Source of the DNA: Luteimonas terrae
GTDB lineage: Bacteria > Pseudomonadota > Gammaproteobacteria > Xanthomonadales > Xanthomonadaceae
DNA length: 64,000 nucleotides
Assembly (NCBI RefSeq): GCF_004358165.1
Contig: NZ_SMTG01000002.1
Coordinates: 1,798,001-1,862,000, forward strand
Reading direction: 5' to 3'
The notes under the pieces were generated by a model. It worked only from the letters and a program-made list of their open reading frames with translations, did not search any database and was not told the DNA's origin. Below are positions 1 through 64,000 of this stretch, in pieces; position 1 is the stretch's first letter, and each line of letters starts with the position of its first letter. A program made the position numbers and the translations under genes.

Positions 1-4698
<4,698 letters not shown>

Positions 4699-4759
4699 AG
4701 GTTCGACACCGCCTGCTGGTCCAGGACCAGGAGGATGCGGGGAGACGCCGCATTCCGCC

Positions 4760-4918
4760 CCTTCCCCCGCGTGCGGGGGAAGGCTGGGATGGGGGCGGGA
4801 CGTGTGTGCCGAACGCAATGCATCGGGCGCAATCGCTCAACCGCATCAGCACGCGGCTTGGGAAACAATGACCTGATCGTTCGCCCCCACCCAACCCTCC
4901 CCCGCAAGCGGAGGAGGG
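4760..4918. repeat. Inverted pair of REP-like palindromes (BIME-like)
   Basis: Two related elements face each other. Copy one (4760-4796) is a hairpin, CCTTCCCCCGC/GCGGGGGAAGG, followed by a tail CTGGGATGGGGGC. Copy two (4883-4918) is the opposite: tail GCCCCCACCCA, then hairpin CCCTCCCCCGC/GCGGAGGAGGG. The same pair occurs at 51695-51842. Here it lies between the ends of the convergent genes gltD and the halogenase, so it could also end transcription both ways. The rest of the 246-bp gap shows nothing else recognisable apart from a short dyad CTGGTCC/GGACCAG at 4716-4730. Confidence 0.85.
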
Positions 4919-4944
4919 CTTCGGTTCGCCGCGAACTCTGGAGC

Positions 4945-6459
4945 TCACGCCGGCGGCGACGCCTTGCAATGCCGGTCGATGAAGGCCTGGTGCGGTGGCA
5001 TCGCATCGACGCAGGCGTTGAGCGTGCGACCGACGCTGTCGACGAAGCGCGCGATCTCCTCGTCGGGCAGGTTGTCCACCAGCGGGTGCCAGCCCTGGGG
5101 CACGATCCCCTGCCCGATCATCACCTGCACCCAGCTGATGGTGTCGAACATCTCACTGGCGTTGCGGAAGAACCGGCCGCTGTCGCGGAACAGATCGATC
5201 GCCGTGCGCAGTTCCGCCGGAATCTCCATCGTGCGGCAGTGACGCCAGAACGGCGTATCGTCGCGGCGCGTGGCGTTGTAGTGCAGCACGATGAAATCGC
5301 GGATGCGGTCGAACTCGAAGGCCAGTTGCGCGTTGTAGCGTTCGGCCAGCACCGGATTGAACCCCTCGCGCGGCAGCAGCTCCAGCAGTTTGGAAATCCC
5401 CGACTGGATCAGATGAATGCTGGTCGATTCCAGCGGTTCGAGAAAGCCGCTCGACAGGCCGATGGCCACGACGTTGCGGTTCCAGCACTGCTTGCGGCGG
5501 CCGGTGACGAAACGCAGCGGGCGCGGATCGCCGAGCGCCTCGCCTTTGAGATTCGCCAGCAGCGTCGCAGCAGCTTCGTCGTCGCTAATGTGCGCGCTCG
5601 AATACACGTAGCCGTTGCCGGTCCGGTGTTGCAGCGGAATGCGCCACTGCCAGCCGGCCGGACGCGCGGTTGCGCGGGTGAACGGCGCGGGCGGACCGAC
5701 GTTCGCAGTCGGCACGGCCAACGCGCGGTCGCAGGGCAGCCACTGCGTGAAGTCGTGGTAACCGGTCTGCAGCGTCTGCTCGATCAGCAGACCCCGGAAG
5801 CCCGAGCAGTCGACGAACAGGTCGCCCTCGAGCATGGTGCCGTCCTGCAGGCGGACCGCGCTGACGAAGCCGCTCTCGGGATGCTGCGCGACGTGGTCGA
5901 TCATGCCTTCGTGGCGACGCACGCCGCGCTGCTCGGCGTAGCGGCGCAGGTAGCGCGCATACAGGCCGGCGTCGAAGTGGTAGGCGTAGGCGATGTTCGA
6001 CAGCGGCGACCCCGCCGGCACGTCGGTCGCCGAGACCATGAAGCGGCCGCGCTGCGCGGCCAGGGTGTTGAGCGTGTAGTCGCCGAGCGGACCGGCTCGG
6101 CCCTGGGCGCGCGCCTTGAGCCAGTACTGGTGGAACGGCAACAGACCCAGCGGGTGTCCGATCTCGGTGCCGAAGCCGTGGATGTAGCGTTCACCGACGT
6201 CCAGCCAGTCGACGAACTCGATGCCCAGCTTGAAGCTGCCCTGCGTGCTGCGCACGAAGTCGGCCTCGTCGATGCGCAGCAACTGGTTGAAGGCCTTGAT
6301 GTGCGGCACCGTCGCCTCGCCGACGCCGACGGTTCCGATCTGCTCCGACTCCACCAAGGCGATGTCGTAGGCAGGTCCGAGCACGCGCGACAGTGCCGCG
6401 GCGGTCATCCAGCCGGCGGTGCCGCCGCCGACGATGACGATGCGTTGCAGATGGTCCAT
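4945..6459 (-). CDS. Flavin-dependent tryptophan-halogenase family protein
   Basis: This 504-residue protein belongs to the tryptophan 7-halogenase (PrnA) family of FADH2-dependent enzymes. The FAD motif GGGTAGW is at residues 11-17, a WQWRIP motif (the family WxWxIP) near 268-274, and [12 protein letters not shown] carries the catalytic Glu. The catalytic Lys is kept as Lys77 in GSFKLGIEF. So halogenase chemistry appears intact, but the substrate cannot be read from sequence. In xanthomonads and caulobacters such genes commonly sit beside TonB receptors of sugar loci, as here, and their role there is unknown. The ATG at 6459 follows GGAG at good spacing; an upstream in-frame ATG at 6489 lacks a ribosome site. 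Confidence 0.9.
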
Positions 6460-6493
6460 TCCGATCTCCGGACTCGATTGAAGGCTCACACAG

Positions 6494-6521
6494 CACGACG
6501 GGACCCGCAGGTCCCGTCGTG
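6494..6521 (-). terminator. Intercistronic hairpin between TonB receptor and halogenase
   Basis: Perfect 12-bp stem CACGACGGGACC/GGTCCCGTCGTG with a 4-base loop, in the 85-bp gap between the receptor stop and the halogenase start. There is no T-run after it on the minus strand, so it is more likely a partial terminator or mRNA-stabilising stem that lowers halogenase expression relative to the receptor. Confidence 0.6.
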
Positions 6522-6544
6522 GTCACGCGAACGCGAAGACTGCG

Positions 6545-9500
6545 TCAGAACTTCGCGCCGATCTCGAACGTCACCGTACGCGGCACGTAGAGGATTTCGC
6601 CGGTGCGGTTGATCGTCAGGTCCGGGTCGAACCGGCCATTGCTGCCGAAACCGTTGTAGGCATAGGTCGAGTAGTTCTTGAAGTCAAACGCATTGAGTAG
6701 GTTCACGCGTGCCGAGAGCTTGAAGTCGCCGGCGATGGTGAAGTCCTTGCTCGCCTGGAAGTCCACCGTGCGGTAGCCCCAGATGTCGCCGCCGATGATG
6801 AACTTGCCCGCGCCCGGCGGCTTGGCCGCCACCTGCTGGCAGGTCGCGCCGTCAGGGTCGGTGAAGCCGAAGCAGGCGATCGTGTTGATCGGCTCGGGCG
6901 TGGCCAGCACGATCTTGGCACCGAAGGTGATGTCCCACGGGCCGTCGATCGAACCCGATGCGACGAAGCGGTGCGCCGCGACGGCGTTCGACTTCACGAA
7001 CGGATATTCGTGGATCGTCGGCTTGTCAAAGGCATAGGGCTCATCGATGTTACGGTTTTGGCGGGCGCTGGTGTGCGTATAGGCCAGATTGAGGCCCCAG
7101 CCTGATTCCTCGGTGTAGGGACGTTCGGCCGACAGCAGAATCTGGCTGCTACGCTGCTCCAAGCCGTTCATGCCGACAATGGTGTTTTTGAAACCAGGCA
7201 CTGGCTGTCCCCATGGCGCATCGCCATTCTGGAAATAGGAACCGTCGGGATAGCGATTGATCAGCGACATTGCAAAGCCGTCATAGCTGAGCACACGCTG
7301 GAAGGTCACATCAGTCAGCCACTCACCGACCTGGTTGCTGATGCCAAGACTGAACTGGTCGCTGTACGGGGTCTTGAGCTTGTTGTGGAACATAAAGAGT
7401 TCAGCGCTGCCCTCAACGCCCGGAATCGTATTGAGTTGATCAACTCCATCAAGATACCGCTGCTCGAACGGTACACAGACGCGATCGTCTCCGCGGTAGC
7501 AAAGACCCGTTACTGGATCCTGGAAATACACTGCGACAGGCGAGAGAGCCGCCTTACTTGTCTCAAGAGCGAGTTGCTCAAATAGATTACGGTCGTAGGA
7601 GCGCGCTGCGCCGCCATGGAGCACGGCCGTCTCGTCACCGAGGAAGTCGTAGGAGAAGCCAAAGCGCGGCGCCCACGCGTCCTTGAAGTTTTCGCGGTTG
7701 TTGCCGGTGCTGATGTAGTCGGCCACGTTGATGCCACTGGCCAGCAGACGGTTTGCCCACGGCTGGCCAGGATTGGCCGGATCGTTCGAGTACAGCGCAT
7801 CGACCATGCCCTGCGAAGTCACGAAATCGGTATAGGCCGGCGTGTCCTCGTAGTCGTATCGGACACCCAGATTGAGCAGCAGCTTGTCCGTAACGGCCCA
7901 GTCGTCCTGGATGAAGAAACCGTATTGCTTGGACGGCGACACCACTGTCGCCCGCTGGCCCGGCGTGGTGTAGGGCGCAATGAAGTCGACGCGATACGGC
8001 GTCGCGGATATGCCGGCCGCGCTCACCTGATAAGAGAACTGCGGGTTCACCGACGCCGCGTCCTGCGCGGTCAGCTCCACATCCTTGTAGTTGAAGCCCA
8101 TCTTGAAGGTGTGCTCGCCGGCCCACTCAAAGCTGTTGAACGTGATCGCATTCTGCAGGAACCAGCCCTTCTGGCTCTTGTTCTGCACAGCCTTGCCATC
8201 CGCAGGACCGGTCGCCAAGAAGGTGTACTCGTCCAGATCTGTCGAGCCCTGACGTGGCGCGAGATACTTGTAGATAATGCCGTTCCCCAAACTCGTCGCG
8301 TAAGGGTTGTTGGACGAGTCCTCGGTGCCGATGATCAGCTCGTTGAGCCAGTTATCCGAATAGTGCTGCCAGCGCAGATTGGTGCGCTTGTCGGTGTTCA
8401 GCTTCTCAGTGGCCTGCTCAAGGTTTAGGGTGCCGCCGACGTTCGCGATCTGGGTCTCATCGCGGTACAGCGTGCTCAGTTCGATGCGGTCGTTTTCGCC
8501 GGCCTCGAAGGTCAGCTTGCCGAAGACCAAATCCTGCTCAAACGGCATGTTGGCCGCACCATACTGGCCCGAGATGCTAGGCGGCAGCACGCCGACGTAC
8601 GGCAGCGCGTTGTTCTCGGCTTGGATGCTCTTGGGGACGACATTCTTCTTGCCTTCGTAGGCCACGAAGAAGTGCAGACGGTCTTGGATGATCGGGCCGC
8701 CGAGGGCGAAGCCAAACTCCTTCGTCTGCGAGTCGATCTTTCCCTTGGCGGCTTCGTCCGGACGCTCTTCACGCAGGTCTTGATTAGTAAAACGATAGAA
8801 CGCCTCGCCTTCGAACGCGTTGGTGCCCGAGCGGGTCGCCGCGGTGATGGCCGCGCCGCTGATCTGGCCGTACTCGGCCTTGTAGTTCGAGGTGATGACC
8901 TTGTACTCGCCGACGGCGAGCTGCGGGAACGGGTTGCCCTGCGTGTCGGCCTGGCCGGCGATGCCGCCGCTGCGCACGTAGCCCTTCTGGCCGACGCCGT
9001 CGATGTACAGGTTGCCGGCGCTGGCGTTCGACGCGCCGCCACGCAGCTTGGTGTTTCCGTTGCCGTCGATCTCGAAGACCATGCCCGGCACAACGTCCGC
9101 GAACTCCAGGAAGTTGCGGGTCGCCTGCGGCAGCTGCTCGATCTGGCGCTGCGAGATCGTGTTGCCCACTTCGGAGGTCTTGACCTCGCGCAGCACCGGC
9201 GCGGTCACGCGCACCGCGCCGATGTCGGTCACGCCGTCGCCCTGGGTCGGCGTCTCGCTGGTGGTGCCGGTGAGGTTCAGTGTCGAGGTCGAGGCGACCG
9301 TCACGGTGACCGTCTGCGAGGCACCGCCGGCGTCGACGCGGTAGGTGCCCGGCGGCAGGCCCGGCAGGGTGTAGCTGCCGTTGGCGTTTGTCTGCACGCG
9401 ACGCGAGGCGCCGGTGGCGATGTTGGTCGCGGTCACCGTGGCGCCAGCCTCGGCGCCGGCCTGGGACGTCACCTGTCCGCGCAGGGTCGCCGCGGTGGAC

Positions 9501-9595
9501 TGTGCGAACGCCGGCGTCGCAACGACGAGGCAGGTGGCCAGCGCGCCTGCGAGCAGGCTGGGCTTGGGTGCACGCAGGGTGCGATTGGCTTTCAT
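6545..9595 (-). CDS. Oar-like TonB-dependent receptor with N-terminal carboxypeptidase-regulatory-like domain
   Basis: This 1016-residue outer-membrane receptor has a signal peptide ending near TPAFAQS, then a CarboxypepD_reg-like beta-sandwich (about residues 30-110, starting ATLRGQVTSQAGAEAG). A plug domain follows (ERQIEQLPQ-like segment SQRQIEQLPQ and DGVGQKGYVRSGG), then a long beta-barrel ending in a C-terminal aromatic strand (VTFEIGAKF). The ATG at 9595 follows GGAGGGG and starts a good signal peptide; the frame is open upstream to 10192 but that part is leader. The halogenase gene follows 85 bp downstream, probably in one operon. The stretch 7.03-8.8 kb, coding for barrel loops, is clearly less GC-rich than the rest. 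The substrate is unknown. Confidence 0.9.
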   Translation of the reverse strand: MKANRTLRAPKPSLLAGALATCLVVATPAFAQSTAATLRGQVTSQAGAEAGATVTATNIATGASRRVQTNANGSYTLPGLPPGTYRVDAGGASQTVTVTVASTSTLNLTGTTSETPTQGDGVTDIGAVRVTAPVLREVKTSEVGNTISQRQIEQLPQATRNFLEFADVVPGMVFEIDGNGNTKLRGGASNASAGNLYIDGVGQKGYVRSGGIAGQADTQGNPFPQLAVGEYKVITSNYKAEYGQISGAAITAATRSGTNAFEGEAFYRFTNQDLREERPDEAAKGKIDSQTKEFGFALGGPIIQDRLHFFVAYEGKKNVVPKSIQAENNALPYVGVLPPSISGQYGAANMPFEQDLVFGKLTFEAGENDRIELSTLYRDETQIANVGGTLNLEQATEKLNTDKRTNLRWQHYSDNWLNELIIGTEDSSNNPYATSLGNGIIYKYLAPRQGSTDLDEYTFLATGPADGKAVQNKSQKGWFLQNAITFNSFEWAGEHTFKMGFNYKDVELTAQDAASVNPQFSYQVSAAGISATPYRVDFIAPYTTPGQRATVVSPSKQYGFFIQDDWAVTDKLLLNLGVRYDYEDTPAYTDFVTSQGMVDALYSNDPANPGQPWANRLLASGINVADYISTGNNRENFKDAWAPRFGFSYDFLGDETAVLHGGAARSYDRNLFEQLALETSKAALSPVAVYFQDPVTGLCYRGDDRVCVPFEQRYLDGVDQLNTIPGVEGSAELFMFHNKLKTPYSDQFSLGISNQVGEWLTDVTFQRVLSYDGFAMSLINRYPDGSYFQNGDAPWGQPVPGFKNTIVGMNGLEQRSSQILLSAERPYTEESGWGLNLAYTHTSARQNRNIDEPYAFDKPTIHEYPFVKSNAVAAHRFVASGSIDGPWDITFGAKIVLATPEPINTIACFGFTDPDGATCQQVAAKPPGAGKFIIGGDIWGYRTVDFQASKDFTIAGDFKLSARVNLLNAFDFKNYSTYAYNGFGSNGRFDPDLTINRTGEILYVPRTVTFEIGAKF

Positions 9596-10053
9596 GGGGT
9601 TCCCCTCCAAGGGACTACCAAGACGTGGTTTCGAATCGTTATGGACGGCGGGAGAGCGGGCACAGCACTGCGACGCATCCATGCGCACAGACGCGCCAGC
9701 CGGGGCCGGAGCGTCTGGAAACGTGAGAGCGACGGGATGGAGGCGGATGCCGATGTGCATCCACAGCCAGGCCGGACCGGTATCCCACCGGTCACGACAG
9801 GCCACATCACATGCGGGGGCAGGTGGACGTGGCCGGGCGCCGACGATCGCGTCATCGCGTGATCTCCCTGGGCGGGAGCGGGACGCGCGGGTGCGATTCG
9901 GCGCGCATCGTAATCCCGCCGCACGCTGCCGTCTACGTGGGCCGCAATCGACCGCGAACAGGCGTCCGGACGGCCTCGCGAATGCGTGCCGCGGCAGTCC
10001 CCGACCATGCGCCCACTCCCCATCCCACGCAGCCCCCAAGCCCGTTGAGGCGG
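9596..10053 (-). other. Long untranslated leader of the Oar-like receptor gene (predicted)
   Basis: About 450 bp separate the receptor start from the best promoter-like sequence upstream of it. I see no supported gene here on either strand: the open frames have no ribosome site and no recognisable protein. If the promoter at 10054-10097 is right, this is a long 5' leader. No known riboswitch fold was recognised. Confidence 0.45.
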
Positions 10054-10097
10054 ACGCTAGCACTGCTTGGAAACGGTTACATTTTGCAGCGCAGCAA
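10054..10097 (-). promoter_or_regulatory. Promoter with LacI-type operator and upstream GCAGC direct repeat
   Basis: Minus-strand elements: an extended -10 TGCTAGCGT (hexamer at 10054-10059), a dyad TGGAAACGGTTACA at 10068-10081 with the central CG typical of LacI-family operators, and a box TTGCAGCGCAGCAA at 10084-10097. The -10 and the box recur with the same spacing upstream of the receptor genes at 39.1 and 42.2 kb; the dyad differs from the pectin operator, which suggests a different LacI regulator. It could instead serve the DUF4124 gene starting at 10207 on the other strand. Confidence 0.5.
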
Positions 10098-10206
10098 ACG
10101 GGTCGACGCGATCCGCCCGGCGTCAATCGGAAAGCGCCCCGATCGCACACCGGCATGTTCTGGGAAGCGGGTTTCCCCCACGATCGGGACATCGCATGAT
10201 GTCGAC

Positions 10207-10896
10207 ATGCGCCGCCGCCTTTCCCCGATGCACGCGCCGGTCCTGTCCGCTCTGCTGGCAGGCCTGGTCTGCTTGCCCGCTTCTGCGCAGACGTCCGACC
10301 AGGTCACGGTGTATCGCTGCACCGATGCCAATGGTCGCGTCGCGATCGGGGACACGCCGTGCAGCGACGGACAGAGCCAGGAGATCCGCAGCATGCTGCG
10401 CCCGGTCGACGGCACGCCCGTGGCGCGCCCGGCAGCACCCGCGGCGGCGGTCGTCGATCCGCCTGCGCCGCAGGTCATCGTCATGCGGCCACCGCAGCCG
10501 ATGTATCGCTGCGTGCGCCCGGACGGCAGCAATTACACCAGCGACACCTCGGACGGCAATCCGCGCTGGGTGCCGTTGTGGACCACGGGCTACGGTCCGG
10601 TGCGACGCGGCCCATCGACGCGGGTCGGGGTCGAAGTGGGCAACGGCGGTGGCCGGGTCGACATCGACAGCCGCCCCGGGCGGCCGATCGACCGCGGTGG
10701 TTTCTACGGCGCTGGCACCTGGATCCGCGACGAATGCCGGCCCATGCCCCAGTCCGAAGTCTGCGGCATCCTGACCGATCGCCGCGAGGAGATCCGCCGC
10801 CGCTTCTTCAATGCGCAGCCCACCGAGCGCAGCCAGCTGACCGGCGAGGAGCGCACCATCAACGCCCGCCTCGCCCAGGACTGCGGTCGCCGCTGA
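10207..10896 (+). CDS. Exported DUF4124-domain protein (first of a tandem pair)
   Basis: A 229-residue protein with an N-terminal signal sequence (LLAGLVCLPASAQT) followed by a DUF4124-like domain whose core is YRCTDANGRVAIGDTPC. A second YRCVRPDGSNYTSDTS segment follows near the middle, and the C-terminus has paired cysteines in ECRPMPQSEVCGIL. DUF4124 proteins are common in Lysobacteraceae and have no established function. The start is uncertain: the ATG at 10207 lacks a clear ribosome site and the next ATG is at 10228. The stop overlaps the start of the paralogue downstream, so the pair is co-translated. Confidence 0.75.
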   Translation: MRRRLSPMHAPVLSALLAGLVCLPASAQTSDQVTVYRCTDANGRVAIGDTPCSDGQSQEIRSMLRPVDGTPVARPAAPAAAVVDPPAPQVIVMRPPQPMYRCVRPDGSNYTSDTSDGNPRWVPLWTTGYGPVRRGPSTRVGVEVGNGGGRVDIDSRPGRPIDRGGFYGAGTWIRDECRPMPQSEVCGILTDRREEIRRRFFNAQPTERSQLTGEERTINARLAQDCGRR

Positions 10897-11552
10897 TGCG
10901 CGGATGGACGCTGTACGGCGCACTCGTCTGCGCGCTGGCGAGTGGCGGCGCCGACGCGGCGACCACGGTCATCTACCGCTGCACCGATCCGTCGGGCGCG
11001 GTGACCTTCCAGAACGGGACGGCCTGCCCGGCCGGTCACAGGCAGGAGCGCCGGGTCGTCGAAATGGCATCTCCGATGCCGACCTTCGTACCCGCACCCG
11101 CGCCGCCCCTGCAGGCACCGCAGGTGCCGCTGATCTCGCAGATGCCGGCCACGCCGGAAGCGGCTGCCGAAGACGACGCGACCCCGGAACCGCCGCCGGC
11201 GCTGTTCGCCTGCCGCGTCTACGACAACAGCACCTATTGGCGCGAGGACGACACGCCGCCGCTGCGCTGCCGGCCCATGCGAACGGTGGGCATCGGCGGC
11301 CTGCCGGGCATGGGCGCTGGCCAGGCCTGCGAGCAGGTGGCCGACGTTTGCGAAGCGGTCGCCGAAGACGCGCTGTGCAGCAGCTGGGAAACGCGCGTGC
11401 GCGAGGCGGAGTTCCGCTGGCGCTACGCGCAGGGTCGTGCGCAGGATCCGCTGCGACTCGAGTACGAACAGCTGTTCAACACCTGGCGCAACAGCACCTG
11501 CGGCCAGGCAGCTGGCGCAGCCGCCGGACCCGCGCGCCCCTCCGCCCCCTAA
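10896..11552 (+). CDS. Exported DUF4124-domain protein (second of a tandem pair)
   Basis: A 218-residue protein with a signal peptide ending near GGADAATT and the core motif YRCTDPSGAVTFQNGTAC, then a proline-rich linker and a cysteine-containing C-terminal domain (CEQVADVCEAVAEDALC). It resembles the preceding gene in layout, so the two probably arose by tandem duplication. The ATG overlaps the upstream stop (TGATG). Its 3' end lies 18 bp from the end of the convergent SDR gene. Function unknown; export to the periplasm is inferred from the signal sequence. Confidence 0.75.
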   Translation: MRGWTLYGALVCALASGGADAATTVIYRCTDPSGAVTFQNGTACPAGHRQERRVVEMASPMPTFVPAPAPPLQAPQVPLISQMPATPEAAAEDDATPEPPPALFACRVYDNSTYWREDDTPPLRCRPMRTVGIGGLPGMGAGQACEQVADVCEAVAEDALCSSWETRVREAEFRWRYAQGRAQDPLRLEYEQLFNTWRNSTCGQAAGAAAGPARPSAP

Positions 11553-11570
11553 GCGTCGCGCCTGCGCCGC

Positions 11571-12347
11571 TCAGAAGCCGTGGCGCAGGAAGCCGCCGTC
11601 CACCGCGATGCATTCGCCGGTGATGTAGGCCGACGCCGGCAGGCACAGGAACGCGACCGCGGCCGCGACTTCTTCCGGTTCACCAATGCGGCCCATCGGC
11701 GTGCGCAGGAGCACGTCGTCGAGATAGTCCGGGTCCGACAGCGGCCCCGAGGTGCGCCGCGTGCGGATGTACCACGGCGCGACCGCGTTGACGCGGATGC
11801 CGTCCTCGGCCCACTCCACCGCGAGGTTGCGCGTCATCTGGTGCAGCGCCGCCTTGCTCATGCCGTAGGGCGCACCGCTGCGGACGTGGGTGATGCCCGA
11901 CACGCTGCCGATGTTGACGATCGCCGAGCTGCCGCGACTGGCCAGCAGCGGATGCGCGTAGCGCGAGAGTTCGAACGCGCTGAACACGTTGACCTCGAAG
12001 ATCTCGCGCCACTCGTCCTCGGCGTAGTCGTTGGCGGCGCGCGTGAGATTGCCGCCGGCGTTGTTGACCAGGATGTCGAGGCCGTCGCCCTGGTCCTCGA
12101 CCCAGTCGAGGATCTCGCGGCGCTGTTCCTCGTCGACGACGTCGGCGATCAGCGCGCGCACGTCGGCCTGCGGGAATTCCTCGAGCATGTCGTCGCGCGT
12201 CGACTCGAGCGCGTCGCCATTGCGGCCGACGATGAGCACCGTCGCACCGAAGCCGACCAGTTCGCGCACCACCGCGCGGCCGATGCCGGCGCTGCCGCCG
12301 GTGACCAGGGCCAGTTGTCCATCCAGGCGCCAGCGGTGCGGATCCAT
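11571..12347 (-). CDS. SDR-family oxidoreductase (tropinone-reductase-like)
   Basis: A 258-residue classical short-chain dehydrogenase. The cofactor motif TGGSAGIG is near residues 17-24, NNAGG is in the middle, the catalytic Ser lies in VNIGSVSG, and the Tyr/Lys pair is in YGMSKAA. The stretch [11 protein letters not shown] and the C-terminal [10 protein letters not shown] resemble tropinone-reductase-like bacterial SDRs; the substrate cannot be told. The ATG at 12347 gives the usual family length. It is convergent with the DUF4124 pair and divergent from a small lipoprotein gene (61-bp gap). Confidence 0.88.
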
Positions 12348-12408
12348 CGTCGTGTCCCGTCTTGCGATGGGCGTAGCATACCGTCGAGCCCGCACCCGGA
12401 GACCGCCG

Positions 12409-12657
12409 ATGCCGTTGTCCGCCACGTGCACCACGATGCGTCGCATCGTGGCCACCGCCCTGCCCTGTGCGCTCGCGCTGGCCTGCGTCGCCTGCGCGCC
12501 ACCGCCGCAGGAACCCACCGACAAACCGGTCGAGCCGTCGGCCACGCACCTGCGCGATGCGATCCGCGAACCGCTGGATGCGGCGCGCGAGACGCAGAAG
12601 ACGGTTGAAGACGCGGCGGCGCAGCAGCGCCAGGCGATCGAAGCGGCCGGCGGCTGA
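12409..12657 (+). CDS. Small predicted lipoprotein
   Basis: An 82-residue protein. Its N-terminal hydrophobic stretch ends in a lipobox-like segment ([11 protein letters not shown]), so it is probably lipidated at one of the two cysteines. The mature part is short, charged and probably helical ([27 protein letters not shown]), as in small envelope lipoproteins of this family. The ATG at 12409 is preceded by GGAG at 7-10 nt. No specific function can be assigned. Confidence 0.7.
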
Positions 12658-12690
12658 GCGCGCCGGGCGCGCGACGCACGGCCGGACCGG

Positions 12691-13800
12691 TCAGCGCACG
12701 ACCGGCCGGTAGACGATGAAGATCACCAACGCCTCGTCACCGAGCTGCGCGAGCGCATGGCGATCGCCCTTGCGTGTCAGGATCGCGTCGCCCGGCCCGA
12801 CCTCGCGGACGGTGTCGTTCAACTGCAACCGGCCGCGGCCCGACAGCACGTAATAAATCTCGTCCTTGTCGTTGACGTGGTCGCCGATGGTCGCGCCGGG
12901 ATGGAAGGCGCGCTTGCGGAAGATCAGATCGAAGCCGGTGGCATCGGCGAAGAACGGGTATGCCGTCGTCGTGCCGAGTCCTTCGTGTGGCCCGGGCTGT
13001 TCGATGGCGATGTCGCGCTCCTGCACGACGACCGACTGCGACACGGGCGGCAGCGGCGGGGCCGGCAGGGCATTGCATGCGTCCGCGGTCACGGCCTTCA
13101 CCGGTGCTTCGACATCGAGACCGCGCCAGCCGGCCGCGACGAGACAGGCGACCGCATCGGCACCGGCCTCGCTGAAGTGGGTGCCGTCGGCCTTGCCCTG
13201 CGTGAACATGAAGTAGGGCTTGGCGCCCTCCTCACCGTGCACGCGGATCCAGTCGCTGGACGTCGCGTTGAGATCGATCAGCGCGACGCCCTCGCGTGTC
13301 GCCAGGTCCTGCATCGCCAGCGTGTAGCGGCCATGCGTGTCGACCAGCGCGCGGAAGTCGTAGAGCAGGCGCGCGACGGGGGTGATCAGGATCGGTGTGG
13401 CGCCTTTCTGGCGCGCGACTTCGATGTAGCGCTGGAGAAAGCGCGGGTAGTCGGTCGCAGGATCGGTGTAGCGCGTGGCGTCCTCGCGCTTGGCATCGTT
13501 GTGGCCGAACTGGATCAGCAGCACGTCGCCTGCGCGGATCTCGCCGGCGATCGCGTCGAGTCTGCCTTCGTCGATGAAGCTGCGCGTGCTGCGCCCGCCC
13601 ACCGCGTGGTTGCGGACCTCCCAGCCGTCGCGGATCCAGTCGGGAAACTTCTGGCCCCAGCCGGCCTGTGGCGCGCGCTCGGCGCCGTAGGTCGCGGCGG
13701 TGGAATCACCGGCGATGAAGATGCGATGCGGTGCGGGCGACGCCGCGGATACGCCGCCGGCGACGCCCAACAGCAGCAGCGACAACAGAAGTTGCTTCAT
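12691..13800 (-). CDS. Rhamnogalacturonan acetylesterase fused to a C-terminal cupin domain
   Basis: A 369-residue exported protein with two modules. After the signal peptide (residues 1-20), a GDSL/SGNH esterase of the rhamnogalacturonan acetylesterase type spans about 25-235: nucleophile Ser33 in FIAGDSTAA, oxyanion Asn in FGHNDAKRE and catalytic His in [11 protein letters not shown] cupin follows at about 265-369, with candidate metal ligands in [16 protein letters not shown] and GDRHAL. Such cupins usually occur as separate proteins. It would deacetylate pectic rhamnogalacturonan in the periplasm or outside; the cupin role is open. It is the last gene of the minus-strand kdu cluster, 81 bp after the RpiB-like gene, with a strong hairpin in that gap. 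Confidence 0.85.
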
Positions 13801-13830
13801 GCAGGCGCTCCGTCCGAATCGGGTCGAAAC

Positions 13831-13857
13831 CGCAGGCCGCCGCGTCGGCGGCCTGCG
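13831..13857 (-). terminator. Strong intercistronic hairpin between rpiB-like and acetylesterase genes
   Basis: Perfect 12-bp stem CGCAGGCCGCCG/CGGCGGCCTGCG with a 3-base loop, 25 bp after the rpiB-like stop. Only a short GGTTTC follows on the minus strand, so it is either a weak terminator or a processing/stability element that separates expression of the cytoplasmic enzymes from the exported esterase. Confidence 0.6.
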
Positions 13858-13881
13858 TCGTACAACGGTGTCGCGCGGGGC

Positions 13882-14520
13882 TTACTTGCCCAGCACGCCC
13901 TTGACGTAGGCGACGATGGCCTCGTCCTGGGCGTTGTCGAAGAACGCCTTCTGGAAGCGCTCGCCGCCGACGGCCTGCTTCACCAGGTCCTGGTCGATCG
14001 CCTTCAGGCCTTCAACGAAATCCTTCGAGGCGCCCTTCTTGACGTCGGCCAGGATGCCGGCGTTGGTCATCTGCGATTCCTTGCGCTCGGCCGGATAGCC
14101 CTGGCCGCGCTCGCCGTCGAACGCCTTCTCGAAGATGTAGCGGATGTTGATTTCCGCGCCCCAGCCGTAGCCCTTGGCGAACGGCAGCGCCAGCGCATTG
14201 CCGTTGTTGACCTGCGCGAACAGGAACGCATCGGTCGGCTCGATGCAGTAGCCGCAATACACACCCGGCCATGCGTTGAGCGACATCATCGCGCCCTGGC
14301 CCGTACCGCAGCCTGCGACGACGAAATCGACCGCCTTCGCGTTCAGCAGCAGCGCGGCGCAGATGCCCAGGTGGATGTAGGTCAGGCGGTGGTCGTTGTC
14401 GCCGTCCATGCCGACGTTGAAGACGGTGTGGCCCTTGTCGGCGGCGACCGTGTTGAGCTGTTCCAGCACGACCGGGTTCTTGGCGGCCTGGCTGAATTCC
14501 TGCATCAGTGCGATTTTCAT
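13882..14520 (-). CDS. RpiB/LacA/LacB-family sugar isomerase
   Basis: A 212-residue cytoplasmic isomerase of the ribose-5-phosphate isomerase B / galactose-6-phosphate isomerase family. The family's reactive Cys and phosphate-loop region is visible as AGCGTGQGAMMS. Members of this length next to kduI and kduD are typical of pectin and uronate loci. A role as an alternative isomerase for deoxy-hexulosuronate (in place of or beside KduI) is plausible but inferred. It lies 82 bp after kduD on the same strand. The start MKIALMQEF is well supported by family alignment in memory and by AGAGA upstream. Confidence 0.85.
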   Translation of the reverse strand: MKIALMQEFSQAAKNPVVLEQLNTVAADKGHTVFNVGMDGDNDHRLTYIHLGICAALLLNAKAVDFVVAGCGTGQGAMMSLNAWPGVYCGYCIEPTDAFLFAQVNNGNALALPFAKGYGWGAEINIRYIFEKAFDGERGQGYPAERKESQMTNAGILADVKKGASKDFVEGLKAIDQDLVKQAVGGERFQKAFFDNAQDEAIVAYVKGVLGK

Positions 14521-14602
14521 GACATGTCTCTCTTGCGTGTTCGAAGGGGGAAGAAGCGGCGGGCCCGCAGCCAGGGCGGGCTCGCCGGAAAACGTGCGTG
14601 AC

Positions 14603-15358
14603 TCAGCGCGCGAGCCAACCGCCGTCGACCGGAATCACCGCGCCGTTGACGTAGTCGGACGCGCGGCTGGCGAGGAACACCGCCGTGCCGCCGAGGTCCG
14701 AAGGCTCGCCCCAGCGCGCGGCCGGGATGCGATCGAGGATGGCTTTGTTGCGGGCTTCGTCGGCGCGCAGCTGCGCGGTGTTGTCTGTCGCCATGTAGCC
14801 GGGCGCGATGGCGTTGATGTTGACGCCCTTGCCGGCCCACTCGTTGGCGAGCAGGCGGGTGATGCCGGCGATGCCCGACTTGCTGGCCGTGTAGGACGGC
14901 ACGCGGATGCCGCCCTGGAACGACAGCATCGACGCGATGTTGATGATCTTGCCGCTGCCCTGCGCGATGAAGTGCCTTCCCACGGCCTGCGAGAGGAAGA
15001 ACGCGGACTTGATGTTGACGTTCATGACGTCGTCCCAGTCCTGCTCGCTGAAATCGACCGCGTCGGCGCGGCGGATCAGGCCGGCGTTGTTGACCAGGAT
15101 GTCGAGGCCGCCGAGGCCGTCGAGCGTTTCCTGCAGCAGGCGGGCGACCGGCTCGATACTGGTCAGGTTGGCCTCGATCGACACGAAACGGCGACCCAGC
15201 GCCTTGACCTTGGCTTCGGTCTCGGTCGGCGGGCTGATGCCGGCCGCGGCGATGTCGGCGCCGGCTTGCGCCAGTGCCACCGCGATGCCCTGCCCCAGGC
15301 CGGTATTGGCGCCGGTGACCAGCGCGACCTTGCCTTCGAGACTGAACGGATTGCTCAT
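14603..15358 (-). CDS. kduD: 2-dehydro-3-deoxy-D-gluconate 5-dehydrogenase (2-deoxy-D-gluconate 3-dehydrogenase) KduD
   Basis: A 251-residue SDR enzyme that reduces 2,5-diketo-3-deoxygluconate to 2-keto-3-deoxygluconate in the cytoplasm. Visible motifs are TGANTGLGQG near residues 15-24, NNAGLIRRA, catalytic Ser in NIASMLSFQGG, the Tyr/Lys pair in YTASKSG, and the C-terminal GAVIPVDGGWLAR. The segment LSFQGGIRVPSYTASKSG is characteristic of KduD among SDRs. Position directly after kduI (44 bp) supports the assignment. It supplies the substrate for KdgK, encoded at 42.3 kb. Confidence 0.93.
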   Translation of the reverse strand: MSNPFSLEGKVALVTGANTGLGQGIAVALAQAGADIAAAGISPPTETEAKVKALGRRFVSIEANLTSIEPVARLLQETLDGLGGLDILVNNAGLIRRADAVDFSEQDWDDVMNVNIKSAFFLSQAVGRHFIAQGSGKIINIASMLSFQGGIRVPSYTASKSGIAGITRLLANEWAGKGVNINAIAPGYMATDNTAQLRADEARNKAILDRIPAARWGEPSDLGGTAVFLASRASDYVNGAVIPVDGGWLAR

Positions 15359-15402
15359 TGCGTTGCTCCCTGTTGCGATGCGTGAGGTGGCCGGGCGGCC
15401 GG

Positions 15403-16251
15403 TCATTTGAGCTGGCAGATGTCCAGCACGTGCATGTCGGTGTAGTCGAGGTTCTCGCCGCCCATCGCCCAGATGAAGCCGTAGTTCGAGGTGCCCGCGC
15501 CCATGTGGATCGACCACGGCGGCGAGACCACGGCCTCGTGGTTCTGGACCACGATGTGGCGCTGCGCGTGCGGCTCGCCCATGAAGTGGTAGACGCGATC
15601 GTTCGCGCCGAGATCGAAGTAGAAATAGACCTCGCTGCGCCGGTCGTGCAGATGCGGCGGCATCGTGTTCCAGACGCTGCCCGGCTTGAGTAGCGTCAGC
15701 CCCAGCAGGAGCTGCGAGGACTGGCAGGTAGCGGGCACGATGTACTGGTAGATCGTGCGTTCGTTGCTGGTGTCCAGTGCGCCGCGCTCGAGCGGCACCG
15801 CGTCGGAGATCGGGATCTTCTTCGTCTCGAAGCGCGCATGCGCCGGTGTCGAGGCGAGATAGAACTGTGCGGGCGTGGCTGCGTCGTCGGAGGCGAACAC
15901 CACCTCGGCGCTGCCCATCGCCACGTAGAGGCCGTCCCGGGGCGCCAGTGCATGGACGACGCCGTCGACCGTGACCGTGCCGGACCCCGCACCGACGTTG
16001 ACGATGCCCAGCTCGCGGCGCTCCAGGAACGGACGACCCGCGGCGGATGCCGGCTCGTGCTGCAGCGGCAGCGACACCGTGGCCGTCACCGGCGCCGCGC
16101 CACCGATCACGAAACGCTCGTAGTGGGTGTACTGCAGCCGGACCGCATCGTCGGCGAACAGGCCTTCGAGCAGGAACAGGTCGCGCAGCGTGTCGTTGTC
16201 GACACCCTGCATGACCCCGGGATGGGTCGCGTAGATCGTCTTGTCGTACAT
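15403..16251 (-). CDS. kduI: 5-dehydro-4-deoxy-D-glucuronate isomerase KduI
   Basis: A 282-residue cupin-fold isomerase that converts 5-keto-4-deoxyuronate (DKI) to 2,5-diketo-3-deoxygluconate, the first cytoplasmic step after unsaturated galacturonate. The zinc site is visible as [15 protein letters not shown] (His-x-His and Glu), and the C-terminus has the family segment [11 protein letters not shown]. Length matches E. coli KduI. The ATG at 16251 has GGAGG upstream. It is first in a minus-strand run kduI-kduD-rpiB-acetylesterase with its own promoter and operator in the 140-bp gap behind the LacI gene. Confidence 0.96.
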
Positions 16252-16291
16252 GCCGGCCTCCGGAACGCAGGGTCACCCCCGCCCACGCGCC

Positions 16292-16320
16292 ATTGTAGGC
16301 ACTCCGGTAACCGGTGTCAT
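16292..16320 (-). promoter_or_regulatory. kduI promoter overlapped by pectin-regulon operator
   Basis: On the minus strand a -35 ATGACA (16315-16320) is separated by exactly 17 bp from a -10 TACAAT (16292-16297), 40 bp ahead of the kduI ATG. The operator ATGACACCGGTTACC (16306-16320) covers the -35 and half of the spacer, a classic repression geometry for a LacI-type regulator. Closely related sequences lie at 26334-26351 and upstream of the genes at 19.1, 39.0 and 42.1 kb. Confidence 0.75.
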
Positions 16321-16391
16321 ACCGCGCCGCGACATGGCGGGCGTGGCGCGAGACATCTGCGGGACACGGGCCGGGCGACCCGGCGGGCGGA

Positions 16392-17444
16392 TCAATCCGG
16401 CGGCTGGCAGGAATCGCGGACGATCAGGTGCGGACGCACGCTGGCGAGCTGGCGGGGCGCGTCCTCGGGTTGCAGCAGCATCGCGGCCGAGATGCGACCC
16501 GTGTCGCGGGTGTCGCGGCGTACCGAGGTCAGCGGCGGCCATAGGCGCGAGGCCAGCGGGCTGTCGTCGTAGCCCACGACCGAAAGCTGGCGCGGAATGC
16601 TGATGCCCGCGCGCATCGCGACGCGGTAGACGCCGGCGGCCATTTCGTCGTTGCCGCAGAAGATCGCGGTGGGACGCTTCTTGCCGCCCAGCAGCTTCTC
16701 GGCCGCGGCCACGCCGGACTCGAAGGTGTAACCGGCCTCGACGATCCGCGCCTTGGGCAGTTCGATGCCGCGTTGCTGCAGCCCGGAAATGAAACCGTTG
16801 GTGCGTTCGATCGAGGAGCGGTAGTCGCGCGGACCGGTGATCATCGCGATGTCGCGATGCCCCAGGGACTGCAGGTAATCGGCCACTTCGGCCGCGCCGT
16901 CATGGTCGTGGGTCACGACCATGCGCTCGGGCGTGTCCATCGACACCGCGGCGATGCGCACGTAGCGCACGTCGATCTCGGCCAGCATGTCGGCCAGGGC
17001 CTGGTCTTCGGACACGCGCGGCACCAGCATCACGCCGTGCAGCTTCTGCTGCTGCACGAAGCGGCGCACGCCGTCGATGTAGTTCGGGCTGCGGCTGTCG
17101 CAGGGATGCACCACCAGCTCGAAACCCGAATTGCGCAAGGTGTCCAGCGCGCCGTACTGCATGTTGACGATGAACTGCGCGGTCGGATTGTCGTAGACCA
17201 TGCCGATCAGGAACGAACGGCGGAACGCCAGCCCGCGTGCCAGCGGATCGGGCACGTAGCCAACTTCCTGCATCAGCGCCTCGACCTTCTCGCGGGTGTC
17301 CTGCCGGACCAGCGGCGAGTGGTTGATGATCCGCGAGACGGTCTTCTTCGACACGCCGGCGAGGCGCGCGATGTCGTTGATCGTCGCCGGGCGCTTGAGA
17401 TCGAACCCGGTTCCCGCCTGTGTGGTCTTCTTCGATGCGGGCAT
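16392..17444 (-). CDS. LacI-family transcriptional regulator of the pectin locus (predicted)
   Basis: A 350-residue regulator with an N-terminal LacI helix-turn-helix (residues 21-45, TINDIARLAGVSKKTVSRII), hinge helix PDPLARGLAF near 66-75, and a periplasmic-binding-protein-like sensor domain (VMLVPR..., IAMITGPRD, FCGNDEMAAGV, VVGYDDSPLASRLWPPLT). It lies between the GH43 gene and kduI on the same strand. The repeated ATGACACCGG-type operators in this locus, with the central CG usual for LacI proteins, are its most likely targets. The inducer is probably a uronate intermediate; that is inference. ATG at 17444 chosen because it opens a normal LacI N-terminus. Confidence 0.9.
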   Translation of the reverse strand: MPASKKTTQAGTGFDLKRPATINDIARLAGVSKKTVSRIINHSPLVRQDTREKVEALMQEVGYVPDPLARGLAFRRSFLIGMVYDNPTAQFIVNMQYGALDTLRNSGFELVVHPCDSRSPNYIDGVRRFVQQQKLHGVMLVPRVSEDQALADMLAEIDVRYVRIAAVSMDTPERMVVTHDHDGAAEVADYLQSLGHRDIAMITGPRDYRSSIERTNGFISGLQQRGIELPKARIVEAGYTFESGVAAAEKLLGGKKRPTAIFCGNDEMAAGVYRVAMRAGISIPRQLSVVGYDDSPLASRLWPPLTSVRRDTRDTGRISAAMLLQPEDAPRQLASVRPHLIVRDSCQPPD

Positions 17445-17538
17445 CGGCCGTTCCGTCCGTCGGTTGTCGCGCGGTTTCCATTCTAGCGGCAGATGCCGGC
17501 GCGCCATGTGGCGCCGCAGCGTCCGGGTGCTTTGGGCC

Positions 17539-19137
17539 TCAGTCGAGCGCGCGGAACCGGAAGTCGCGGAAATGCACCTTGCCGTCGCCGGCCGCGTAGA
17601 TCGCCGGCTTCACCGCCAGGAACTTGCCGGCGACATTGTGGTGGTAGCCCGAGATTTCCATCTGCACCGGGTACTTGGTCCAGGTCTGCCCGTCGGTGCT
17701 GGTGTGGATGGTGACGATGTGCTGGTCGTTCCTGACCCGCATCCACAGCTTGCCACCGGTCGCGCTGGGCGCGATCTGCGTGGGTCGCTCCTCGCCGTAG
17801 CGATGCATGATGAAGCGCTCGCCGTTGCTGCCCACGCCGACGTAGAGCCTGTCGCTGTAGAACAGCAATGCCCCGCCCTGCGCGCCCGGCTCGATCTCCA
17901 TTTCCACCTGGAATTCGTAGGACTTGTCGCCGGCGATCACCGTCAGCGGCGAGCTGTCGCGCGGCTGGCTGCCCTTGCCTTCGAGCGTCAGCGTGCCCTC
18001 GCCGAAACCCAGCCGGTCGTACTCGTCCTGCGCCGGATTGAAGAACGACCACTGCGGGCCGAGTCTGCCACTGCTGAAATCGTCCGACAGCGCCATGCCG
18101 TGCTGGCCGAACGATTCCCCGGCCGGCTTGGCCAAGGGCTGGCCGAGGTCCCCGCCCCTGGCGACGAACCAGCCATCGTCGGTCCACTCGATCGGCTCGA
18201 GCAGCGCCTGGCGGCCGAGCGTCCAGTACCCGTTCTCGTAGCCGTGGTAGATCATCCACCAGCGATCGTCGGTGCCTTCGACGATCGTCGCGTGACCGCG
18301 CGACCACCATGGCTCGCTGCGATCCACGGTGCGCACGATCGGATTGTGCGGCGAGTTCTCCCACGGGCCGTGGATCGAGCGCGAGCGCGCGGTGATCACC
18401 ATGTGCCCGGTCGGCGGGCCGGCGGTGCCGCCGACGGCGGTGGTCATGTAGTACCAGCCATCGCGGAAGTTGATCTTCGGCCCCTCCTGCGCGTAGGCCT
18501 CGACGTCCCACTCTTCCGGATACTGCCAGCCGTCGTAGACGTGCTTGGGCGTGCCGACGACCCGCAGGCCGTCATCGGACAGCTGGACGTAGGCGCCGCC
18601 ACTGAGGAACAGGTAGCGCTTGCCGTCCTCGCCGACCGCGTGACCGGGATCGATGTAACGGCCCAGACCGATGTCGACCGGCTCGCTCCACGGCCCCTTG
18701 ATGTCGTCGGCCCAGACCACGTAGTTGCTGCGCTCGCTGCCCTCGGTGCCGCCGGTGCGCGCGGGGAAGTAGATGAAGTAGCGACCCTCGTGCTTGATGA
18801 TGTCCGGCGCCCAGATCGAACCGACGTTCTGGGTGATCGCATGGCCCAGCGGCCGCCAGTTGACCAGATCGCGCGAATGCCACAGCGGCAGGCCGGGATA
18901 GGCGTCGAACGAGGACAGGGTGAGGTAGTAGTCGTCGCCGTCCTTGAGTACCGACGGATCGGGGCGGTCGCCCGCGAACACCGGATTGAGGAAGGTGCCG
19001 TCGCCGAGATCCGCCTGACGCTGGTTCTCGATGCCGCGCGCCCAGGGCGAGGTGTCGGATGCTGCCGCGGAGAACAGCGAGAAGCCGAGCAGGCAGGTGG
19101 TCATCAGGCGTGCAGCGCGCGGGGTGCCCTTCGGCAT
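17539..19137 (-). CDS. Glycoside hydrolase family 43 with C-terminal beta-sandwich domain
   Basis: A 532-residue exported enzyme. A signal peptide (about 1-26) is followed by a five-bladed GH43 propeller: catalytic base Asp60 in GDRPDPSVL, the pKa-modulating Asp in YIDPGHAV and the general acid Glu in AYAQEGPKI. From about residue 345 a beta-sandwich (SDDFSSGRLGPQWSFF...) matches the C-terminal domain of beta-xylosidase/alpha-arabinofuranosidase types. It probably removes arabinose or xylose side chains of pectin in the periplasm. ATG at 19137 has AAGGAG upstream. The promoter carries the same operator and -10 as the TonB receptors. The LacI gene follows 94 bp downstream. Confidence 0.9.
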   Translation of the reverse strand: MPKGTPRAARLMTTCLLGFSLFSAAASDTSPWARGIENQRQADLGDGTFLNPVFAGDRPDPSVLKDGDDYYLTLSSFDAYPGLPLWHSRDLVNWRPLGHAITQNVGSIWAPDIIKHEGRYFIYFPARTGGTEGSERSNYVVWADDIKGPWSEPVDIGLGRYIDPGHAVGEDGKRYLFLSGGAYVQLSDDGLRVVGTPKHVYDGWQYPEEWDVEAYAQEGPKINFRDGWYYMTTAVGGTAGPPTGHMVITARSRSIHGPWENSPHNPIVRTVDRSEPWWSRGHATIVEGTDDRWWMIYHGYENGYWTLGRQALLEPIEWTDDGWFVARGGDLGQPLAKPAGESFGQHGMALSDDFSSGRLGPQWSFFNPAQDEYDRLGFGEGTLTLEGKGSQPRDSSPLTVIAGDKSYEFQVEMEIEPGAQGGALLFYSDRLYVGVGSNGERFIMHRYGEERPTQIAPSATGGKLWMRVRNDQHIVTIHTSTDGQTWTKYPVQMEISGYHHNVAGKFLAVKPAIYAAGDGKVHFRDFRFRALD

Positions 19138-19171
19138 GGGGAAGCTCCTTGGGTTCGCGCCGCCACACCGG

Positions 19172-19237
19172 AATGACACCGCAGGTCATCCGACCGTAGC
19201 AGAGCGTCTGCGCGCAGGGCATTCTGCGTCGCAACAC
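19172..19237 (-). promoter_or_regulatory. GH43 promoter: operator, extended -10 and upstream box
   Basis: Minus-strand reading: operator AATGACACCGCAGGTCATC (plus coordinates 19172-19190), extended -10 TGCTACGGT (hexamer 19193-19198), and a box CTGCGTCGCAACAC at 19224-19237. The order and spacing copy those of the two receptor promoters at 39.1 and 42.2 kb, with the box one base further out. The rest of the 414-bp gap to the sugar porter (19238-19551) holds a weaker operator-like AGCACCGGTTGACC at 19253-19266 and nothing else recognised. Confidence 0.65.
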
Positions 19238-19551
19238 GGATGCGTCGATTGCAGCACCGGTTGACCGTGGGCTGCCAATCCGCGGATCGCGCGATTGCCG
19301 GCAGTGTTGGCCCTGTATGTGCAGTGCGGTGCATCGCGTGTCGCGATGTCCGCACGCGCCGCGATGTGCCGCGCAAACGGCCGCGCACGCGGGGCATCAA
19401 CGGGCGTAGCATCGACGACAGGGGATGCACCATGCGAGTCGAACACGCGCACCGTCGCGGCATCGGCGCGCGCTGCGTGCCTCCCGGATCCTCCGCCTAT
19501 CCCGGGCCTGCGCCGCTGTCGGCCACTGCCCACTTCTGGAGCCCTGCGACC

Positions 19552-20958
19552 ATGCGCACATCCCACCCGGGCGAGAATACGTCGCTGATCGTGCTGATCA
19601 GCTGCGTCGCCACCATCGGCGGCTTCCTGTTCGGCTTCGACAGCGGCGTGATCAACGGCACCCAGGACGGCCTCCACGCCGCGTTCCGGTCGGGCGAATG
19701 GATGCACGGCTTCGAGATCGCGTCGATGCTGATCGGCTGCGCGATCGGCGCCTTCTTTGCGGGCCGCCTCGCCGACCGCTGGGGCCGGCGCAGCGTGCTG
19801 CTGATCGCCGCGGTACTGTTCCTGCTGTCGGCACTGGGCTCGGGCGCGGCCACCGACTCGGTGATGTTCATCGCTGCGCGGGTGCTCGGCGGCTTCGCCG
19901 TCGGCGCGGCCAGCGTGATGTCGCCGGCCTACATCGCCGAAGTCGCGCCGGCGCGCTACCGCGGCCGCCTGGCGACGGTGCAGCAGATGGCGATCATCTC
20001 CGGCCTGTTCGCCGCGTTCCTCAGCAACTACCTGCTCGCGCGCGCGGCCGGCGCCTCGACCGAGGCGCTGTGGATGGGCATGCCGGCGTGGCGCTGGATG
20101 TTCTGGATGATGGCGGTGCCGTCCGCGCTGTTTCTGGTGCTGCTGCTGGCGATTCCCGAAAGTCCGCGCTACCTGGTGGTCAAGCGCCGCCACGACGAGG
20201 CGCTCGCGGTGCTGACGCGCCTGTTCGGCGCGTCGCAGGCGCAGCACACGCTGGGCGAGATCGAAGGCTCGCTTGCGGCCGAGTCGCATCGCCCGCGCCT
20301 GTCGGATCTTCGGGACAAGGTCACCCGCAAGCTGCGGCCGATCGTGTGGGTGGCGATCGGCCTGGCCACGTTCCAGCAGCTGGTCGGCATCAACGTGGTG
20401 TTCTACTACGGCGCGGTGCTGTGGCAGGCGGTCGGCTTCTCCGAAAACGACGCCCTGCTGATCAACGTGCTGTCCGGCGGCCTGAGCATCGGCGCCTGCC
20501 TGGTCACGATCGTGCTGATCGACCGCATCGGCCGCAAACCGCTGCTGTGGATCGGCTCGCTCGGCATGGCGGTCTCGCTCGCGCTGGTGACCTTCGCCTT
20601 CGCCAGCGGTTCGCTGGTCGACGGGCAGCTGCAGCTGCCCGGCCGGATGGGCACGCTGGCGCTGGTGGCGGCCAACGTCTACGTGGTGTTCTTCAACATG
20701 TCCTGGGGCCCGGTGATGTGGGTGATGCTGGGTGAGATGTTCCCCAACCAGATCCGCGGCTCCGGCCTGGCGGTCGCGGGCGCCGCGCAGTGGACCTCGA
20801 ACTTCGCGATCACGATGACCTTCCCGGTGCTCCTGGCCGGCATCGGCCTGGCCGGCACCTACGCCCTTTACATGGTCGCCGCGATCGTCTCGGTGTTTTT
20901 CGTGCTGCGCTACGTGCACGAGACCAAGGGCCGCGCGCTCGAACAGATGGAAGGCTGA
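19552..20958 (+). CDS. MFS sugar porter
   Basis: A 468-residue transporter of the major facilitator sugar-porter family with about 12 membrane segments. Signature motifs are FGFDSGVINGT in helix 1, GRLADRWGRR in the 2-3 loop, PESPRYLV before the central loop, QQLVGINVVFYYG in helix 7 and ETKGRALEQME at the C-terminus. It would bring a monosaccharide released from pectin (galacturonate, arabinose or similar) into the cytoplasm; specificity cannot be read. ATG at 19552 follows TGGAG. It overlaps the next gene (TGATG) and is divergent from the GH43 gene. Confidence 0.92.
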   Translation: MRTSHPGENTSLIVLISCVATIGGFLFGFDSGVINGTQDGLHAAFRSGEWMHGFEIASMLIGCAIGAFFAGRLADRWGRRSVLLIAAVLFLLSALGSGAATDSVMFIAARVLGGFAVGAASVMSPAYIAEVAPARYRGRLATVQQMAIISGLFAAFLSNYLLARAAGASTEALWMGMPAWRWMFWMMAVPSALFLVLLLAIPESPRYLVVKRRHDEALAVLTRLFGASQAQHTLGEIEGSLAAESHRPRLSDLRDKVTRKLRPIVWVAIGLATFQQLVGINVVFYYGAVLWQAVGFSENDALLINVLSGGLSIGACLVTIVLIDRIGRKPLLWIGSLGMAVSLALVTFAFASGSLVDGQLQLPGRMGTLALVAANVYVVFFNMSWGPVMWVMLGEMFPNQIRGSGLAVAGAAQWTSNFAITMTFPVLLAGIGLAGTYALYMVAAIVSVFFVLRYVHETKGRALEQMEG

Positions 20959-21830
20959 TGCGCATCGGACTGGCCGCCAACCGCCGCCACCATGCCGACG
21001 GCGACGCGGCCCTGTTCCGCTGGCTGCGGGCCAGCGGCGCGGGCCTGCGTGAACTGGACCATTCGCTGCACGTTGTCGGGCGCACGCATGACGCGATCGT
21101 CGAACACCGGGCGCTGGACGGGTTCGCCCGTCTGCACCGCTATCCGCTGGGTCGCGACGGCGGCCTGATGAAGCTGGTCGCCGAGATCGTCGGCATGGGC
21201 GAGGACCGCACGCTCGACGGCGCGATCTACCTGATCGACCCGGTCGATCCCTCGTCGATCTTTCCCGAAGCCGTCGCGCTCAAGCGCCAGTGCGTGATCC
21301 AGGGCAAGCCCTTCCTGTCGACGGTCGCCTCCGCGCGCGACTGGGTCGAATCGGAACGCATCCACGCCGGCCTGCCCGCCGACACCGGCGCGGACGATCT
21401 GCACGCCTTCGAAGGCCAGACGCTCGCGCTGATCGCCCACGACGCGATGAAGCCGCGGATGCTCGACTTCGTCGGCGCGCACTTCGACCTGCTTTCGCGC
21501 TTCGCCGACCGCGTGGCCACGGGCACGACCGGCGGGCTGCTCAACGACTTGGCCTGGTCGCGCGGCTGGCCCGCAGACGTGCCGTGGGCGCAACGCTTCC
21601 GCAGCGGTCCCCTCGGCGGCGACGCGCAGATCGCCGATCTCGTCCTCGACGGCCGCTGCCACCGCGCGGTGTTCTTCGAGGATCCGCACGTCGCACGGCA
21701 GCACGAAGCGGACATCCAGCTCCTCGAGCGGGCGGTCACGACGGTGACCGACACGGTGGCGTGCCTGACATCGCCGGCGGTGGCGGACCGATGGGCGCGG
21801 GCGGCGGTGATACGGGCGGCGATGGGCTGA
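20958..21830 (+). CDS. Two-domain methylglyoxal-synthase-like protein
   Basis: A 290-residue protein with two copies of the MgsA fold. The C-terminal half (about 153-285, from LALIAHDAMKPRML) matches ordinary MgsA and keeps its active-site residues: TGTTGG, Asp in GPLGGD, Asp in FFEDPH, and the His/Asp of RQHEADI. The N-terminal half (about 1-150) has matching landmarks (YPLGRDGG, IYLIDPVD) but no counterpart of the catalytic His, so it looks degenerate. Normal MgsA has one domain of about 150 residues and makes methylglyoxal from dihydroxyacetone phosphate. Coupling by 1-nt overlap to a sugar porter suggests a response to sugar-phosphate overload. Activity is not proven. Confidence 0.8.
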   Translation: MRIGLAANRRHHADGDAALFRWLRASGAGLRELDHSLHVVGRTHDAIVEHRALDGFARLHRYPLGRDGGLMKLVAEIVGMGEDRTLDGAIYLIDPVDPSSIFPEAVALKRQCVIQGKPFLSTVASARDWVESERIHAGLPADTGADDLHAFEGQTLALIAHDAMKPRMLDFVGAHFDLLSRFADRVATGTTGGLLNDLAWSRGWPADVPWAQRFRSGPLGGDAQIADLVLDGRCHRAVFFEDPHVARQHEADIQLLERAVTTVTDTVACLTSPAVADRWARAAVIRAAMG

Positions 21831-21923
21831 AGTTCGACTTCACGCGCCGCTCTGTTCTTTCGCCTCGCTTCTTCCGCATTGGCTTTTGCCTTTGCTTTTG
21901 CTTTTGCCTTTGGCTTCGGCCTT

Positions 21924-22445
21924 TGACCTTGACCTGCGAGCCGTAAAGCGAGCCGAGCACTGCAGCCTGGCGCGGCCGTAGAGCAGCCCATGTCTGAGCG
22001 CAGCGAGTTTGGGCTGCGTGCCGCGTCAGGCGAAGCGCGCAGGGGACCGCCGCGGTTTCATGCGGCGGATCGCGTCCGGCGAAGGGACTTTTTGGTTTCT
22101 TTTGGGTCCCGCCAAAAGAAACTCGCACGCGCAGCGGGCGAAAGCCTTGCACTTGCGTTGGCATTGGCTCTTCGCTTTGAAAGCTTTGAAAGGTTAAAAA
22201 AGCAGGATCAAGATCAAGCCCAGGGCTTCCGCACGCTCCGCGCGCGGCTTCCTTTTGTCTTGTCAAAAGGAAGCAAAACCGCCTTCGCCGGACGCGATCC
22301 GCCGCGATACAGCTGCGGCGGTCCCCTGCGCTTCTCGGCCGACGGGGCACGCAGCCCAAACTCGCTGCGCTCAGACATGGGCTGCTCTTCGACCCCGCCG
22401 CCCTGCGGTGCTCGGCTCGCTCTACGGCTCGAAAGATCAAGGTCA
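21924..22445. repeat. Large imperfect inverted repeat between convergent genes
   Basis: Two arms of about 200 bp face each other around a 130-bp AT-richer centre. A 42-bp stretch is perfectly inverted (21981-22022 against 22346-22387), and homology continues outward to TGACCTT at 21924 and inward to two separate hairpins (TTTCTTTTGG/CCAAAAGAAA near 22098-22123; CTTCCTTTTG/CAAAAGGAAG near 22248-22274). Tandem hexamers flank it: GCTTTT-type at 21880-21920 and AAGATC-type at 22433-22470. Open frames across it (for example one beginning MSERSEFG at 21990) look like by-products. It lies between the 3' ends of the MgsA-like gene and dctM. Confidence 0.85.
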
Positions 22446-22556
22446 AGAGCAAGATCAAGATCAAGATCAACAGCGCGCAGCCAAGCCAGAGCTACGGCAA
22501 CGGCAATGGCAAAAGCCAAGACGAAGCCGCAAAACAGCGCAGCGCGCAAAACGAGA

Positions 22557-22577
22557 ACGGCCCCGAAGCGGGGCCGT
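22557..22577 (-). terminator. Intrinsic terminator of the TRAP operon
   Basis: Stem ACGGCCCC/GGGGCCGT with a 5-base loop, 30 bp after the dctM stop and followed on the minus strand by TCTCGTTTT. A standard GC-rich hairpin plus T-rich tail. Confidence 0.75.
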
Positions 22578-22606
22578 TTCGAAACATCAATAGCGCTGCC
22601 GCCCGA

Positions 22607-23890
22607 TCAGGCCCGCAGCACCCCCGGCAGCCACAGCGACAGACCCGGGAACAGCGCCACGATCAGCAGCACCAGCAACCCCGCCAGCCAGAACGGCCAG
22701 ATCGTGCGCATGCTCTCGACGACGGTGATCTTGCCGATCGCCGTGCCGATGAAGAGCACCGAGCCCACCGGCGGCGTGACCAGGCCCAGACCACCTGCCA
22801 GCACCAGCACCAGACCGAAGTGGATCGGATCGATGCCGTAGGCGCGCGCGACCGGCAGGAAGATCGGCGTGCAGATCAGGATCAGCGGAGCCAGATCCAT
22901 GAAGGTGCCCAGCAGCAACAGCACCAGAATGATCATCAGCAGCACCATCAGCTTGCTGTGCGCAAAGGACTGCAGGAACTCCACCGCCGCCGCCGGCACC
23001 TGCAGGTAGGCCAGCAGCCAACCGAACACCGATGCCGTCGCGATGACGAACAGGATCACGCCCGTGCTGCGCGCCGCATGCACGATCGTGTCGATGAACT
23101 CGGCCAGGCGCAGCTGGCGGTACAGCACGATCGTCACCAGCAGCGCGTAGACCACGGCCACGGCCGCGCTCTCGACCGCAGTGAAGATGCCCATGCGGAT
23201 GCCGACGAAGATCAGCGCCACCAGGCCCAGGCCCGGCAGGGCCGACACCAGTCGCAGCAGCACCGCGCGCCAGCCCGGGAAGATCTCCACGCCGTAGCCG
23301 CGATGCCGCGCGACCATGTAGCCGGTGAACATCAGCACCACGGTCATCAGCAGCGCAGGCGCGATGCCCGCTGCGAACAGATCGGCAATCGACAGGCCGC
23401 CGCCCGCGGCTGCGGTGAACAGGATCAGGTTGTGCGACGGCGGCACCAGCAGCGCCACGAGCGCGGCGGTGATGCTGACATTGACCGCGAAGTCGCGGTC
23501 GTAGCCACGCTTGACCATCTGCGGAATCATCGTGCCGCCGACTGCGGACACATCGGCAATCGCCGAACCCGACACACCGCCGAAGAACAGCGACGACAGC
23601 ACCGACACCTGGCCCAGGCCGCCGCGCATGCGGCCGACCAGGGACGAGGCCAGCGCGATCAGGCGTTCGGAAATGCCGCCGCGCATCATGATCTCGCCGG
23701 CGAAGATGAAGAGCGGAATGGCGATCAGCGAGGCCGAGCCGATGCCGGCCGAGACCTGCTGCACCAGCACGATCGACGGCAGGTCCAGATACAGCAGCGT
23801 GGCCAGCGCGGCCGCGGCGAGCGCGAAGGCGACCGGCACGCCGAGCATGAGCAGCACGCCGAAGACGATGAAGAGAATCGCGATACCCAT
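22607..23890 (-). CDS. dctM: TRAP transporter large permease, DctM type
   Basis: A 427-residue inner-membrane protein with about 12 membrane segments, starting MGIAILFIVFGVLLML. Family segments include GGVSGSAIADVSAVG, VPPSHNLILF and LIFVGIRMGIFTAVESAA. It forms the channel of a sodium- or proton-driven tripartite (TRAP) uptake system for a carboxylated substrate, with DctQ and DctP encoded immediately upstream. The start is 1 bp after the dctQ stop. In this locus the likely cargo is a uronate or a pectin-derived unsaturated uronate; that is inferred from context. Confidence 0.94.
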   Translation of the reverse strand: MGIAILFIVFGVLLMLGVPVAFALAAAALATLLYLDLPSIVLVQQVSAGIGSASLIAIPLFIFAGEIMMRGGISERLIALASSLVGRMRGGLGQVSVLSSLFFGGVSGSAIADVSAVGGTMIPQMVKRGYDRDFAVNVSITAALVALLVPPSHNLILFTAAAGGGLSIADLFAAGIAPALLMTVVLMFTGYMVARHRGYGVEIFPGWRAVLLRLVSALPGLGLVALIFVGIRMGIFTAVESAAVAVVYALLVTIVLYRQLRLAEFIDTIVHAARSTGVILFVIATASVFGWLLAYLQVPAAAVEFLQSFAHSKLMVLLMIILVLLLLGTFMDLAPLILICTPIFLPVARAYGIDPIHFGLVLVLAGGLGLVTPPVGSVLFIGTAIGKITVVESMRTIWPFWLAGLLVLLIVALFPGLSLWLPGVLRA

Positions 23891-23891
23891 C

Positions 23892-24410
23892 TCAGCGGCC
23901 CTCCCCGGCCGGCGCAGCGCGCACTGCGCCGAGGAACTGGTTGAAACCGAAGACCACCATCAGCGCACCGCCGAGCGACAACGGCAGATAGTTGATGCTC
24001 TGCGGCAGCTGCGCGCCGGCCGCCTTGATGTGCAGGCCGTCGACGAGCAGCACCGCGCCCCACCAGGCGAGCACCGCGCCGATCGCCACGATCACCAGCG
24101 GCACCAGCAGCGTCACCAGCCGGCGGATCGCCGGGCGCATGTGGTCCTGCAGCAGGAAAAAGCCGAAGTGGCGGTTGGTGTGCACGCCGGCGGCGGCGCC
24201 CAGGCTCATCGCGACACTGAGCAGCAGCAGCGTGACCGGCTCGGTCCAGCTCGGCGAATCGTTGATGACGTAACGCGCGAACACCTGCCAGCCCTGCACG
24301 ACGACCAGCCCGGCGAGGGCGGTCGCCGCGATGGCGATGACGAAATCGGCGAGCCGGTCGAGCGCGGTCCTGGGGGCACCATCGGGCGCGAGGGTCGTGT
24401 CTTCGGACAT
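23892..24410 (-). CDS. dctQ: TRAP transporter small permease, DctQ type
   Basis: A 172-residue membrane protein with four predicted membrane segments. The family motif region VFARYVINDSPSWTEPVTLLLL is present in shortened form here as QVFARYVI and WTEPVTLLL. It bridges the periplasmic binding protein and the large permease. The ATG at 24410 is the first that gives a normal DctQ N-terminus; the ribosome site (GGAACC) is weak, so coupling from the upstream dctP (25 bp) may help. Same operon as dctP, dctM and the hydratase gene. Confidence 0.9.
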   Translation of the reverse strand: MSEDTTLAPDGAPRTALDRLADFVIAIAATALAGLVVVQGWQVFARYVINDSPSWTEPVTLLLLSVAMSLGAAAGVHTNRHFGFFLLQDHMRPAIRRLVTLLVPLVIVAIGAVLAWWGAVLLVDGLHIKAAGAQLPQSINYLPLSLGGALMVVFGFNQFLGAVRAAPAGEGR

Positions 24411-24435
24411 CGTGGGTTCCGTGAAGCGTGAAGGG

Positions 24436-25431
24436 TCAGGCCAGCTCGCGGATGCGGGCGTAGAGCGCCTGCAGTTCGGGCTGACGCAGGTAACGGTCGC
24501 GCAGCGGACGCGCCGCCTCGCGGAAGGCGTCCATATCGACCTCGTTGAACGCGATGCCGTAATCGGCCACCGCCGTGCGTGCGGCACCTTCGGACTCGTC
24601 CCACAACTTGCGCATCACCGGCACCGATGCACGCGCGGTGTCGATCAGCAGGTCACGGTCGCCCGGGCGCAACGCGTCCAGCGAGCGGCGCGAGATCAGC
24701 AGGATGTCCGGCGCATAGGAGTGCTCGCTCTGCGACCAGAAGCGTGCCGCCTCGAAATGCCGGCTGGAATGGAAGCTGCGCATGTTGTTCTCGGCGCCGT
24801 CGATCATGTGCGTCTCCATGCCGGAGAACGTGTCGCCCAGCGACATCGGCGTCGGGTTCGCACCCAGCAGGCGCACCAGGTCGATGAACATGTCCGACGA
24901 GGCCACGCGCAGCTTGAGGCCATGCAGGTCCTTCGGCGTCACGATGGGGTGGCGCGTGTTGTAGAAGCAGCGCGCGCCGCTGTCGTAAACCGCAAGACCC
25001 ACGAGGTCGCGCGTGCCGAAACCGTCGAGCACGGTCTGCGCGATGCCGGTGTCGAGCGCATGGCGCATGTGCGCGACCGAATCGAACGCATACGGCAGGC
25101 ACAGCGCCGTGGTCAGCGGAAATGCATTGTTCAGCGCACCCGCGTAGACACGCGTCATGTCGATCGCGCCGAAGCGCGCCATGTCGATCGCTTCGGCCTC
25201 GCGACCGAGCTGGCCGGAGTGGTACTGGCGCAGGCGCACCCGGCCCTGCGTTTCGCGCTCGAGCGTTTCGCCGATCCAGCGCACCGCCTCGACGGTCGGA
25301 TAGTTCGATACGTGTACGTCGGTGGCGGTCAGCACGGTGGCCGCATCATCGGCGCGCAGCGCGCGGGGCAGCAGCGGCGCCGCGCACAAGGCACCAATGC
25401 CGGCAGCGAGGAAGGCGCGGCGGCTGGTCAT
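24436..25431 (-). CDS. dctP: TRAP transporter substrate-binding protein, DctP type
   Basis: A 331-residue periplasmic binding protein with a twin-arginine-like signal (TSRRAFLAAGIGALCAAPLL). The mature domain shows DctP landmarks: GRVRLRQYHSGQLG, a carboxylate-binding Arg region in GLKLRVASSDMFIDLVRLLG, and TPMSLGDTFSGMETHMIDGAENN. It captures an organic acid substrate and hands it to DctQ/DctM. The start overlaps the hydratase stop by 4 nt (ATGA). Use of the Tat path is unusual for DctP proteins but is only predicted from the RR motif. Confidence 0.92.
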   Translation of the reverse strand: MTSRRAFLAAGIGALCAAPLLPRALRADDAATVLTATDVHVSNYPTVEAVRWIGETLERETQGRVRLRQYHSGQLGREAEAIDMARFGAIDMTRVYAGALNNAFPLTTALCLPYAFDSVAHMRHALDTGIAQTVLDGFGTRDLVGLAVYDSGARCFYNTRHPIVTPKDLHGLKLRVASSDMFIDLVRLLGANPTPMSLGDTFSGMETHMIDGAENNMRSFHSSRHFEAARFWSQSEHSYAPDILLISRRSLDALRPGDRDLLIDTARASVPVMRKLWDESEGAARTAVADYGIAFNEVDMDAFREAARPLRDRYLRQPELQALYARIRELA

Positions 25432-26276
25432 GGGCTCGATTCCTCGGCAGTCGCGGCGACGACGGTCGCGCGGATTTCGCCGCGGCCTTCGAACACCACG
25501 TGTGCGCGCTGGCCCGGCAGAATGTCATGGATACCGGTGGCATTTCCGGTCGCGATCAGTTCGCCGCGCTTGAGCGGGCGTCCGCGCCGCGCCGAACGCG
25601 ACAGTGCGAACGCGAATGCGGCGCGCAGGCCCCCAGGCAGCGTCGTCGCGCCACCGGTGCCGACGACGGCGTCGTCGATGCGGCTCTCGGCGCGCAGCGT
25701 GGCTTCGTCGAGCGAGGTCCAGTCCGGAATCTCGGCGCCGACCACCAGGCCGTTGTTGTTGCCGAAGTCCGAGACCACCACGCGCGGGCCCAGCACATTG
25801 ATCGTCGCCAGCGGGCTGCTCGCCACTTCCAGGCCGACGAACAGCGTCGACGGCAGCGCGGCCGCTTCGTCAGGCGTCCATTCGGTCTTGTCGACGGGTG
25901 CGTCGGCGTCCAGACGCAGCACGTATTCGGCCTCGATCGCGCCGAAACCGCCCGGTGCGAACACCGCGATTTCCAGACCGTCGGCGGCCTGCTGCAGATT
26001 GCGCCGGAAGATCGGGCCGAGCAGTCGCTCGTCGCCGGAGCCGTCGCGCTTCTCGGCCGCGATGTAGCCGACCTTCCAGCCCACCACGTCGTCGGACCAG
26101 CCGGCGATCGCCGCGTCCTGCACGACATAGGCGTCGACCAGCGTGTCGGGGATGGTGCCGGGGAAACCGGGCAGCGCGTCGCCTGCGCGGCGGGCGCGCA
26201 GGAACGCGTCGACGATGCGCGCGGTCGTGTCCGCAGGTGCGTCCTGCACATCCGGGTGTGCGGTGCCGTTGTTCAA
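25428..26276 (-). CDS. 2-keto-4-pentenoate hydratase / fumarylacetoacetase-family protein
   Basis: A 282-residue protein of the hydratase branch of the FAH superfamily. Visible landmarks are GWKVGYIAAEKRDG, LLGPIFRRNL, an acidic metal-binding pair in GAIEAEYVLRL, and VSDFGNNNGLVVG. It could hydrate or cleave a 2-keto acid that comes from uronates, but no such step is established for this clade. The best start is TTG at 26276 with AGGAG six bases upstream; the earlier in-frame ATG lies inside the operator and has no ribosome site. It heads the operon hydratase-dctP-dctQ-dctM, and its control region is shared with the divergent esterase operon. Confidence 0.82.
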   Translation of the reverse strand: MNNGTAHPDVQDAPADTTARIVDAFLRARRAGDALPGFPGTIPDTLVDAYVVQDAAIAGWSDDVVGWKVGYIAAEKRDGSGDERLLGPIFRRNLQQAADGLEIAVFAPGGFGAIEAEYVLRLDADAPVDKTEWTPDEAAALPSTLFVGLEVASSPLATINVLGPRVVVSDFGNNNGLVVGAEIPDWTSLDEATLRAESRIDDAVVGTGGATTLPGGLRAAFAFALSRSARRGRPLKRGELIATGNATGIHDILPGQRAHVVFEGRGEIRATVVAATAEESSP

Positions 26277-26329
26277 CTGGATCTCCTGGCGATCGTGCTG
26301 CGCCGCAGAAGGCGGCCGCTGGGGATGTC

Positions 26330-26358
26330 TTGTATGGTAAACCGGTGTCATCTTCAAT
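26330..26358. promoter_or_regulatory. Shared operator between divergent TRAP and esterase operons
   Basis: The dyad-like ATGGTAAACCGGTGTCAT (26334-26351) is, read on the minus strand, a near copy of the kduI operator. A weak plus-strand promoter fits around it (TTGTAT at 26330-26335, 17 bp, TTCAAT at 26353-26358). The minus-strand ATGACA could serve as a -35 for the hydratase gene, but no clear -10 follows. One site could thus control both operons. Confidence 0.6.
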
Positions 26359-26409
26359 GTGCAGTGCGTCAAAACGCAGCCGTCGGGCCTCGGGAGGGCA
26401 CGCAAACGC

Positions 26410-27369
26410 ATGTCGTGGTGGAGAACGGGAGCGTGCATCGCCGCAATGCTGTGGGTCGCAGCCACCGGTGCCGCGGGCGCCGCGGTGCCGGCGCAGGACG
26501 ATGAGGTGCCACTGCTGTCGCTGTGGGCCAGCGAGCCGGACGCCACGCCGGGGCGGATCACCGAGCGCAGCCTCGATCCGCGCGTGCCCGATCGCATCAT
26601 CGAAGACGTGCGCGCGCCCTACATCGCAGTGCATGCGCCCGCCCGCCCCAGCGGTGTCGCCCTGCTGGTGACTCCGGGCGGCGGCTACGCGCGCATCGTG
26701 CTGGACAAGGAAGGCACGGCGCTGTTGCCCGCCTTCGTGGAGGCTGCCGGCATCACCCTGTTCGTGCTGCGCTACCGGCTGCCCGACGCGTCGCATGCGG
26801 AAGGCGCCGATGCACCGCTCGTCGATGCCCAGCGCGCGATGCGGACGATCCGCGCGCACGCAAAGGATTACGGCATCGATCCCGGACGCATCGGCGTCAT
26901 GGGATTCTCCGCCGGCGGCCATGTCGCAGCGCGGCTGGCCACGGCGCGCGACGCCGCGTATATGCCGCGCGACGCGATCGACGCATACGCCTGGCGACCG
27001 GACTTCGCCCTGCTGATCTACCCGGTGATCTCGCTCGAGCCCGACATCGCACATACGGGCTCACGCACGCGCCTGCTGTCGGCCGCAGGCGATGCCGGGA
27101 TCGCGACGCGCGAACGCTTGTCGCCCGCGCTGCACGTCGGCGCGCACACGCCGCCGCTGTTCCTGCTGCACGCACAGGACGACGACGTCGTGCCGGTCGG
27201 CAACACGCTGGCGATCCACGCGGCGGCGCTGGCTGCCGGCGCGCCGGCATCGCTGCACATCTTCCCCACCGGCGGCCACGGCTTCGGCGTGCGCGACGCG
27301 CATGGCCCGCTGGCCCGCTGGCCCCGCCTTGCGATCGACTGGATCGACGCGCTGGACACTTCGCCATGA
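26410..27369 (+). CDS. Exported alpha/beta-hydrolase esterase (acetyl-esterase-like)
   Basis: A 319-residue protein with a signal peptide (about 1-30) and an alpha/beta-hydrolase domain. The oxyanion region is TPGGGYARIV, the nucleophile Ser is in GFSAGGH, the Asp in QDDDVVP and the His in GGHGFG. The layout resembles bifunctional acetyl/feruloyl esterases and xylan- or pectin-acetyl esterases of carbohydrate loci. ATG at 26410 follows GGGAGGG. Its stop overlaps the next esterase gene (ATGA). It is likely to remove acyl groups from pectin fragments; the exact substrate is inferred. Confidence 0.85.
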   Translation: MSWWRTGACIAAMLWVAATGAAGAAVPAQDDEVPLLSLWASEPDATPGRITERSLDPRVPDRIIEDVRAPYIAVHAPARPSGVALLVTPGGGYARIVLDKEGTALLPAFVEAAGITLFVLRYRLPDASHAEGADAPLVDAQRAMRTIRAHAKDYGIDPGRIGVMGFSAGGHVAARLATARDAAYMPRDAIDAYAWRPDFALLIYPVISLEPDIAHTGSRTRLLSAAGDAGIATRERLSPALHVGAHTPPLFLLHAQDDDVVPVGNTLAIHAAALAAGAPASLHIFPTGGHGFGVRDAHGPLARWPRLAIDWIDALDTSP

Positions 27370-28988
27370 CCCTGCCCCCGTCTTCCGACGATCATCCCGA
27401 CGACCCGCGCCGGCGGCGCCTGCTGCAGGCCGGCGCCCTCGCCGGCGGCCTGGCCGTGCTGCCCGGTACGCTGGCCGCTACCGTGGCGCGCACGACCACC
27501 GCACGCACGCGTGCAGGCCGCATCGGCGGCACGGTCGAGGACGGCGTCCATGTCTTCCGCGGCATCCCCTACGGCGCCGACACCGCGCCGCGGCGCTTCC
27601 AGCCCGCGCTCCCGGAGCTCGCGTGGCGGGGCGTGCGCGACTGCACGCGTTACGGCGCCTCGACCGCGCAGCCCGGACGCGACGGGCCGGGCAGCGAGGA
27701 TTGCCTGTTCCTCAACGTCTGGACGCCGGGCCTGGCCGACGGCGCGCGCCGGCCGATCCTGGTCTACATCCACGGCGGCGGCTTCAACAACGGCTCGGGC
27801 AGCGATCCGCTCTACGACGGCGGCGCCTTGTGCCGGCACGGCGACGTCGTGGTGGTCACGCTCAATCACCGCCTCAACGCGTTCGGTTATCTGTACCTGC
27901 GCGACCTCGGCGGCGAGGCCCTGCAGCACTCGGGCAACGTCGGGCAGCTCGATCTGGTGCAGGCGCTGCAGTGGATCGCGCAGCACGCGCAGGCCTTCGG
28001 CGGCGACGCCGCCAACGTGACCGTGTTCGGCCAGTCGGGCGGTGGCGCCAAGATCGCCACCCTGATGGCGATGCCGGCGGCGCAGGGGCTGTTCCACCGC
28101 GCCTGGACGATGAGCGGGCAGCAGGTCACCGCCGCCGGGCCGCGCGCGGCGACACAGCGGGCGGAGATCTTCCTCGGCGCCCTGGGCCTCAAGGCAACCG
28201 ACGTCGAGCGCCTGCGCACGCTTCCGATGCAGGCCCTGATCGAGGCGCAATCGGTGCGCGACCCATCGCGCGTGGAGAGCAGCGGGCTGTATTTCGGCCC
28301 GGTGGTCGACACCGTCACCCTGCCCCGGCATCCGTTCTGGCCCGACGCACCGCCGCAGTCGGCGGCGATTCCGATGGTCATCGGCAACACCCGCGACGAG
28401 ACGCGCGCCTTCCTCGGCAACGATCCGGACCACTTCGCGCTGACCTGGGAGACCTTGCCGGCGAAGCTGCGCACGCAGCAGTTCGTCGATCTCGACCCGG
28501 CCGTCGTCGTCGCCGAATACCGGCGGCTGTATCCCGACTACACGCCGTCCGAGGTGTTCTTCGCCGCCACGACGGCCGGGCGCTCCTGGCGCGGCGCCGT
28601 GGAGGAACTCGAGGTGCGCGCGTCGCAGGGCGCGAACACCTGGGCCTACCAGCTCGACTGGCATCCCGACACCGAAGAAGGCCGGCGCACGCGGGCCTTC
28701 CATACGCTCGACATTCCGCTCGTGTTCGACACCATCGACGCGGCGGGTTCGAATACCGGCACCGATGCGCGCGCACGTGCGATGGCCGCGACGATGCGCG
28801 ACGCTCTGCTGGCGTTCGCCCGCACCGGCAACCCGGACCACGCGGGCATGCCGCACTGGGCGCCCTACTCGCTGGCGCAGCGCGAAACGATGGTCTTCGA
28901 TACGCCGAGCCGCCTCGTCGACGACCCGCGCGGTGGCGAGCGCCGTCTCTACCGCCAGGCGCCGTTCGTGCAGCGCGGCACCCAGTAA
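27366..28988 (+). CDS. Type-B carboxylesterase, Tat-exported
   Basis: A 540-residue esterase of the carboxylesterase/cholinesterase family. A twin-arginine signal (DPRRRRLLQAGALAGG) comes first, then family motifs EDCLFLNVWTP, the oxyanion segment YIHGGGFNNGSG, and the nucleophile in FGQSGGGAKI; the C-terminal part runs to RLYRQAPFVQ. Length fits the family. The start overlaps the previous gene by 4 nt. Its place among acetylesterases and pectinases suggests cleavage of ester groups on pectin, but type-B esterases are broad and the substrate remains open. Confidence 0.87.
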   Translation: MTLPPSSDDHPDDPRRRRLLQAGALAGGLAVLPGTLAATVARTTTARTRAGRIGGTVEDGVHVFRGIPYGADTAPRRFQPALPELAWRGVRDCTRYGASTAQPGRDGPGSEDCLFLNVWTPGLADGARRPILVYIHGGGFNNGSGSDPLYDGGALCRHGDVVVVTLNHRLNAFGYLYLRDLGGEALQHSGNVGQLDLVQALQWIAQHAQAFGGDAANVTVFGQSGGGAKIATLMAMPAAQGLFHRAWTMSGQQVTAAGPRAATQRAEIFLGALGLKATDVERLRTLPMQALIEAQSVRDPSRVESSGLYFGPVVDTVTLPRHPFWPDAPPQSAAIPMVIGNTRDETRAFLGNDPDHFALTWETLPAKLRTQQFVDLDPAVVVAEYRRLYPDYTPSEVFFAATTAGRSWRGAVEELEVRASQGANTWAYQLDWHPDTEEGRRTRAFHTLDIPLVFDTIDAAGSNTGTDARARAMAATMRDALLAFARTGNPDHAGMPHWAPYSLAQRETMVFDTPSRLVDDPRGGERRLYRQAPFVQRGTQ

Positions 28989-29026
28989 GCCGGCGCCGCC
29001 GTGCGCCCCTGATCAGGAACCTTTCG

Positions 29027-29902
29027 ATGTCCAGATATCTCGCGCTCGCCCTGGGCGCCTGCCTGTGGCCGCCCGCGCCCGCACACGCCGACGACGATCC
29101 GATGCGACCGCCGGTCACGCCGATCCGCGCGAGCAAGATCGTGCTCGTCGGCGATTCCACCACCGCCGTCCAGGGTGGCTGGGGCGGCGCGTTCTGCGAT
29201 CGCCACGTCGCCTCGTTCCTGGCCTGCACCAACCTCGCCCGCGGTGGACGCAGCACCTACAACTATCGCGCCGAGGGCTCGTGGGACATCGCACTGCACG
29301 AGATGCGCGCCGGTCCGTTCGATGCGGTCTACGTGCTGGTGCAGTTCGGTCACAACGACCAGCCGGGCAAGCCCGGCCGATCGACCGATCTGGCCACCGA
29401 GTATCCCGACAACCTGCGTCGCTACGTCGCCGACATCCGCGCCGCCGGTGCGCATCCGGTACTGGTGACGCCCCTGACACGCCGACAGTTCGAGAACGGC
29501 GTGCTGATCGACGATCTGGCGCCCTGGGCCGAGGCGACGCGCGCGGTCGCGCGCGAACTCGACGTGCCGCTGGTCGATCTGCATGCGCGCAGCCGCGCCC
29601 TCGTGCAGGGCATGGGGGCGGTGCTGGCGATGCGCGCGGCGCAGCGTCCGGCCGCCCCCGAGCAGGTCGTCGCGGCGCAGGCGGGCACGACGATCGGCAC
29701 GCCGCCGTCCGCCGCCCCCGCGGGCACGACACCTGCGCCGCCTGCCGCGCAGGACAACGCGGCGGCCGAGCCGATGGGCCAGGCCAAGCTGGCATTCGAC
29801 TACACCCATCTCGGGCCCGAGGGCGCCGCGCTGTTCGCGGCGATCGTCGCCGACGAGCTGGCGCAGCAGGTGCCGGCGCTGCGGCGCAACCTGATTCCCT
29901 GA
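29027..29902 (+). CDS. Rhamnogalacturonan acetylesterase-type GDSL hydrolase
   Basis: A 291-residue exported SGNH esterase. The signal peptide ends near PAHADD; nucleophile Ser43 is in VGDSTTA, the oxyanion Gly and Asn are in LARGGRSTYN and FGHNDQPG, and the catalytic His is in DYTHLGPEGA. An Ala/Pro-rich low-complexity insert (about residues 200-245) sits between the core and the His block; most relatives lack it. It is a second acetylesterase beside the cupin fusion at 12.7 kb, and ends the plus-strand esterase operon. AGGAA precedes the ATG. Confidence 0.88.
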   Translation: MSRYLALALGACLWPPAPAHADDDPMRPPVTPIRASKIVLVGDSTTAVQGGWGGAFCDRHVASFLACTNLARGGRSTYNYRAEGSWDIALHEMRAGPFDAVYVLVQFGHNDQPGKPGRSTDLATEYPDNLRRYVADIRAAGAHPVLVTPLTRRQFENGVLIDDLAPWAEATRAVARELDVPLVDLHARSRALVQGMGAVLAMRAAQRPAAPEQVVAAQAGTTIGTPPSAAPAGTTPAPPAAQDNAAAEPMGQAKLAFDYTHLGPEGAALFAAIVADELAQQVPALRRNLIP

Positions 29903-29959
29903 CGCGACTTACCTCGTCGTCCCCGCCGCGTCGTGCCGACGGCGGCGGTGACACAAGAG

Positions 29960-29980
29960 TCGCCGGCGCGCAGCCGGCGA
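29960..29980. terminator. Bidirectional hairpin between convergent operons
   Basis: Stem TCGCCGGC/GCCGGCGA with a 5-base loop, in the 87-bp gap between the ends of the acetylesterase gene (+) and the large unknown gene (-). There is little T-tail on either side, so termination strength is uncertain. Confidence 0.55.
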
Positions 29981-29989
29981 TTCCCGACC

Positions 29990-32900
29990 TCAGCGCACCT
30001 CGACGACGTTGTTCAGGCGCGTCACTTCCTCGCCGTCATCCGGCAGCGCGATGCGCACGCGGCCGCCGCGCGGATCCACGCCGGCGGCATGCGCCAGACG
30101 CAGCGTGGCCTTGCGCGGCTGCAGATCGCGCGGCGCGGCGAGTGCGGGAATGTCGGCGCGGGCGAATTCACGCCCACGCGCATCTTCCAGGATCGCCACG
30201 CCGCCCGGTGCGTCGGCGTGACCGAGGCTGTGCACGGTCACCTCGACCGCGCCATCGACCACGCGCACGTCGCCGCGGCCGATGCCGAGGTCGGCGCGCA
30301 GTTCGACCGGCGTGCCGGCCTCGATCAGCTCGAACTCGAACACCTGGGTCTGGCCCGCCGCGAACGACAGGTCCACCGACGTGCTGGACTCCAGCAGCAC
30401 CTCGCGCGTCTGCGCATGGCCGTCGATGGTCTCGTCGCCGTTGCGGTCCACGCCGCTGGTGATGCGCCAGCGTCCGGGGGCGACGTTCCAGCCGGTCATC
30501 GCCGCGTTCGCGGTGCGGGCGCCGGTGTTGTGCGCGATGACCTTGAAGGCCTCGCGCGACGGCGCCGAGACCAGCAGCGCCACCTGCTCGGCCTGCGCAT
30601 CGTCGGCGAAACGCCAGCTCACCGTGTGACCCGGATACGTGGTGTTGCGGCGCAGGGCCAGGCCGCCCAGACGGGCGCGCTGCAGGAATTCGCTCGGCGC
30701 CTCGACGCGGTCCGACCACCAGTGGCCTTCGGTGTTCATGTACTCGCGCATCGCCTTGGCCTGGATGCCGTCGGCGTGCAGCGCTTCGAGGTAGGCCTTG
30801 TTGCCGGTCTGCTGCCAGGCGAACACGCTCTGCACGCCGGTGTCGCCCTTGTCGGCCGACTGCTGCAGGCGCTTGCCCCAGTCCTCGCGCCTGCCGAGCA
30901 CGTCGACGTAGTTCTCGGCCAGGTTCGACAGACCCGCCGGTCCGCTGCGGTCCACGCGGTACTGCAAGGGCCGCAAATACCTGTCGTCGCCGGTCCAGCG
31001 CCACGCCGCCCAGTACAGGTGCATGGTGTCGGCGCCGCCCGAGCCGTCGAACAGATCGCCGCCGCGGCGCTCGCCGGTGGCCCAGTTGATCTCGTTGGGC
31101 AGCTGCCAGGCGCCCTTCTCGTCGGTATAGGCGTGGGCGAGATAGCCGTCGGCCAGCCCGGTGATCATCGCGCGACTGGTCGGATCGGCATTGAACACGC
31201 CGAGCAGGAAGGCCGGGTGCAGCACCGGGAACGAATACGGCTTCTGCCACTGCCAGCGCGGCTCGCGATAGACCTTGTTGCCGCCGAACCAGTTGCTGGA
31301 GAACAGCACGTGGCCTTGGGAATTGCGCAGCACGATCTTCTCGTCGAGATCGTGCACGGTTTCCATCAGGCGCGTCATCGTCAGCGGATCGCCCCAGTTG
31401 AGCAGCGCCATCGCGCTGTTGGTGTTGATGCCTTCCTCGTAGGCATGCAGCTCGTCGGTCTCGATCGTCGACAGGCCGCCGGCGAACATGTCGTTCGCGT
31501 AGGCGGCATCGGCCAGTGCGGTGATCGAAGCGTTGATCTTGTCGGGCATCACGCCCATCAGCGCCAGGCCCGGCCACTGCTGCGACAGGTCGCTGTCGTC
31601 GGAGATGCCGCCGCCGAAATCGCCGAATTCCACCTGGCGCTCGTCGATCCACCATTCGATGAAGCGGCGCACGGCCTTGAGGTCCTCGAGCTGACGGAAG
31701 GCCCACAGCGGCACGCCGGCCGGCGCCTCGGGCTGCTCGAACGGCGGCAGGCCCTGGCTGTTGTAGCTCATGTAGTTCCAGTAGCGGCGACCGAGTTCGT
31801 GATCCGGATCGACGCGCAGCAGATCGCTGATGTCGGCGAACACGCGCTGGTAGAGGCGCTGGCGCTTGGAGGTGGTGTGCTCCTCGACGAGGAAGCCCCA
31901 GTTGTCGCGCACCTGGTTGAAGCGGTCGGCGACGTGCTCAGCGATGGCTTCTTCGCGCGGCTTGTAGACCATGCGCACTTCGGCTCCGTCGAGCGTCGCG
32001 GCATCGAAGCCCGGCGCCGCCGAGGCGATGCTGATCCACAGGCTGTCGTCGGTGAGGATGCGGTCGCGCAGGTCCAGCCACAGGGTGCGTTTCTGGCCCG
32101 GCGTCACCGAGACCGACACGTCGATCATGTCGCGCGCCGGCCAGATCGGATCCTTGATGCGGATGTTGAGCGGAATGGCCGCCGCGCCCTCGACGCTGTG
32201 CGTCGCCGGCAGATCCAGCGCGGGAATGTCGATGGCGACGCCGTCCAGCCCGTCGTACATGTTCTCCCAGCTGTGCGCCCAGCTGCGGATCAGCGGCTGC
32301 GCGGCGGGCGCATTGCCGATGCCCGAGGGAATGAGCACGTGCACGATCGGCTGCTTCGCTTCGCGCACCGGCGGGGTCCTGCGTTCGCGGAACGCGGCGC
32401 GGCCCGGCAGCGCCAGCACCATGCTGCGTTCCTCGGGCGCGTAGCGACCTTCGATGAAGCTGCGCAGGTCGGCGAGATTGGTGTAATCGATCTCGGCATT
32501 GCTGCGGATCGTGTAGGCCTGCTTCACCGAGCCTTCGGGCTCGGCGGCATCGCTGACGTGGTAGGCCCAGATTTCCTGGATCGGCGTTTCCTGCGCGGTG
32601 TTGGCGAAGCGCAGCTGGCCGCCGCGTCGGGTGTCGAAGCTGTCGACCGTGCGCACCACGCCCTGCGGCCGCGCGAACAGCGGCTGCAGGGTCTCGGCAT
32701 CGGCGCCATAACTCGCTTCGCCGTAGGCGGCGCCGCGCAATTCGATGCGGTTGAAGGGCTCGTCGGGCAGGGTCAGGTCCAGCGCCTTGCCGCCGTCGAC
32801 GTAGGTGTTCCAGTCGGGCAGCTGGAAGTAGTCGTCGCGCCCGCGCAGCCGCGAGCGGTTGTAAACGCCCGGCCACGTGGTTTCGGCGATGCCGTCGGTC

Positions 32901-33814
32901 GCCTTCCACATCCACTGCTTCAGATCCTTGGTGTCGGCGAACTCGACCTTGCGGATCGTCGTCACCGGCGTGGCGAGCAGCGGCGGCGCGGCGCCGTTCG
33001 ACCAGCCGTGGCGGAAGAGCCACGCGGCATGGCGGTTGTTGGGCGCGACTGATGCGGTCGGCGCGCGGAAGCTGCGCACCGCCTGCACGCCGCTGGCATC
33101 GAGCATGCGGTCGTGCACGCGGATGTCGTCGAAATCACTACCGCGCAGGAAGTTGTAGCGGCTCTGCACCTGGTGCGGCGCGAGGATGCGTGCGGCCAGG
33201 CCGAACTGGTCCAGGCCCGCGTCGTAGTCGAAGCCGGCCTGCGCATTCGCCGGGCGCGCCTCTCGCGCGACCTCGCGGCCATCGACGTACAGGCGCACGC
33301 CGATGGTCTCGTCCCAGGCAAACGCCACGTGCGTCCACGCATCGGCCGCGGGCACGCTGTCCATCTTGAACGACACGCGCGTGCGCGCCAGATTGGCGTC
33401 GGTCACGAATGCATCGAAACCTTCTCCGTTCCAGTCGATGCGCAGCCAGGCCATGTCCCAGCTGGAATGGTCGGCATAGCCGACGCGGAAGATCACGAAC
33501 GGCGCCTCGCCGACCGGATCGCGCGAGCGCCAGAAGAAGCTCAGCGTGCCGCGCGCGGCATCGATGTTGCCGGGCGCGTTCCACGACAGCACCCCGTCGT
33601 CGTCCCATTCGATCGCGCGGCCGCGCACGCCGTCGTCGACCAGGCGCACCTTGTCCTTGAAGTTCGGTACCGGATCGCCGACCGCGGTGTCGGCGACGAA
33701 ATCCTGATCGGCCGACACGTGGAACAGCAGGCGGGGCGTGTCGTCGGCATGGACGATGGCGGACAGGCCCAGCGCACAGGCGACGGCCAGGACTCGCTTC
33801 GACATCTGGTTCAA
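29990..33814 (-). CDS. Very large exported multidomain protein of unknown activity (LamG-like, helical core, CARDB-like end)
   Basis: A 1274-residue protein I cannot place in a named enzyme family. A signal peptide (about 1-24) is followed by a LamG/concanavalin-like domain (about 28-200), a beta-rich middle (about 240-610), a helical, possibly toroidal domain (about 620-1000) with conserved-looking acidic and aromatic clusters (EFGDFGGGISDDSDL near 731, NWFGGNKVYREPRW), then beta-sandwiches and a CARDB-like end from about 1160. Size, export and position beside PL10 and CE8 genes suggest a periplasmic lyase or hydrolase acting on pectin oligomers. TTG at 33814 has GAGGAG at ideal spacing; the ATG at 33805 is the alternative. 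Confidence 0.8.
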   Translation of the reverse strand: MNQMSKRVLAVACALGLSAIVHADDTPRLLFHVSADQDFVADTAVGDPVPNFKDKVRLVDDGVRGRAIEWDDDGVLSWNAPGNIDAARGTLSFFWRSRDPVGEAPFVIFRVGYADHSSWDMAWLRIDWNGEGFDAFVTDANLARTRVSFKMDSVPAADAWTHVAFAWDETIGVRLYVDGREVAREARPANAQAGFDYDAGLDQFGLAARILAPHQVQSRYNFLRGSDFDDIRVHDRMLDASGVQAVRSFRAPTASVAPNNRHAAWLFRHGWSNGAAPPLLATPVTTIRKVEFADTKDLKQWMWKATDGIAETTWPGVYNRSRLRGRDDYFQLPDWNTYVDGGKALDLTLPDEPFNRIELRGAAYGEASYGADAETLQPLFARPQGVVRTVDSFDTRRGGQLRFANTAQETPIQEIWAYHVSDAAEPEGSVKQAYTIRSNAEIDYTNLADLRSFIEGRYAPEERSMVLALPGRAAFRERRTPPVREAKQPIVHVLIPSGIGNAPAAQPLIRSWAHSWENMYDGLDGVAIDIPALDLPATHSVEGAAAIPLNIRIKDPIWPARDMIDVSVSVTPGQKRTLWLDLRDRILTDDSLWISIASAAPGFDAATLDGAEVRMVYKPREEAIAEHVADRFNQVRDNWGFLVEEHTTSKRQRLYQRVFADISDLLRVDPDHELGRRYWNYMSYNSQGLPPFEQPEAPAGVPLWAFRQLEDLKAVRRFIEWWIDERQVEFGDFGGGISDDSDLSQQWPGLALMGVMPDKINASITALADAAYANDMFAGGLSTIETDELHAYEEGINTNSAMALLNWGDPLTMTRLMETVHDLDEKIVLRNSQGHVLFSSNWFGGNKVYREPRWQWQKPYSFPVLHPAFLLGVFNADPTSRAMITGLADGYLAHAYTDEKGAWQLPNEINWATGERRGGDLFDGSGGADTMHLYWAAWRWTGDDRYLRPLQYRVDRSGPAGLSNLAENYVDVLGRREDWGKRLQQSADKGDTGVQSVFAWQQTGNKAYLEALHADGIQAKAMREYMNTEGHWWSDRVEAPSEFLQRARLGGLALRRNTTYPGHTVSWRFADDAQAEQVALLVSAPSREAFKVIAHNTGARTANAAMTGWNVAPGRWRITSGVDRNGDETIDGHAQTREVLLESSTSVDLSFAAGQTQVFEFELIEAGTPVELRADLGIGRGDVRVVDGAVEVTVHSLGHADAPGGVAILEDARGREFARADIPALAAPRDLQPRKATLRLAHAAGVDPRGGRVRIALPDDGEEVTRLNNVVEVR

Positions 33815-33858
33815 CTCGATCTCCTCGACAGCGCGCGCCGGCCGCGGCCGGCACGTCA

Positions 33859-34920
33859 TTACGGATTGTCGGCCTGACGGCCCTCCAGCGCATGGCGTTG
33901 GCGCCACTTGCGCAGGTCCCGCGCCAGCAGGGCCTGGGGCCACACGCCGTACCAGGCGTAGCCGGTGCGGCGTTCGGCCGACATGTCTTCCAACGACGCG
34001 ACGATGGTGCCGCCGCGGTCGACCAGCAGGGGCTGCTGCCGCTGCAGGTCGTAGAAACGCGCCCAGACCGTCGACCCCGGCCGGGCGATGAGCCGCACAG
34101 CGCGCGGGCGCTGGCCGGCGGTACCGACACGCTCGATCGCGGTGTCCTCCAGATCGTGCGCGTCGAACCAGCGTGCCGCGTGTTCGATCGCATCGACGAT
34201 GCGCGGCGACGGCGGCTGGCGCATCAGCAGGCGCACGATCGTCACCGACTCGGCGGTCGCCAGCGACGGCAGCTCGTAACTGCGGGCGGTGGCCGGCTGC
34301 AGCGTGGTCTCGTCGTACTGCGCGGCCCAGATGGTCGGTGTGCCGTCGATGCGCACCTGCAGATCGAGGATCAGTGCGAGTGCGCGCTCGACCGCGTTCG
34401 CGGCAGCCTCGCCGCGCAGCGGCTGCAACGATGCCACCGCGCCTTCGCCTTCGGCGATGTCCTGCAACAGGCCGACGACCTGGGTCATGGCGTCGTCGTT
34501 GAAGGTCACCTGGCCGCGATAGCTGGAACGGTCCGGATGGAACTGCGGCCAGCCGCCGTTGGCGTACTGCGCGGCGAGCAGATAGTCCACGCCGCGCACC
34601 GCGGCATCGCGATAGCGCGCGTCGCCATGCATGCGCCAGGCCTGGCTCAGATGCGCGATCTCGCGCGTCGTCGCATCGTTGTCGATGGTGGCGTCGTCGG
34701 CGCGGTCGGCCGCCGCGAGTGCGGCGACGGCGGCGGCCTCGAAGGGCTTGGCATAGTCGATCGCCTTGCCGTCGAGATGCTTGGGCCAGCCGCCCGACGC
34801 GGTCTGCGCCTGCAGCATGCGTTCGGCGACGGGATCGGCGCCGGCGGCGAACGCGCCGTGGGCGGCCAGCAGTCCGGCCACCAGCAGCGCGGCCTGCCAC
34901 GCACGCGTCGGACGTTTCAT
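33859..34920 (-). CDS. Pectate lyase, polysaccharide lyase family 10
   Basis: A 353-residue exported lyase with an alpha/alpha-toroid sequence signature. A signal peptide (about 1-25) is followed by family motifs QTASGGWPKHLD, IDNDATTREI, QYANGGWPQFHPD, VTFNDDAMTQV and EDMSAERRTGYAWYG. PL10 enzymes cut polygalacturonate by beta-elimination with calcium, leaving unsaturated ends that feed KduI/KduD after further trimming. The stop overlaps nothing but the gene starts within 4 nt of the pectinesterase end (34917), so the two are one operon. Probably a substrate of the type II secretion system or periplasmic. Confidence 0.93.
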   Translation of the reverse strand: MKRPTRAWQAALLVAGLLAAHGAFAAGADPVAERMLQAQTASGGWPKHLDGKAIDYAKPFEAAAVAALAAADRADDATIDNDATTREIAHLSQAWRMHGDARYRDAAVRGVDYLLAAQYANGGWPQFHPDRSSYRGQVTFNDDAMTQVVGLLQDIAEGEGAVASLQPLRGEAAANAVERALALILDLQVRIDGTPTIWAAQYDETTLQPATARSYELPSLATAESVTIVRLLMRQPPSPRIVDAIEHAARWFDAHDLEDTAIERVGTAGQRPRAVRLIARPGSTVWARFYDLQRQQPLLVDRGGTIVASLEDMSAERRTGYAWYGVWPQALLARDLRKWRQRHALEGRQADNP

Positions 34921-35912
34921 TCGAACGGTCTCCAGTCCTGCATCAGCGTGGCGGTGTCGGGACCGGCGTCAGTGTCGCGCAGCCACGACACGCGTCCTTG
35001 CAGTGCGCTGCCCGTCCCGGTGTTGGCATGCTCGGCGAACCGCGCGGTGTCCCGGTTCGCGGGCTTGCCCCAGTCGTGCCAGCCCTCGGACGGCACGGGT
35101 GCATCGATGCGGCAGCGTTCGAAGCGCGTGGCGCCGTGCGGGCGCCAGGGTCGACCGAGATGGACCCGGGTCACGGCCGGTGCGGCCGTGATCGTGCAGT
35201 CCCGGAACACGAAGCCGTGCGCCTGCTCCGCCGGCGTCGACGGTGCGGCGAGGTAACCGTCGCCGACCGAATGCAGCGTGCAACGCTCGAACAGCGCGGT
35301 CGCCGCGCCGAACACGTAGTCGACCGTGCCTTCGATGCGGCAATCGCGGAACCAGGCCCGCGTGCCGGCCTTGCGCAGGTACAGCGTGTCCTGGTGGCCG
35401 AGCAGATGCACGCCGTCGAAGGACGCGCGCGTACCGTCGACCACCAGCGCCACCGCCTGGCCGACGGGGCCGGCGTCGTTGGCGATGGTCAGGTGTTCGG
35501 CGTGGAAATCGTCGGCGCGGACGAACATTGTCGCCGAACCGTAGGTGCCGAAGGGCTGGCCGCTGCGCGGGTCGATCCGGGCAGCGTCATGGTCGTGCAC
35601 GATACGGGTCTGCGTCGCGCCCGCACCGGTGAGCCGCAACGCGGGCGCCCCGGGCGGCACGTCGACCACGCCGCGCCAGGTGCCGGCCGCGATCCGGATC
35701 GTGGCCGCATCACCCTGGGCGACGGCGGCTTCGATCGCTGCCTGCACGCTGCCGTACGCATCGGCGCCGGGGCCGACGTCGAACGTGCGTGCGGCCTGCG
35801 CCGACTGCGCGAACAACGCACACGACAGTGCGAGCCAGACACGCCCCCGCCACCGTCGCCGGAGCGACGGCAGCGGGTGACGCAGGGAGGCCTCAGAAGC
35901 GATAGCGCGCAC
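34917..35912 (-). CDS. Pectinesterase, carbohydrate esterase family 8
   Basis: A 331-residue pectin methylesterase with a beta-helix sequence. Conserved blocks are in order: YGSATMFV, GQAVALVVDG, HLLGHQDTLYL (catalytic Asp and Gln), GTVDYVFGAA (second Asp) and LGRPWRPHG (Arg and Trp). The N-terminus has Arg-rich residues and a hydrophobic stretch ending FAQSAQA, so it is exported. The best start is GTG at 35912, which overlaps the end of the receptor gene by 20 nt; a later GTG at 35840 is possible. It demethylates pectin so that the adjacent PL10 lyase can act. Confidence 0.92.
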   Translation of the reverse strand: MRAIASEASLRHPLPSLRRRWRGRVWLALSCALFAQSAQAARTFDVGPGADAYGSVQAAIEAAVAQGDAATIRIAAGTWRGVVDVPPGAPALRLTGAGATQTRIVHDHDAARIDPRSGQPFGTYGSATMFVRADDFHAEHLTIANDAGPVGQAVALVVDGTRASFDGVHLLGHQDTLYLRKAGTRAWFRDCRIEGTVDYVFGAATALFERCTLHSVGDGYLAAPSTPAEQAHGFVFRDCTITAAPAVTRVHLGRPWRPHGATRFERCRIDAPVPSEGWHDWGKPANRDTARFAEHANTGTGSALQGRVSWLRDTDAGPDTATLMQDWRPFE

Positions 35913-38900
35913 CGACGTAGTACTGGCGACCCGTCGTGGTGTAGCGGTCGGGCAGCATCAGGTCCGAATCGACGTAGCGGCGGTCGGGCGTGTCGAGCAG
36001 ATTGATCGCCTCGAACGTCAGGCTGAGCTTGTCGTTGACCTTCCAGGACGTGTTGAAGTCCACGTTGCGCACGGCGTGCTTGCCGGTCACGTCCGCGGTG
36101 CCGAACTGGTTGCCGTCGAGATCCCACACGTTCTCGCGGCTGAGGACCTCGCCGATGTAGCCGTCGCGATAGCTGGTCGACACGCGGGCGCTGAAGCGGC
36201 CGTCGTCGTAGTACAGCGTGGCGTTGTACGAGTTCGGCGACAGGTTCACCAGCTGGTTCTCGGTGACCTGGGTGACGATGGCGGTGTTGTTGCTGGCCGC
36301 GGTACTGAACAGATACTCGATGTCCGAATCGACGTGCGTGTAGTTCATCTGCACGCCGAACTTGCTCCAGAAGCCCGGCAGGAAGGTGAAGGGCTGCTGG
36401 TAGGTCAGCTCCCAGCCCTTCAGCGGACCGCCCGGCGTGTTGTAGTAGCTCTGCACGTTGAAGATGGTGTCGGCGGTGAAGCCCGGCGGCAGCAGGTCGA
36501 GCGAGTAGCCCAGATCCGACCAGGTGCTGAGCAGGCGGGTGCGCTGCACGTAGCTCTCGATGTCCTTGTAGAACACCGCCGCCGACAGCAGGCCGCCTTC
36601 GGCGAAGTACCACTCGGCGCTGAGGTCGTAGTTGGTCGAACGGAAGGGATCGAGCTTCGGATTGCCGAGGTTGATCGAGTAGTAGCGGCCGTCGTCGAAG
36701 AAGTTGGTCGGGCCGCCCGTCACGCTGGGCGACATGTAGGTCAGGGTCGGGCGGGCCATCGTCTTGGCCGCACCGAAACGCAGCACGAAGGTGTCGCTCA
36801 GATCCCAGGACAGGTTCAACGAGGGCAGCACGTCGGTGTAGTTGTGGCCGACGACGCTCTCGACGACGAAGCGGTCGCCCGCGGCGGACGTGGCATTGGC
36901 CACGCCGAACACACGCTCGCAGTTGGCCTCGCCGCCGGTGGGGCACGGCGCCCAGCCGGCCGCGCTGATCTGGGTCTTCACCAGGCGCACGCCGACATTG
37001 CCGCGCAGCGCGCGGTCGAGCAGATCGGTGTTGAAATCCAGCTGGGCGTAGGTCGCCATGCTGCGCTCGTTGACCGAGAAGTTGTTGTTGGCCGAACCGA
37101 AGTGGCCGATGCCGGCCAGTCGGTAGTCGCCGCCGGGCACGCCGTTGTCGGCGTTGCTGTAGATGTTCAGCGCCGCGGCGATCTTGTCGAAGTCCGGAAT
37201 CAGCCACGAGCCGGGCATGTTGCCCGAGAGGTTCTTGCCGAAGCCCTCGAGCGTGGTGCTCAGATCACCGATGGTCACACCGGCCGGCAGCGCCTGCGGC
37301 AGACGGCCGTAGCTGATGTGCCGGTACTCCTCGCTGCGCATGTCGTAGTCCTTCCACGCCAGGCCCGTGCGGAAGGTGAAGGTGGGATCGAGATCGAACG
37401 ACAGGTCGACCTTCGCCGAATCGAAGGCGTTGCTGACGTAGTTCGGGTTCAGGCGCACCTCGCTGATGTTCGCGCCGCGCGCGGTGCCGTTGCTGTTGAC
37501 CGGCACCGCGCCATAGCCGAGCCACTGCCAGGCACCGGCGCTGCCGGTGTCGAAGGGGAAGGTCATGCTCGGCATCTCGGGATTGCCGCGCAGGTCCAGC
37601 ACGAAGCCGTCGAGATTGGAATTGTCGAAGCTGACCATCGAGAACACCGGACGCGAATAGTCCGACGACGAATGACCGACCGTCGCGTCCAGACGCACGG
37701 CGTCGTTGAACCGGTGCTCGAGCTGCAGGCTGAACTGCTTGAACTCGGTCGACTCCTCGATCTGGCTCGACTCGGTGCGGAAGTCGACGTTGTCGAACAC
37801 CGCGTACTGCAGGCGGTTCCGATCGTCGACCTCGGCCTCGCGCACGACGATCTGGGTCTTGCCGCCGAGGTTCGCCGCGCGGTGCAGGTTGGCACCCAGC
37901 GAATCCTCGCGCTGGTCCTTCTCCAGCTTCGAGTACAGGCCGTCCACGCTCAGCAGGGTGTCGTCGCTGATGCGGAACTGGAACGCGCCGGTCACGCCTA
38001 GACGCTCGATGTCGTGCTGGGTGCGCACGTAGCGCGGATAGCGCGGAATCCACGCGTTGGTCGCCGTCTCGTAGGCGGCGATGTTCTCGGGCGTCGCCGC
38101 CGGACGCGGCAGGCCGGTGCCGCAATTGGCGGCGTCGATGCCGTAACCGCCGTAGCCGTTGTTGCGGTCCTGGTTGGCCTGGCTCCCGACGCCCGGACGG
38201 GTCTCGTTGGCCAGCGGATTGCGTGGCGTCTGCGGGTTGTAGCCGGCCGGCGAACAGAAGCCGTAGATGCCGTTGTTGGCCGCGTTGGACTGGTTCGAGT
38301 TGCGGTGGTTGCCGTGTTCCCAGCGGATCGGGTTGTAGCCTTCCTCGAAGATCGTGCGCTGGCTGTAGGAAGCCGACAGCAGTGCGCCGACGCGGCCGTC
38401 GGCCCAGGTGTTGCTGATCAGGCCGGAGATGCGCGGATCGCTTTCTTCCGACAGCTCGTTGTAGCCGACCTGCGCGCTGGCCGAGGCGCGGAAGCCCTTG
38501 AAGTCGAACGGGCGCGATCCGCGCAGATCGACCGTCGAACCCAGCGAGCCTTCGTCCATCTGCGCCGATTGGGTCTTGTTGACCTTGACCTGGCTGAAGA
38601 GTTCGGAGGCGAAGGTATTGAAGTCGAAGCCGCGCGAGCGGTTCACGCCGGCGCTGCCACTGCCGGCGGTGGCCAGTGCCTCGAGACCGTTCAGGCGCAC
38701 GCGGGTGAAGTCCGAGCCCAGGCCGCGCACGGAGATACGCTGGCCTTCGCCGCCCTCGCGATCGATCGAGATGCCGGCGATGCGCTGCAGCGATTCGGCG
38801 AGGTTCTGGTCGGGGAACTTGCCGATGTCCTCGGCGAAGATCGCATCGACCTGCTCCACGCTGTAGCGCTTCTCGTCGAGCGACTTCTGCAGGCTTTCGC

Positions 38901-39051
38901 GATAGCCGGTGACGGTCACCGCATCGAGATCCACGGCGCGCGCGTCCTGCGACGACTCCTGCGCGAGTACAGGCGACGCGAGCACGGCGGCGATACCGGC
39001 CGCAAGCAAGGTAACCGGTGTCTTCCGACGGTGACGGACGCGATCCATCAT
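35893..39051 (-). CDS. TonB-dependent receptor, pectin-locus receptor 1
   Basis: A 1052-residue outer-membrane receptor. An N-terminal signal region (RKTPVTLLAAGIAAVLASPVLAQE) is followed by a TonB-box-like LDAVTVTG, a plug (EDIGKFPDQNLAESLQRI, RGLGSDFTRVRLNG) and a long barrel ending in YVGARYRF. The segment DIGKFPDQNLAESL defines the large oligosaccharide-receptor class common in Xanthomonas, Caulobacter and Alteromonas sugar loci. It is first in an operon with the pectinesterase, pectate lyase and possibly the large unknown gene. Start: tandem ATGs at 39051 and 39048 with GGGGAG upstream. Likely cargo is oligogalacturonides. Confidence 0.93.
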   Translation of the reverse strand: MMDRVRHRRKTPVTLLAAGIAAVLASPVLAQESSQDARAVDLDAVTVTGYRESLQKSLDEKRYSVEQVDAIFAEDIGKFPDQNLAESLQRIAGISIDREGGEGQRISVRGLGSDFTRVRLNGLEALATAGSGSAGVNRSRGFDFNTFASELFSQVKVNKTQSAQMDEGSLGSTVDLRGSRPFDFKGFRASASAQVGYNELSEESDPRISGLISNTWADGRVGALLSASYSQRTIFEEGYNPIRWEHGNHRNSNQSNAANNGIYGFCSPAGYNPQTPRNPLANETRPGVGSQANQDRNNGYGGYGIDAANCGTGLPRPAATPENIAAYETATNAWIPRYPRYVRTQHDIERLGVTGAFQFRISDDTLLSVDGLYSKLEKDQREDSLGANLHRAANLGGKTQIVVREAEVDDRNRLQYAVFDNVDFRTESSQIEESTEFKQFSLQLEHRFNDAVRLDATVGHSSSDYSRPVFSMVSFDNSNLDGFVLDLRGNPEMPSMTFPFDTGSAGAWQWLGYGAVPVNSNGTARGANISEVRLNPNYVSNAFDSAKVDLSFDLDPTFTFRTGLAWKDYDMRSEEYRHISYGRLPQALPAGVTIGDLSTTLEGFGKNLSGNMPGSWLIPDFDKIAAALNIYSNADNGVPGGDYRLAGIGHFGSANNNFSVNERSMATYAQLDFNTDLLDRALRGNVGVRLVKTQISAAGWAPCPTGGEANCERVFGVANATSAAGDRFVVESVVGHNYTDVLPSLNLSWDLSDTFVLRFGAAKTMARPTLTYMSPSVTGGPTNFFDDGRYYSINLGNPKLDPFRSTNYDLSAEWYFAEGGLLSAAVFYKDIESYVQRTRLLSTWSDLGYSLDLLPPGFTADTIFNVQSYYNTPGGPLKGWELTYQQPFTFLPGFWSKFGVQMNYTHVDSDIEYLFSTAASNNTAIVTQVTENQLVNLSPNSYNATLYYDDGRFSARVSTSYRDGYIGEVLSRENVWDLDGNQFGTADVTGKHAVRNVDFNTSWKVNDKLSLTFEAINLLDTPDRRYVDSDLMLPDRYTTTGRQYYVGARYRF
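39010..39022 (-). promoter_or_regulatory. Operator-like sequence inside the 5' coding region of receptor 1
   Basis: Minus strand GACACCGGTTACC, encoding Thr-Pro-Val-Thr of the signal sequence, is identical over 13 bp to the kduI operator core. It lies inside a 20-bp block identical in the paralogue at 42061-42080. The codons used (ACA, GTT, TTG) are rare for such a GC-rich gene, hinting at a constraint on the DNA itself. Confidence 0.45.
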
Positions 39052-39124
39052 GGCTGTGCTCCCCGAGAAACGTGATGTGTTGCCGATGCCGGAGTGCGCC
39101 CTGCGCGTCTCCACGGCCGGAACG

Positions 39125-39197
39125 AATGACACCGCTGGTCATTCGAGGCGCGTACGCTAACAGCGTGACAGGCGTGCGACATCTTGCAACGCAACAA
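39125..39197 (-). promoter_or_regulatory. Promoter and operator of receptor 1
   Basis: Minus-strand elements, from the gene outwards: operator AATGACACCGCTGGTCATT (39125-39143, plus-strand reading), extended -10 TGTTAGCGT (hexamer 39154-39159), and box TTGCAACGCAACAA (39184-39197). The box centre falls at about -43.5. The operator would sit at about +4 to +22 and block early transcription. The remaining gap to 39263 shows nothing further. Confidence 0.65.
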
Positions 39198-39263
39198 GAC
39201 GGGGGCGGATGTCGCGAAAAGCAGCTGCGAACCCGGCATCCGCATGATTTCGGACGCACAAAA

Positions 39264-39293
39264 AAAAGCCGGAGCATTTCTGCTCCGGCTTTT
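39264..39293. terminator. Bidirectional intrinsic terminator after receptor 2
   Basis: Stem AAAAGCCGGAGCA/TGCTCCGGCTTTT with a 4-base loop, flanked by A-run and T-run, 20 bp beyond the receptor 2 stop. It ends transcription of receptor 2 on the minus strand and insulates the receptor 1 promoter region. Confidence 0.9.
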
Positions 39294-39314
39294 CGGTTTG
39301 CGTCAGTCGAACCG

Positions 39315-42104
39315 TCAGAACTTGTAGCGCAGTCCCAGCAGATACTGGCGGCCCGTTTCGCTGTATTCCAGCGGCAACTGCAGGCTCGGATTGGCCACCC
39401 ACGATTCCTGCGCGACGTTGGTGAGGTTGATGCCCTCCAGCGTGACTTCGAACTGGTCGCTGAGCTTCCAGCGCACCGAGGCGTCGATCGTCGTCGTGCC
39501 GTTCTGACCGTGCACACCGTTGCCAGCGCTGTCGAAGCCGATCTCGGTGCCCGGCACCTGGATCAGATAGTCGTCGCGGTTGGTCGCGGACACGCGGCCG
39601 GAGAAGCGTGCACCCTCGTAGAACAGCGTCGCGTTCCAGGCGTGCTTGGACAGACCCGTCAGATCGGTCTTCTGCGCGTTCGCACCGGTCGAGGTCAGGT
39701 ACTGGATCTGCGAGTCGACGTAGGTGTAATTGAGCTGCACGCCGAAATCGCGCCACACGCCCGGCAGGAAAGTGAAGGGCTGCGTGTAGTTCGCCTCAAA
39801 GCCCTTGAGCTCGCCGCCGGGCGTATTGATCGGCACCGAGAACACGAACTCTTCGTTCGGCGACACGCCGGTGCCGTCGAGCAGGCTGACCGGCAGGCCG
39901 CTGGACGCAAAGGTGCGGGTCTCGCGAGTGTTCTGGATGAAGGAGTCGATGTCCTTGTAGAACAGGCCCAGGCCGAGCATCGCGCCTTCGTCGAAGTACC
40001 ACTCGAAGCCGAGGTCGGCGGTCTTGGCGCGGATCGGGTCGAGCAGCGGATTGCCGCCGGAGACCGCGCGCGCGGAGCCGCTGATGTTGACGTTCACGCC
40101 GGGCGTCAGGCTGCCCAGACCCGGACGCGACATCACCTTGGCCGCACCGAGGCGGATCAGGAAGTCCGGCGCGATCTCGGCCACCAGGTTCATCGACGGC
40201 AGCGTGTCGTTGTATTCGCGCGTCACCGTGGTCGGGACCGGCGTACCGGTAGCCGATGCGATGCCGCTCGATTCCTGGCGTGTGCGCACGTAGCGGACAC
40301 CGAAGTTGCCCGAGAACGGGATCGAACCCAGATCGGTCGAGAACTCGCCCTGCAGATAGCCGCCGCGATCCTCTTCCGACACACCGCGCGTGCTGGCGGC
40401 GAACTGGGTCATCGCGAAGGTGCCTTCATTGCTGAAGATGCCGAACAGGTTCGCGATCCTGTTGAAGTCCGGCACCACCCACGTGCCCGGCGCGCCGGCC
40501 AGGCCGCTGAGGCTGGCGAGCGCGACGTAGTCGGCCGGCACAATCGTCGAGCCGCCCGGGAAGCTGGGGACGACGGTTTCATTGGCACCGCGGCGGAACT
40601 CGCGCGAGGCGAAATCGTAGTTCTTCGCCAGCACGCCACCCTTGAGGCGGAAGCCGGTCGAGATGTTCCAGTCGAAGTCGACCTGCGCGCTGTCGAAATC
40701 GTTCTCGACGTAGTTCTGGCGCAGGCGCACCGTCGAGAAGGTCCAGCCGTTGGGATCGGTCGGATCGACGCCGTAGTCGAACACCGGCTTGTACGGATTG
40801 CCGCGGTAGTCGTAGCTGTAGCCGTTGACGTTGAGCTTGTCCATCATCAGCGTCGCCTGCACGGGGTTGCCGTGCTCCGAACTCGACGTGCCAACGCGGC
40901 CGCTCATGCGGAAATCGCTGCTGAAACGGTGCTCCGCTTCCAGGCCCAGCTGGCGGAAGGTGGTGTTCCAGTGGTCGCGGCGGTTTTCCGAGCGCAGGTC
41001 GACGTTGTCGAACACGCCGTAGACCAGCGCGCCGTCGCGGATCTCGCCGTCGCGCACGATGGTCTGCGGCTTGCCGGTGCCGCTGCGGCTGAAGGAATAG
41101 GCCTCGATGTACTTCTCGTCGCGCTGCGCGTCGATCTTCGAATACAGACCGTCGAGCGAGATCGTCGTCTGGTCGGTCGGCTTGAACTGCAGCGAGGCGG
41201 TGACGCCGGTACGCTGCTGGTCGTGTTCCATCAGCGTGTAGCGCGGGAAGCGCGGGTGATAGACATCCGCAGCGCGCGCGGCCTGGAACGGCGAGCTGGC
41301 GGCGAACCCGCCGTTGCTCGGGCCGTTGGCCCAGCGCACGGTACCGGTCCCTTCTTCCACGCCCTTGCGCTCGCTGATCGCGAACGACACCAGCGCGCCT
41401 ACGCGGCCGTCGGCCCAGGTGTTGGACACCAGCGCGGCCATACGCGGCGACACGCGGTCCGACGCGTCCTCATACGCGGCCTGCCAGCTGGCGGCCATGG
41501 TGAACCCGTCGTAATCAAACGGGCGCGAGGTGCGCAGATCGACCGTCGCGCCGAGCGAGCCTTCCTCGACTTCGGCCGAGGCGGTCTTGCGCACGATCAG
41601 CTGCGAGAACAGGTCGGACGCGAAGACGTTGAAGTCGAAGCCGCGGCCCCGGTTGGTGCCGCCGGCGCCGTCGCTGCCGCCGACGGTGCTCAAGGCTTCC
41701 ATGCCGTTGATGCGCACGCGGGTGAAGTCCGGGCCCAGACCGCGAACCGAAATGTTGCGACCCTCGCCCGCTTCGCGGGTGATCACCACGCCCGGGATGC
41801 GCTGCAGCGATTCGGCGAGATTGAGATCCGGGAACTTGCCGATGTCCTCGGCGACGATCGCATCGACCACGCCCGCTTCGCCGCGCTTGATGTCCAGCGC
41901 CTTCTCGACGCTGGCGCGGTAACCGACCACGCGCACGGCATCGAGCTGGGTCGCATCCCCCGATGAACCGGTTTCCTGGACATCGTCGGCGGGGGCGCCG
42001 GTGGTCTGCGCCAGGGCAGGCAGGGCCACCGCCTGCAGCGCGAGCGCGATGCCCGTCGCCAGCAAGGTAACCGGTGTCTTTTTCGTACCGAACAAACGGG
42101 TCAT
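39315..42104 (-). CDS. TonB-dependent receptor, pectin-locus receptor 2
   Basis: A 929-residue receptor of the same class as receptor 1: signal region TKKTPVTLLATGIALALQ, TonB-box-like LDAVRVVG, plug motifs EDIGKFPDLNLAESLQRIPG and RGLGPDFTRVRING, and a barrel ending YLLGLRYKF. It is 123 residues shorter, mainly in barrel loops, so it probably takes a different oligomer. The ATG at 42104 has GGGAGGGG upstream; the frame is open to 42554 but that part holds the promoter. It has its own promoter and terminator, and is divergent from kdgK. Confidence 0.93.
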   Translation of the reverse strand: MTRLFGTKKTPVTLLATGIALALQAVALPALAQTTGAPADDVQETGSSGDATQLDAVRVVGYRASVEKALDIKRGEAGVVDAIVAEDIGKFPDLNLAESLQRIPGVVITREAGEGRNISVRGLGPDFTRVRINGMEALSTVGGSDGAGGTNRGRGFDFNVFASDLFSQLIVRKTASAEVEEGSLGATVDLRTSRPFDYDGFTMAASWQAAYEDASDRVSPRMAALVSNTWADGRVGALVSFAISERKGVEEGTGTVRWANGPSNGGFAASSPFQAARAADVYHPRFPRYTLMEHDQQRTGVTASLQFKPTDQTTISLDGLYSKIDAQRDEKYIEAYSFSRSGTGKPQTIVRDGEIRDGALVYGVFDNVDLRSENRRDHWNTTFRQLGLEAEHRFSSDFRMSGRVGTSSSEHGNPVQATLMMDKLNVNGYSYDYRGNPYKPVFDYGVDPTDPNGWTFSTVRLRQNYVENDFDSAQVDFDWNISTGFRLKGGVLAKNYDFASREFRRGANETVVPSFPGGSTIVPADYVALASLSGLAGAPGTWVVPDFNRIANLFGIFSNEGTFAMTQFAASTRGVSEEDRGGYLQGEFSTDLGSIPFSGNFGVRYVRTRQESSGIASATGTPVPTTVTREYNDTLPSMNLVAEIAPDFLIRLGAAKVMSRPGLGSLTPGVNVNISGSARAVSGGNPLLDPIRAKTADLGFEWYFDEGAMLGLGLFYKDIDSFIQNTRETRTFASSGLPVSLLDGTGVSPNEEFVFSVPINTPGGELKGFEANYTQPFTFLPGVWRDFGVQLNYTYVDSQIQYLTSTGANAQKTDLTGLSKHAWNATLFYEGARFSGRVSATNRDDYLIQVPGTEIGFDSAGNGVHGQNGTTTIDASVRWKLSDQFEVTLEGINLTNVAQESWVANPSLQLPLEYSETGRQYLLGLRYKF
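42066..42078 (-). promoter_or_regulatory. Operator-like sequence inside the 5' coding region of receptor 2
   Basis: Same 13-bp core (GACACCGGTTACC on the minus strand) and same rare codons as in receptor 1, within the identical 20-bp block 42061-42080. It lies about 124 bp from the upstream operator centre, a distance comparable to the 118 bp in receptor 1, so looping between the two sites is conceivable. Confidence 0.45.
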
Positions 42105-42144
42105 GTTGGTCCCCTCCCAGGGTGCGAAGCGATCTCGGCGCGTA

Positions 42145-42172
42145 TTGACTGCAGGGTCGCGCTTGTTATGGT
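42145..42172 (+). promoter_or_regulatory. Candidate kdgK promoter
   Basis: Plus-strand TTGACT (42145-42150), 16-bp spacer, TATGGT (42167-42172), about 120 bp before the kdgK ATG. The operator copy at 42187-42205 would lie just downstream of the transcription start, so it could repress kdgK and receptor 2 together. Confidence 0.45.
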
Positions 42173-42186
42173 GTCCGCCGGTGCCG

Positions 42187-42248
42187 AATGACACCGCGGG
42201 CCAAACGCTAGCAGAGCGGATTCTGCAAAGCATGTTGCGCCGCCACAT
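42187..42248 (-). promoter_or_regulatory. Promoter and operator of receptor 2
   Basis: Operator-like AATGACACCGCGGGCCAAA (42187-42205; second half poorly kept), extended -10 TGCTAGCGT (hexamer 42205-42210) and a weaker box TTGCGCCGCCACAT (42235-42248) whose centre is again at about -43.5. Same order as the promoters of receptor 1 and GH43. Confidence 0.55.
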
Positions 42249-42294
42249 CCACCCTGCCCGTACCTCCGGGCGATCACCAGAAGGCCTTGCCGCG

Positions 42295-43323
42295 ATGGGC
42301 AAACGCATCCTGTGTTTCGGCGAACTGCTGCTGCGCTTGGGGGCGCCAAGTCGCGAATTCCTGCTGCAGTCGCGGCATCTCGACGTGCACGTCGGCGGCG
42401 CGGAAACCAATGTCGCGGTATCGCTGGCCCGTTTCGGACATCGCAGCGCACTGGCCGGCACGGTCGCGGCGAATGCGCTGGGCGACGGCGCGCTGGGCGA
42501 ATTGCGCCGCCACGGTGTCGACGTGTCGCGGGTCGCACGCGCGGACGGGCGCATGGGCCTGTACTTCTTCGCGGCCGGCGCCGGCCTGCGCCCGAGCGAC
42601 GTGGTCTACGACCGCGCCGATTCGGCGTTCGCGCGCGCCGCCGCGTCGTCGTACGACTGGCCGGCCCTGCTCGACGGCGTCGACTGCCTGCACGTGTCCG
42701 GCGTGACGCCGGCCGTCGGCCCGAACGCGGCCGAGTCGGCGCTGGGGGCGGTGCGCGCCGCCCGTGCGCAGGGCACCACGGTGTCGTTCGACGGCAATTT
42801 CCGCCCGAAGCTGTGGGCGACCTGGAATGACCGGCCCGCGCCGCTGCTGCACGGCCTGCTGGCCGAAGCGGACATCGCCTTCATCGATCACCGCGACATC
42901 GACCTGATGCTCGGGTCCGATGCGTCCGAGACCGGCGCGCCCGCGAGTGCCGAGCGCACCCTGCAGGCCGCGACGCGCGCATTCGCCGCATTTCCGCAGC
43001 TGCAGCGCATCGCGTGCACGCAGCGCACCGTGCACAGCGTCGACCGCCATGCGCTGGGCGCGCTGCTGGTCCGCCGCGACGGCAGCGCACAGCGTCTCGA
43101 CCCGCTGCCCGTCGAGGGCATCGTCGATCGCATCGGCGGCGGCGACGCGTTCGCTGCCGGCGTGCTGCACGGCGTGCTGTCCGGACTGGACGATGCGCGC
43201 ACCCTGGCGTTCGGCCTCGCGGCCGCGCGCCTCAAGCACAGCGTGCCGGGCGACTTCAATCTGGTCGGCGCGCACGACGTCGACGCGCTCGTCGACAGTG
43301 GACGGCTCGACGTGCGCCGCTGA
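42295..43323 (+). CDS. kdgK: 2-dehydro-3-deoxygluconokinase (KDG kinase)
   Basis: A 342-residue PfkB-family kinase that phosphorylates 2-keto-3-deoxygluconate to KDPG. The substrate motif VHVGGAETNVAVSLARFG is near residues 31-48 and the catalytic GGGDAFAAGV block near 281-290, with an Asp base in the GGGD. The preceding DFDGNFRP-like SFDGNFRPKLW is typical of KdgK. It completes the route from KduI and KduD; the aldolase that splits KDPG is not in the window. ATG at 42295, with AAGG upstream. Divergent from receptor 2 and convergent with sppA. Confidence 0.92.
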   Translation: MGKRILCFGELLLRLGAPSREFLLQSRHLDVHVGGAETNVAVSLARFGHRSALAGTVAANALGDGALGELRRHGVDVSRVARADGRMGLYFFAAGAGLRPSDVVYDRADSAFARAAASSYDWPALLDGVDCLHVSGVTPAVGPNAAESALGAVRAARAQGTTVSFDGNFRPKLWATWNDRPAPLLHGLLAEADIAFIDHRDIDLMLGSDASETGAPASAERTLQAATRAFAAFPQLQRIACTQRTVHSVDRHALGALLVRRDGSAQRLDPLPVEGIVDRIGGGDAFAAGVLHGVLSGLDDARTLAFGLAAARLKHSVPGDFNLVGAHDVDALVDSGRLDVRR

Positions 43324-43343
43324 TCCGGACCGTTGCCCGCCAA

Positions 43344-43380
43344 ACGCAAACGGCCCGCCAATGGACGGGCCGTTCGCGTT
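43344..43380. terminator. Bidirectional terminator between kdgK and sppA
   Basis: A 15-bp stem with one mismatch (AACGCAAACGGCCCG / CGGGCCGTTCGCGTT) and a 7-base loop in the 73-bp gap between convergent genes. The symmetric A/T-rich flanks fit termination from either side. Confidence 0.75.
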
Positions 43381-43396
43381 GCAGCGGTATGCGGAC

Positions 43397-45292
43397 TCAG
43401 AGGTCGCAGAAGCAGTATGCGACCGCCTTGACCGGACGCCCCGGCTGCGGCGTGAGCACGCTTTCGATCAACGCGAGGTCCTGCTCGGCGCGTGGCACCG
43501 CGCGCACCAGGAGGCTGCGGGCGATATCGCTGTGGCCGACCAGCGCGCTGCCGAGGCGCCCGCTGACGAAGCCGGTCAGGAAACGACCGAACGGCGTGGC
43601 GGTCTTCTCGACGTAACGCGTGCGCCACTTGCCGTCTTCGAGACCGCCGAGTTCGGCCGCCTTGGCGATGGCGGTGCGCAGGCCACCGAGCTCGTCGACC
43701 AGGCCGCGGTCCAGCGCCTGGGTGCCGCTCCACACGCGACCGCGGGCAACGGTGTCGATCTCCTCGGCGCTGCGGCCGCGCGCCTGCCCGACCTTGCCGA
43801 TGAAGTTGGCGTAGCCGCGATCGATGATCGACTGGATCGCCTGGCCCGCTTCGGGCTGCAGTTCACGGGTCAGGTCGAACGCGCCGGCGAAGCGCGTCGT
43901 GCCGACGCCGTCGGTCCGCACGCCGATCTTCTCGAGCGTGCGCGGGAAGGTCGGCACCAGCGCGAAGATGCCGATCGAGCCGGTGATCGTCGAGGCGTCG
44001 GCGTAGATGCGATCGGCGTTCATGCTGATCCAGTAACCGCCCGATGCGGCGACGTCGCCCATCGACACCACCACCGGCTTGCCAGCGGCCTTGAGTGCAT
44101 CGACTTCGCGGCGGATCTGCTCGGAGGCGAACACCTCGCCGCCGCCCGAATCCACGCGCAGCACGACCGACTTCACGTGCTCGTCCTCGCGCGCCTCGCG
44201 CAGCAGGGCCGAGGTCGATTCGCCACCGATCGTGCCCGGCGGCTGGTCGCCACCGGTGATGCCGCCTTCGGCCACGACCACCGCGACCTGGTCGCGACGG
44301 TCGGTGGCGCTCGCGGCAGGCGAGACGTGCGCGAGGAAGTCGCGCATCGACACCTGGCGGAAACCGCCCTCGGCGTCTTCGTCGGCGACACCGCGCTCGA
44401 CCAGCAACTGTTCGACTTCCTCGCGGGTCTTCAGGCCGTCGACGAACTTCTGCGACAGCGCGTACTGCGCAAGGTCGCCCTGCGCCGCGGCGATGCCCTG
44501 CGGCAGCGTGTCGATGCCGGCGTTGAGTGCCTCGGGCGAGATGCCGCGCGCGCGACCGATGTCGGCGATGTGGCGCTGCCAGATGTCGCCCATCCAGTAG
44601 AGGTCGGCTTCCTTCGATTCGGGCGAGGCGCCGTCAAGGATGTAGGGCTCGGCCGCCGACTTGTACTCGCCCACCTTGAACAGATGCACGTCCACGCCGA
44701 GCTTGTCGGCCAGCGCTTCGCGGTAGTACTGGCGGTAGCCGGCGATGCCTTCGAGCATCATCCCGCCTTCGGGGTCGAGATAGACCTCGTCGGCCTGCGC
44801 GGCGAGCAGATACTGCTGCTGGCCGAAGTACTCGCCGAACGCCACGACCTGCTTGCCGGCCGCGCGCACGTCGGCCAGCGCCTCGGCGACTTCGCGCATC
44901 GACGCGTAGCCCGAGAACGTCAGCCGGTCGGTGCGCAGCAGCACGCGCTCGATGCGGTCGTCGCTCTTGGCCGCTTCCAGCGTGCGCAGCACGTCGCGCA
45001 GCTGCACCTCGCCCACGCCGCTGCCGCTGTTCTCGGCCAGCGCGCGCATGAACGGATCGGACTTGTACTGCTCCACCAGCGCGCCTTCGGGCGCGATGAC
45101 CAGCGTGGTGCGGTCGAGCAGCGGCGCCTGCCGCGAACCGCCGCCGACGATGGCCAGCAGCACCAGCAGCGCGATCAGGAACAGCAGCCCGAAGAACAGG
45201 AAGTTGAGGATCAGGCGCCGGATGAAGTTCATCCCGTCCCAGATCCCGACCACGAAGCGCGTCAGCGGCGCGCGGGGTTGCACAGTACTCAT
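43397..45292 (-). CDS. sppA: Signal peptide peptidase SppA, 67K type
   Basis: A 631-residue inner-membrane serine protease that degrades cleaved signal peptides. One N-terminal membrane segment (about 28-50) is followed by two tandem SppA domains. The general-base Lys lies in the N-terminal domain (LFKVGEYKSAAEPY) and the nucleophile Ser in the C-terminal domain (GDVAASGGYW), as in the Ser-Lys dyad of E. coli SppA. Length matches the 67K type. The start at 45292 precedes the hydrophobic segment. Transcribed alone, ending at the kdgK/sppA terminator. Confidence 0.95.
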   Translation of the reverse strand: MSTVQPRAPLTRFVVGIWDGMNFIRRLILNFLFFGLLFLIALLVLLAIVGGGSRQAPLLDRTTLVIAPEGALVEQYKSDPFMRALAENSGSGVGEVQLRDVLRTLEAAKSDDRIERVLLRTDRLTFSGYASMREVAEALADVRAAGKQVVAFGEYFGQQQYLLAAQADEVYLDPEGGMMLEGIAGYRQYYREALADKLGVDVHLFKVGEYKSAAEPYILDGASPESKEADLYWMGDIWQRHIADIGRARGISPEALNAGIDTLPQGIAAAQGDLAQYALSQKFVDGLKTREEVEQLLVERGVADEDAEGGFRQVSMRDFLAHVSPAASATDRRDQVAVVVAEGGITGGDQPPGTIGGESTSALLREAREDEHVKSVVLRVDSGGGEVFASEQIRREVDALKAAGKPVVVSMGDVAASGGYWISMNADRIYADASTITGSIGIFALVPTFPRTLEKIGVRTDGVGTTRFAGAFDLTRELQPEAGQAIQSIIDRGYANFIGKVGQARGRSAEEIDTVARGRVWSGTQALDRGLVDELGGLRTAIAKAAELGGLEDGKWRTRYVEKTATPFGRFLTGFVSGRLGSALVGHSDIARSLLVRAVPRAEQDLALIESVLTPQPGRPVKAVAYCFCDL

Positions 45293-45412
45293 GCGTTGAA
45301 CGGCTCCATCAGAAATTCGAATCGGGTCGCATCCGCCGGCAGCGGCGCGGCCCACGGTCCATCCCATGCCGGCAGACTACCCGGCGCATGTGCAGGCCGC
45401 ATGCGCCGGTCG

Positions 45413-46792
45413 TCACTGTGCCGCGGGACCGGTCGGCGAGACGGGCACGCGCCAGCTGCTGCGCAGGAACCGGCTGCCCAGCAGCACGGCGGCGACGGTC
45501 AGGCCGGCGATCAGGCCGATCCACATGCCTTTCGGCCCCCAGCCCAGCCCCAGGCCCAGCGTGGCGCCCAGCGACATGCCCACGCCCCAGTACGCGGCGG
45601 CGGCGAGAAACATCGGCACCTGCGTGTCCTTGAGCCCGCGCAGCGCGCCGGCCGACAGGGCCTGGATGCCGTCGGGGAACTGGAACGCGGCCGCGTAGAG
45701 CAGCAGCGAGCCGGCGAGTGCGGCCACCGCGGCGTCCTCGGTGTAGATGCGCACCACGTGATCGTGGCCCAGCAGCAACAGCACGCCCGACAGCGTCTGC
45801 GTGGCCAGCACCAGCACCAGCCCGGCGAAGCCGGCGCGGCGCACGCCTGCACTGCCCAGCCCGCGGCCCACGGCATTGCCCACGCGCACCGTCGTCGCCT
45901 CGGCCAGACCGAAGGGCACCATGAAACACAGCGCGGCGACGTTGATCGCGATCTGGTGCGCGGCGGCCTCGAGTTCGCCCAGCCGGCCGATCAGCAGCGC
46001 GGTCACCACGAACAGGCTGCCTTCCATCGTCACCGTCACGCCGATCGGCAAACCGGTTCGCAGCAGGCTGCGGATTTCCGTCCAGCGCGGCGGGTCGAAC
46101 CGGGTGAACAGCTGGTAGCGCGCGAAGCGCTTGGACACCGCGAGATACAGCGCGAACGCGCTCGCCTGCGTCCACATCATGATGGCCGACGCGATGCCCA
46201 GACCGCCGGCGCCACCTTCCGGGAACGGGCCCCAGCCGAAGGCAAGCGCGTAGCCCATCGGCACGAGCACCACCAGGCCGCCGAAGCCGAACACCATCGT
46301 CGGCAGCGTCCAGTGGATGCCGTCGCTCAGATAGCGCATGCAGAAGTAGAGCGTCAGCGCCGGCACGCCCCAGCGGATGCCGTGCAGGAACGCGGTCGCG
46401 CCCGGCACGATGTCGGGCGCGATGCCGAACGGCCCGAGCAGCGCGGCCAGTGCCGTCAGCAGCGCGAACAGCGCCACGCCCAGCCCGGCGGCCAGCCACA
46501 TGGCCTGCCGGAACAGCGGGCCGACCTCGGCCTGGCGGCCTTCGCCGTCGAGCTGCGAGACCGACGGCGGCACCGCCATCAGCGTGCCCATCGGCACCAT
46601 CAGCGGCAGCCAGAAGATGGCCGTGCCCACGGCGACGGCCGCCAGCGTGGCGGTGCTGTGGTGGCCGGCGATGACGGAATCGACGAAGCCGATCAGGCCC
46701 GTGGCGACGTGGCCGGCGACCAGCGGGGCCGCCAGAACGGCGGTGCGCCGCACTTCATGGCCGAAGCGCGGCGGCGTGACTGCGGAAGACAT
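45413..46792 (-). CDS. MATE-family multidrug efflux transporter (NorM-like)
   Basis: A 459-residue membrane protein with 12 predicted segments in two homologous halves. Family landmarks include PLVAGHVATGLIGFVDSVIAGHHSTATLAAVAVG near the N-terminus and, in the second half, LPIGVTVTMEGSLFVVTALLIGRLG with AAHQIAINVAALCFMVPFGLAEATTVRVG (given here in short pieces: AAHQIAIN, FGLAEATTVRVG). It exports cationic drugs or metabolites using Na+ or H+. ATG at 46792 begins MSSAVTPPRFGHEVRR, typical for the family. The 120-bp gap to sppA shows no feature. Confidence 0.92.
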   Translation of the reverse strand: MSSAVTPPRFGHEVRRTAVLAAPLVAGHVATGLIGFVDSVIAGHHSTATLAAVAVGTAIFWLPLMVPMGTLMAVPPSVSQLDGEGRQAEVGPLFRQAMWLAAGLGVALFALLTALAALLGPFGIAPDIVPGATAFLHGIRWGVPALTLYFCMRYLSDGIHWTLPTMVFGFGGLVVLVPMGYALAFGWGPFPEGGAGGLGIASAIMMWTQASAFALYLAVSKRFARYQLFTRFDPPRWTEIRSLLRTGLPIGVTVTMEGSLFVVTALLIGRLGELEAAAHQIAINVAALCFMVPFGLAEATTVRVGNAVGRGLGSAGVRRAGFAGLVLVLATQTLSGVLLLLGHDHVVRIYTEDAAVAALAGSLLLYAAAFQFPDGIQALSAGALRGLKDTQVPMFLAAAAYWGVGMSLGATLGLGLGWGPKGMWIGLIAGLTVAAVLLGSRFLRSSWRVPVSPTGPAAQ

Positions 46793-46968
46793 GGGATGGC
46801 TCTGCGACTTCGGCCGCGCGTACGACGGATGCGTGCGCTGGCACCGGGGCGCGAAGGACGTGCATTCTAGCGGTTCGCCGCGACCGGGGAGTGACACGCG
46901 CGGCGCCCTGTTCCACCGTCCCTGTCCGCGGCGACGCCGCTGCGGCCTTGCCAGGAATCCGCCCGCGC

Positions 46969-48117
46969 ATGTCCCACGCCCTGCCGCCGCCGTCCGATGA
47001 CGCCCATCCGTCTGCTTGCGAGAACTGCGCGACGCCGCTGCAGGGCGACTACTGCCACGCCTGCGGCCAGTCCACGCACAGCCCCGTGCGCCACGTCGGC
47101 CATGCGGTTGAAGAGGTGTTCGAATCGTTCTGGCACCTCGACGGCCGCATCTTCCGCACCCTGCGCGACCTGTGCGTGCCCGGCCGCATCGCCGAGCGCT
47201 ACCTCGCCGGCCATCGCGTGCGCTACGTCGCGCCGATGCGGCTGATGGTGATCCTGACCCTGCTGACCTTCTTCGTGGCGAAGTTCGTCGTGCAGGACGC
47301 CGTGGCGGAGATGATGGCCGACGACAGCCCGCGCGCCGGCCAGCTCGACGACAGCTTCGCCCGCGCCGACACCGTGGCCGAAGTCGAACGCCTGCGCGAC
47401 GAAACCCTCGCCGGCCTCGCCGAGACCCGCAAGACGACAGGCGCGGTGCCCGGTGTGACCCCGCAACTCGAAAGGGCCGAAGCCGCCGTGCGCGCGGCGG
47501 CGGCCGAACGCATTGCCGCGCTTGGTGGCGATGCCACCGGGCCCGCGGAGACCACCAGTCCGCAGAGAACGGCGGACACCACGGCATCCGAGGAAACGGC
47601 CGCGACACCCAGCACCTCGCCGCGCGCACCCCCGACCGTGGGCGGGCCTTTCGGCGAACGCATCGAACGCAATGTCGAGCGCCTGAACGACGACCCGCAG
47701 GTCTATGTGCGCGCAGTCCTCGGTGTCGCGCCGACCACGCTCTTCATCCTGGTGCCGTTGTTCGCGGTGATGCTCAAGCTGCTGTACCTGTTCCAGGGAC
47801 GGCTGTACCTCGAACACGTCGTGGTCGGCCTCTATAGCCATGCCGCGCTGATGCTCGGCCTGCTGCTGGTCCTGGCCGGCGCACTGGTCACGCCCTGGCT
47901 GGCGACGCGCGCGGCGTGGGCCGCCACTGCGGTCGGCTGGCTGCAGACCCTGCTGCTGTGGGCGATGCCGGTCTACCTGCTGCTGATGCAGAAGCGCGTC
48001 TACCGGCAGTCTTGGCCGTGGACGCTGCTGAAGTTCGCGGTCATCGGCCAGCTGTACTTCGCGCTGTTCCTCAGCGTGGCCATCCCGATGGCCGGGTACG
48101 CGCTCTACGCGCTGTAG
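46969..48117 (+). CDS. DUF3667-type membrane protein with N-terminal zinc ribbon
   Basis: A 382-residue protein. A zinc-ribbon-like CENCATPLQGDYCHACGQ is near residues 17-34, and the following HVGHAVEEVFESFWHLDGRI...RTLRDL segment is typical of DUF3667 proteins. Then comes one membrane segment, a charged Ala-rich loop of about 150 residues (Ala/Thr/Pro-rich, low complexity), and several more membrane segments toward the C-terminus. Function is unknown for the family. ATG at 46969 is preceded by AGGA at about 12 nt. It is transcribed divergently from the MATE gene. Confidence 0.85.
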   Translation: MSHALPPPSDDAHPSACENCATPLQGDYCHACGQSTHSPVRHVGHAVEEVFESFWHLDGRIFRTLRDLCVPGRIAERYLAGHRVRYVAPMRLMVILTLLTFFVAKFVVQDAVAEMMADDSPRAGQLDDSFARADTVAEVERLRDETLAGLAETRKTTGAVPGVTPQLERAEAAVRAAAAERIAALGGDATGPAETTSPQRTADTTASEETAATPSTSPRAPPTVGGPFGERIERNVERLNDDPQVYVRAVLGVAPTTLFILVPLFAVMLKLLYLFQGRLYLEHVVVGLYSHAALMLGLLLVLAGALVTPWLATRAAWAATAVGWLQTLLLWAMPVYLLLMQKRVYRQSWPWTLLKFAVIGQLYFALFLSVAIPMAGYALYAL

Positions 48118-48209
48118 CCGGACCGCAGGCACGGGGCCGGCGCGCGACCGACGCCCCTGGACCGGTGCGCCGCCGGGTCGGCAGCCAGCGGACCGTCATC
48201 GCGACTCGC

Positions 48210-48215
48210 TATAAT
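48210..48215 (+). promoter_or_regulatory. -10 element of the ettA promoter
   Basis: A perfect TATAAT 71 bp before the ettA start, with GCTATAATCGGCGCC context. The -35 is poor (CGGACC at 15 bp). Consensus -10 hexamers are rare in such GC-rich DNA, which makes this a good candidate. Confidence 0.6.
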
Positions 48216-48286
48216 CGGCGCCATCCCATCCTTCCCCGACGCCGCCCCACCGGGTCACGGCGCGGGCCGGCGCAACCGGAGCCCCC

Positions 48287-49948
<1,662 letters not shown>

Positions 49949-49957
49949 CGCATCCGC

Positions 49958-50028
49958 CCGCGCCTGCCGAGCAGGCGCGGCCTTGCCGGATCGTCATCCC
50001 GGCGCACGCCGGGATCCAGTGACTTTCG
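49958..50028. repeat. Two palindromes after ettA, the second a dispersed-repeat type
   Basis: The first is a 10-bp stem CCGCGCCTGC/GCAGGCGCGG at 49958-49980, a likely terminator without much T-tail. The second (49992-50028) is a 9-bp stem ATCCCGGCG/CGCCGGGAT followed by CCAGTGACTTTCG. It closely resembles the widespread proteobacterial intergenic repeat with CATTCCCGCGAAAGCGGGAATCC-type cores (related, not identical). It fills most of the gap before map. Confidence 0.65.
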
Positions 50029-50103
50029 CGTCATGGCTGTGAGCCCCTCTTCGCTCTGGAGAAGGGTTCACGATCGGAGCAGAGCGGACATCCGGAGTCG
50101 CGC

Positions 50104-50841
50104 ATGACCATCCAGAACCTCGAAGAACTCGAAGGCCTCAAGCGCGCCGGCGCCCTCGTCGCCGGCATCCTCTCGACGATGCGCGAACAGGCGCTGGCCG
50201 GGACGACACCGCGCGATCTCGATGCGATCGCCGCCGACATGTTCCGCGATGCCGGTGCGGTCTCCGCGCCGGTGCTGACCTACGGCTTCCCGGCCCAGAC
50301 CTGCATCAGCGTCAATCGCGTGGTCGCGCACGGCATCCCGACCGGCACGCCGCTGCGCGACGGTGACCTCGTCAACATCGACGTGTCCGCGGCACTCGAC
50401 GGGTTCTTCGCCGACACCGGTGCGAGCTTCGTCGTCGGCACCGCCGGCGCCGCGCAGCAGCGCCTGCTCGACGCGACCCGCGAAGCGCGCGATGCAGCCA
50501 TCGCCCAGTTGCGCGCCGGCGAACTGATCAACGGCATCGGCCGCGCCGTCGAAGCCGTGGCCGCGCGCCGCGGCTTCCGGATCATCCGCAACCTGCAGAG
50601 CCACGGCGTCGGCCGTGCACTGCACGAGTCGCCCGGCTCGATCCCCGGTTACTACGACCGCCGCGACACGCGTCGCCTGCACGACGGCATGGTCATCACC
50701 GTCGAGCCCTTCCTCGCCACCCATGCCACGCGCACCGAAGACCTGGACGACGGCTGGTCGCTGGTCTGTCCGAAGGGGTATGGCGCGCAGTTCGAACACA
50801 CCGTCGTGGTGACCCACGGCGCCCCGATCATCGTCACCTGA
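50104..50841 (+). CDS. map: Type I methionine aminopeptidase
   Basis: A 245-residue cytosolic metallopeptidase that removes initiator Met. Metal ligands are visible in order: Asp in VNIDVS, Asp in FFADTGASF, His in SHGVGRALHE, Glu in VITVEPF and Glu in FEHTVVV. The N-terminal part TYGFPAQTCISVNRVVAHGIP is typical of type I enzymes. It is shorter than E. coli Map (264) and could be a second copy rather than the essential housekeeping one, since it is not beside rpsB. GGAG lies ahead of the ATG. pyrF follows 11 bp downstream. Confidence 0.93.
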   Translation: MTIQNLEELEGLKRAGALVAGILSTMREQALAGTTPRDLDAIAADMFRDAGAVSAPVLTYGFPAQTCISVNRVVAHGIPTGTPLRDGDLVNIDVSAALDGFFADTGASFVVGTAGAAQQRLLDATREARDAAIAQLRAGELINGIGRAVEAVAARRGFRIIRNLQSHGVGRALHESPGSIPGYYDRRDTRRLHDGMVITVEPFLATHATRTEDLDDGWSLVCPKGYGAQFEHTVVVTHGAPIIVT

Positions 50842-50852
50842 GGCCCGAGCGC

Positions 50853-51683
50853 ATGTCGCCGTCGTTTTCCGAGGCGCTGCGCGCCCGCTGGCAGTCCGCC
50901 GATACCCTCGTCTGCGTCGGGCTCGATCCCGAACCGGCGAAGTTTCCCGCGCGTTTCGCGAACGATGCCGACGCGGTGTTCGCATTCTGCCGCGACATCG
51001 CCGATGCGACCGCCGAGTTCGCCTGCGCGTTCAAGCCGCAGATCGCGCACTTCGCCGCGCTCGGTGCAGAGGATGCGCTGCAGCGCCTGATCGCGCATCT
51101 GCACACCGCGCATCCCGGCGTCCCGGTGATCCTCGACGCCAAGCGTGGCGACATCGGCAGCACCGCGCAGCGCTATGTCGCCGAGGCGTTCGAACGATTC
51201 CAGGCCGACGCGGTGACGGTCAATCCCTATCTCGGCCGCGACTCGGTGCAGCCCTTCCTCGACTGCGCCGACAAGGGCGTGGTGATCCTGTGCCGCACCT
51301 CGAACCCCGGCGCCGCCGATCTGCAGGACCTGCCGGTCGCGCATGGCGACGGCACGCGTCCGCTGTACCAGCATGTCGCCGAGACCATCGCGCGCGAATG
51401 GAATGGCCACGGCAACGTGTCGCTGGTCGTCGGTGCGACCTGGCCCGAACAGCTGCGCGAAGTGCGCGCGATCGTCGGCGACGTGCCGTTCTTGGTACCG
51501 GGCGTCGGCGCGCAGGGCGGCGATGTCGAGGCCGTGGTGACGAACGCGAAGACCGCGGACGGCACCGGCCTGATGGTCAGTTCCTCGCGCGCGATCCTGT
51601 ACGCGTCGAACGGTGACGACTATGCGGATGCGGCAGCGCGCGAAGCGCGGACGTTGCGGGATGCGATCAACCGTGTCCGCTGA
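50853..51683 (+). CDS. pyrF: Orotidine-5'-phosphate decarboxylase
   Basis: A 276-residue enzyme that decarboxylates OMP to UMP, the last step of de novo pyrimidine synthesis. The catalytic Lys/Asp motif is DAKRGDIGSTA near residue 95; FKPQIAHFAA and VVGATWPEQL are typical of the longer OMPDC group (about 270 residues) found in actinobacteria and xanthomonads. The C-terminus has SSSRAILYAS with the phosphate-binding Arg. ATG at 50853 lies 11 bp after map; likely one transcript. Confidence 0.94.
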   Translation: MSPSFSEALRARWQSADTLVCVGLDPEPAKFPARFANDADAVFAFCRDIADATAEFACAFKPQIAHFAALGAEDALQRLIAHLHTAHPGVPVILDAKRGDIGSTAQRYVAEAFERFQADAVTVNPYLGRDSVQPFLDCADKGVVILCRTSNPGAADLQDLPVAHGDGTRPLYQHVAETIAREWNGHGNVSLVVGATWPEQLREVRAIVGDVPFLVPGVGAQGGDVEAVVTNAKTADGTGLMVSSSRAILYASNGDDYADAAAREARTLRDAINRVR

Positions 51684-51694
51684 CAGGCTCCGAG

Positions 51695-51842
51695 CCCTCC
51701 CCCGTCTGCGGGGGAGGGTTGGGTGGGGGCGACCCGGCAGTCGAGGAACACTCGACTATGCGCACCTTGTCCTGCCCTGACGGTTCTCCCCGCAACCGGA
51801 TCGATGCCCCCATCCCGACCTTCCCCCGCAAGCGGGGGAAGG
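51695..51842. repeat. Inverted pair of REP-like palindromes (second copy in window)
   Basis: Copy one (51695-51730): hairpin CCCTCCCCCG/CGGGGGAGGG then tail TTGGGTGGGGGC. Copy two (51806-51842): tail GCCCCCATCCC then hairpin CCTTCCCCCGC/GCGGGGGAAGG. Same inward-facing arrangement as at 4760-4918, and again between convergent genes (pyrF and the metallohydrolase). The gap holds nothing else. Confidence 0.85.
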
Positions 51843-51854
51843 AGACGTTCCACC

Positions 51855-53258
51855 TCAGCGCACCTCGACGAACACCGGGTTCGAGTAGAACCACAGGTCC
51901 TGCCACGGATCCTCGCCAATCGCATCCATGGTCGGTTCGATCTCCGTAGTCGACGTACCGCGCACACGGACGAAGCCCTGCGCGCGCGGCGTCGGCAGCT
52001 CGATCTCGAACGTGATGCGGTCGCCATCCTGCGTCCATTGCGCCGGTCGCACGGTCTGCACCGTCATCTCCGGCTGACCGTCTGCGCCGACCTGTCCCGC
52101 GATCACGTCGATGTGGTCGATCGCATTGCGGTCGCCGTTGAAGTTCTTCTCCGCCGGCACCGTGACCGACACGCGCACGGTCAGTTTCGCATCGGTCGCC
52201 ATGATCAGCGTGCCGCCCATCGTGGCCGTTGCGGCACCTTCGGCCGAGAGCTGCAGATCCAGCGTGTCGATCAGGTCGCCGGTCACCGCGAACACGCGGC
52301 CCTGCCGCAGGCCGTCGACGATGTCCTCGGCCTCGTGGCGCGCATGCACGTAGGTCTTGCTGTACTCGCCCGGCCAGTAGTCGGCGCCGCCGATGTCGGC
52401 GTTGCGGTGCGAGTCCGAGGTCGCGGTGATCCAGAACCGGCGGCCCTCGGCCAGCATCGAATCCCAGATGCCGCCGACCTGCGCGGTCATCTGGTCGAAG
52501 CCGCCGAAGGTCTTCGCCGCATCGTTGCGGTAGAGACCGCGGTGCCGGCGGTCGGCCTGATGACCGGGCGCACCCTCCATGCCGACCAGCACGCCGGGCG
52601 CGGTGTCCTGCCAGGCACGCAGTTCGGCCGGTTCGACGCGCCCCCAGGCGCCGACGCCGGTCGCGGTGCGCGAGGGATGATTGACGAACATCAGCGGCCG
52701 CGGCTGTAGGCCCTGCATGTGCCGCAGCGCGGCGAGCATCGCCTCCGGGCTTTCGCGTGAGCCGTCGGACACCTCGCTGCGATTGAAGCGCCGTTCGATG
52801 TCGACCAGCGTGTCGGCTTCCTGCGCACCGGGGGCGATGATCAGCGACGCATGCTCGGCGGCCGGCACGTCGAACTCCATGCCGTGGAACTGCACGACCT
52901 CGGGTACGTCGCGGCGCGCCTGCTGCAGGGCCGGCCAGGCCGAGTCGCGGGTGACATCGGAATGGCCCGGGCCACCGTGATCGGTGTGCACCATCCACGT
53001 CAGCCCGTGACGTCGCGCTTCTTCCGCATTGCGCGTGCGCGAGTACGGCGAATCGCCACCGCGGATCGGTGTCGGCGGCGAGGTGCTGTCGTCCCACTTG
53101 ACGCTCCACTCGCTGTGCACGTGATGATCGCCTGCGAGCCAGCTGCGCGCGCCGGTGTCGTCGGCGGCGTGGACGTGGCCGACGCAGGCGGTCAGCAGCA
53201 GGGACAGTGCGGTGCGACGCGCGCACGCAGCGCGGGAAACGCGGAAGATTCGGGGCAT
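51855..53258 (-). CDS. Exported CehA/McbA-family PHP-type metallohydrolase
   Basis: A 467-residue protein with a signal peptide (Arg-rich start, then LSLLLTACVGHVHA) and a PHP-like metallohydrolase domain. Metal ligands are visible as DHHVHSEWS near the N-terminus of the mature protein, HTDHGG, and Glu in GMEFD, with a further His in TATSDSHRNADIG. CehA/McbA relatives include phosphoester and carbaryl hydrolases; the substrate here is unknown. ATG at 53258 gives the best signal peptide though the ribosome site is weak; another ATG is at 53294. It stands alone between pyrF and pncB. Confidence 0.83.
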   Translation of the reverse strand: MPRIFRVSRAACARRTALSLLLTACVGHVHAADDTGARSWLAGDHHVHSEWSVKWDDSTSPPTPIRGGDSPYSRTRNAEEARRHGLTWMVHTDHGGPGHSDVTRDSAWPALQQARRDVPEVVQFHGMEFDVPAAEHASLIIAPGAQEADTLVDIERRFNRSEVSDGSRESPEAMLAALRHMQGLQPRPLMFVNHPSRTATGVGAWGRVEPAELRAWQDTAPGVLVGMEGAPGHQADRRHRGLYRNDAAKTFGGFDQMTAQVGGIWDSMLAEGRRFWITATSDSHRNADIGGADYWPGEYSKTYVHARHEAEDIVDGLRQGRVFAVTGDLIDTLDLQLSAEGAATATMGGTLIMATDAKLTVRVSVTVPAEKNFNGDRNAIDHIDVIAGQVGADGQPEMTVQTVRPAQWTQDGDRITFEIELPTPRAQGFVRVRGTSTTEIEPTMDAIGEDPWQDLWFYSNPVFVEVR

Positions 53259-53349
53259 GGAGAATTCGGGCAGTGGAAGGACGACGCTAGACATCGCGAC
53301 CGCACATTCCAGCGCATCCCTGTGTCATGTCGATGACGCGAAGTCTCGA

Positions 53350-54537
53350 TCAGGCGCCGGCGTCGGCCCGCACGTCGAATACCTGCCGCAGATAGGCGAG
53401 ATAGCCCGCGTCGTCGCACATGCTCTTGCCTGGAGAATCGCTGAGCTTGGCGACCGGCTGGCCGTTGCAGCGGACCATCTTGATCACGATGTTGAGCGGC
53501 GTCGGTCCGAGATCGTTGGTCAGATGCGTGCCGACGCCGAAGGCCAGTCGGCAGCGACCGCGAAAGTACGCGTACAGCCGCTTGACCTTGTCGATGTCCA
53601 GGCCATCGCTGAAGACCAGGATCTTGCTCGTCGGGTCGACGCGGTTGGCGGCGAAGTGCGCGAGCATGCGGTCGCCCCAGTCGAAGGGGTCCCCCGAATC
53701 GTGGCGCACGCCATCGAAGAGCTTGCAGAAATACAGGTCGAAATCGCGCAGGAAGGCATCGGTGCCGACCACGTCCGACAAGGCGATGCCCAGATCACCG
53801 CGGTACTCGTGCGCCCAGGCTTCCAGCGCCACGACCTGCGAATCGCGCAGCCGCGGCCCCAGCGCCTGGAAGGCCTGCAGATACTCGTGCGCCATCGTGC
53901 CGTGTGGCGTCAGCCCATGCTTGCGCGCGAGATGCACGTTGCTGGTGCCGACGAACTGGTCGCCCAGCGCATCGCGCAGCCGCGGCAGCATGTGGTCGTG
54001 CCAGCGGCCCGAATAGCGCCGTCGCGTGCCGTAGTCGGCGATGCGGCAGTCCTCGAACCCCGGCGCATCGCGCAACAGCGCGGCCTTGGCCTGCAGGCGC
54101 CGCTCGCCCTCTGCAAAGTCCGCCTCGGACGTGTTGCGGAACCAGATCTCGTTGATGATCGCCAGCAGCGGCACTTCGAACAGGATGGTGTGCAGCCACG
54201 GTCCGGTGATCTCGAGTTCGAGTTCGCCGGGCACGTCGGTCGATGCGCGCAGCGCGATGTACTTGCGATCGAGATGGAACAGGCCGAGGAAGTCGGCGAA
54301 GTCCGGCTTCACGAAGCGCAGGCCACGCACGTAGTCCAGCTCCCCGGCACTGAAGCGCAGCGTGCACAGCGCATCGATCTCGGCGTCGATCTGGTCGATG
54401 TAACGCGCCAGATCGATGCCGGGCGTGCGGCACCTGAAGCGGTACTGCACGATCGCGCCGGGATGCTGGTGCAGCACCGCCTGCATCATCGTGAACTTGT
54501 ACAGGTCGGTATCGAGCAGTGATTCGATGACGGCCAT
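53350..54537 (-). CDS. pncB: Nicotinate phosphoribosyltransferase
   Basis: A 395-residue enzyme of NAD salvage that joins nicotinate to PRPP. Family landmarks include the start [19 protein letters not shown], the phosphorylated-His region [48 protein letters not shown] and SDGLDIDKV. Length matches the family. Its start shares one base with the stop of the upstream glycosyltransferase gene (TGATG), so it is translated from the tail of the secretion/glycosyltransferase operon, an unusual place for a cofactor-salvage gene. Confidence 0.95.
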
Positions 54538-55403
54538 CAGCCCGGCCCTCCCGTCGTCGCCAGGCGCCGCAGCACCGCCAGCGGAAACCGCGCCCAGATC
54601 ATCGTCCACACCGCGACACGCTGCGGCCACGTGCGCGACGCGGCCTCGAACTTGCCGAAATAGCGCCACAGGCCACGATGCTTGTGCCATTCCACGAAGA
54701 CCGGGCGCGAGCGGCTCGAGACGCCGCGCACGTGCAGCACGGCGATGTCGTTGGCGACCGCGACGACCGCGCCCGCCGCGCGCGCGCGACGGCACAGGTC
54801 GAGATCCTCGGCGTGCAGACGGTAGCCGGTATCGAAGCCGTCGATGCGGTCGAACAGCGTGCGTGGCAACAGCATCAGTGCCCCGGAGACCGCCTCGACG
54901 CGCTGCAGCCCTTGCGCGGGGTCCTGCGCGACGGCGAGCACGCGGGCACCGGCGTTGCGGAGCATCGCGACGAAGTCGGGATCGCGACGTCGTGCAGCCG
55001 GGTCCTGCGCGCCGTCCTCGCCGATCAATGCGGTGCCGAGGAGACAGTCGGCGTCGAGCGTCCGCGCGTGCGCACGCAGGCGCGACAGGCTGTCGCCATC
55101 GACCAGCAGATCCGGATTGACAAAGGCGATCCACGCGGCGTCCGCATCGCGCGCGCCCTGGTTGCAGGCAACCGCGAAGCCGGGGTTGTCGGGATTGCCG
55201 ATGAAGCGCACGCGCGGATCGAGCGAGGCGTGGCGCTGGACGATGCCGAGCGTCGCATCATCGGACGCGTTGTCGACCACGCGGATCTGCGCCACGCCAG
55301 CCGCCGCGCGCAGGCGCGACAGGCACGCGTCGATCGTGCTGCCGCTGCGATGGGTGACGACGACGGCGACGATGTCGGGGGAGTCGGGGGTGGCGGCAGT
55401 CAC
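54537..55403 (-). CDS. Family 2 glycosyltransferase (rhamnosyltransferase-like)
   Basis: A 288-residue GT-A fold glycosyltransferase. The nucleotide-sugar region starts [21 protein letters not shown] and the donor-metal segment [11 protein letters not shown] follow, and the acceptor-side [23 protein letters not shown] contains the catalytic-base block (ExD-type) of GT2 enzymes such as WbbL-like rhamnosyltransferases. The start is a GTG at 55403 that overlaps the upstream stop (GTGA). It could glycosylate a surface polysaccharide or protein; neither acceptor nor sugar is evident. Confidence 0.87.
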
Positions 55404-56362
55404 TGCGTGGGATCTTGGGCGGCGGGCGTCGCGCTGGGCGGCGCGGTATTGTCCGCCCGATCGGGTGGTGCCGGCGTGTCGTGCGGCATGTCGGCTGCCA
55501 CCGGATCGGCCTCGCTGCCGATCGCGTCGGCGTCGAACAGTTGCTGCTGCGCCGGCGCGTCGTCCAGCGCATCGAAGCCCTGCTGCAGCGCGAGGCGCGT
55601 GGCGTACAGCGGATCGCCCATCAGGAAGGTCGCCAGCCGCGAATGCCAAGCCGGCCAGCGCACCGCCAGCGCATCCATGTCGCCGTCGGCCGGGCCGCCT
55701 TCACCGCCGCGCGCCACGAAGGCGGTTTCGCACAGCGCATTGCGCCATCCAAGCCCGGCCATGCGCAGCGACAGGTCGATCAGCGCGGCGTACCAGGACC
55801 GGTAGCTCGACGCGTCGAGCCCGCCGGCCTTGCGCCGCGCGTTGCCACGCAGCAGCACCGCATGGCCGATGGCCGCGGGCAGTTCGGGATACAGCGGCGG
55901 CAGCGCGCGGCATGCACGCGCCAGCCGCGCGATGTCGTCGGGAACCGGGTTGATCTCGCCGATGCGCGGCCACGCCGCCGCCTCGCCCGCGTTGCACCAG
56001 GGCGTTGCGGTCGCGATCGACGCATCGCGCGCGAAACACGCGGCGAGCGCATTCGCCCAGCCGGGCGCGGGAATCGCGTCTGGCGCCAGCACGATGACGT
56101 CGGCATCGCCGCAGGCACGCAGCACGTCGTCGAGATGCGCGACCTCGCCGATCGAGCGCTGCCGGCAGGTGTAGTCGGCCTGCAATGCCGTGCGCGCCAG
56201 CCAGCGCTGCACGATCTCCGCGCCACGCGGCCCGATCCGCGCATCGTCGGCCAGCCAGATCCGCGTGCCGGCCGGCGTGCCGGCATCGAGCGCCGCCAGG
56301 CACGCGTCGAGCGCGTCGTCATCGTGCCCGACCGGCAGCAGGATCACCGGCAGCTCAGCCAT
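55400..56362 (-). CDS. Glycosyltransferase-like protein (GT2-related)
   Basis: A 320-residue protein resembling GT2 enzymes: PVILLPVGHDDDALDACLAALDA at the start, IWLADDARIGPRG, ADVIVLAPDAIPAPGW (the metal-binding Asp position) and ASYRSWYAALIDLSLRMAGLGWRNALC (acceptor side, shown here to be cited as SYRSWYAALIDLSLRM). The last 60 residues are Ala/Pro/Asp-rich and probably disordered. It overlaps the second glycosyltransferase by 4 nt and lies 27 bp after gspD, so both appear to be in the xps transcript. Donor and acceptor unknown. Confidence 0.75.
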   Translation of the reverse strand: MAELPVILLPVGHDDDALDACLAALDAGTPAGTRIWLADDARIGPRGAEIVQRWLARTALQADYTCRQRSIGEVAHLDDVLRACGDADVIVLAPDAIPAPGWANALAACFARDASIATATPWCNAGEAAAWPRIGEINPVPDDIARLARACRALPPLYPELPAAIGHAVLLRGNARRKAGGLDASSYRSWYAALIDLSLRMAGLGWRNALCETAFVARGGEGGPADGDMDALAVRWPAWHSRLATFLMGDPLYATRLALQQGFDALDDAPAQQQLFDADAIGSEADPVAADMPHDTPAPPDRADNTAPPSATPAAQDPTQ

Positions 56363-56389
56363 GCGCCGCCTCCGTGCGCATCGCCGGCG

Positions 56390-58657
56390 TCAGTCCTGCG
56401 TGCGCTGGATCGGCTGCAGCGCGCGGAAGCGACGCCCGTACTCGTCGGTCAGCTGCCGCGCCTCGAGCGGATTGCGCACGATGGTCGGCGTCAGCAGGAC
56501 GATGACTTCGCTGCGTTCGGTGCGCGAGCTCTGACGGCCGAACAGTCCCCCGATCACGGGAATCCTGCTCAGCCCCGGAAAGCCGGCGGACACCCGACCG
56601 ACGTCGTCGCGAATCAATCCGGCGAGCATCACCGTGTCCCCGGCCTGCACAGCAGCCTCGGTTTTCAACCGTCGGGTGTCGATGCGGACGTTGCCCTGCG
56701 GATCTGCGGTGTTCTGCGGCTGCGGTGAACTGACTTCCTGCACGATGTCGAGGAACACCATGCCGTCGCGGGTGACGCGCGGGCGCACCTTGAGGATGGT
56801 GCCGGTCTCGATGTACTGGACCTGGGTGTACTGGCTGTCGCCAAGGATGGGATTCACGCTGCTGGATGCGATCGGAATGCTTGCACCCACATTGAACTCG
56901 GCCATCGCGTTGTTGCGTACGAAGACGGAAGGCGACTGCAGGATCTGCACATCCGTCACCTCGTCGAGCGCGCTCACGACCGCCGCAGCATTGCGCCCGA
57001 GGAATGTCCAGCCCAGGCCAGCCGGACCCGCGCCGGTTTCGACACCTGTAATCGCACCAGCGATGCCGTCCCACGTGGTGCGGCCAACGGCGTTGGGAAG
57101 CCCCGCGTCGGTGACCGCGCGCTCGAAGAACCAGTTCACGCCGTACTGCAGATCGCCACTCAACGCGACCTCCACCACCTGCGCCTCGATGTGCACCTGC
57201 GCCGGCATCACATCCAGCCGCTCGACCACATCGCGAATCGAACGCCACGCCGCCGGCGTCGTGCGCACCAGCAGCGTGTTGGTCTCGTCGACCGCCGACA
57301 CGCCGACGCGGTCGCCTTCGACTTCCAGCGTCACGCTGCTCGGGCCGTCCTGCTGCTCGCTGAGCTGCATCTGGCCCAGGTCGCCACCGCCGCCACTTCC
57401 GCCACGACTGCCGCCGCGCCCCATCCCCGAGGTGCCGCCGCGGTTGTTGCTGCCGAGCCCGGAACTGCTGCCACTGTCGAGCCCCGAGCTGCCGTCGGTC
57501 CCGCCGGTGCGCAGCGTGTTGCCGGTCAGCCCGGGCATCAGCGAGGCGGCATCCTGCCCGCCGCTGCTGCCACTGCCGCCGCCGAATACTTCCGACAGGC
57601 GCTGCGCGAGTTCGCGGGCCTTGATGAACTTCAGTTCGTAGGAGAACAGCTTCGGTTCCTGGCCGGCATTGTCGATGCGCTCGAGCCACTGCTGGATCTC
57701 GCCCAGGTAGTCCGCCTGCGGCGTGATCACCAGCACCGCGTTCGCGCCTTCCAGCGGCATGAACCGGAACATGCCCGACACCGGCGATTCGCTGTCCTGG
57801 CCGAACACCTTTTCCAGATCGGCGACGACCTGCGTGGCCTTGCCCGACTGCAGCGGGAACACGCCGACCGACATGCCCGACAGCCAGTCGACGTCGAAGA
57901 TCTCGATCGTGCGCAGGTAGTTCTCGAGTTCCGAGCGGCTGCCCGAGATGGTGATGACGTTGCGCGCGTTGTCGGCGCTGACGATGGCGTTCGGACGCGC
58001 GTAGGGCTCGAGCACCTTTTCCATCTCCGTCGCGGAGATGTAGCGCAGCGGCACGGTGCGCACCTCGAAGCCGCGCGCGGCCACGGCGCCGCCGGTCCGC
58101 GGCGCGACGGTGCCGGTGGCCAGCGCGGTGTCGGCGGCGACGATGTTGTAACGGCCGTCGGCGTAGATCATGCGGGCGTTGTTCCAGCCCAGCACCATCT
58201 CCAGCAGGCTCAGCGCCTGCGCCGGACTCACCGGCTGCGGCGTCGCCAGCGTCACCGTGCCCTGCACCTCCGGCGCGATGACGTAGTTCTGGCCGAGCAT
58301 GTCGCCGAGGATGGCCTTGGCCACCGCGTGCACGGACTCGCCCTCGAAATTGAACGAGGCCTGCCCGGTCGTGCCACCCAGCGACGGTGCGGCCGCGGAG
58401 GCCGCACGCTGGTTGAGCACGGTGCCGCTGCCGCGACGGATCTGCGGCTGCGGACGCTCCTCGTCGGCGAGCAGCGGCTGCGTGCGCGCGCCGGTCGTCG
58501 ATGCACCGTCAGTGTCGCCGGCGGCCACGCCCTGGCGCAGATCGGCATCGCGGCGCATCGACGCGGTCGGCGCGGTGGCGCAGCCGGCGAGCAGCGCAAG
58601 GCCGGTGCCGATGGCGATGGCACGGAGATGGAGGGCTGGCGTCATGGATGGCTTCAT
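56390..58657 (-). CDS. gspD: Type II secretion secretin
   Basis: A 755-residue outer-membrane secretin (XpsD). The N-terminus has a lipobox, LALLAGCATAP, so it is probably lipidated like Xanthomonas XpsD. Next come N0/N1 ring domains (QASFNFEGESVHAVAK; GTVTLATPQPVSP), N2/N3 domains, and the secretin core with VEAQVVEVALSGDLQYGVNW-type sequence, DVQILQSPSVFVRNNAMAEFNVG and VMLAGLIRDDVGRVSAGFPGLSRIPVIGGLFG (each recognisable in short pieces). A Gly/Ser-rich insert of about 70 residues (about 375-445) splits the N3 region. Start at 58657, with 58645 as an alternative ATG. Order after gspN fits xps clusters. Confidence 0.95.
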   Translation of the reverse strand: MKPSMTPALHLRAIAIGTGLALLAGCATAPTASMRRDADLRQGVAAGDTDGASTTGARTQPLLADEERPQPQIRRGSGTVLNQRAASAAAPSLGGTTGQASFNFEGESVHAVAKAILGDMLGQNYVIAPEVQGTVTLATPQPVSPAQALSLLEMVLGWNNARMIYADGRYNIVAADTALATGTVAPRTGGAVAARGFEVRTVPLRYISATEMEKVLEPYARPNAIVSADNARNVITISGSRSELENYLRTIEIFDVDWLSGMSVGVFPLQSGKATQVVADLEKVFGQDSESPVSGMFRFMPLEGANAVLVITPQADYLGEIQQWLERIDNAGQEPKLFSYELKFIKARELAQRLSEVFGGGSGSSGGQDAASLMPGLTGNTLRTGGTDGSSGLDSGSSSGLGSNNRGGTSGMGRGGSRGGSGGGGDLGQMQLSEQQDGPSSVTLEVEGDRVGVSAVDETNTLLVRTTPAAWRSIRDVVERLDVMPAQVHIEAQVVEVALSGDLQYGVNWFFERAVTDAGLPNAVGRTTWDGIAGAITGVETGAGPAGLGWTFLGRNAAAVVSALDEVTDVQILQSPSVFVRNNAMAEFNVGASIPIASSSVNPILGDSQYTQVQYIETGTILKVRPRVTRDGMVFLDIVQEVSSPQPQNTADPQGNVRIDTRRLKTEAAVQAGDTVMLAGLIRDDVGRVSAGFPGLSRIPVIGGLFGRQSSRTERSEVIVLLTPTIVRNPLEARQLTDEYGRRFRALQPIQRTQD

Positions 58658-58665
58658 CGACGGGT

Positions 58666-59520
58666 CTATTGAGTCGGAGAGGTGGACGGCTGCTGTTGCT
58701 GCTGGCGCAGGCGCGCGCGCCGTTCTTCGATGCGGCGACGGATCGCCTCGACCTGCGCCTCGGACGGGCCGGCCGACGGTGCGGTTTCGGCGGTGGCGCT
58801 GGAACCGGGCACGGCCGACGCTTGGCGGCCCGGACTGCTGCCCGCCTGCGCGCTGCCGCTCTGCGTGCCGGTACCCGGCGCTGCGCGCGCCGCGGCGTCC
58901 GCGGTCTGCTGCGCCGCGCGCGCGGCCTGCTCCGGCGTCGGCGGCGGACGCGATGCGGCTTGTGCGGCGGGGCGACCGTCCGGCGAGGGCACCGGCGTCA
59001 TCGGTGTCGGCGGCTGGCCGCCGGTGCCGTCGAACACGCGCAGCTCCAGCGTGCGCGGGCCTTCGGGCGTGTTGAACACCACGCTGCGCGTGTCGACCGA
59101 GTCGAGCAGCCAGTTCGACGCTTCCGGCGGCGCCTCGCCGATCTTCAGGCGGATCGAATCGCCGCCACCGCTGGGCTGCAGGATCGCCAGCGCGAAGTCC
59201 GGCGTGCGCAGCACGCTGGTCAGCACGTAGTCGAAGCCGTTGCCGCCCTCGCCTTCGTCCTGCGGATCGATGAAGAACGGTTGCGGGCGACGGTCGCTGG
59301 TGAACAGCGGACGGGCGGCAACTTCGCCGAACGCCGACAGCGGCGGCGCCGGTGCGACCTCCGCCGGCGCCGGGCCGACGGGCGCGGCCGCGCTGCCATC
59401 GTCCTCCGGCGTGCCCAGGCGGCTGCCGAGGCCGGCCAGCGCGAGCAGCGCGAACAGCAGCGCCCAGCTGCCGACCGCGGCGGTCAGCCAGGTGCGCGCG
59501 TTGGTGGCGTCAATCCGCAT
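58666..59520 (-). CDS. xpsN: Type II secretion protein XpsN (GspC/GspN-like)
   Basis: A 284-residue inner-membrane protein with one membrane segment (about 11-32) and a periplasmic domain. The core FGEVAARPLFTSDRRPQPF, FDYVLTSVLRTPDFALAILQ and GGDSIRLKIGEAPPEASNWLLDSV match the homology region by which XpsN/GspC contacts the secretin. The C-terminal third is Pro/Ala/Gln-rich and low complexity. The ATG at 59520 overlaps gspM by 11 nt and has GGAG upstream. Its place between xpsM and xpsD is the Xanthomonas order. Confidence 0.88.
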   Translation of the reverse strand: MRIDATNARTWLTAAVGSWALLFALLALAGLGSRLGTPEDDGSAAAPVGPAPAEVAPAPPLSAFGEVAARPLFTSDRRPQPFFIDPQDEGEGGNGFDYVLTSVLRTPDFALAILQPSGGGDSIRLKIGEAPPEASNWLLDSVDTRSVVFNTPEGPRTLELRVFDGTGGQPPTPMTPVPSPDGRPAAQAASRPPPTPEQAARAAQQTADAAARAAPGTGTQSGSAQAGSSPGRQASAVPGSSATAETAPSAGPSEAQVEAIRRRIEERRARLRQQQQQPSTSPTQ

Positions 59521-60172
59521 CGGCGTCTCCGGCTGCGGGCTGTGCACGCGCCGCATTGCGGGCATTGCCCGCGGGCGCGGCGCCCGGCGGCGGGAGCACG
59601 TAGCCGGACAGATCGAAACTCACGTCGATGCCGCCGCTGCTCGCGCCTGCCGCCAGCTGGTGGCGCTGGCTGAGGATGTTGAGGTTGTCGACGAACAGGC
59701 GTGGCGTGCCGGTCTCCAGCGAATGCAGCACCGCGGCGAGCTCGGGGTTGCCGCAGCGCAGGCGCACCTGCACGGTCGCGCGCGGGTACTTGTCGTTGCG
59801 CTGGCCGGCGATCGGCGAGCGGTTGCTGATCGCACAGCTGCGATTGCCCGGGCTGGCGTCGAGCACCGCGCTTTCCAGACGCTGCACCAGCGCCGCGGTC
59901 GCGAGTTCGACACCGGCCTGCGGCATGAAGCCGGGCGTGTCCGCCATCGCCGCGCGCGCGCGTTCGAGTTCGGCGCGGACCTGCGGCGCCTGCTCGAGTT
60001 CGCGGCGGATGCGCAGCTCGCGCTCCTGCAGGGTATCGATGCGCGATCCCAGTTCGCGCATCGGCTGCGTCCACCACGGATGGATCAGCAGCAGATAGCC
60101 GAGCAGCAGCACGCCCAGCAGCAGCGCCAGTGCCAGCCAGCGGTCGCGGGCCGATACGGACCTATCGGGCAT
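59510..60172 (-). CDS. gspM: Type II secretion protein GspM (XpsM)
   Basis: A 220-residue bitopic inner-membrane protein: a short cytoplasmic start, one membrane segment (about 13-33), a coiled-coil stretch (about 38-75, RIDTLQERELRIRRELEQ), then a ferredoxin-like periplasmic domain with LVQRLESAVLDASPG and LHSLETGTPRLFVDNLNI. It pairs with GspL in the inner-membrane platform. It overlaps gspL by 11 nt and xpsN by 11 nt. Assignment rests on layout and gene order, since GspM sequences diverge quickly. Confidence 0.88.
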   Translation of the reverse strand: MPDRSVSARDRWLALALLLGVLLLGYLLLIHPWWTQPMRELGSRIDTLQERELRIRRELEQAPQVRAELERARAAMADTPGFMPQAGVELATAALVQRLESAVLDASPGNRSCAISNRSPIAGQRNDKYPRATVQVRLRCGNPELAAVLHSLETGTPRLFVDNLNILSQRHQLAAGASSGGIDVSFDLSGYVLPPPGAAPAGNARNAARAQPAAGDADAD

Positions 60173-61349
60173 CGTCCGCACGCACGGGCTCCTGTGGAGT
60201 GGAAGCGGCCGCCGGCGCATCCGCAGGCGGCGGCACCAGTTCGGCGGTCAGGGTGAAGCGGTCGGCGCGCGAGCGCGGGTCGTTCTGCAGCGCACCGGCC
60301 AGGGCGGGCGCCTTCCACAGCGACGAGCCGGACAGCTGCCCGACGAGCGCGGAGGCTTCGGTGCTCAGGCCGATCAGCAGCACGCGATCCCCCTCGATCG
60401 CGGCCTTTTCGAGCGAGGTCGAATCGGGCAGGCGCCGGGCGAGTTCGTCGAGCACCGCGACGGTCAGCGGTCGCGCGGCACGCTGCGCCTGCAGGAAGGC
60501 CATCCCTTCGCGCAGGTCGGTCAGCTGCTGGCGCTGCGCGGACGCGGCGCGCGCACGCGTGGCTTCGGACGCGACGCGCGCCTCGAGCGCATCCGCCGCG
60601 GCGCTGCGGTTCTCGCGCATCTGCCACAGGCCGAAGGCGGTCAGCAGCACGGCGATGCCGGCGATCAGGATCTGCACGCGGCGCTGCGGGTCCTCGCGGC
60701 GACGCCGACGCGCATCGTCGATCAGGTTGACGCCCAGCGGGCCGGTCTCGCCTTCGAGGTCGATACCGGCGAGCGTCGGCGCCAGCGGCCCCAGCGCCGC
60801 GAGTTGCGCGTCGATCACCGCGCGCGGCACCACGACCAGTTCCACGTCGATCTGGCCATCGCCGCGACGACCGAGCACGCGATGGTCGTAACGCACGTCC
60901 GCCGCGGCGAACGGTGTCTGCCGGTCGATTTCAAAGCTCAGCACGTCGTGCAGGCGGTCGCCGGCCGCTTCGGGCAGGGTCATGCGGCGACGCAGCCCGG
61001 TACGGGCGGGCAGCAGTAGCCACCGCTGCAGATCGATGGTGCGCGCAGCCAGCAGCGCCGCCAGCGGATCGCTGCTGTCATCGAGCGCGGCGCGCGGCAC
61101 CTGCGCCAGATCGCGCACGCCGTTCGCATCCTGCAGCTGCAGGGCGATGTCGCTGCCTGGGCCGGCCAGCAGCAGGCGCCGGCTGGCGAGTCCGAAGACC
61201 TCGCGCACGCGCACCGGCAACCACGCTGCGAGCGACGTGCCCCACCACGACAGGAAACCGCGCAGGCGCGCCGACGTGCGGCCGTCGATGCGCCAGGCGC
61301 GACGGCCGGGCGCGGTCTCGCCCGTGGATGCGGGTGTTGCGGACATCAT
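60162..61349 (-). CDS. gspL: Type II secretion protein GspL (XpsL)
   Basis: A 395-residue platform protein with an actin-like cytoplasmic part (about 1-240; LPARTGLRRRMTLPEA, FEIDRQTPFAAADVRYD), one membrane segment (about 250-270) and a periplasmic coiled coil plus ferredoxin-like domain (VLDELARRLPDSTSLEK, LIGLSTEASALVGQL). GspL recruits the GspE ATPase. The second part resembles PilN, as expected. ATG at 61349 overlaps the gspK stop by 4 nt; a second ATG follows at once. Confidence 0.9.
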   Translation of the reverse strand: MMSATPASTGETAPGRRAWRIDGRTSARLRGFLSWWGTSLAAWLPVRVREVFGLASRRLLLAGPGSDIALQLQDANGVRDLAQVPRAALDDSSDPLAALLAARTIDLQRWLLLPARTGLRRRMTLPEAAGDRLHDVLSFEIDRQTPFAAADVRYDHRVLGRRGDGQIDVELVVVPRAVIDAQLAALGPLAPTLAGIDLEGETGPLGVNLIDDARRRRREDPQRRVQILIAGIAVLLTAFGLWQMRENRSAAADALEARVASEATRARAASAQRQQLTDLREGMAFLQAQRAARPLTVAVLDELARRLPDSTSLEKAAIEGDRVLLIGLSTEASALVGQLSGSSLWKAPALAGALQNDPRSRADRFTLTAELVPPPADAPAAASTPQEPVRADDAR

Positions 61350-62203
61350 CGTGGTGACGCTCCTTCCTCCCAACGCAGCACGCTGTACGCCGTGCCCGGG
61401 ACGGCGCCACCGCCGGTCCTGATCACCGCTCGCAACCGCGCACTGCGTCCCTCCGGGAGCCGCGCGAGGCTCTCGATACTATACGTGCCGCTGCCGCTCC
61501 CCAGCAGCGCGCCCATCAGCTGCGCACCCACCGCCTCGCGGGCCGCGAGGATGGGATCGGCCTCGACACCCGTCGCCTGCAGCACCGGCGCGGCAGCAAA
61601 TTGCGGGTCGGGCGACGGCAGGCGGCTGTAGATGGTCAGGTACGACGACACGGCCTCGAACAGGGCCGGCGTCATGCCCAGCACCTGTTCCACCTCGGCC
61701 ACGCTTTCGAAGGGCGCGTTCTTGGCGCCGTAAGGACGTCCGGCGCTCGCGTAATCGGCGGCCTCGGCGCCGCCGGTGATCTGCACGAAGTCATCGCCGT
61801 CGCGCCAGTCGACGATCGCACCGGCGACCTGAAGCGCCACGTCCGGCTCCGCGCCCGTCGCCTGCAGCAGGGCGGCGATCAGCGTGCCGTCGGCCGCGTT
61901 GAGATCGACCTTGCCGGTCTCGTCGACGATGCGCACGTCCACGGCGACGTCGTGGAAGCGCCACGCGTAGGGCCGGCCGTCGGGCTGCCACTGCAATGCC
62001 GGGTCGTCCATCGCCAGACGCGTCAGCGCGTATTCGAGCCCGGCGCGCGCCGCCTGGTCGGCCGCGACGCCGCGGTACAGCACCCGCCCCTGCTGCTGCT
62101 CGATGCGCGCGGTCAGTGCGAAGGCACCGACCAGCGCGGCCAGCAGCGTGATGAGCCACAGCACCAGCAGCAGCGCGGCCCCGCGGTGCGATCGCAGGCT
62201 CAC
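61346..62203 (-). CDS. gspK: Type II secretion minor pseudopilin GspK (XpsK)
   Basis: A 285-residue tip pseudopilin. The N-terminus SLRSHRGAALLLVLWLITLLAAL is a GspK-type prepilin signal (cleavage after the Gly; no Glu at +5, as usual for GspK). The mature part has DETGKVDLNAAD and ADYASAGRPYGAKNAPFESVAEVEQVLGMTPALF, which are recognisable GspK helical-domain segments. The start is a GTG at 62203 overlapping the gspJ stop (GTGA). It caps the pseudopilus with GspI and GspJ. Confidence 0.92.
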   Translation of the reverse strand: MSLRSHRGAALLLVLWLITLLAALVGAFALTARIEQQQGRVLYRGVAADQAARAGLEYALTRLAMDDPALQWQPDGRPYAWRFHDVAVDVRIVDETGKVDLNAADGTLIAALLQATGAEPDVALQVAGAIVDWRDGDDFVQITGGAEAADYASAGRPYGAKNAPFESVAEVEQVLGMTPALFEAVSSYLTIYSRLPSPDPQFAAAPVLQATGVEADPILAAREAVGAQLMGALLGSGSGTYSIESLARLPEGRSARLRAVIRTGGGAVPGTAYSVLRWEEGASPR

Positions 62204-62838
62204 GGCGCCGGCACCGCATTGCCGGCTTGGCCGGTGCCCTGCGGCAGCGTGACGACGAGCGTGGGCCAGACACCGTCGCGTTCGGTTTCGATCACCACTT
62301 CCACCTGTAAGGGCAGCGACGCCGGACCCCAGCGCTCCTGCCAGCCACCGAGCGCGCCGGTGTCGTCGAACCCGCGGTAGCGCAGGCGCAGCTCGACCAG
62401 GTCGTCGACCAGGGGTTCGGGTGGACGCGGCGTGTCCAGCTCGATGGTGCGTCCGGTCATCACCATGCCGAACGCGACGGTGAGCCGTTGCGACCGGCCC
62501 GCCTCGTCCACGGCGATGTCGTGCAGATGTGGGCCGCCCTGGCCCAGATAGTTCGGCAGGTCGGCCACGAAGCGCAGCCGTTGTGGCTCGCCGACGAACT
62601 GCGAGATCTCGCCGGTGTTCGCGTCGGTCTGGAACGCGATCTGCTGCGCGGATGCGATGCGCCGGCGCAGGAAGCCTTCCACGGCGCGGATGCGCTCGCT
62701 GCGCTGGGCCAGCGCCTCGCCGCGGTCGACGGTCGCGGTGGCCGCGCGGAGCGTCGTCAGTGCCAGCGCCAGACCCGCCGCCAGCAGCACAGTCGCCAGC
62801 AATACTTCGATCAGGGTGAACCCGCGCGCGTGCTTCAT
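62200..62838 (-). CDS. gspJ: Type II secretion minor pseudopilin GspJ (XpsJ)
   Basis: A 212-residue pseudopilin with the type IV prepilin signal HARGFTLIEVLLATVLLAAG: cleavage after Gly6, Phe at +1 and Glu at +5. The C-terminal beta-rich domain shows LVDDLVELRLRYRGFDDTG and a final basic-poor tail. GspJ forms the pseudopilus tip with GspI and GspK. Start at 62838 overlaps gspI by 4 nt. Confidence 0.92.
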   Translation of the reverse strand: MKHARGFTLIEVLLATVLLAAGLALALTTLRAATATVDRGEALAQRSERIRAVEGFLRRRIASAQQIAFQTDANTGEISQFVGEPQRLRFVADLPNYLGQGGPHLHDIAVDEAGRSQRLTVAFGMVMTGRTIELDTPRPPEPLVDDLVELRLRYRGFDDTGALGGWQERWGPASLPLQVEVVIETERDGVWPTLVVTLPQGTGQAGNAVPAP

Positions 62839-63260
62839 GGCAGAAGCGGCCCCGCCACATCAGGTGTGCGCAGGCGCAGCGTGTGCACCTGCAGGCGCTC
62901 GCGCGGGCCACGCTCGCCCCAGTCCACGTCCAGTGCGATCTCGAACAGCTGCTGCCCGGCTGGATCGACCAGCGCCGGCGGCAACGCGGGATCGACGTAC
63001 GGCGTGATCTCGAGCGCCCAGCGGTAGCGACCGTCCTCGAATGTGCCGTCCGCGCGACCGGGCACGACCGGCATCTCGATGCCCAGTCCGTCCAGCAGCG
63101 ATTGCGCATGCAGCGCGGCGCGGCCCGAATCGGCCGCCCAGCGCACCTGGCGCGTGCCGTTCGACAACGTGCCCAGCAACAGCATCAATGCGACGCCCAG
63201 CACCGCGAAGGCCACGATGACTTCGATCAGCGTGTAGCCGCGCTGGCGCCCGCGCGTCAT
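62835..63260 (-). CDS. gspI: Type II secretion minor pseudopilin GspI (XpsI)
   Basis: A 141-residue pseudopilin with the prepilin signal GRQRGYTLIEVIVAFAVLGVALM: cleavage after Gly8 and Glu at +5. Size and the short globular domain (WALEITPYVDP, GERLQVHTLRL-like region) fit GspI, the nucleator of the tip complex. Overlaps gspJ and gspH by 4 nt each, so the minor pseudopilins are made in step. Confidence 0.9.
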   Translation of the reverse strand: MTRGRQRGYTLIEVIVAFAVLGVALMLLLGTLSNGTRQVRWAADSGRAALHAQSLLDGLGIEMPVVPGRADGTFEDGRYRWALEITPYVDPALPPALVDPAGQQLFEIALDVDWGERGPRERLQVHTLRLRTPDVAGPLLP

Positions 63261-63721
63261 TCGTCTGCGGCGCCGCGCTTGAGTCGCACTTCGCCGGTCA
63301 GCCAGGCCACGTCGACCTGCCAGGCCGCATCGCGCAGCAGCACACGTACCCGGCCACCGGTGGCGGCGCCGTCGGCGAAGAACTGGATCACGCCCTCGGT
63401 CTCGCCGGCCTGCAGTTCGCGCGCGCCGGTGAACTCGATCTGCAGCGTGTCGGGGATCGTGCCGTGGCGGCCATTCGGCGCCTGCCAGGTGCGCGCCTGC
63501 GGATCGAGCACGAAGCGCTGCGGCTCGCCGGTCGCGATCGCCTGCGCCCGGGTGTAGCGCAGCTGCGCGGCGATGGTCTTGGCGGTCGACTGCAGCGCGA
63601 TGCGATCGAAACCGCCGGTCATCGCGGCCGCCGCGAGCATGCCGGCCGCGGCGATCAGACCGACGACCAGCAGCATTTCCAGCAGCGAGAAACCGCGGAC
63701 CCTGGCGAAGCGGGACGACAT
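63257..63721 (-). CDS. gspH: Type II secretion minor pseudopilin GspH (XpsH)
   Basis: A 154-residue pseudopilin. The prepilin signal is ARVRGFSLLEMLLVVGLIAAAGM: cleavage before Phe, Glu at +5. The mature domain includes TIAAQLRYTRAQAIATGEPQRF and WLTGEVRLKRG, typical of GspH. ATG at 63721 chosen because it gives a short basic leader; a longer form from 63772 is possible. An 81-bp gap separates it from gspG, in which I see no promoter. Confidence 0.9.
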   Translation of the reverse strand: MSSRFARVRGFSLLEMLLVVGLIAAAGMLAAAAMTGGFDRIALQSTAKTIAAQLRYTRAQAIATGEPQRFVLDPQARTWQAPNGRHGTIPDTLQIEFTGARELQAGETEGVIQFFADGAATGGRVRVLLRDAAWQVDVAWLTGEVRLKRGAADE

Positions 63722-63802
63722 CTGGCGCAACCGGAATCCGTGAGGCGATGCAGCCCGGGAATCTAGCACCATCGGCCGGGCTTGAAGCGCCGCAGCCGCG
63801 GT

Positions 63803-64000
63803 TTACTCGTAGCGGATGTCGGCGTTGACGCTGTCGCCGCCCGGCTTGCGGTCGGCGCCGTAGCTGACGATGTCGAAGGGCTGGCTGGTGCCCGGCGCGC
63901 TAAATTCGTAGGGCGTATTCCAGGGGTCGCGCAGCTCGGCCTCCTTCGCGTACGGACCGAGCCAGCCGCTGGCGCCGCCGGGCTGTGTCACGAGGTCGCC
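63803..64000 (-). CDS. gspG: Type II secretion major pseudopilin GspG, C-terminal part (cut by window edge)
   Basis: Only the last 65 residues are visible; the frame stays open to base 64000. The segment DPWNTPYEF, then PFDIVSYGADRKPGGDSVNADIRY, is the conserved calcium-binding C-terminus of GspG (family consensus DPWGxPY...SxGADG..GG...ADI). GspG builds the pseudopilus shaft. It is first of the visible xps genes; gspE and gspF are expected beyond the edge. Confidence 0.93.
   Translation of the reverse strand, partial: GDLVTQPGGASGWLGPYAKEAELRDPWNTPYEFSAPGTSQPFDIVSYGADRKPGGDSVNADIRYE

Follow-up and report, generated by a model that had tools for sequence, protein, structure and literature searches.

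An exported LamG-domain protein in a pectin locus of Luteimonas terrae as a candidate exo-acting oligogalacturonide lyase

The toroid fold is common to hydrolases, epimerases and lyases, and PL22 enzymes are built on a beta-propeller fold. UGL, OGL and YteR are named as producers of the KduI substrate in the accessible part of a 2025 paper (PMC12838403). Among TRAP binding proteins, 4N8Y is reported as galacturonate-bound (available text of PMC11668362) and relatives such as 4MHF as binding hexuronates (available text of PMC7660916). In X. campestris, polygalacturonate induces the receptor XCC0120, whose neighbours are a pectin methylesterase and a pectate lyase; XCC0120-0122 are apparently confined to Xcc among the strains compared, and the genes bordering them are contiguous in Xcv and Xac (PMC1790865, accessible part). 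Literature searches on Xanthomonas with LamG and pectin, new lyase families, Stenotrophomonas with KdgK, Xanthomonas CUT loci and XCC0123/XCC0119, with thin coverage of subscription journals, returned no title or abstract on the protein described here, and the accessible parts of PMC13282271 and PMC3551730 held nothing on the gene. The window (the whole 64,000-nucleotide stretch of Luteimonas terrae DNA that was analysed) encodes a large multidomain protein amid pectin and uronate genes (Table 1). The function proposed for it, with a confidence that approaches an even chance, is that of an exo-acting lyase which is exported, cleaves oligogalacturonides and belongs to a family unnamed in the libraries searched.

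The protein gene was read on the minus strand, from 33814 to 29990, as 1274 codons and a stop, the plus-strand frame over the same interval being broken by a stop; the 1274-residue open reading frame of the first-pass annotation, which had named no strand, was thereby borne out. As the codon at 33814 is TTG (LNQMSKR...), the ATG at 33805, giving 1271 residues, is the likelier start, and the frame is open further upstream to 34900. A typical Sec signal, MSKRVLAVACALGLSAIVHADD, was seen by inspection at the N-terminus and supports the export initially proposed. Of 247 genomes from the same family, 51 encode the protein at near full length and 65-100% identity, with a single internal stop in G175; G018, whose 36% match is short and falls on residues 183-316 (the LamG region), was omitted from this count. 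Scanning GTDB genomes yielded 450 confirmed related stretches; the best 80 were kept and come mainly from Luteimonas, Stenotrophomonas, Xanthomonas and Pseudoxanthomonas, with two from Nitrospirillum. The carriage by 51 family genomes and the 450 related stretches place the reading frame beyond chance. The protein also occurs in Sphingomonadaceae and Asticcacaulis, and its carriers include many bacteria associated with plants and soil; all three annotated records examined name it "LamG domain-containing protein". A viral origin was rejected, since the viral contig scan gave no relative and the viral structure library no match at an E-value of 0.001 or better. Four alignments were prepared, of 17 of 29 same-family relatives with the window protein (A1), of 17 chosen relatives with the window protein (A2, 18 divergent rows), of the 41 loci left by redundancy filtering from 79 usable ones, L111 having been dropped for a stop or X (A3), and of 48 of 80 loci (A4).

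Table 1. Positions in the window of the candidate protein, its domains and motifs, and the neighbouring genes.
Feature	Positions	Strand	Basis
Exported 1274-residue protein (likelier ATG 33805, 1271 residues)	29990..33814	-	ORF translation and homologues
Signal peptide, residues 4-26	33737..33805	-	sequence inspection
LamG / concanavalin A-like domain, residues 78-240	33095..33583	-	PF13385, E 5.2e-8
CBM32-like beta-sandwich, residues 287-420	32555..32956	-	VIA-align and conservation
Second beta domain, residues 465-618	31961..32422	-	predicted secondary structure
Long helices preceding barrel, residues 620-682	31769..31957	-	AlphaFold2 models
(alpha/alpha)6 toroid, proposed catalytic domain, residues 702-1056	30647..31711	-	models (pTM 0.87) and VIA-align
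Motif GDFGGGISDDSDL, residues 731-743	31586..31624	-	A2 alignment
Motif TDELHAYEEGIN, residues 786-797	31424..31459	-	A2 alignment
Motif NWFGGNKVYREPRWQW, residues 841-856	31247..31294	-	A2 alignment
Motif TEGHWWSDRVE, residues 1028-1038	30701..30733	-	A2 alignment
C-terminal beta-sandwich after toroid, residues 1060-1168	30311..30637	-	predicted secondary structure
C-terminal tail beyond modelled part, residues 1170-1274	29993..30307	-	without Pfam match at E up to 1
PL10 pectate lyase (optional cassette)	33859..34920	-	PF09492; TIGR02474 above cut-off
CE8 pectinesterase (optional cassette)	34917..35912	-	PF01095
TonB-dependent receptor TBDR_1 (optional cassette)	35893..39132	-	
TonB-dependent receptor TBDR_2 (steady neighbour)	39315..42554	-	
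KdgK-type sugar kinase (steady neighbour)	42295..43323	+	2afb match
GDSL esterase, possibly pectin acetylesterase (substrate inferred)	29027..29902	+	PF13472
Carboxylesterase family protein	27366..28988	+	PF00135
BD-FAE-like esterase	26410..27369	+	PF20434
2-keto-4-pentenoate-hydratase-like protein	25428..26600	-	weak PDB matches 2wqt/1sv6, E 6e-5
TRAP solute-binding protein DctP, uronate type	24436..25431	-	best PDB match 4n8y, E 5e-78
TRAP membrane subunits DctQ (23892-24587) and DctM (22607-23890)	22607..24587	-	
GH43 enzyme	17539..19179	-	PF04616; GH43 structures E 9e-60
KduI, 5-dehydro-4-deoxy-D-glucuronate isomerase	15403..16251	-	NF002091, 397.6 bits (cut-off 250)
KduD, 2-dehydro-3-deoxy-D-gluconate 5-dehydrogenase	14603..15385	-	TIGR01832, 418.2 bits (cut-off 338.85)

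The LamG-like N-terminus was confirmed by a match of residues 78-240 to PF13385 (Laminin_G_3) at 33.6 bits against a gathering score of 27.6 (E 5e-8), and LamG was matched in 17 of the 18 A2 members. The following domain aligned in VIA-align with the CBM32 of AlyQ (Z 11.0, 2.7 Å, 102 residues) and with the pectin-binding CBM 2jd9 (Z 9.8, 2.8 Å, 104 residues), its residues 295-342 being of low confidence in the predicted model. The C-terminal region, initially described as CARDB-like sandwiches, gave no Pfam match at E-values up to 1 that would uphold the CARDB label, and its residues 1060-1168 form a predicted beta-sandwich. Across the 18 A2 rows, G731, G734-736, S738, D739, D740, D742 and L743 of GDFGGGISDDSDL are invariant, as are D787, E788, L789, H790, Y792, E793, G795 and N797 of TDELHAYEEGIN and T1028, H1031, W1033, D1035, R1036 and V1037 of TEGHWWSDRVE, R850 and W856 being the only invariant residues of NWFGGNKVYREPRWQW. 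H835 is invariant as well, and in the predicted toroid the invariant His, Tyr, Asp, Glu and Arg residues are clustered. Both motifs quoted in the first-pass annotation were found, DFGGGISDDSDL mostly and NWFGGNKVYREPRW partly invariant over these rows, but they do not mark the conservation peak, which falls in the whole protein at residues 307-321, within the CBM32-like domain. Since the LamG and CBM32-like domains are better conserved (30% and 36% invariant residues) than the toroid (20%), the active site may sit outside the latter.

A helical toroid was returned by two AlphaFold2 models (pTM 0.87), for which window and related-locus sequences served as input with alphaproteobacterial rows left out, in agreement with the large helical, possibly toroidal core noted at the outset. 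Of the structure prediction and fold search suggested for this core, the former thus yielded a toroid, whereas the latter, carried out with Foldseek, gave no PDB match to the toroid model at an E-value of 0.001 or better; the Agrobacterium alginate lyase 3a0o (PL15) was listed at a non-significant E of 0.047. Seven rows at E of 0.001 or below, obtained with a 926-residue model, were set aside, all having an rmsd of at least 13 Å and low TM. In VIA-align the best barrel match of the toroid model was GH76 (Z 14.0, 4.4 Å over 294 residues, 6% identity), followed by the aldolase-type AprG (13.3) and 3k7x (13.1), and then by GH105 4xuv (Z 12.8, 4.4 Å, 271 aligned) and UGL 3wiw (Z 12.8, 4.1 Å, 288 aligned), on a predicted model and within the background of about Z 14 that mostly helical models can attain. 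The (alpha/alpha)6 barrel that characterises GH88/GH105 is present in the predicted model, and a family missing from these fold-search lists is not thereby excluded.

Ordinary membership of a known family was rejected on the outcome of Pfam, NCBIfam, PDB phmmer and profile searches, and the initial statement that the protein belongs to no recognised enzyme family holds in Pfam and NCBIfam. Pfam at E-values up to 1 matched nothing but LamG on the protein, so that GH88/GH105 (PF07470), PL22 oligogalacturonate lyase (PF14583) and GH76 each went without a sequence match; NCBIfam models and phmmer against PDB sequences gave no match, and the profile search gave one LamG-region match at E 0.004, one at E 0.96 and nothing else. 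Beyond LamG, the Pfam scan of the 18 A2 members returned Pentaxin (five members, same fold class) and scattered weak matches.

Neighbouring genes were counted in those of the 80 loci having at least 8 kb on the counted side (77 upstream, 63 downstream). Upstream, 72 of 77 loci had both a TonB receptor and a KdgK-type kinase, for which the Novosphingobium enzyme served as query, and these steady neighbours support the lyase reading. The window kinase matched 2-keto-3-deoxygluconate kinase 2afb at E 3e-54, ranked second behind an unnamed PfkB kinase, with every NCBIfam score below cut-off; the TBDR_2 frame overlaps this kinase, so its true start is probably further inside. CE8 and PL10 were both missing upstream in 49 of 77 loci, 6 of the 49 having instead a downstream PL10 of 38-40% identity, and the nearest matched upstream gene was a same-strand TonB receptor in 47 loci, less than 550 bases away in 45. 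XCC0120-0122, as described in the accessible part of PMC1790865, are consistent with such a dispensable set of genes next to the one described here, which also counts for the lyase; that the gene bordering them would be that of the 1274-residue protein is our inference. Downstream, DctP recurred in 40 of 63 loci, and the best PDB match of the window DctP, being a galacturonate-bound TRAP protein, is further support for a lyase; the hydratase-like neighbour had no Pfam match at 0.001. The Novosphingobium capsulatum gene shares one stretch with kduI, kduD, uxaC, GH43 and a TonB receptor, which also argues for the lyase, and none of the 30 annotated features there is named pectate lyase. Neither Nitrospirillum locus held recognisable pectin or uronate genes (one of them also by Pfam over ten ORFs), the Sphingomonas R1 and Asticcacaulis plasmid relatives lie outside recognisable pectin/uronate loci, and no query gene was found in 3 of 10 alphaproteobacterial neighbourhoods; such placements outside pectin and uronate loci weaken the lyase reading.

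The remaining downstream genes bear on an unlikely alternative, in which the protein, as lyase or hydrolase, would act on decorated pectin, be it xylogalacturonan, rhamnogalacturonan I or galacturonan with heavy esterification, and not on plain oligogalacturonides. The locus encodes a GDSL esterase, a carboxylesterase, a BD-FAE-like esterase and a GH43 enzyme, which recur near relatives (18, 41, 42 and 29 of 63 loci, respectively), and the binding modules of the protein are large; however, of the 63 loci, all of which keep the protein, 34 showed no GH43 and 45 no GDSL esterase, and the scanned window genes included no recognisable rhamnosidase or gene of the rhamnose pathway, so that the rhamnogalacturonan substrate considered in the first-pass annotation is left unsupported.

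A lyase acting on oligogalacturonides is suggested by a gap in the uronate pathway. The lack of GH28 and GH88/105 first noticed nearby extends to the whole genome, as does that of PL22, in a Pfam search (E 0.001 for GH88/105) confined to these families, and the UxaC model had no match genome-wide. With KduI and KduD present and GH28, GH88/105, PL22 and UxaC unmatched, the genome can consume unsaturated uronate while having no recognised producer, which supports the lyase reading. Together with the uronate-type TRAP binder in the window, these absences uphold the protein as the strongest candidate for the step of oligomer degradation that is missing. Of the 51 carrier genomes, 46 had a match to the KduI/IolB family, against 50 of the 196 non-carriers (Fisher P 1e-17, a value that ignores relatedness and, as PF04962 covers IolB besides KduI, does not split the two), and this co-occurrence likewise favours a lyase; the KduI-family gene was on the contig of the protein in 36 of the 46 genomes and at most 20 kb away in 24. 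GH88 was matched in 2 of the 51 carriers, one match being weak, and PL22 gave seven weak partial matches across the 247 genomes, all below cut-off and all in non-carriers. Against the lyase count the 5 of 51 carriers with no KduI-family match and the 11 carriers among the 21 UxaC-positive genomes (134 searched). Because 43 of the 50 KduI-positive non-carriers were also without GH88, the producer gap is not specific to carriers, and unrecognised producers probably exist.

An unsaturated galacturonyl hydrolase, doing the work of GH88/GH105 in another sequence family by cleaving the unsaturated residue from lyase-made oligomers and leaving saturated galacturonate, is likewise improbable. It would suit the predicted (alpha/alpha)6 barrel, with GH105 and UGL placed below GH76, AprG and 3k7x, the invariant acidic residues D739, D740, D742, D787, E788 and E793, a product usable by KduI/KduD and the UxaC of 11 protein-carrying genomes, but there is no Pfam GH88 match, the leftover galacturonate would need the UxaC unmatched in this genome (the UxaC route alone being considered), and an upstream PL10/CE8 is missing from 49 of 77 loci, only 6 of which have a downstream PL10 relative. 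A glycan-binding protein without catalytic activity, sited at the surface or in the periplasm, or else a side-chain glycosidase, with monomers from another enzyme, is decidedly improbable: LamG and CBM32-like domains are the best-conserved parts and KduI-positive non-carriers mostly manage without GH88, but a full toroid with the clustered invariant residues noted above is predicted, and 47 of 77 loci have the gene directly behind a TonB receptor, neither PL10 nor CE8 intervening.

For the exo-acting lyase, short homogalacturonan fragments would be made by PL10 and CE8 where present and otherwise by other enzymes or organisms, and would enter through the adjoining TonB receptor. The chain may be gripped by the LamG and CBM32-like domains while the toroid and its beta-sandwich would release terminal uronates as unsaturated monomers by beta-elimination; the TRAP system would carry the monouronates inward, and KduI, KduD and the KdgK-type kinase would convert them to KDPG. 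The analysis itself shows the gene, the export signal (by inspection), the domains, the predicted fold, the synteny, the co-occurrence and the absence of the alternatives searched for; that the protein is catalytic, has lyase chemistry and exo action, and the substrate, the cell location and TRAP transport of the unsaturated monomers, we infer. The fold, of a type seen in sugar-active barrels including GH105 and UGL and rich in invariant charged and aromatic residues, supports a lyase, an argument weakened by its being common to several enzyme classes and by Z values near background. Of the new lyase or hydrolase family first envisaged, the pathway favours a lyase freeing unsaturated monomers from oligogalacturonides, and a hydrolase less. 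Somewhat short of an even chance is given to the wider proposal, that the protein founds a new PL family of exported multidomain exo-lyases, yielding extracytoplasmic monouronates and paired with TRAP transport, which would stand in for the cytoplasmic route by OGL (PL22) and GH105 among Xanthomonadaceae and in some alphaproteobacteria. If correct, a function would be given to a protein so far annotated merely by its LamG domain, the supply of the Kdu pathway in Xanthomonas, Stenotrophomonas and relatives without the known enzymes would be explained, and a tool for pectin processing would be added.

Among known systems, the GH76 alpha-1,6-mannanases provide the top VIA-align barrel match (Z 14.0) but differ in sequence (6% identity, no Pfam GH76 match) and stand in an unrelated locus context. 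For lyases of the PL15/PL17/PL21 type the point of comparison is the predicted order of toroid and then beta-sandwich, 3a0o at its non-significant E being the one such match in Foldseek; unlike them, the protein has no Pfam match to such enzymes and bears LamG and CBM32-like domains, and its locus points to pectin and not to alginate. The GH88/GH105 unsaturated uronyl hydrolases have in common with it the (alpha/alpha)6 barrel (predicted here) and metabolic entry via KduI, whereas the present protein is large, multidomain and exported, is without PF07470 and is proposed to need no separate lyase step. PL22 OGL has the role proposed here, the KduI substrate being freed from short galacturonides, but is cytoplasmic in Dickeya (PMC12838403, accessible part), whereas the protein described here is exported and predicted to be a toroid.

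The 1274-residue reading frame that the first-pass annotation had placed at 29990-33814 was recovered on the minus strand (no strand had been given, and the plus-strand reading of this interval contains a stop); its first codon is a TTG at 33814, and the ATG at 33805 is the likelier start. The LamG-like N-terminus claimed for it was confirmed as the sole match in a Pfam search (LamG, residues 78-240), and searches with the protein in NCBIfam and PDB sequences gave no matches. AlphaFold2 models were generated for residues 250-1175 (42 rows; mean pLDDT 78.7, pTM 0.74) and residues 616-1168 (49 rows; mean pLDDT 83.0, pTM 0.87), the latter comprising two long and one short leading helices, twelve main helices and a beta-sandwich, consistent in prediction with the helical, possibly toroidal core suggested earlier. 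In the fold search proposed as a check, Foldseek with the toroid model found nothing at E 0.001 or better, and VIA-align placed the predicted barrel closest to GH76 (Z 14.0, 4.4 Å, 294 aligned), followed by the AprG protein (Z 13.3), GH105 (Z 12.8) and unsaturated glucuronyl hydrolases (Z 12.8 and 12.2), all values that helical models can reach by background. The predicted core is read as a sugar-enzyme-type toroid with no family assigned. Residues ~287-420 of the model compare with CBM32 modules (Z 11.0, 2.7 Å, 102 aligned) and with a pectin-binding CBM (Z 9.8).

In an alignment of 18 divergent rows (the window protein and 17 chosen relatives), the share of invariant positions is 36% in the CBM32-like domain, compared with 30% in LamG and 20% in the toroid. 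Those of the toroid are clustered, with 11 of 71 inside one 17-residue window (equalled by 11 of 2000 random placements), and the invariant candidates include D739, D740, D742, D787, E788, H790, Y792, E793, N797, H835, R850, H866, H1031, D1035 and R1036. The most conserved stretch of the entire protein, residues 307-321 (DGIAETTWPGVYNRS; window 32852-32896; 14 of 15 invariant), lies inside the CBM32-like domain in a segment with AlphaFold2 pLDDT under 50 and, judged from conservation, possibly contributes to the active site.

Tentatively, the most likely reading is that of an oligogalacturonide lyase that is exported, acts in exo mode and represents a new sequence family; it would free uronate monomers outside the cytoplasm for uptake by a TRAP monouronate importer. 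Less probably, the protein may be a hydrolase of GH105 type, an enzyme acting on decorated pectin or a binding protein. The original observation holds, and the original proposal, a new lyase or hydrolase family acting on rhamnogalacturonan or oligogalacturonides, is supported in part, a new-family enzyme on oligogalacturonides being its most likely form. The solute-binding protein DctP is closest in PDB sequence comparison to 4n8y and 4x8r, reported in PMC11668362 as galacturonate- and glucuronate-bound, respectively. Predicted import of monouronates would agree with a release of monomers before they reach the cytoplasm. Window KduI and KduD both exceed curated NCBIfam cut-offs; UGL, OGL and YteR are named as makers of the KduI substrate in a 2025 survey (PMC12838403). 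GH28 and GH88/105 had been described as absent from the window, and a search of the whole genome with Pfam stand-in models likewise found no GH88/105, GH28, PL22 or UxaC.

Among 247 Xanthomonadaceae genomes, KduI/IolB-family genes (one profile covers both) were matched in 46 of the 51 that carry the protein and in 50 of the 196 that do not; where both are present they share a contig in 36 of 46 and lie within 20 kb in 24. Against the proposed function, five of the 51 have no KduI-family match, and at least 11 protein-carrying genomes have UxaC. GH88 was detected at E 0.001 in 13 of the 247 (including two with the protein, one weak), and PL22 gave seven weak matches, none above its cut-off. Also counting against it, another unrecognised producer of the KduI substrate probably exists, because 43 of the 50 KduI-positive genomes without the protein also lack GH88. 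Three loci (L084, L095, L096) have KduD and RpiB relatives downstream and no KduI matched in the stretch examined, and a genome-wide KduI-family search of G221, apparently the L084 genome, gave no match. Their RpiB/LacAB relatives are 91-95% identical to the RpiB/LacAB protein of the window, possibly a DhuI-type isomerase; PMC12838403 shows a comparable arrangement in dhuI-type pathways.

The protein is near full length in all 51 genomes (one with an internal stop), and one extra genome has a short match limited to the LamG region. Relatives were found in 5/321 genomes of the class sample (two LamG-region only), 6/349 of the phylum sample (one LamG-region only) and 10/199 of the family of the alphaproteobacterium G772 (two with two copies), the samples, that of the 247 included, sharing a few genomes; 3 of 72,556 plasmid records (Novosphingobium, Sphingomonas, Asticcacaulis) carry one, and a scan of viral contigs found none. 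The Novosphingobium plasmid also encodes a hydratase-like relative (37% identity). Two Xanthomonas loci (L106 and L113, G186) have a first copy followed by a second partial or diverged one, and a contig labelled Bacillus subtilis SK7B5 (L099), probably contamination or mislabelled, has a Stenotrophomonas-like copy of the locus. A divergent alphaproteobacterial paralogue group (L047-L049, L055, L057, L058; 47-49% identical to the window protein), with GH42 and trehalase genes near L057 and beta-lactamase-family genes near L055, perhaps acts on another substrate.

Several relatives lie where no pectin locus is recognised, which counts against the proposed function. Both Nitrospirillum loci lack relatives of the query genes except one 33% KduD-like match, and in one of the two a Pfam scan of ten ORFs found no pectin-pathway family. 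Judged by annotation, neither Sphingomonas R1 nor Asticcacaulis has its relative in a pectin locus; in Asticcacaulis a GH28-related gene lies ~12 kb from the relative. Among ten alphaproteobacterial neighbourhoods (L050-L059), two have KduI relatives adjoining the gene and three (L052, L057, L058) have no match to any query gene.

Features of the locus and its neighbours in the window
Feature	Position	Strand	Remark
1274-residue protein	33814→29990	-	1274 residues
KdgK-type kinase	far upstream end of described locus	+	
TBDR_2, TBDR_1, CE8, PL10, 1274-residue protein	in that order after kinase	-	
GDSL esterase, carboxylesterase, BD-FAE	next leftward of 1274-residue protein	+	
Hydratase-like protein, TRAP DctP/Q/M	leftward of BD-FAE	-	
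MFS transporter	between TRAP genes and GH43	+	
GH43, LacI, KduI, KduD, RpiB-like, GDSL-cupin	leftward of MFS transporter	-	
2-keto-4-pentenoate-hydratase-like protein	25428-26600	-	the hydratase-like protein listed above; beside main gene in 40/63 loci
RpiB/LacAB family protein with DUF3666	13882-14520	-	the RpiB-like protein listed above; NF006753 above cut-off; beside kduI, kduD
GDSL esterase + Cupin_2 fusion	12691-13800	-	the GDSL-cupin protein listed above; similar, at a score below cut-off (NF041897), to a portion of pectin acetylesterase PaeY

The Cupin_2 domain of the fusion protein (residues 299-364) is possibly KdgF-like. Synteny was counted in the best 80 of 450 related stretches confirmed by the genome scan, of which 77 extend 8 kb or more upstream and 63 extend 8 kb or more downstream. 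Upstream, the kinase was found in 72 of 77 loci, the TonB-dependent receptors of TBDR_2 type in 75 and of TBDR_1 type in 37, the pectate lyase PL10 in 28 and the pectinesterase CE8 in 22; both PL10 and CE8 are absent from 49, six of which have a PL10 relative downstream (38-40% identity). Downstream (n=63), BD-FAE was found in 42, the carboxylesterase in 41, DctP in 40 (as for the hydratase-like protein), GH43 in 29, GDSL in 18 and PL10 in 6. On these counts, the locus core is the kinase, a receptor and the 1274-residue protein, with PL10/CE8 as an optional cassette. Blanvillain et al. (2007, PMC1790865) describe X. campestris XCC0120 as polygalacturonate-induced and adjoining pectin methylesterase and pectate lyase genes, with XCC0120-0122 seemingly unique to Xcc and the genes on either side of it directly adjacent to each other in Xcv and Xac. 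We infer that a gene bordering XCC0120-0122 is that of the 1274-residue protein, and the optional PL10/CE8 cassette fits the pattern described there.
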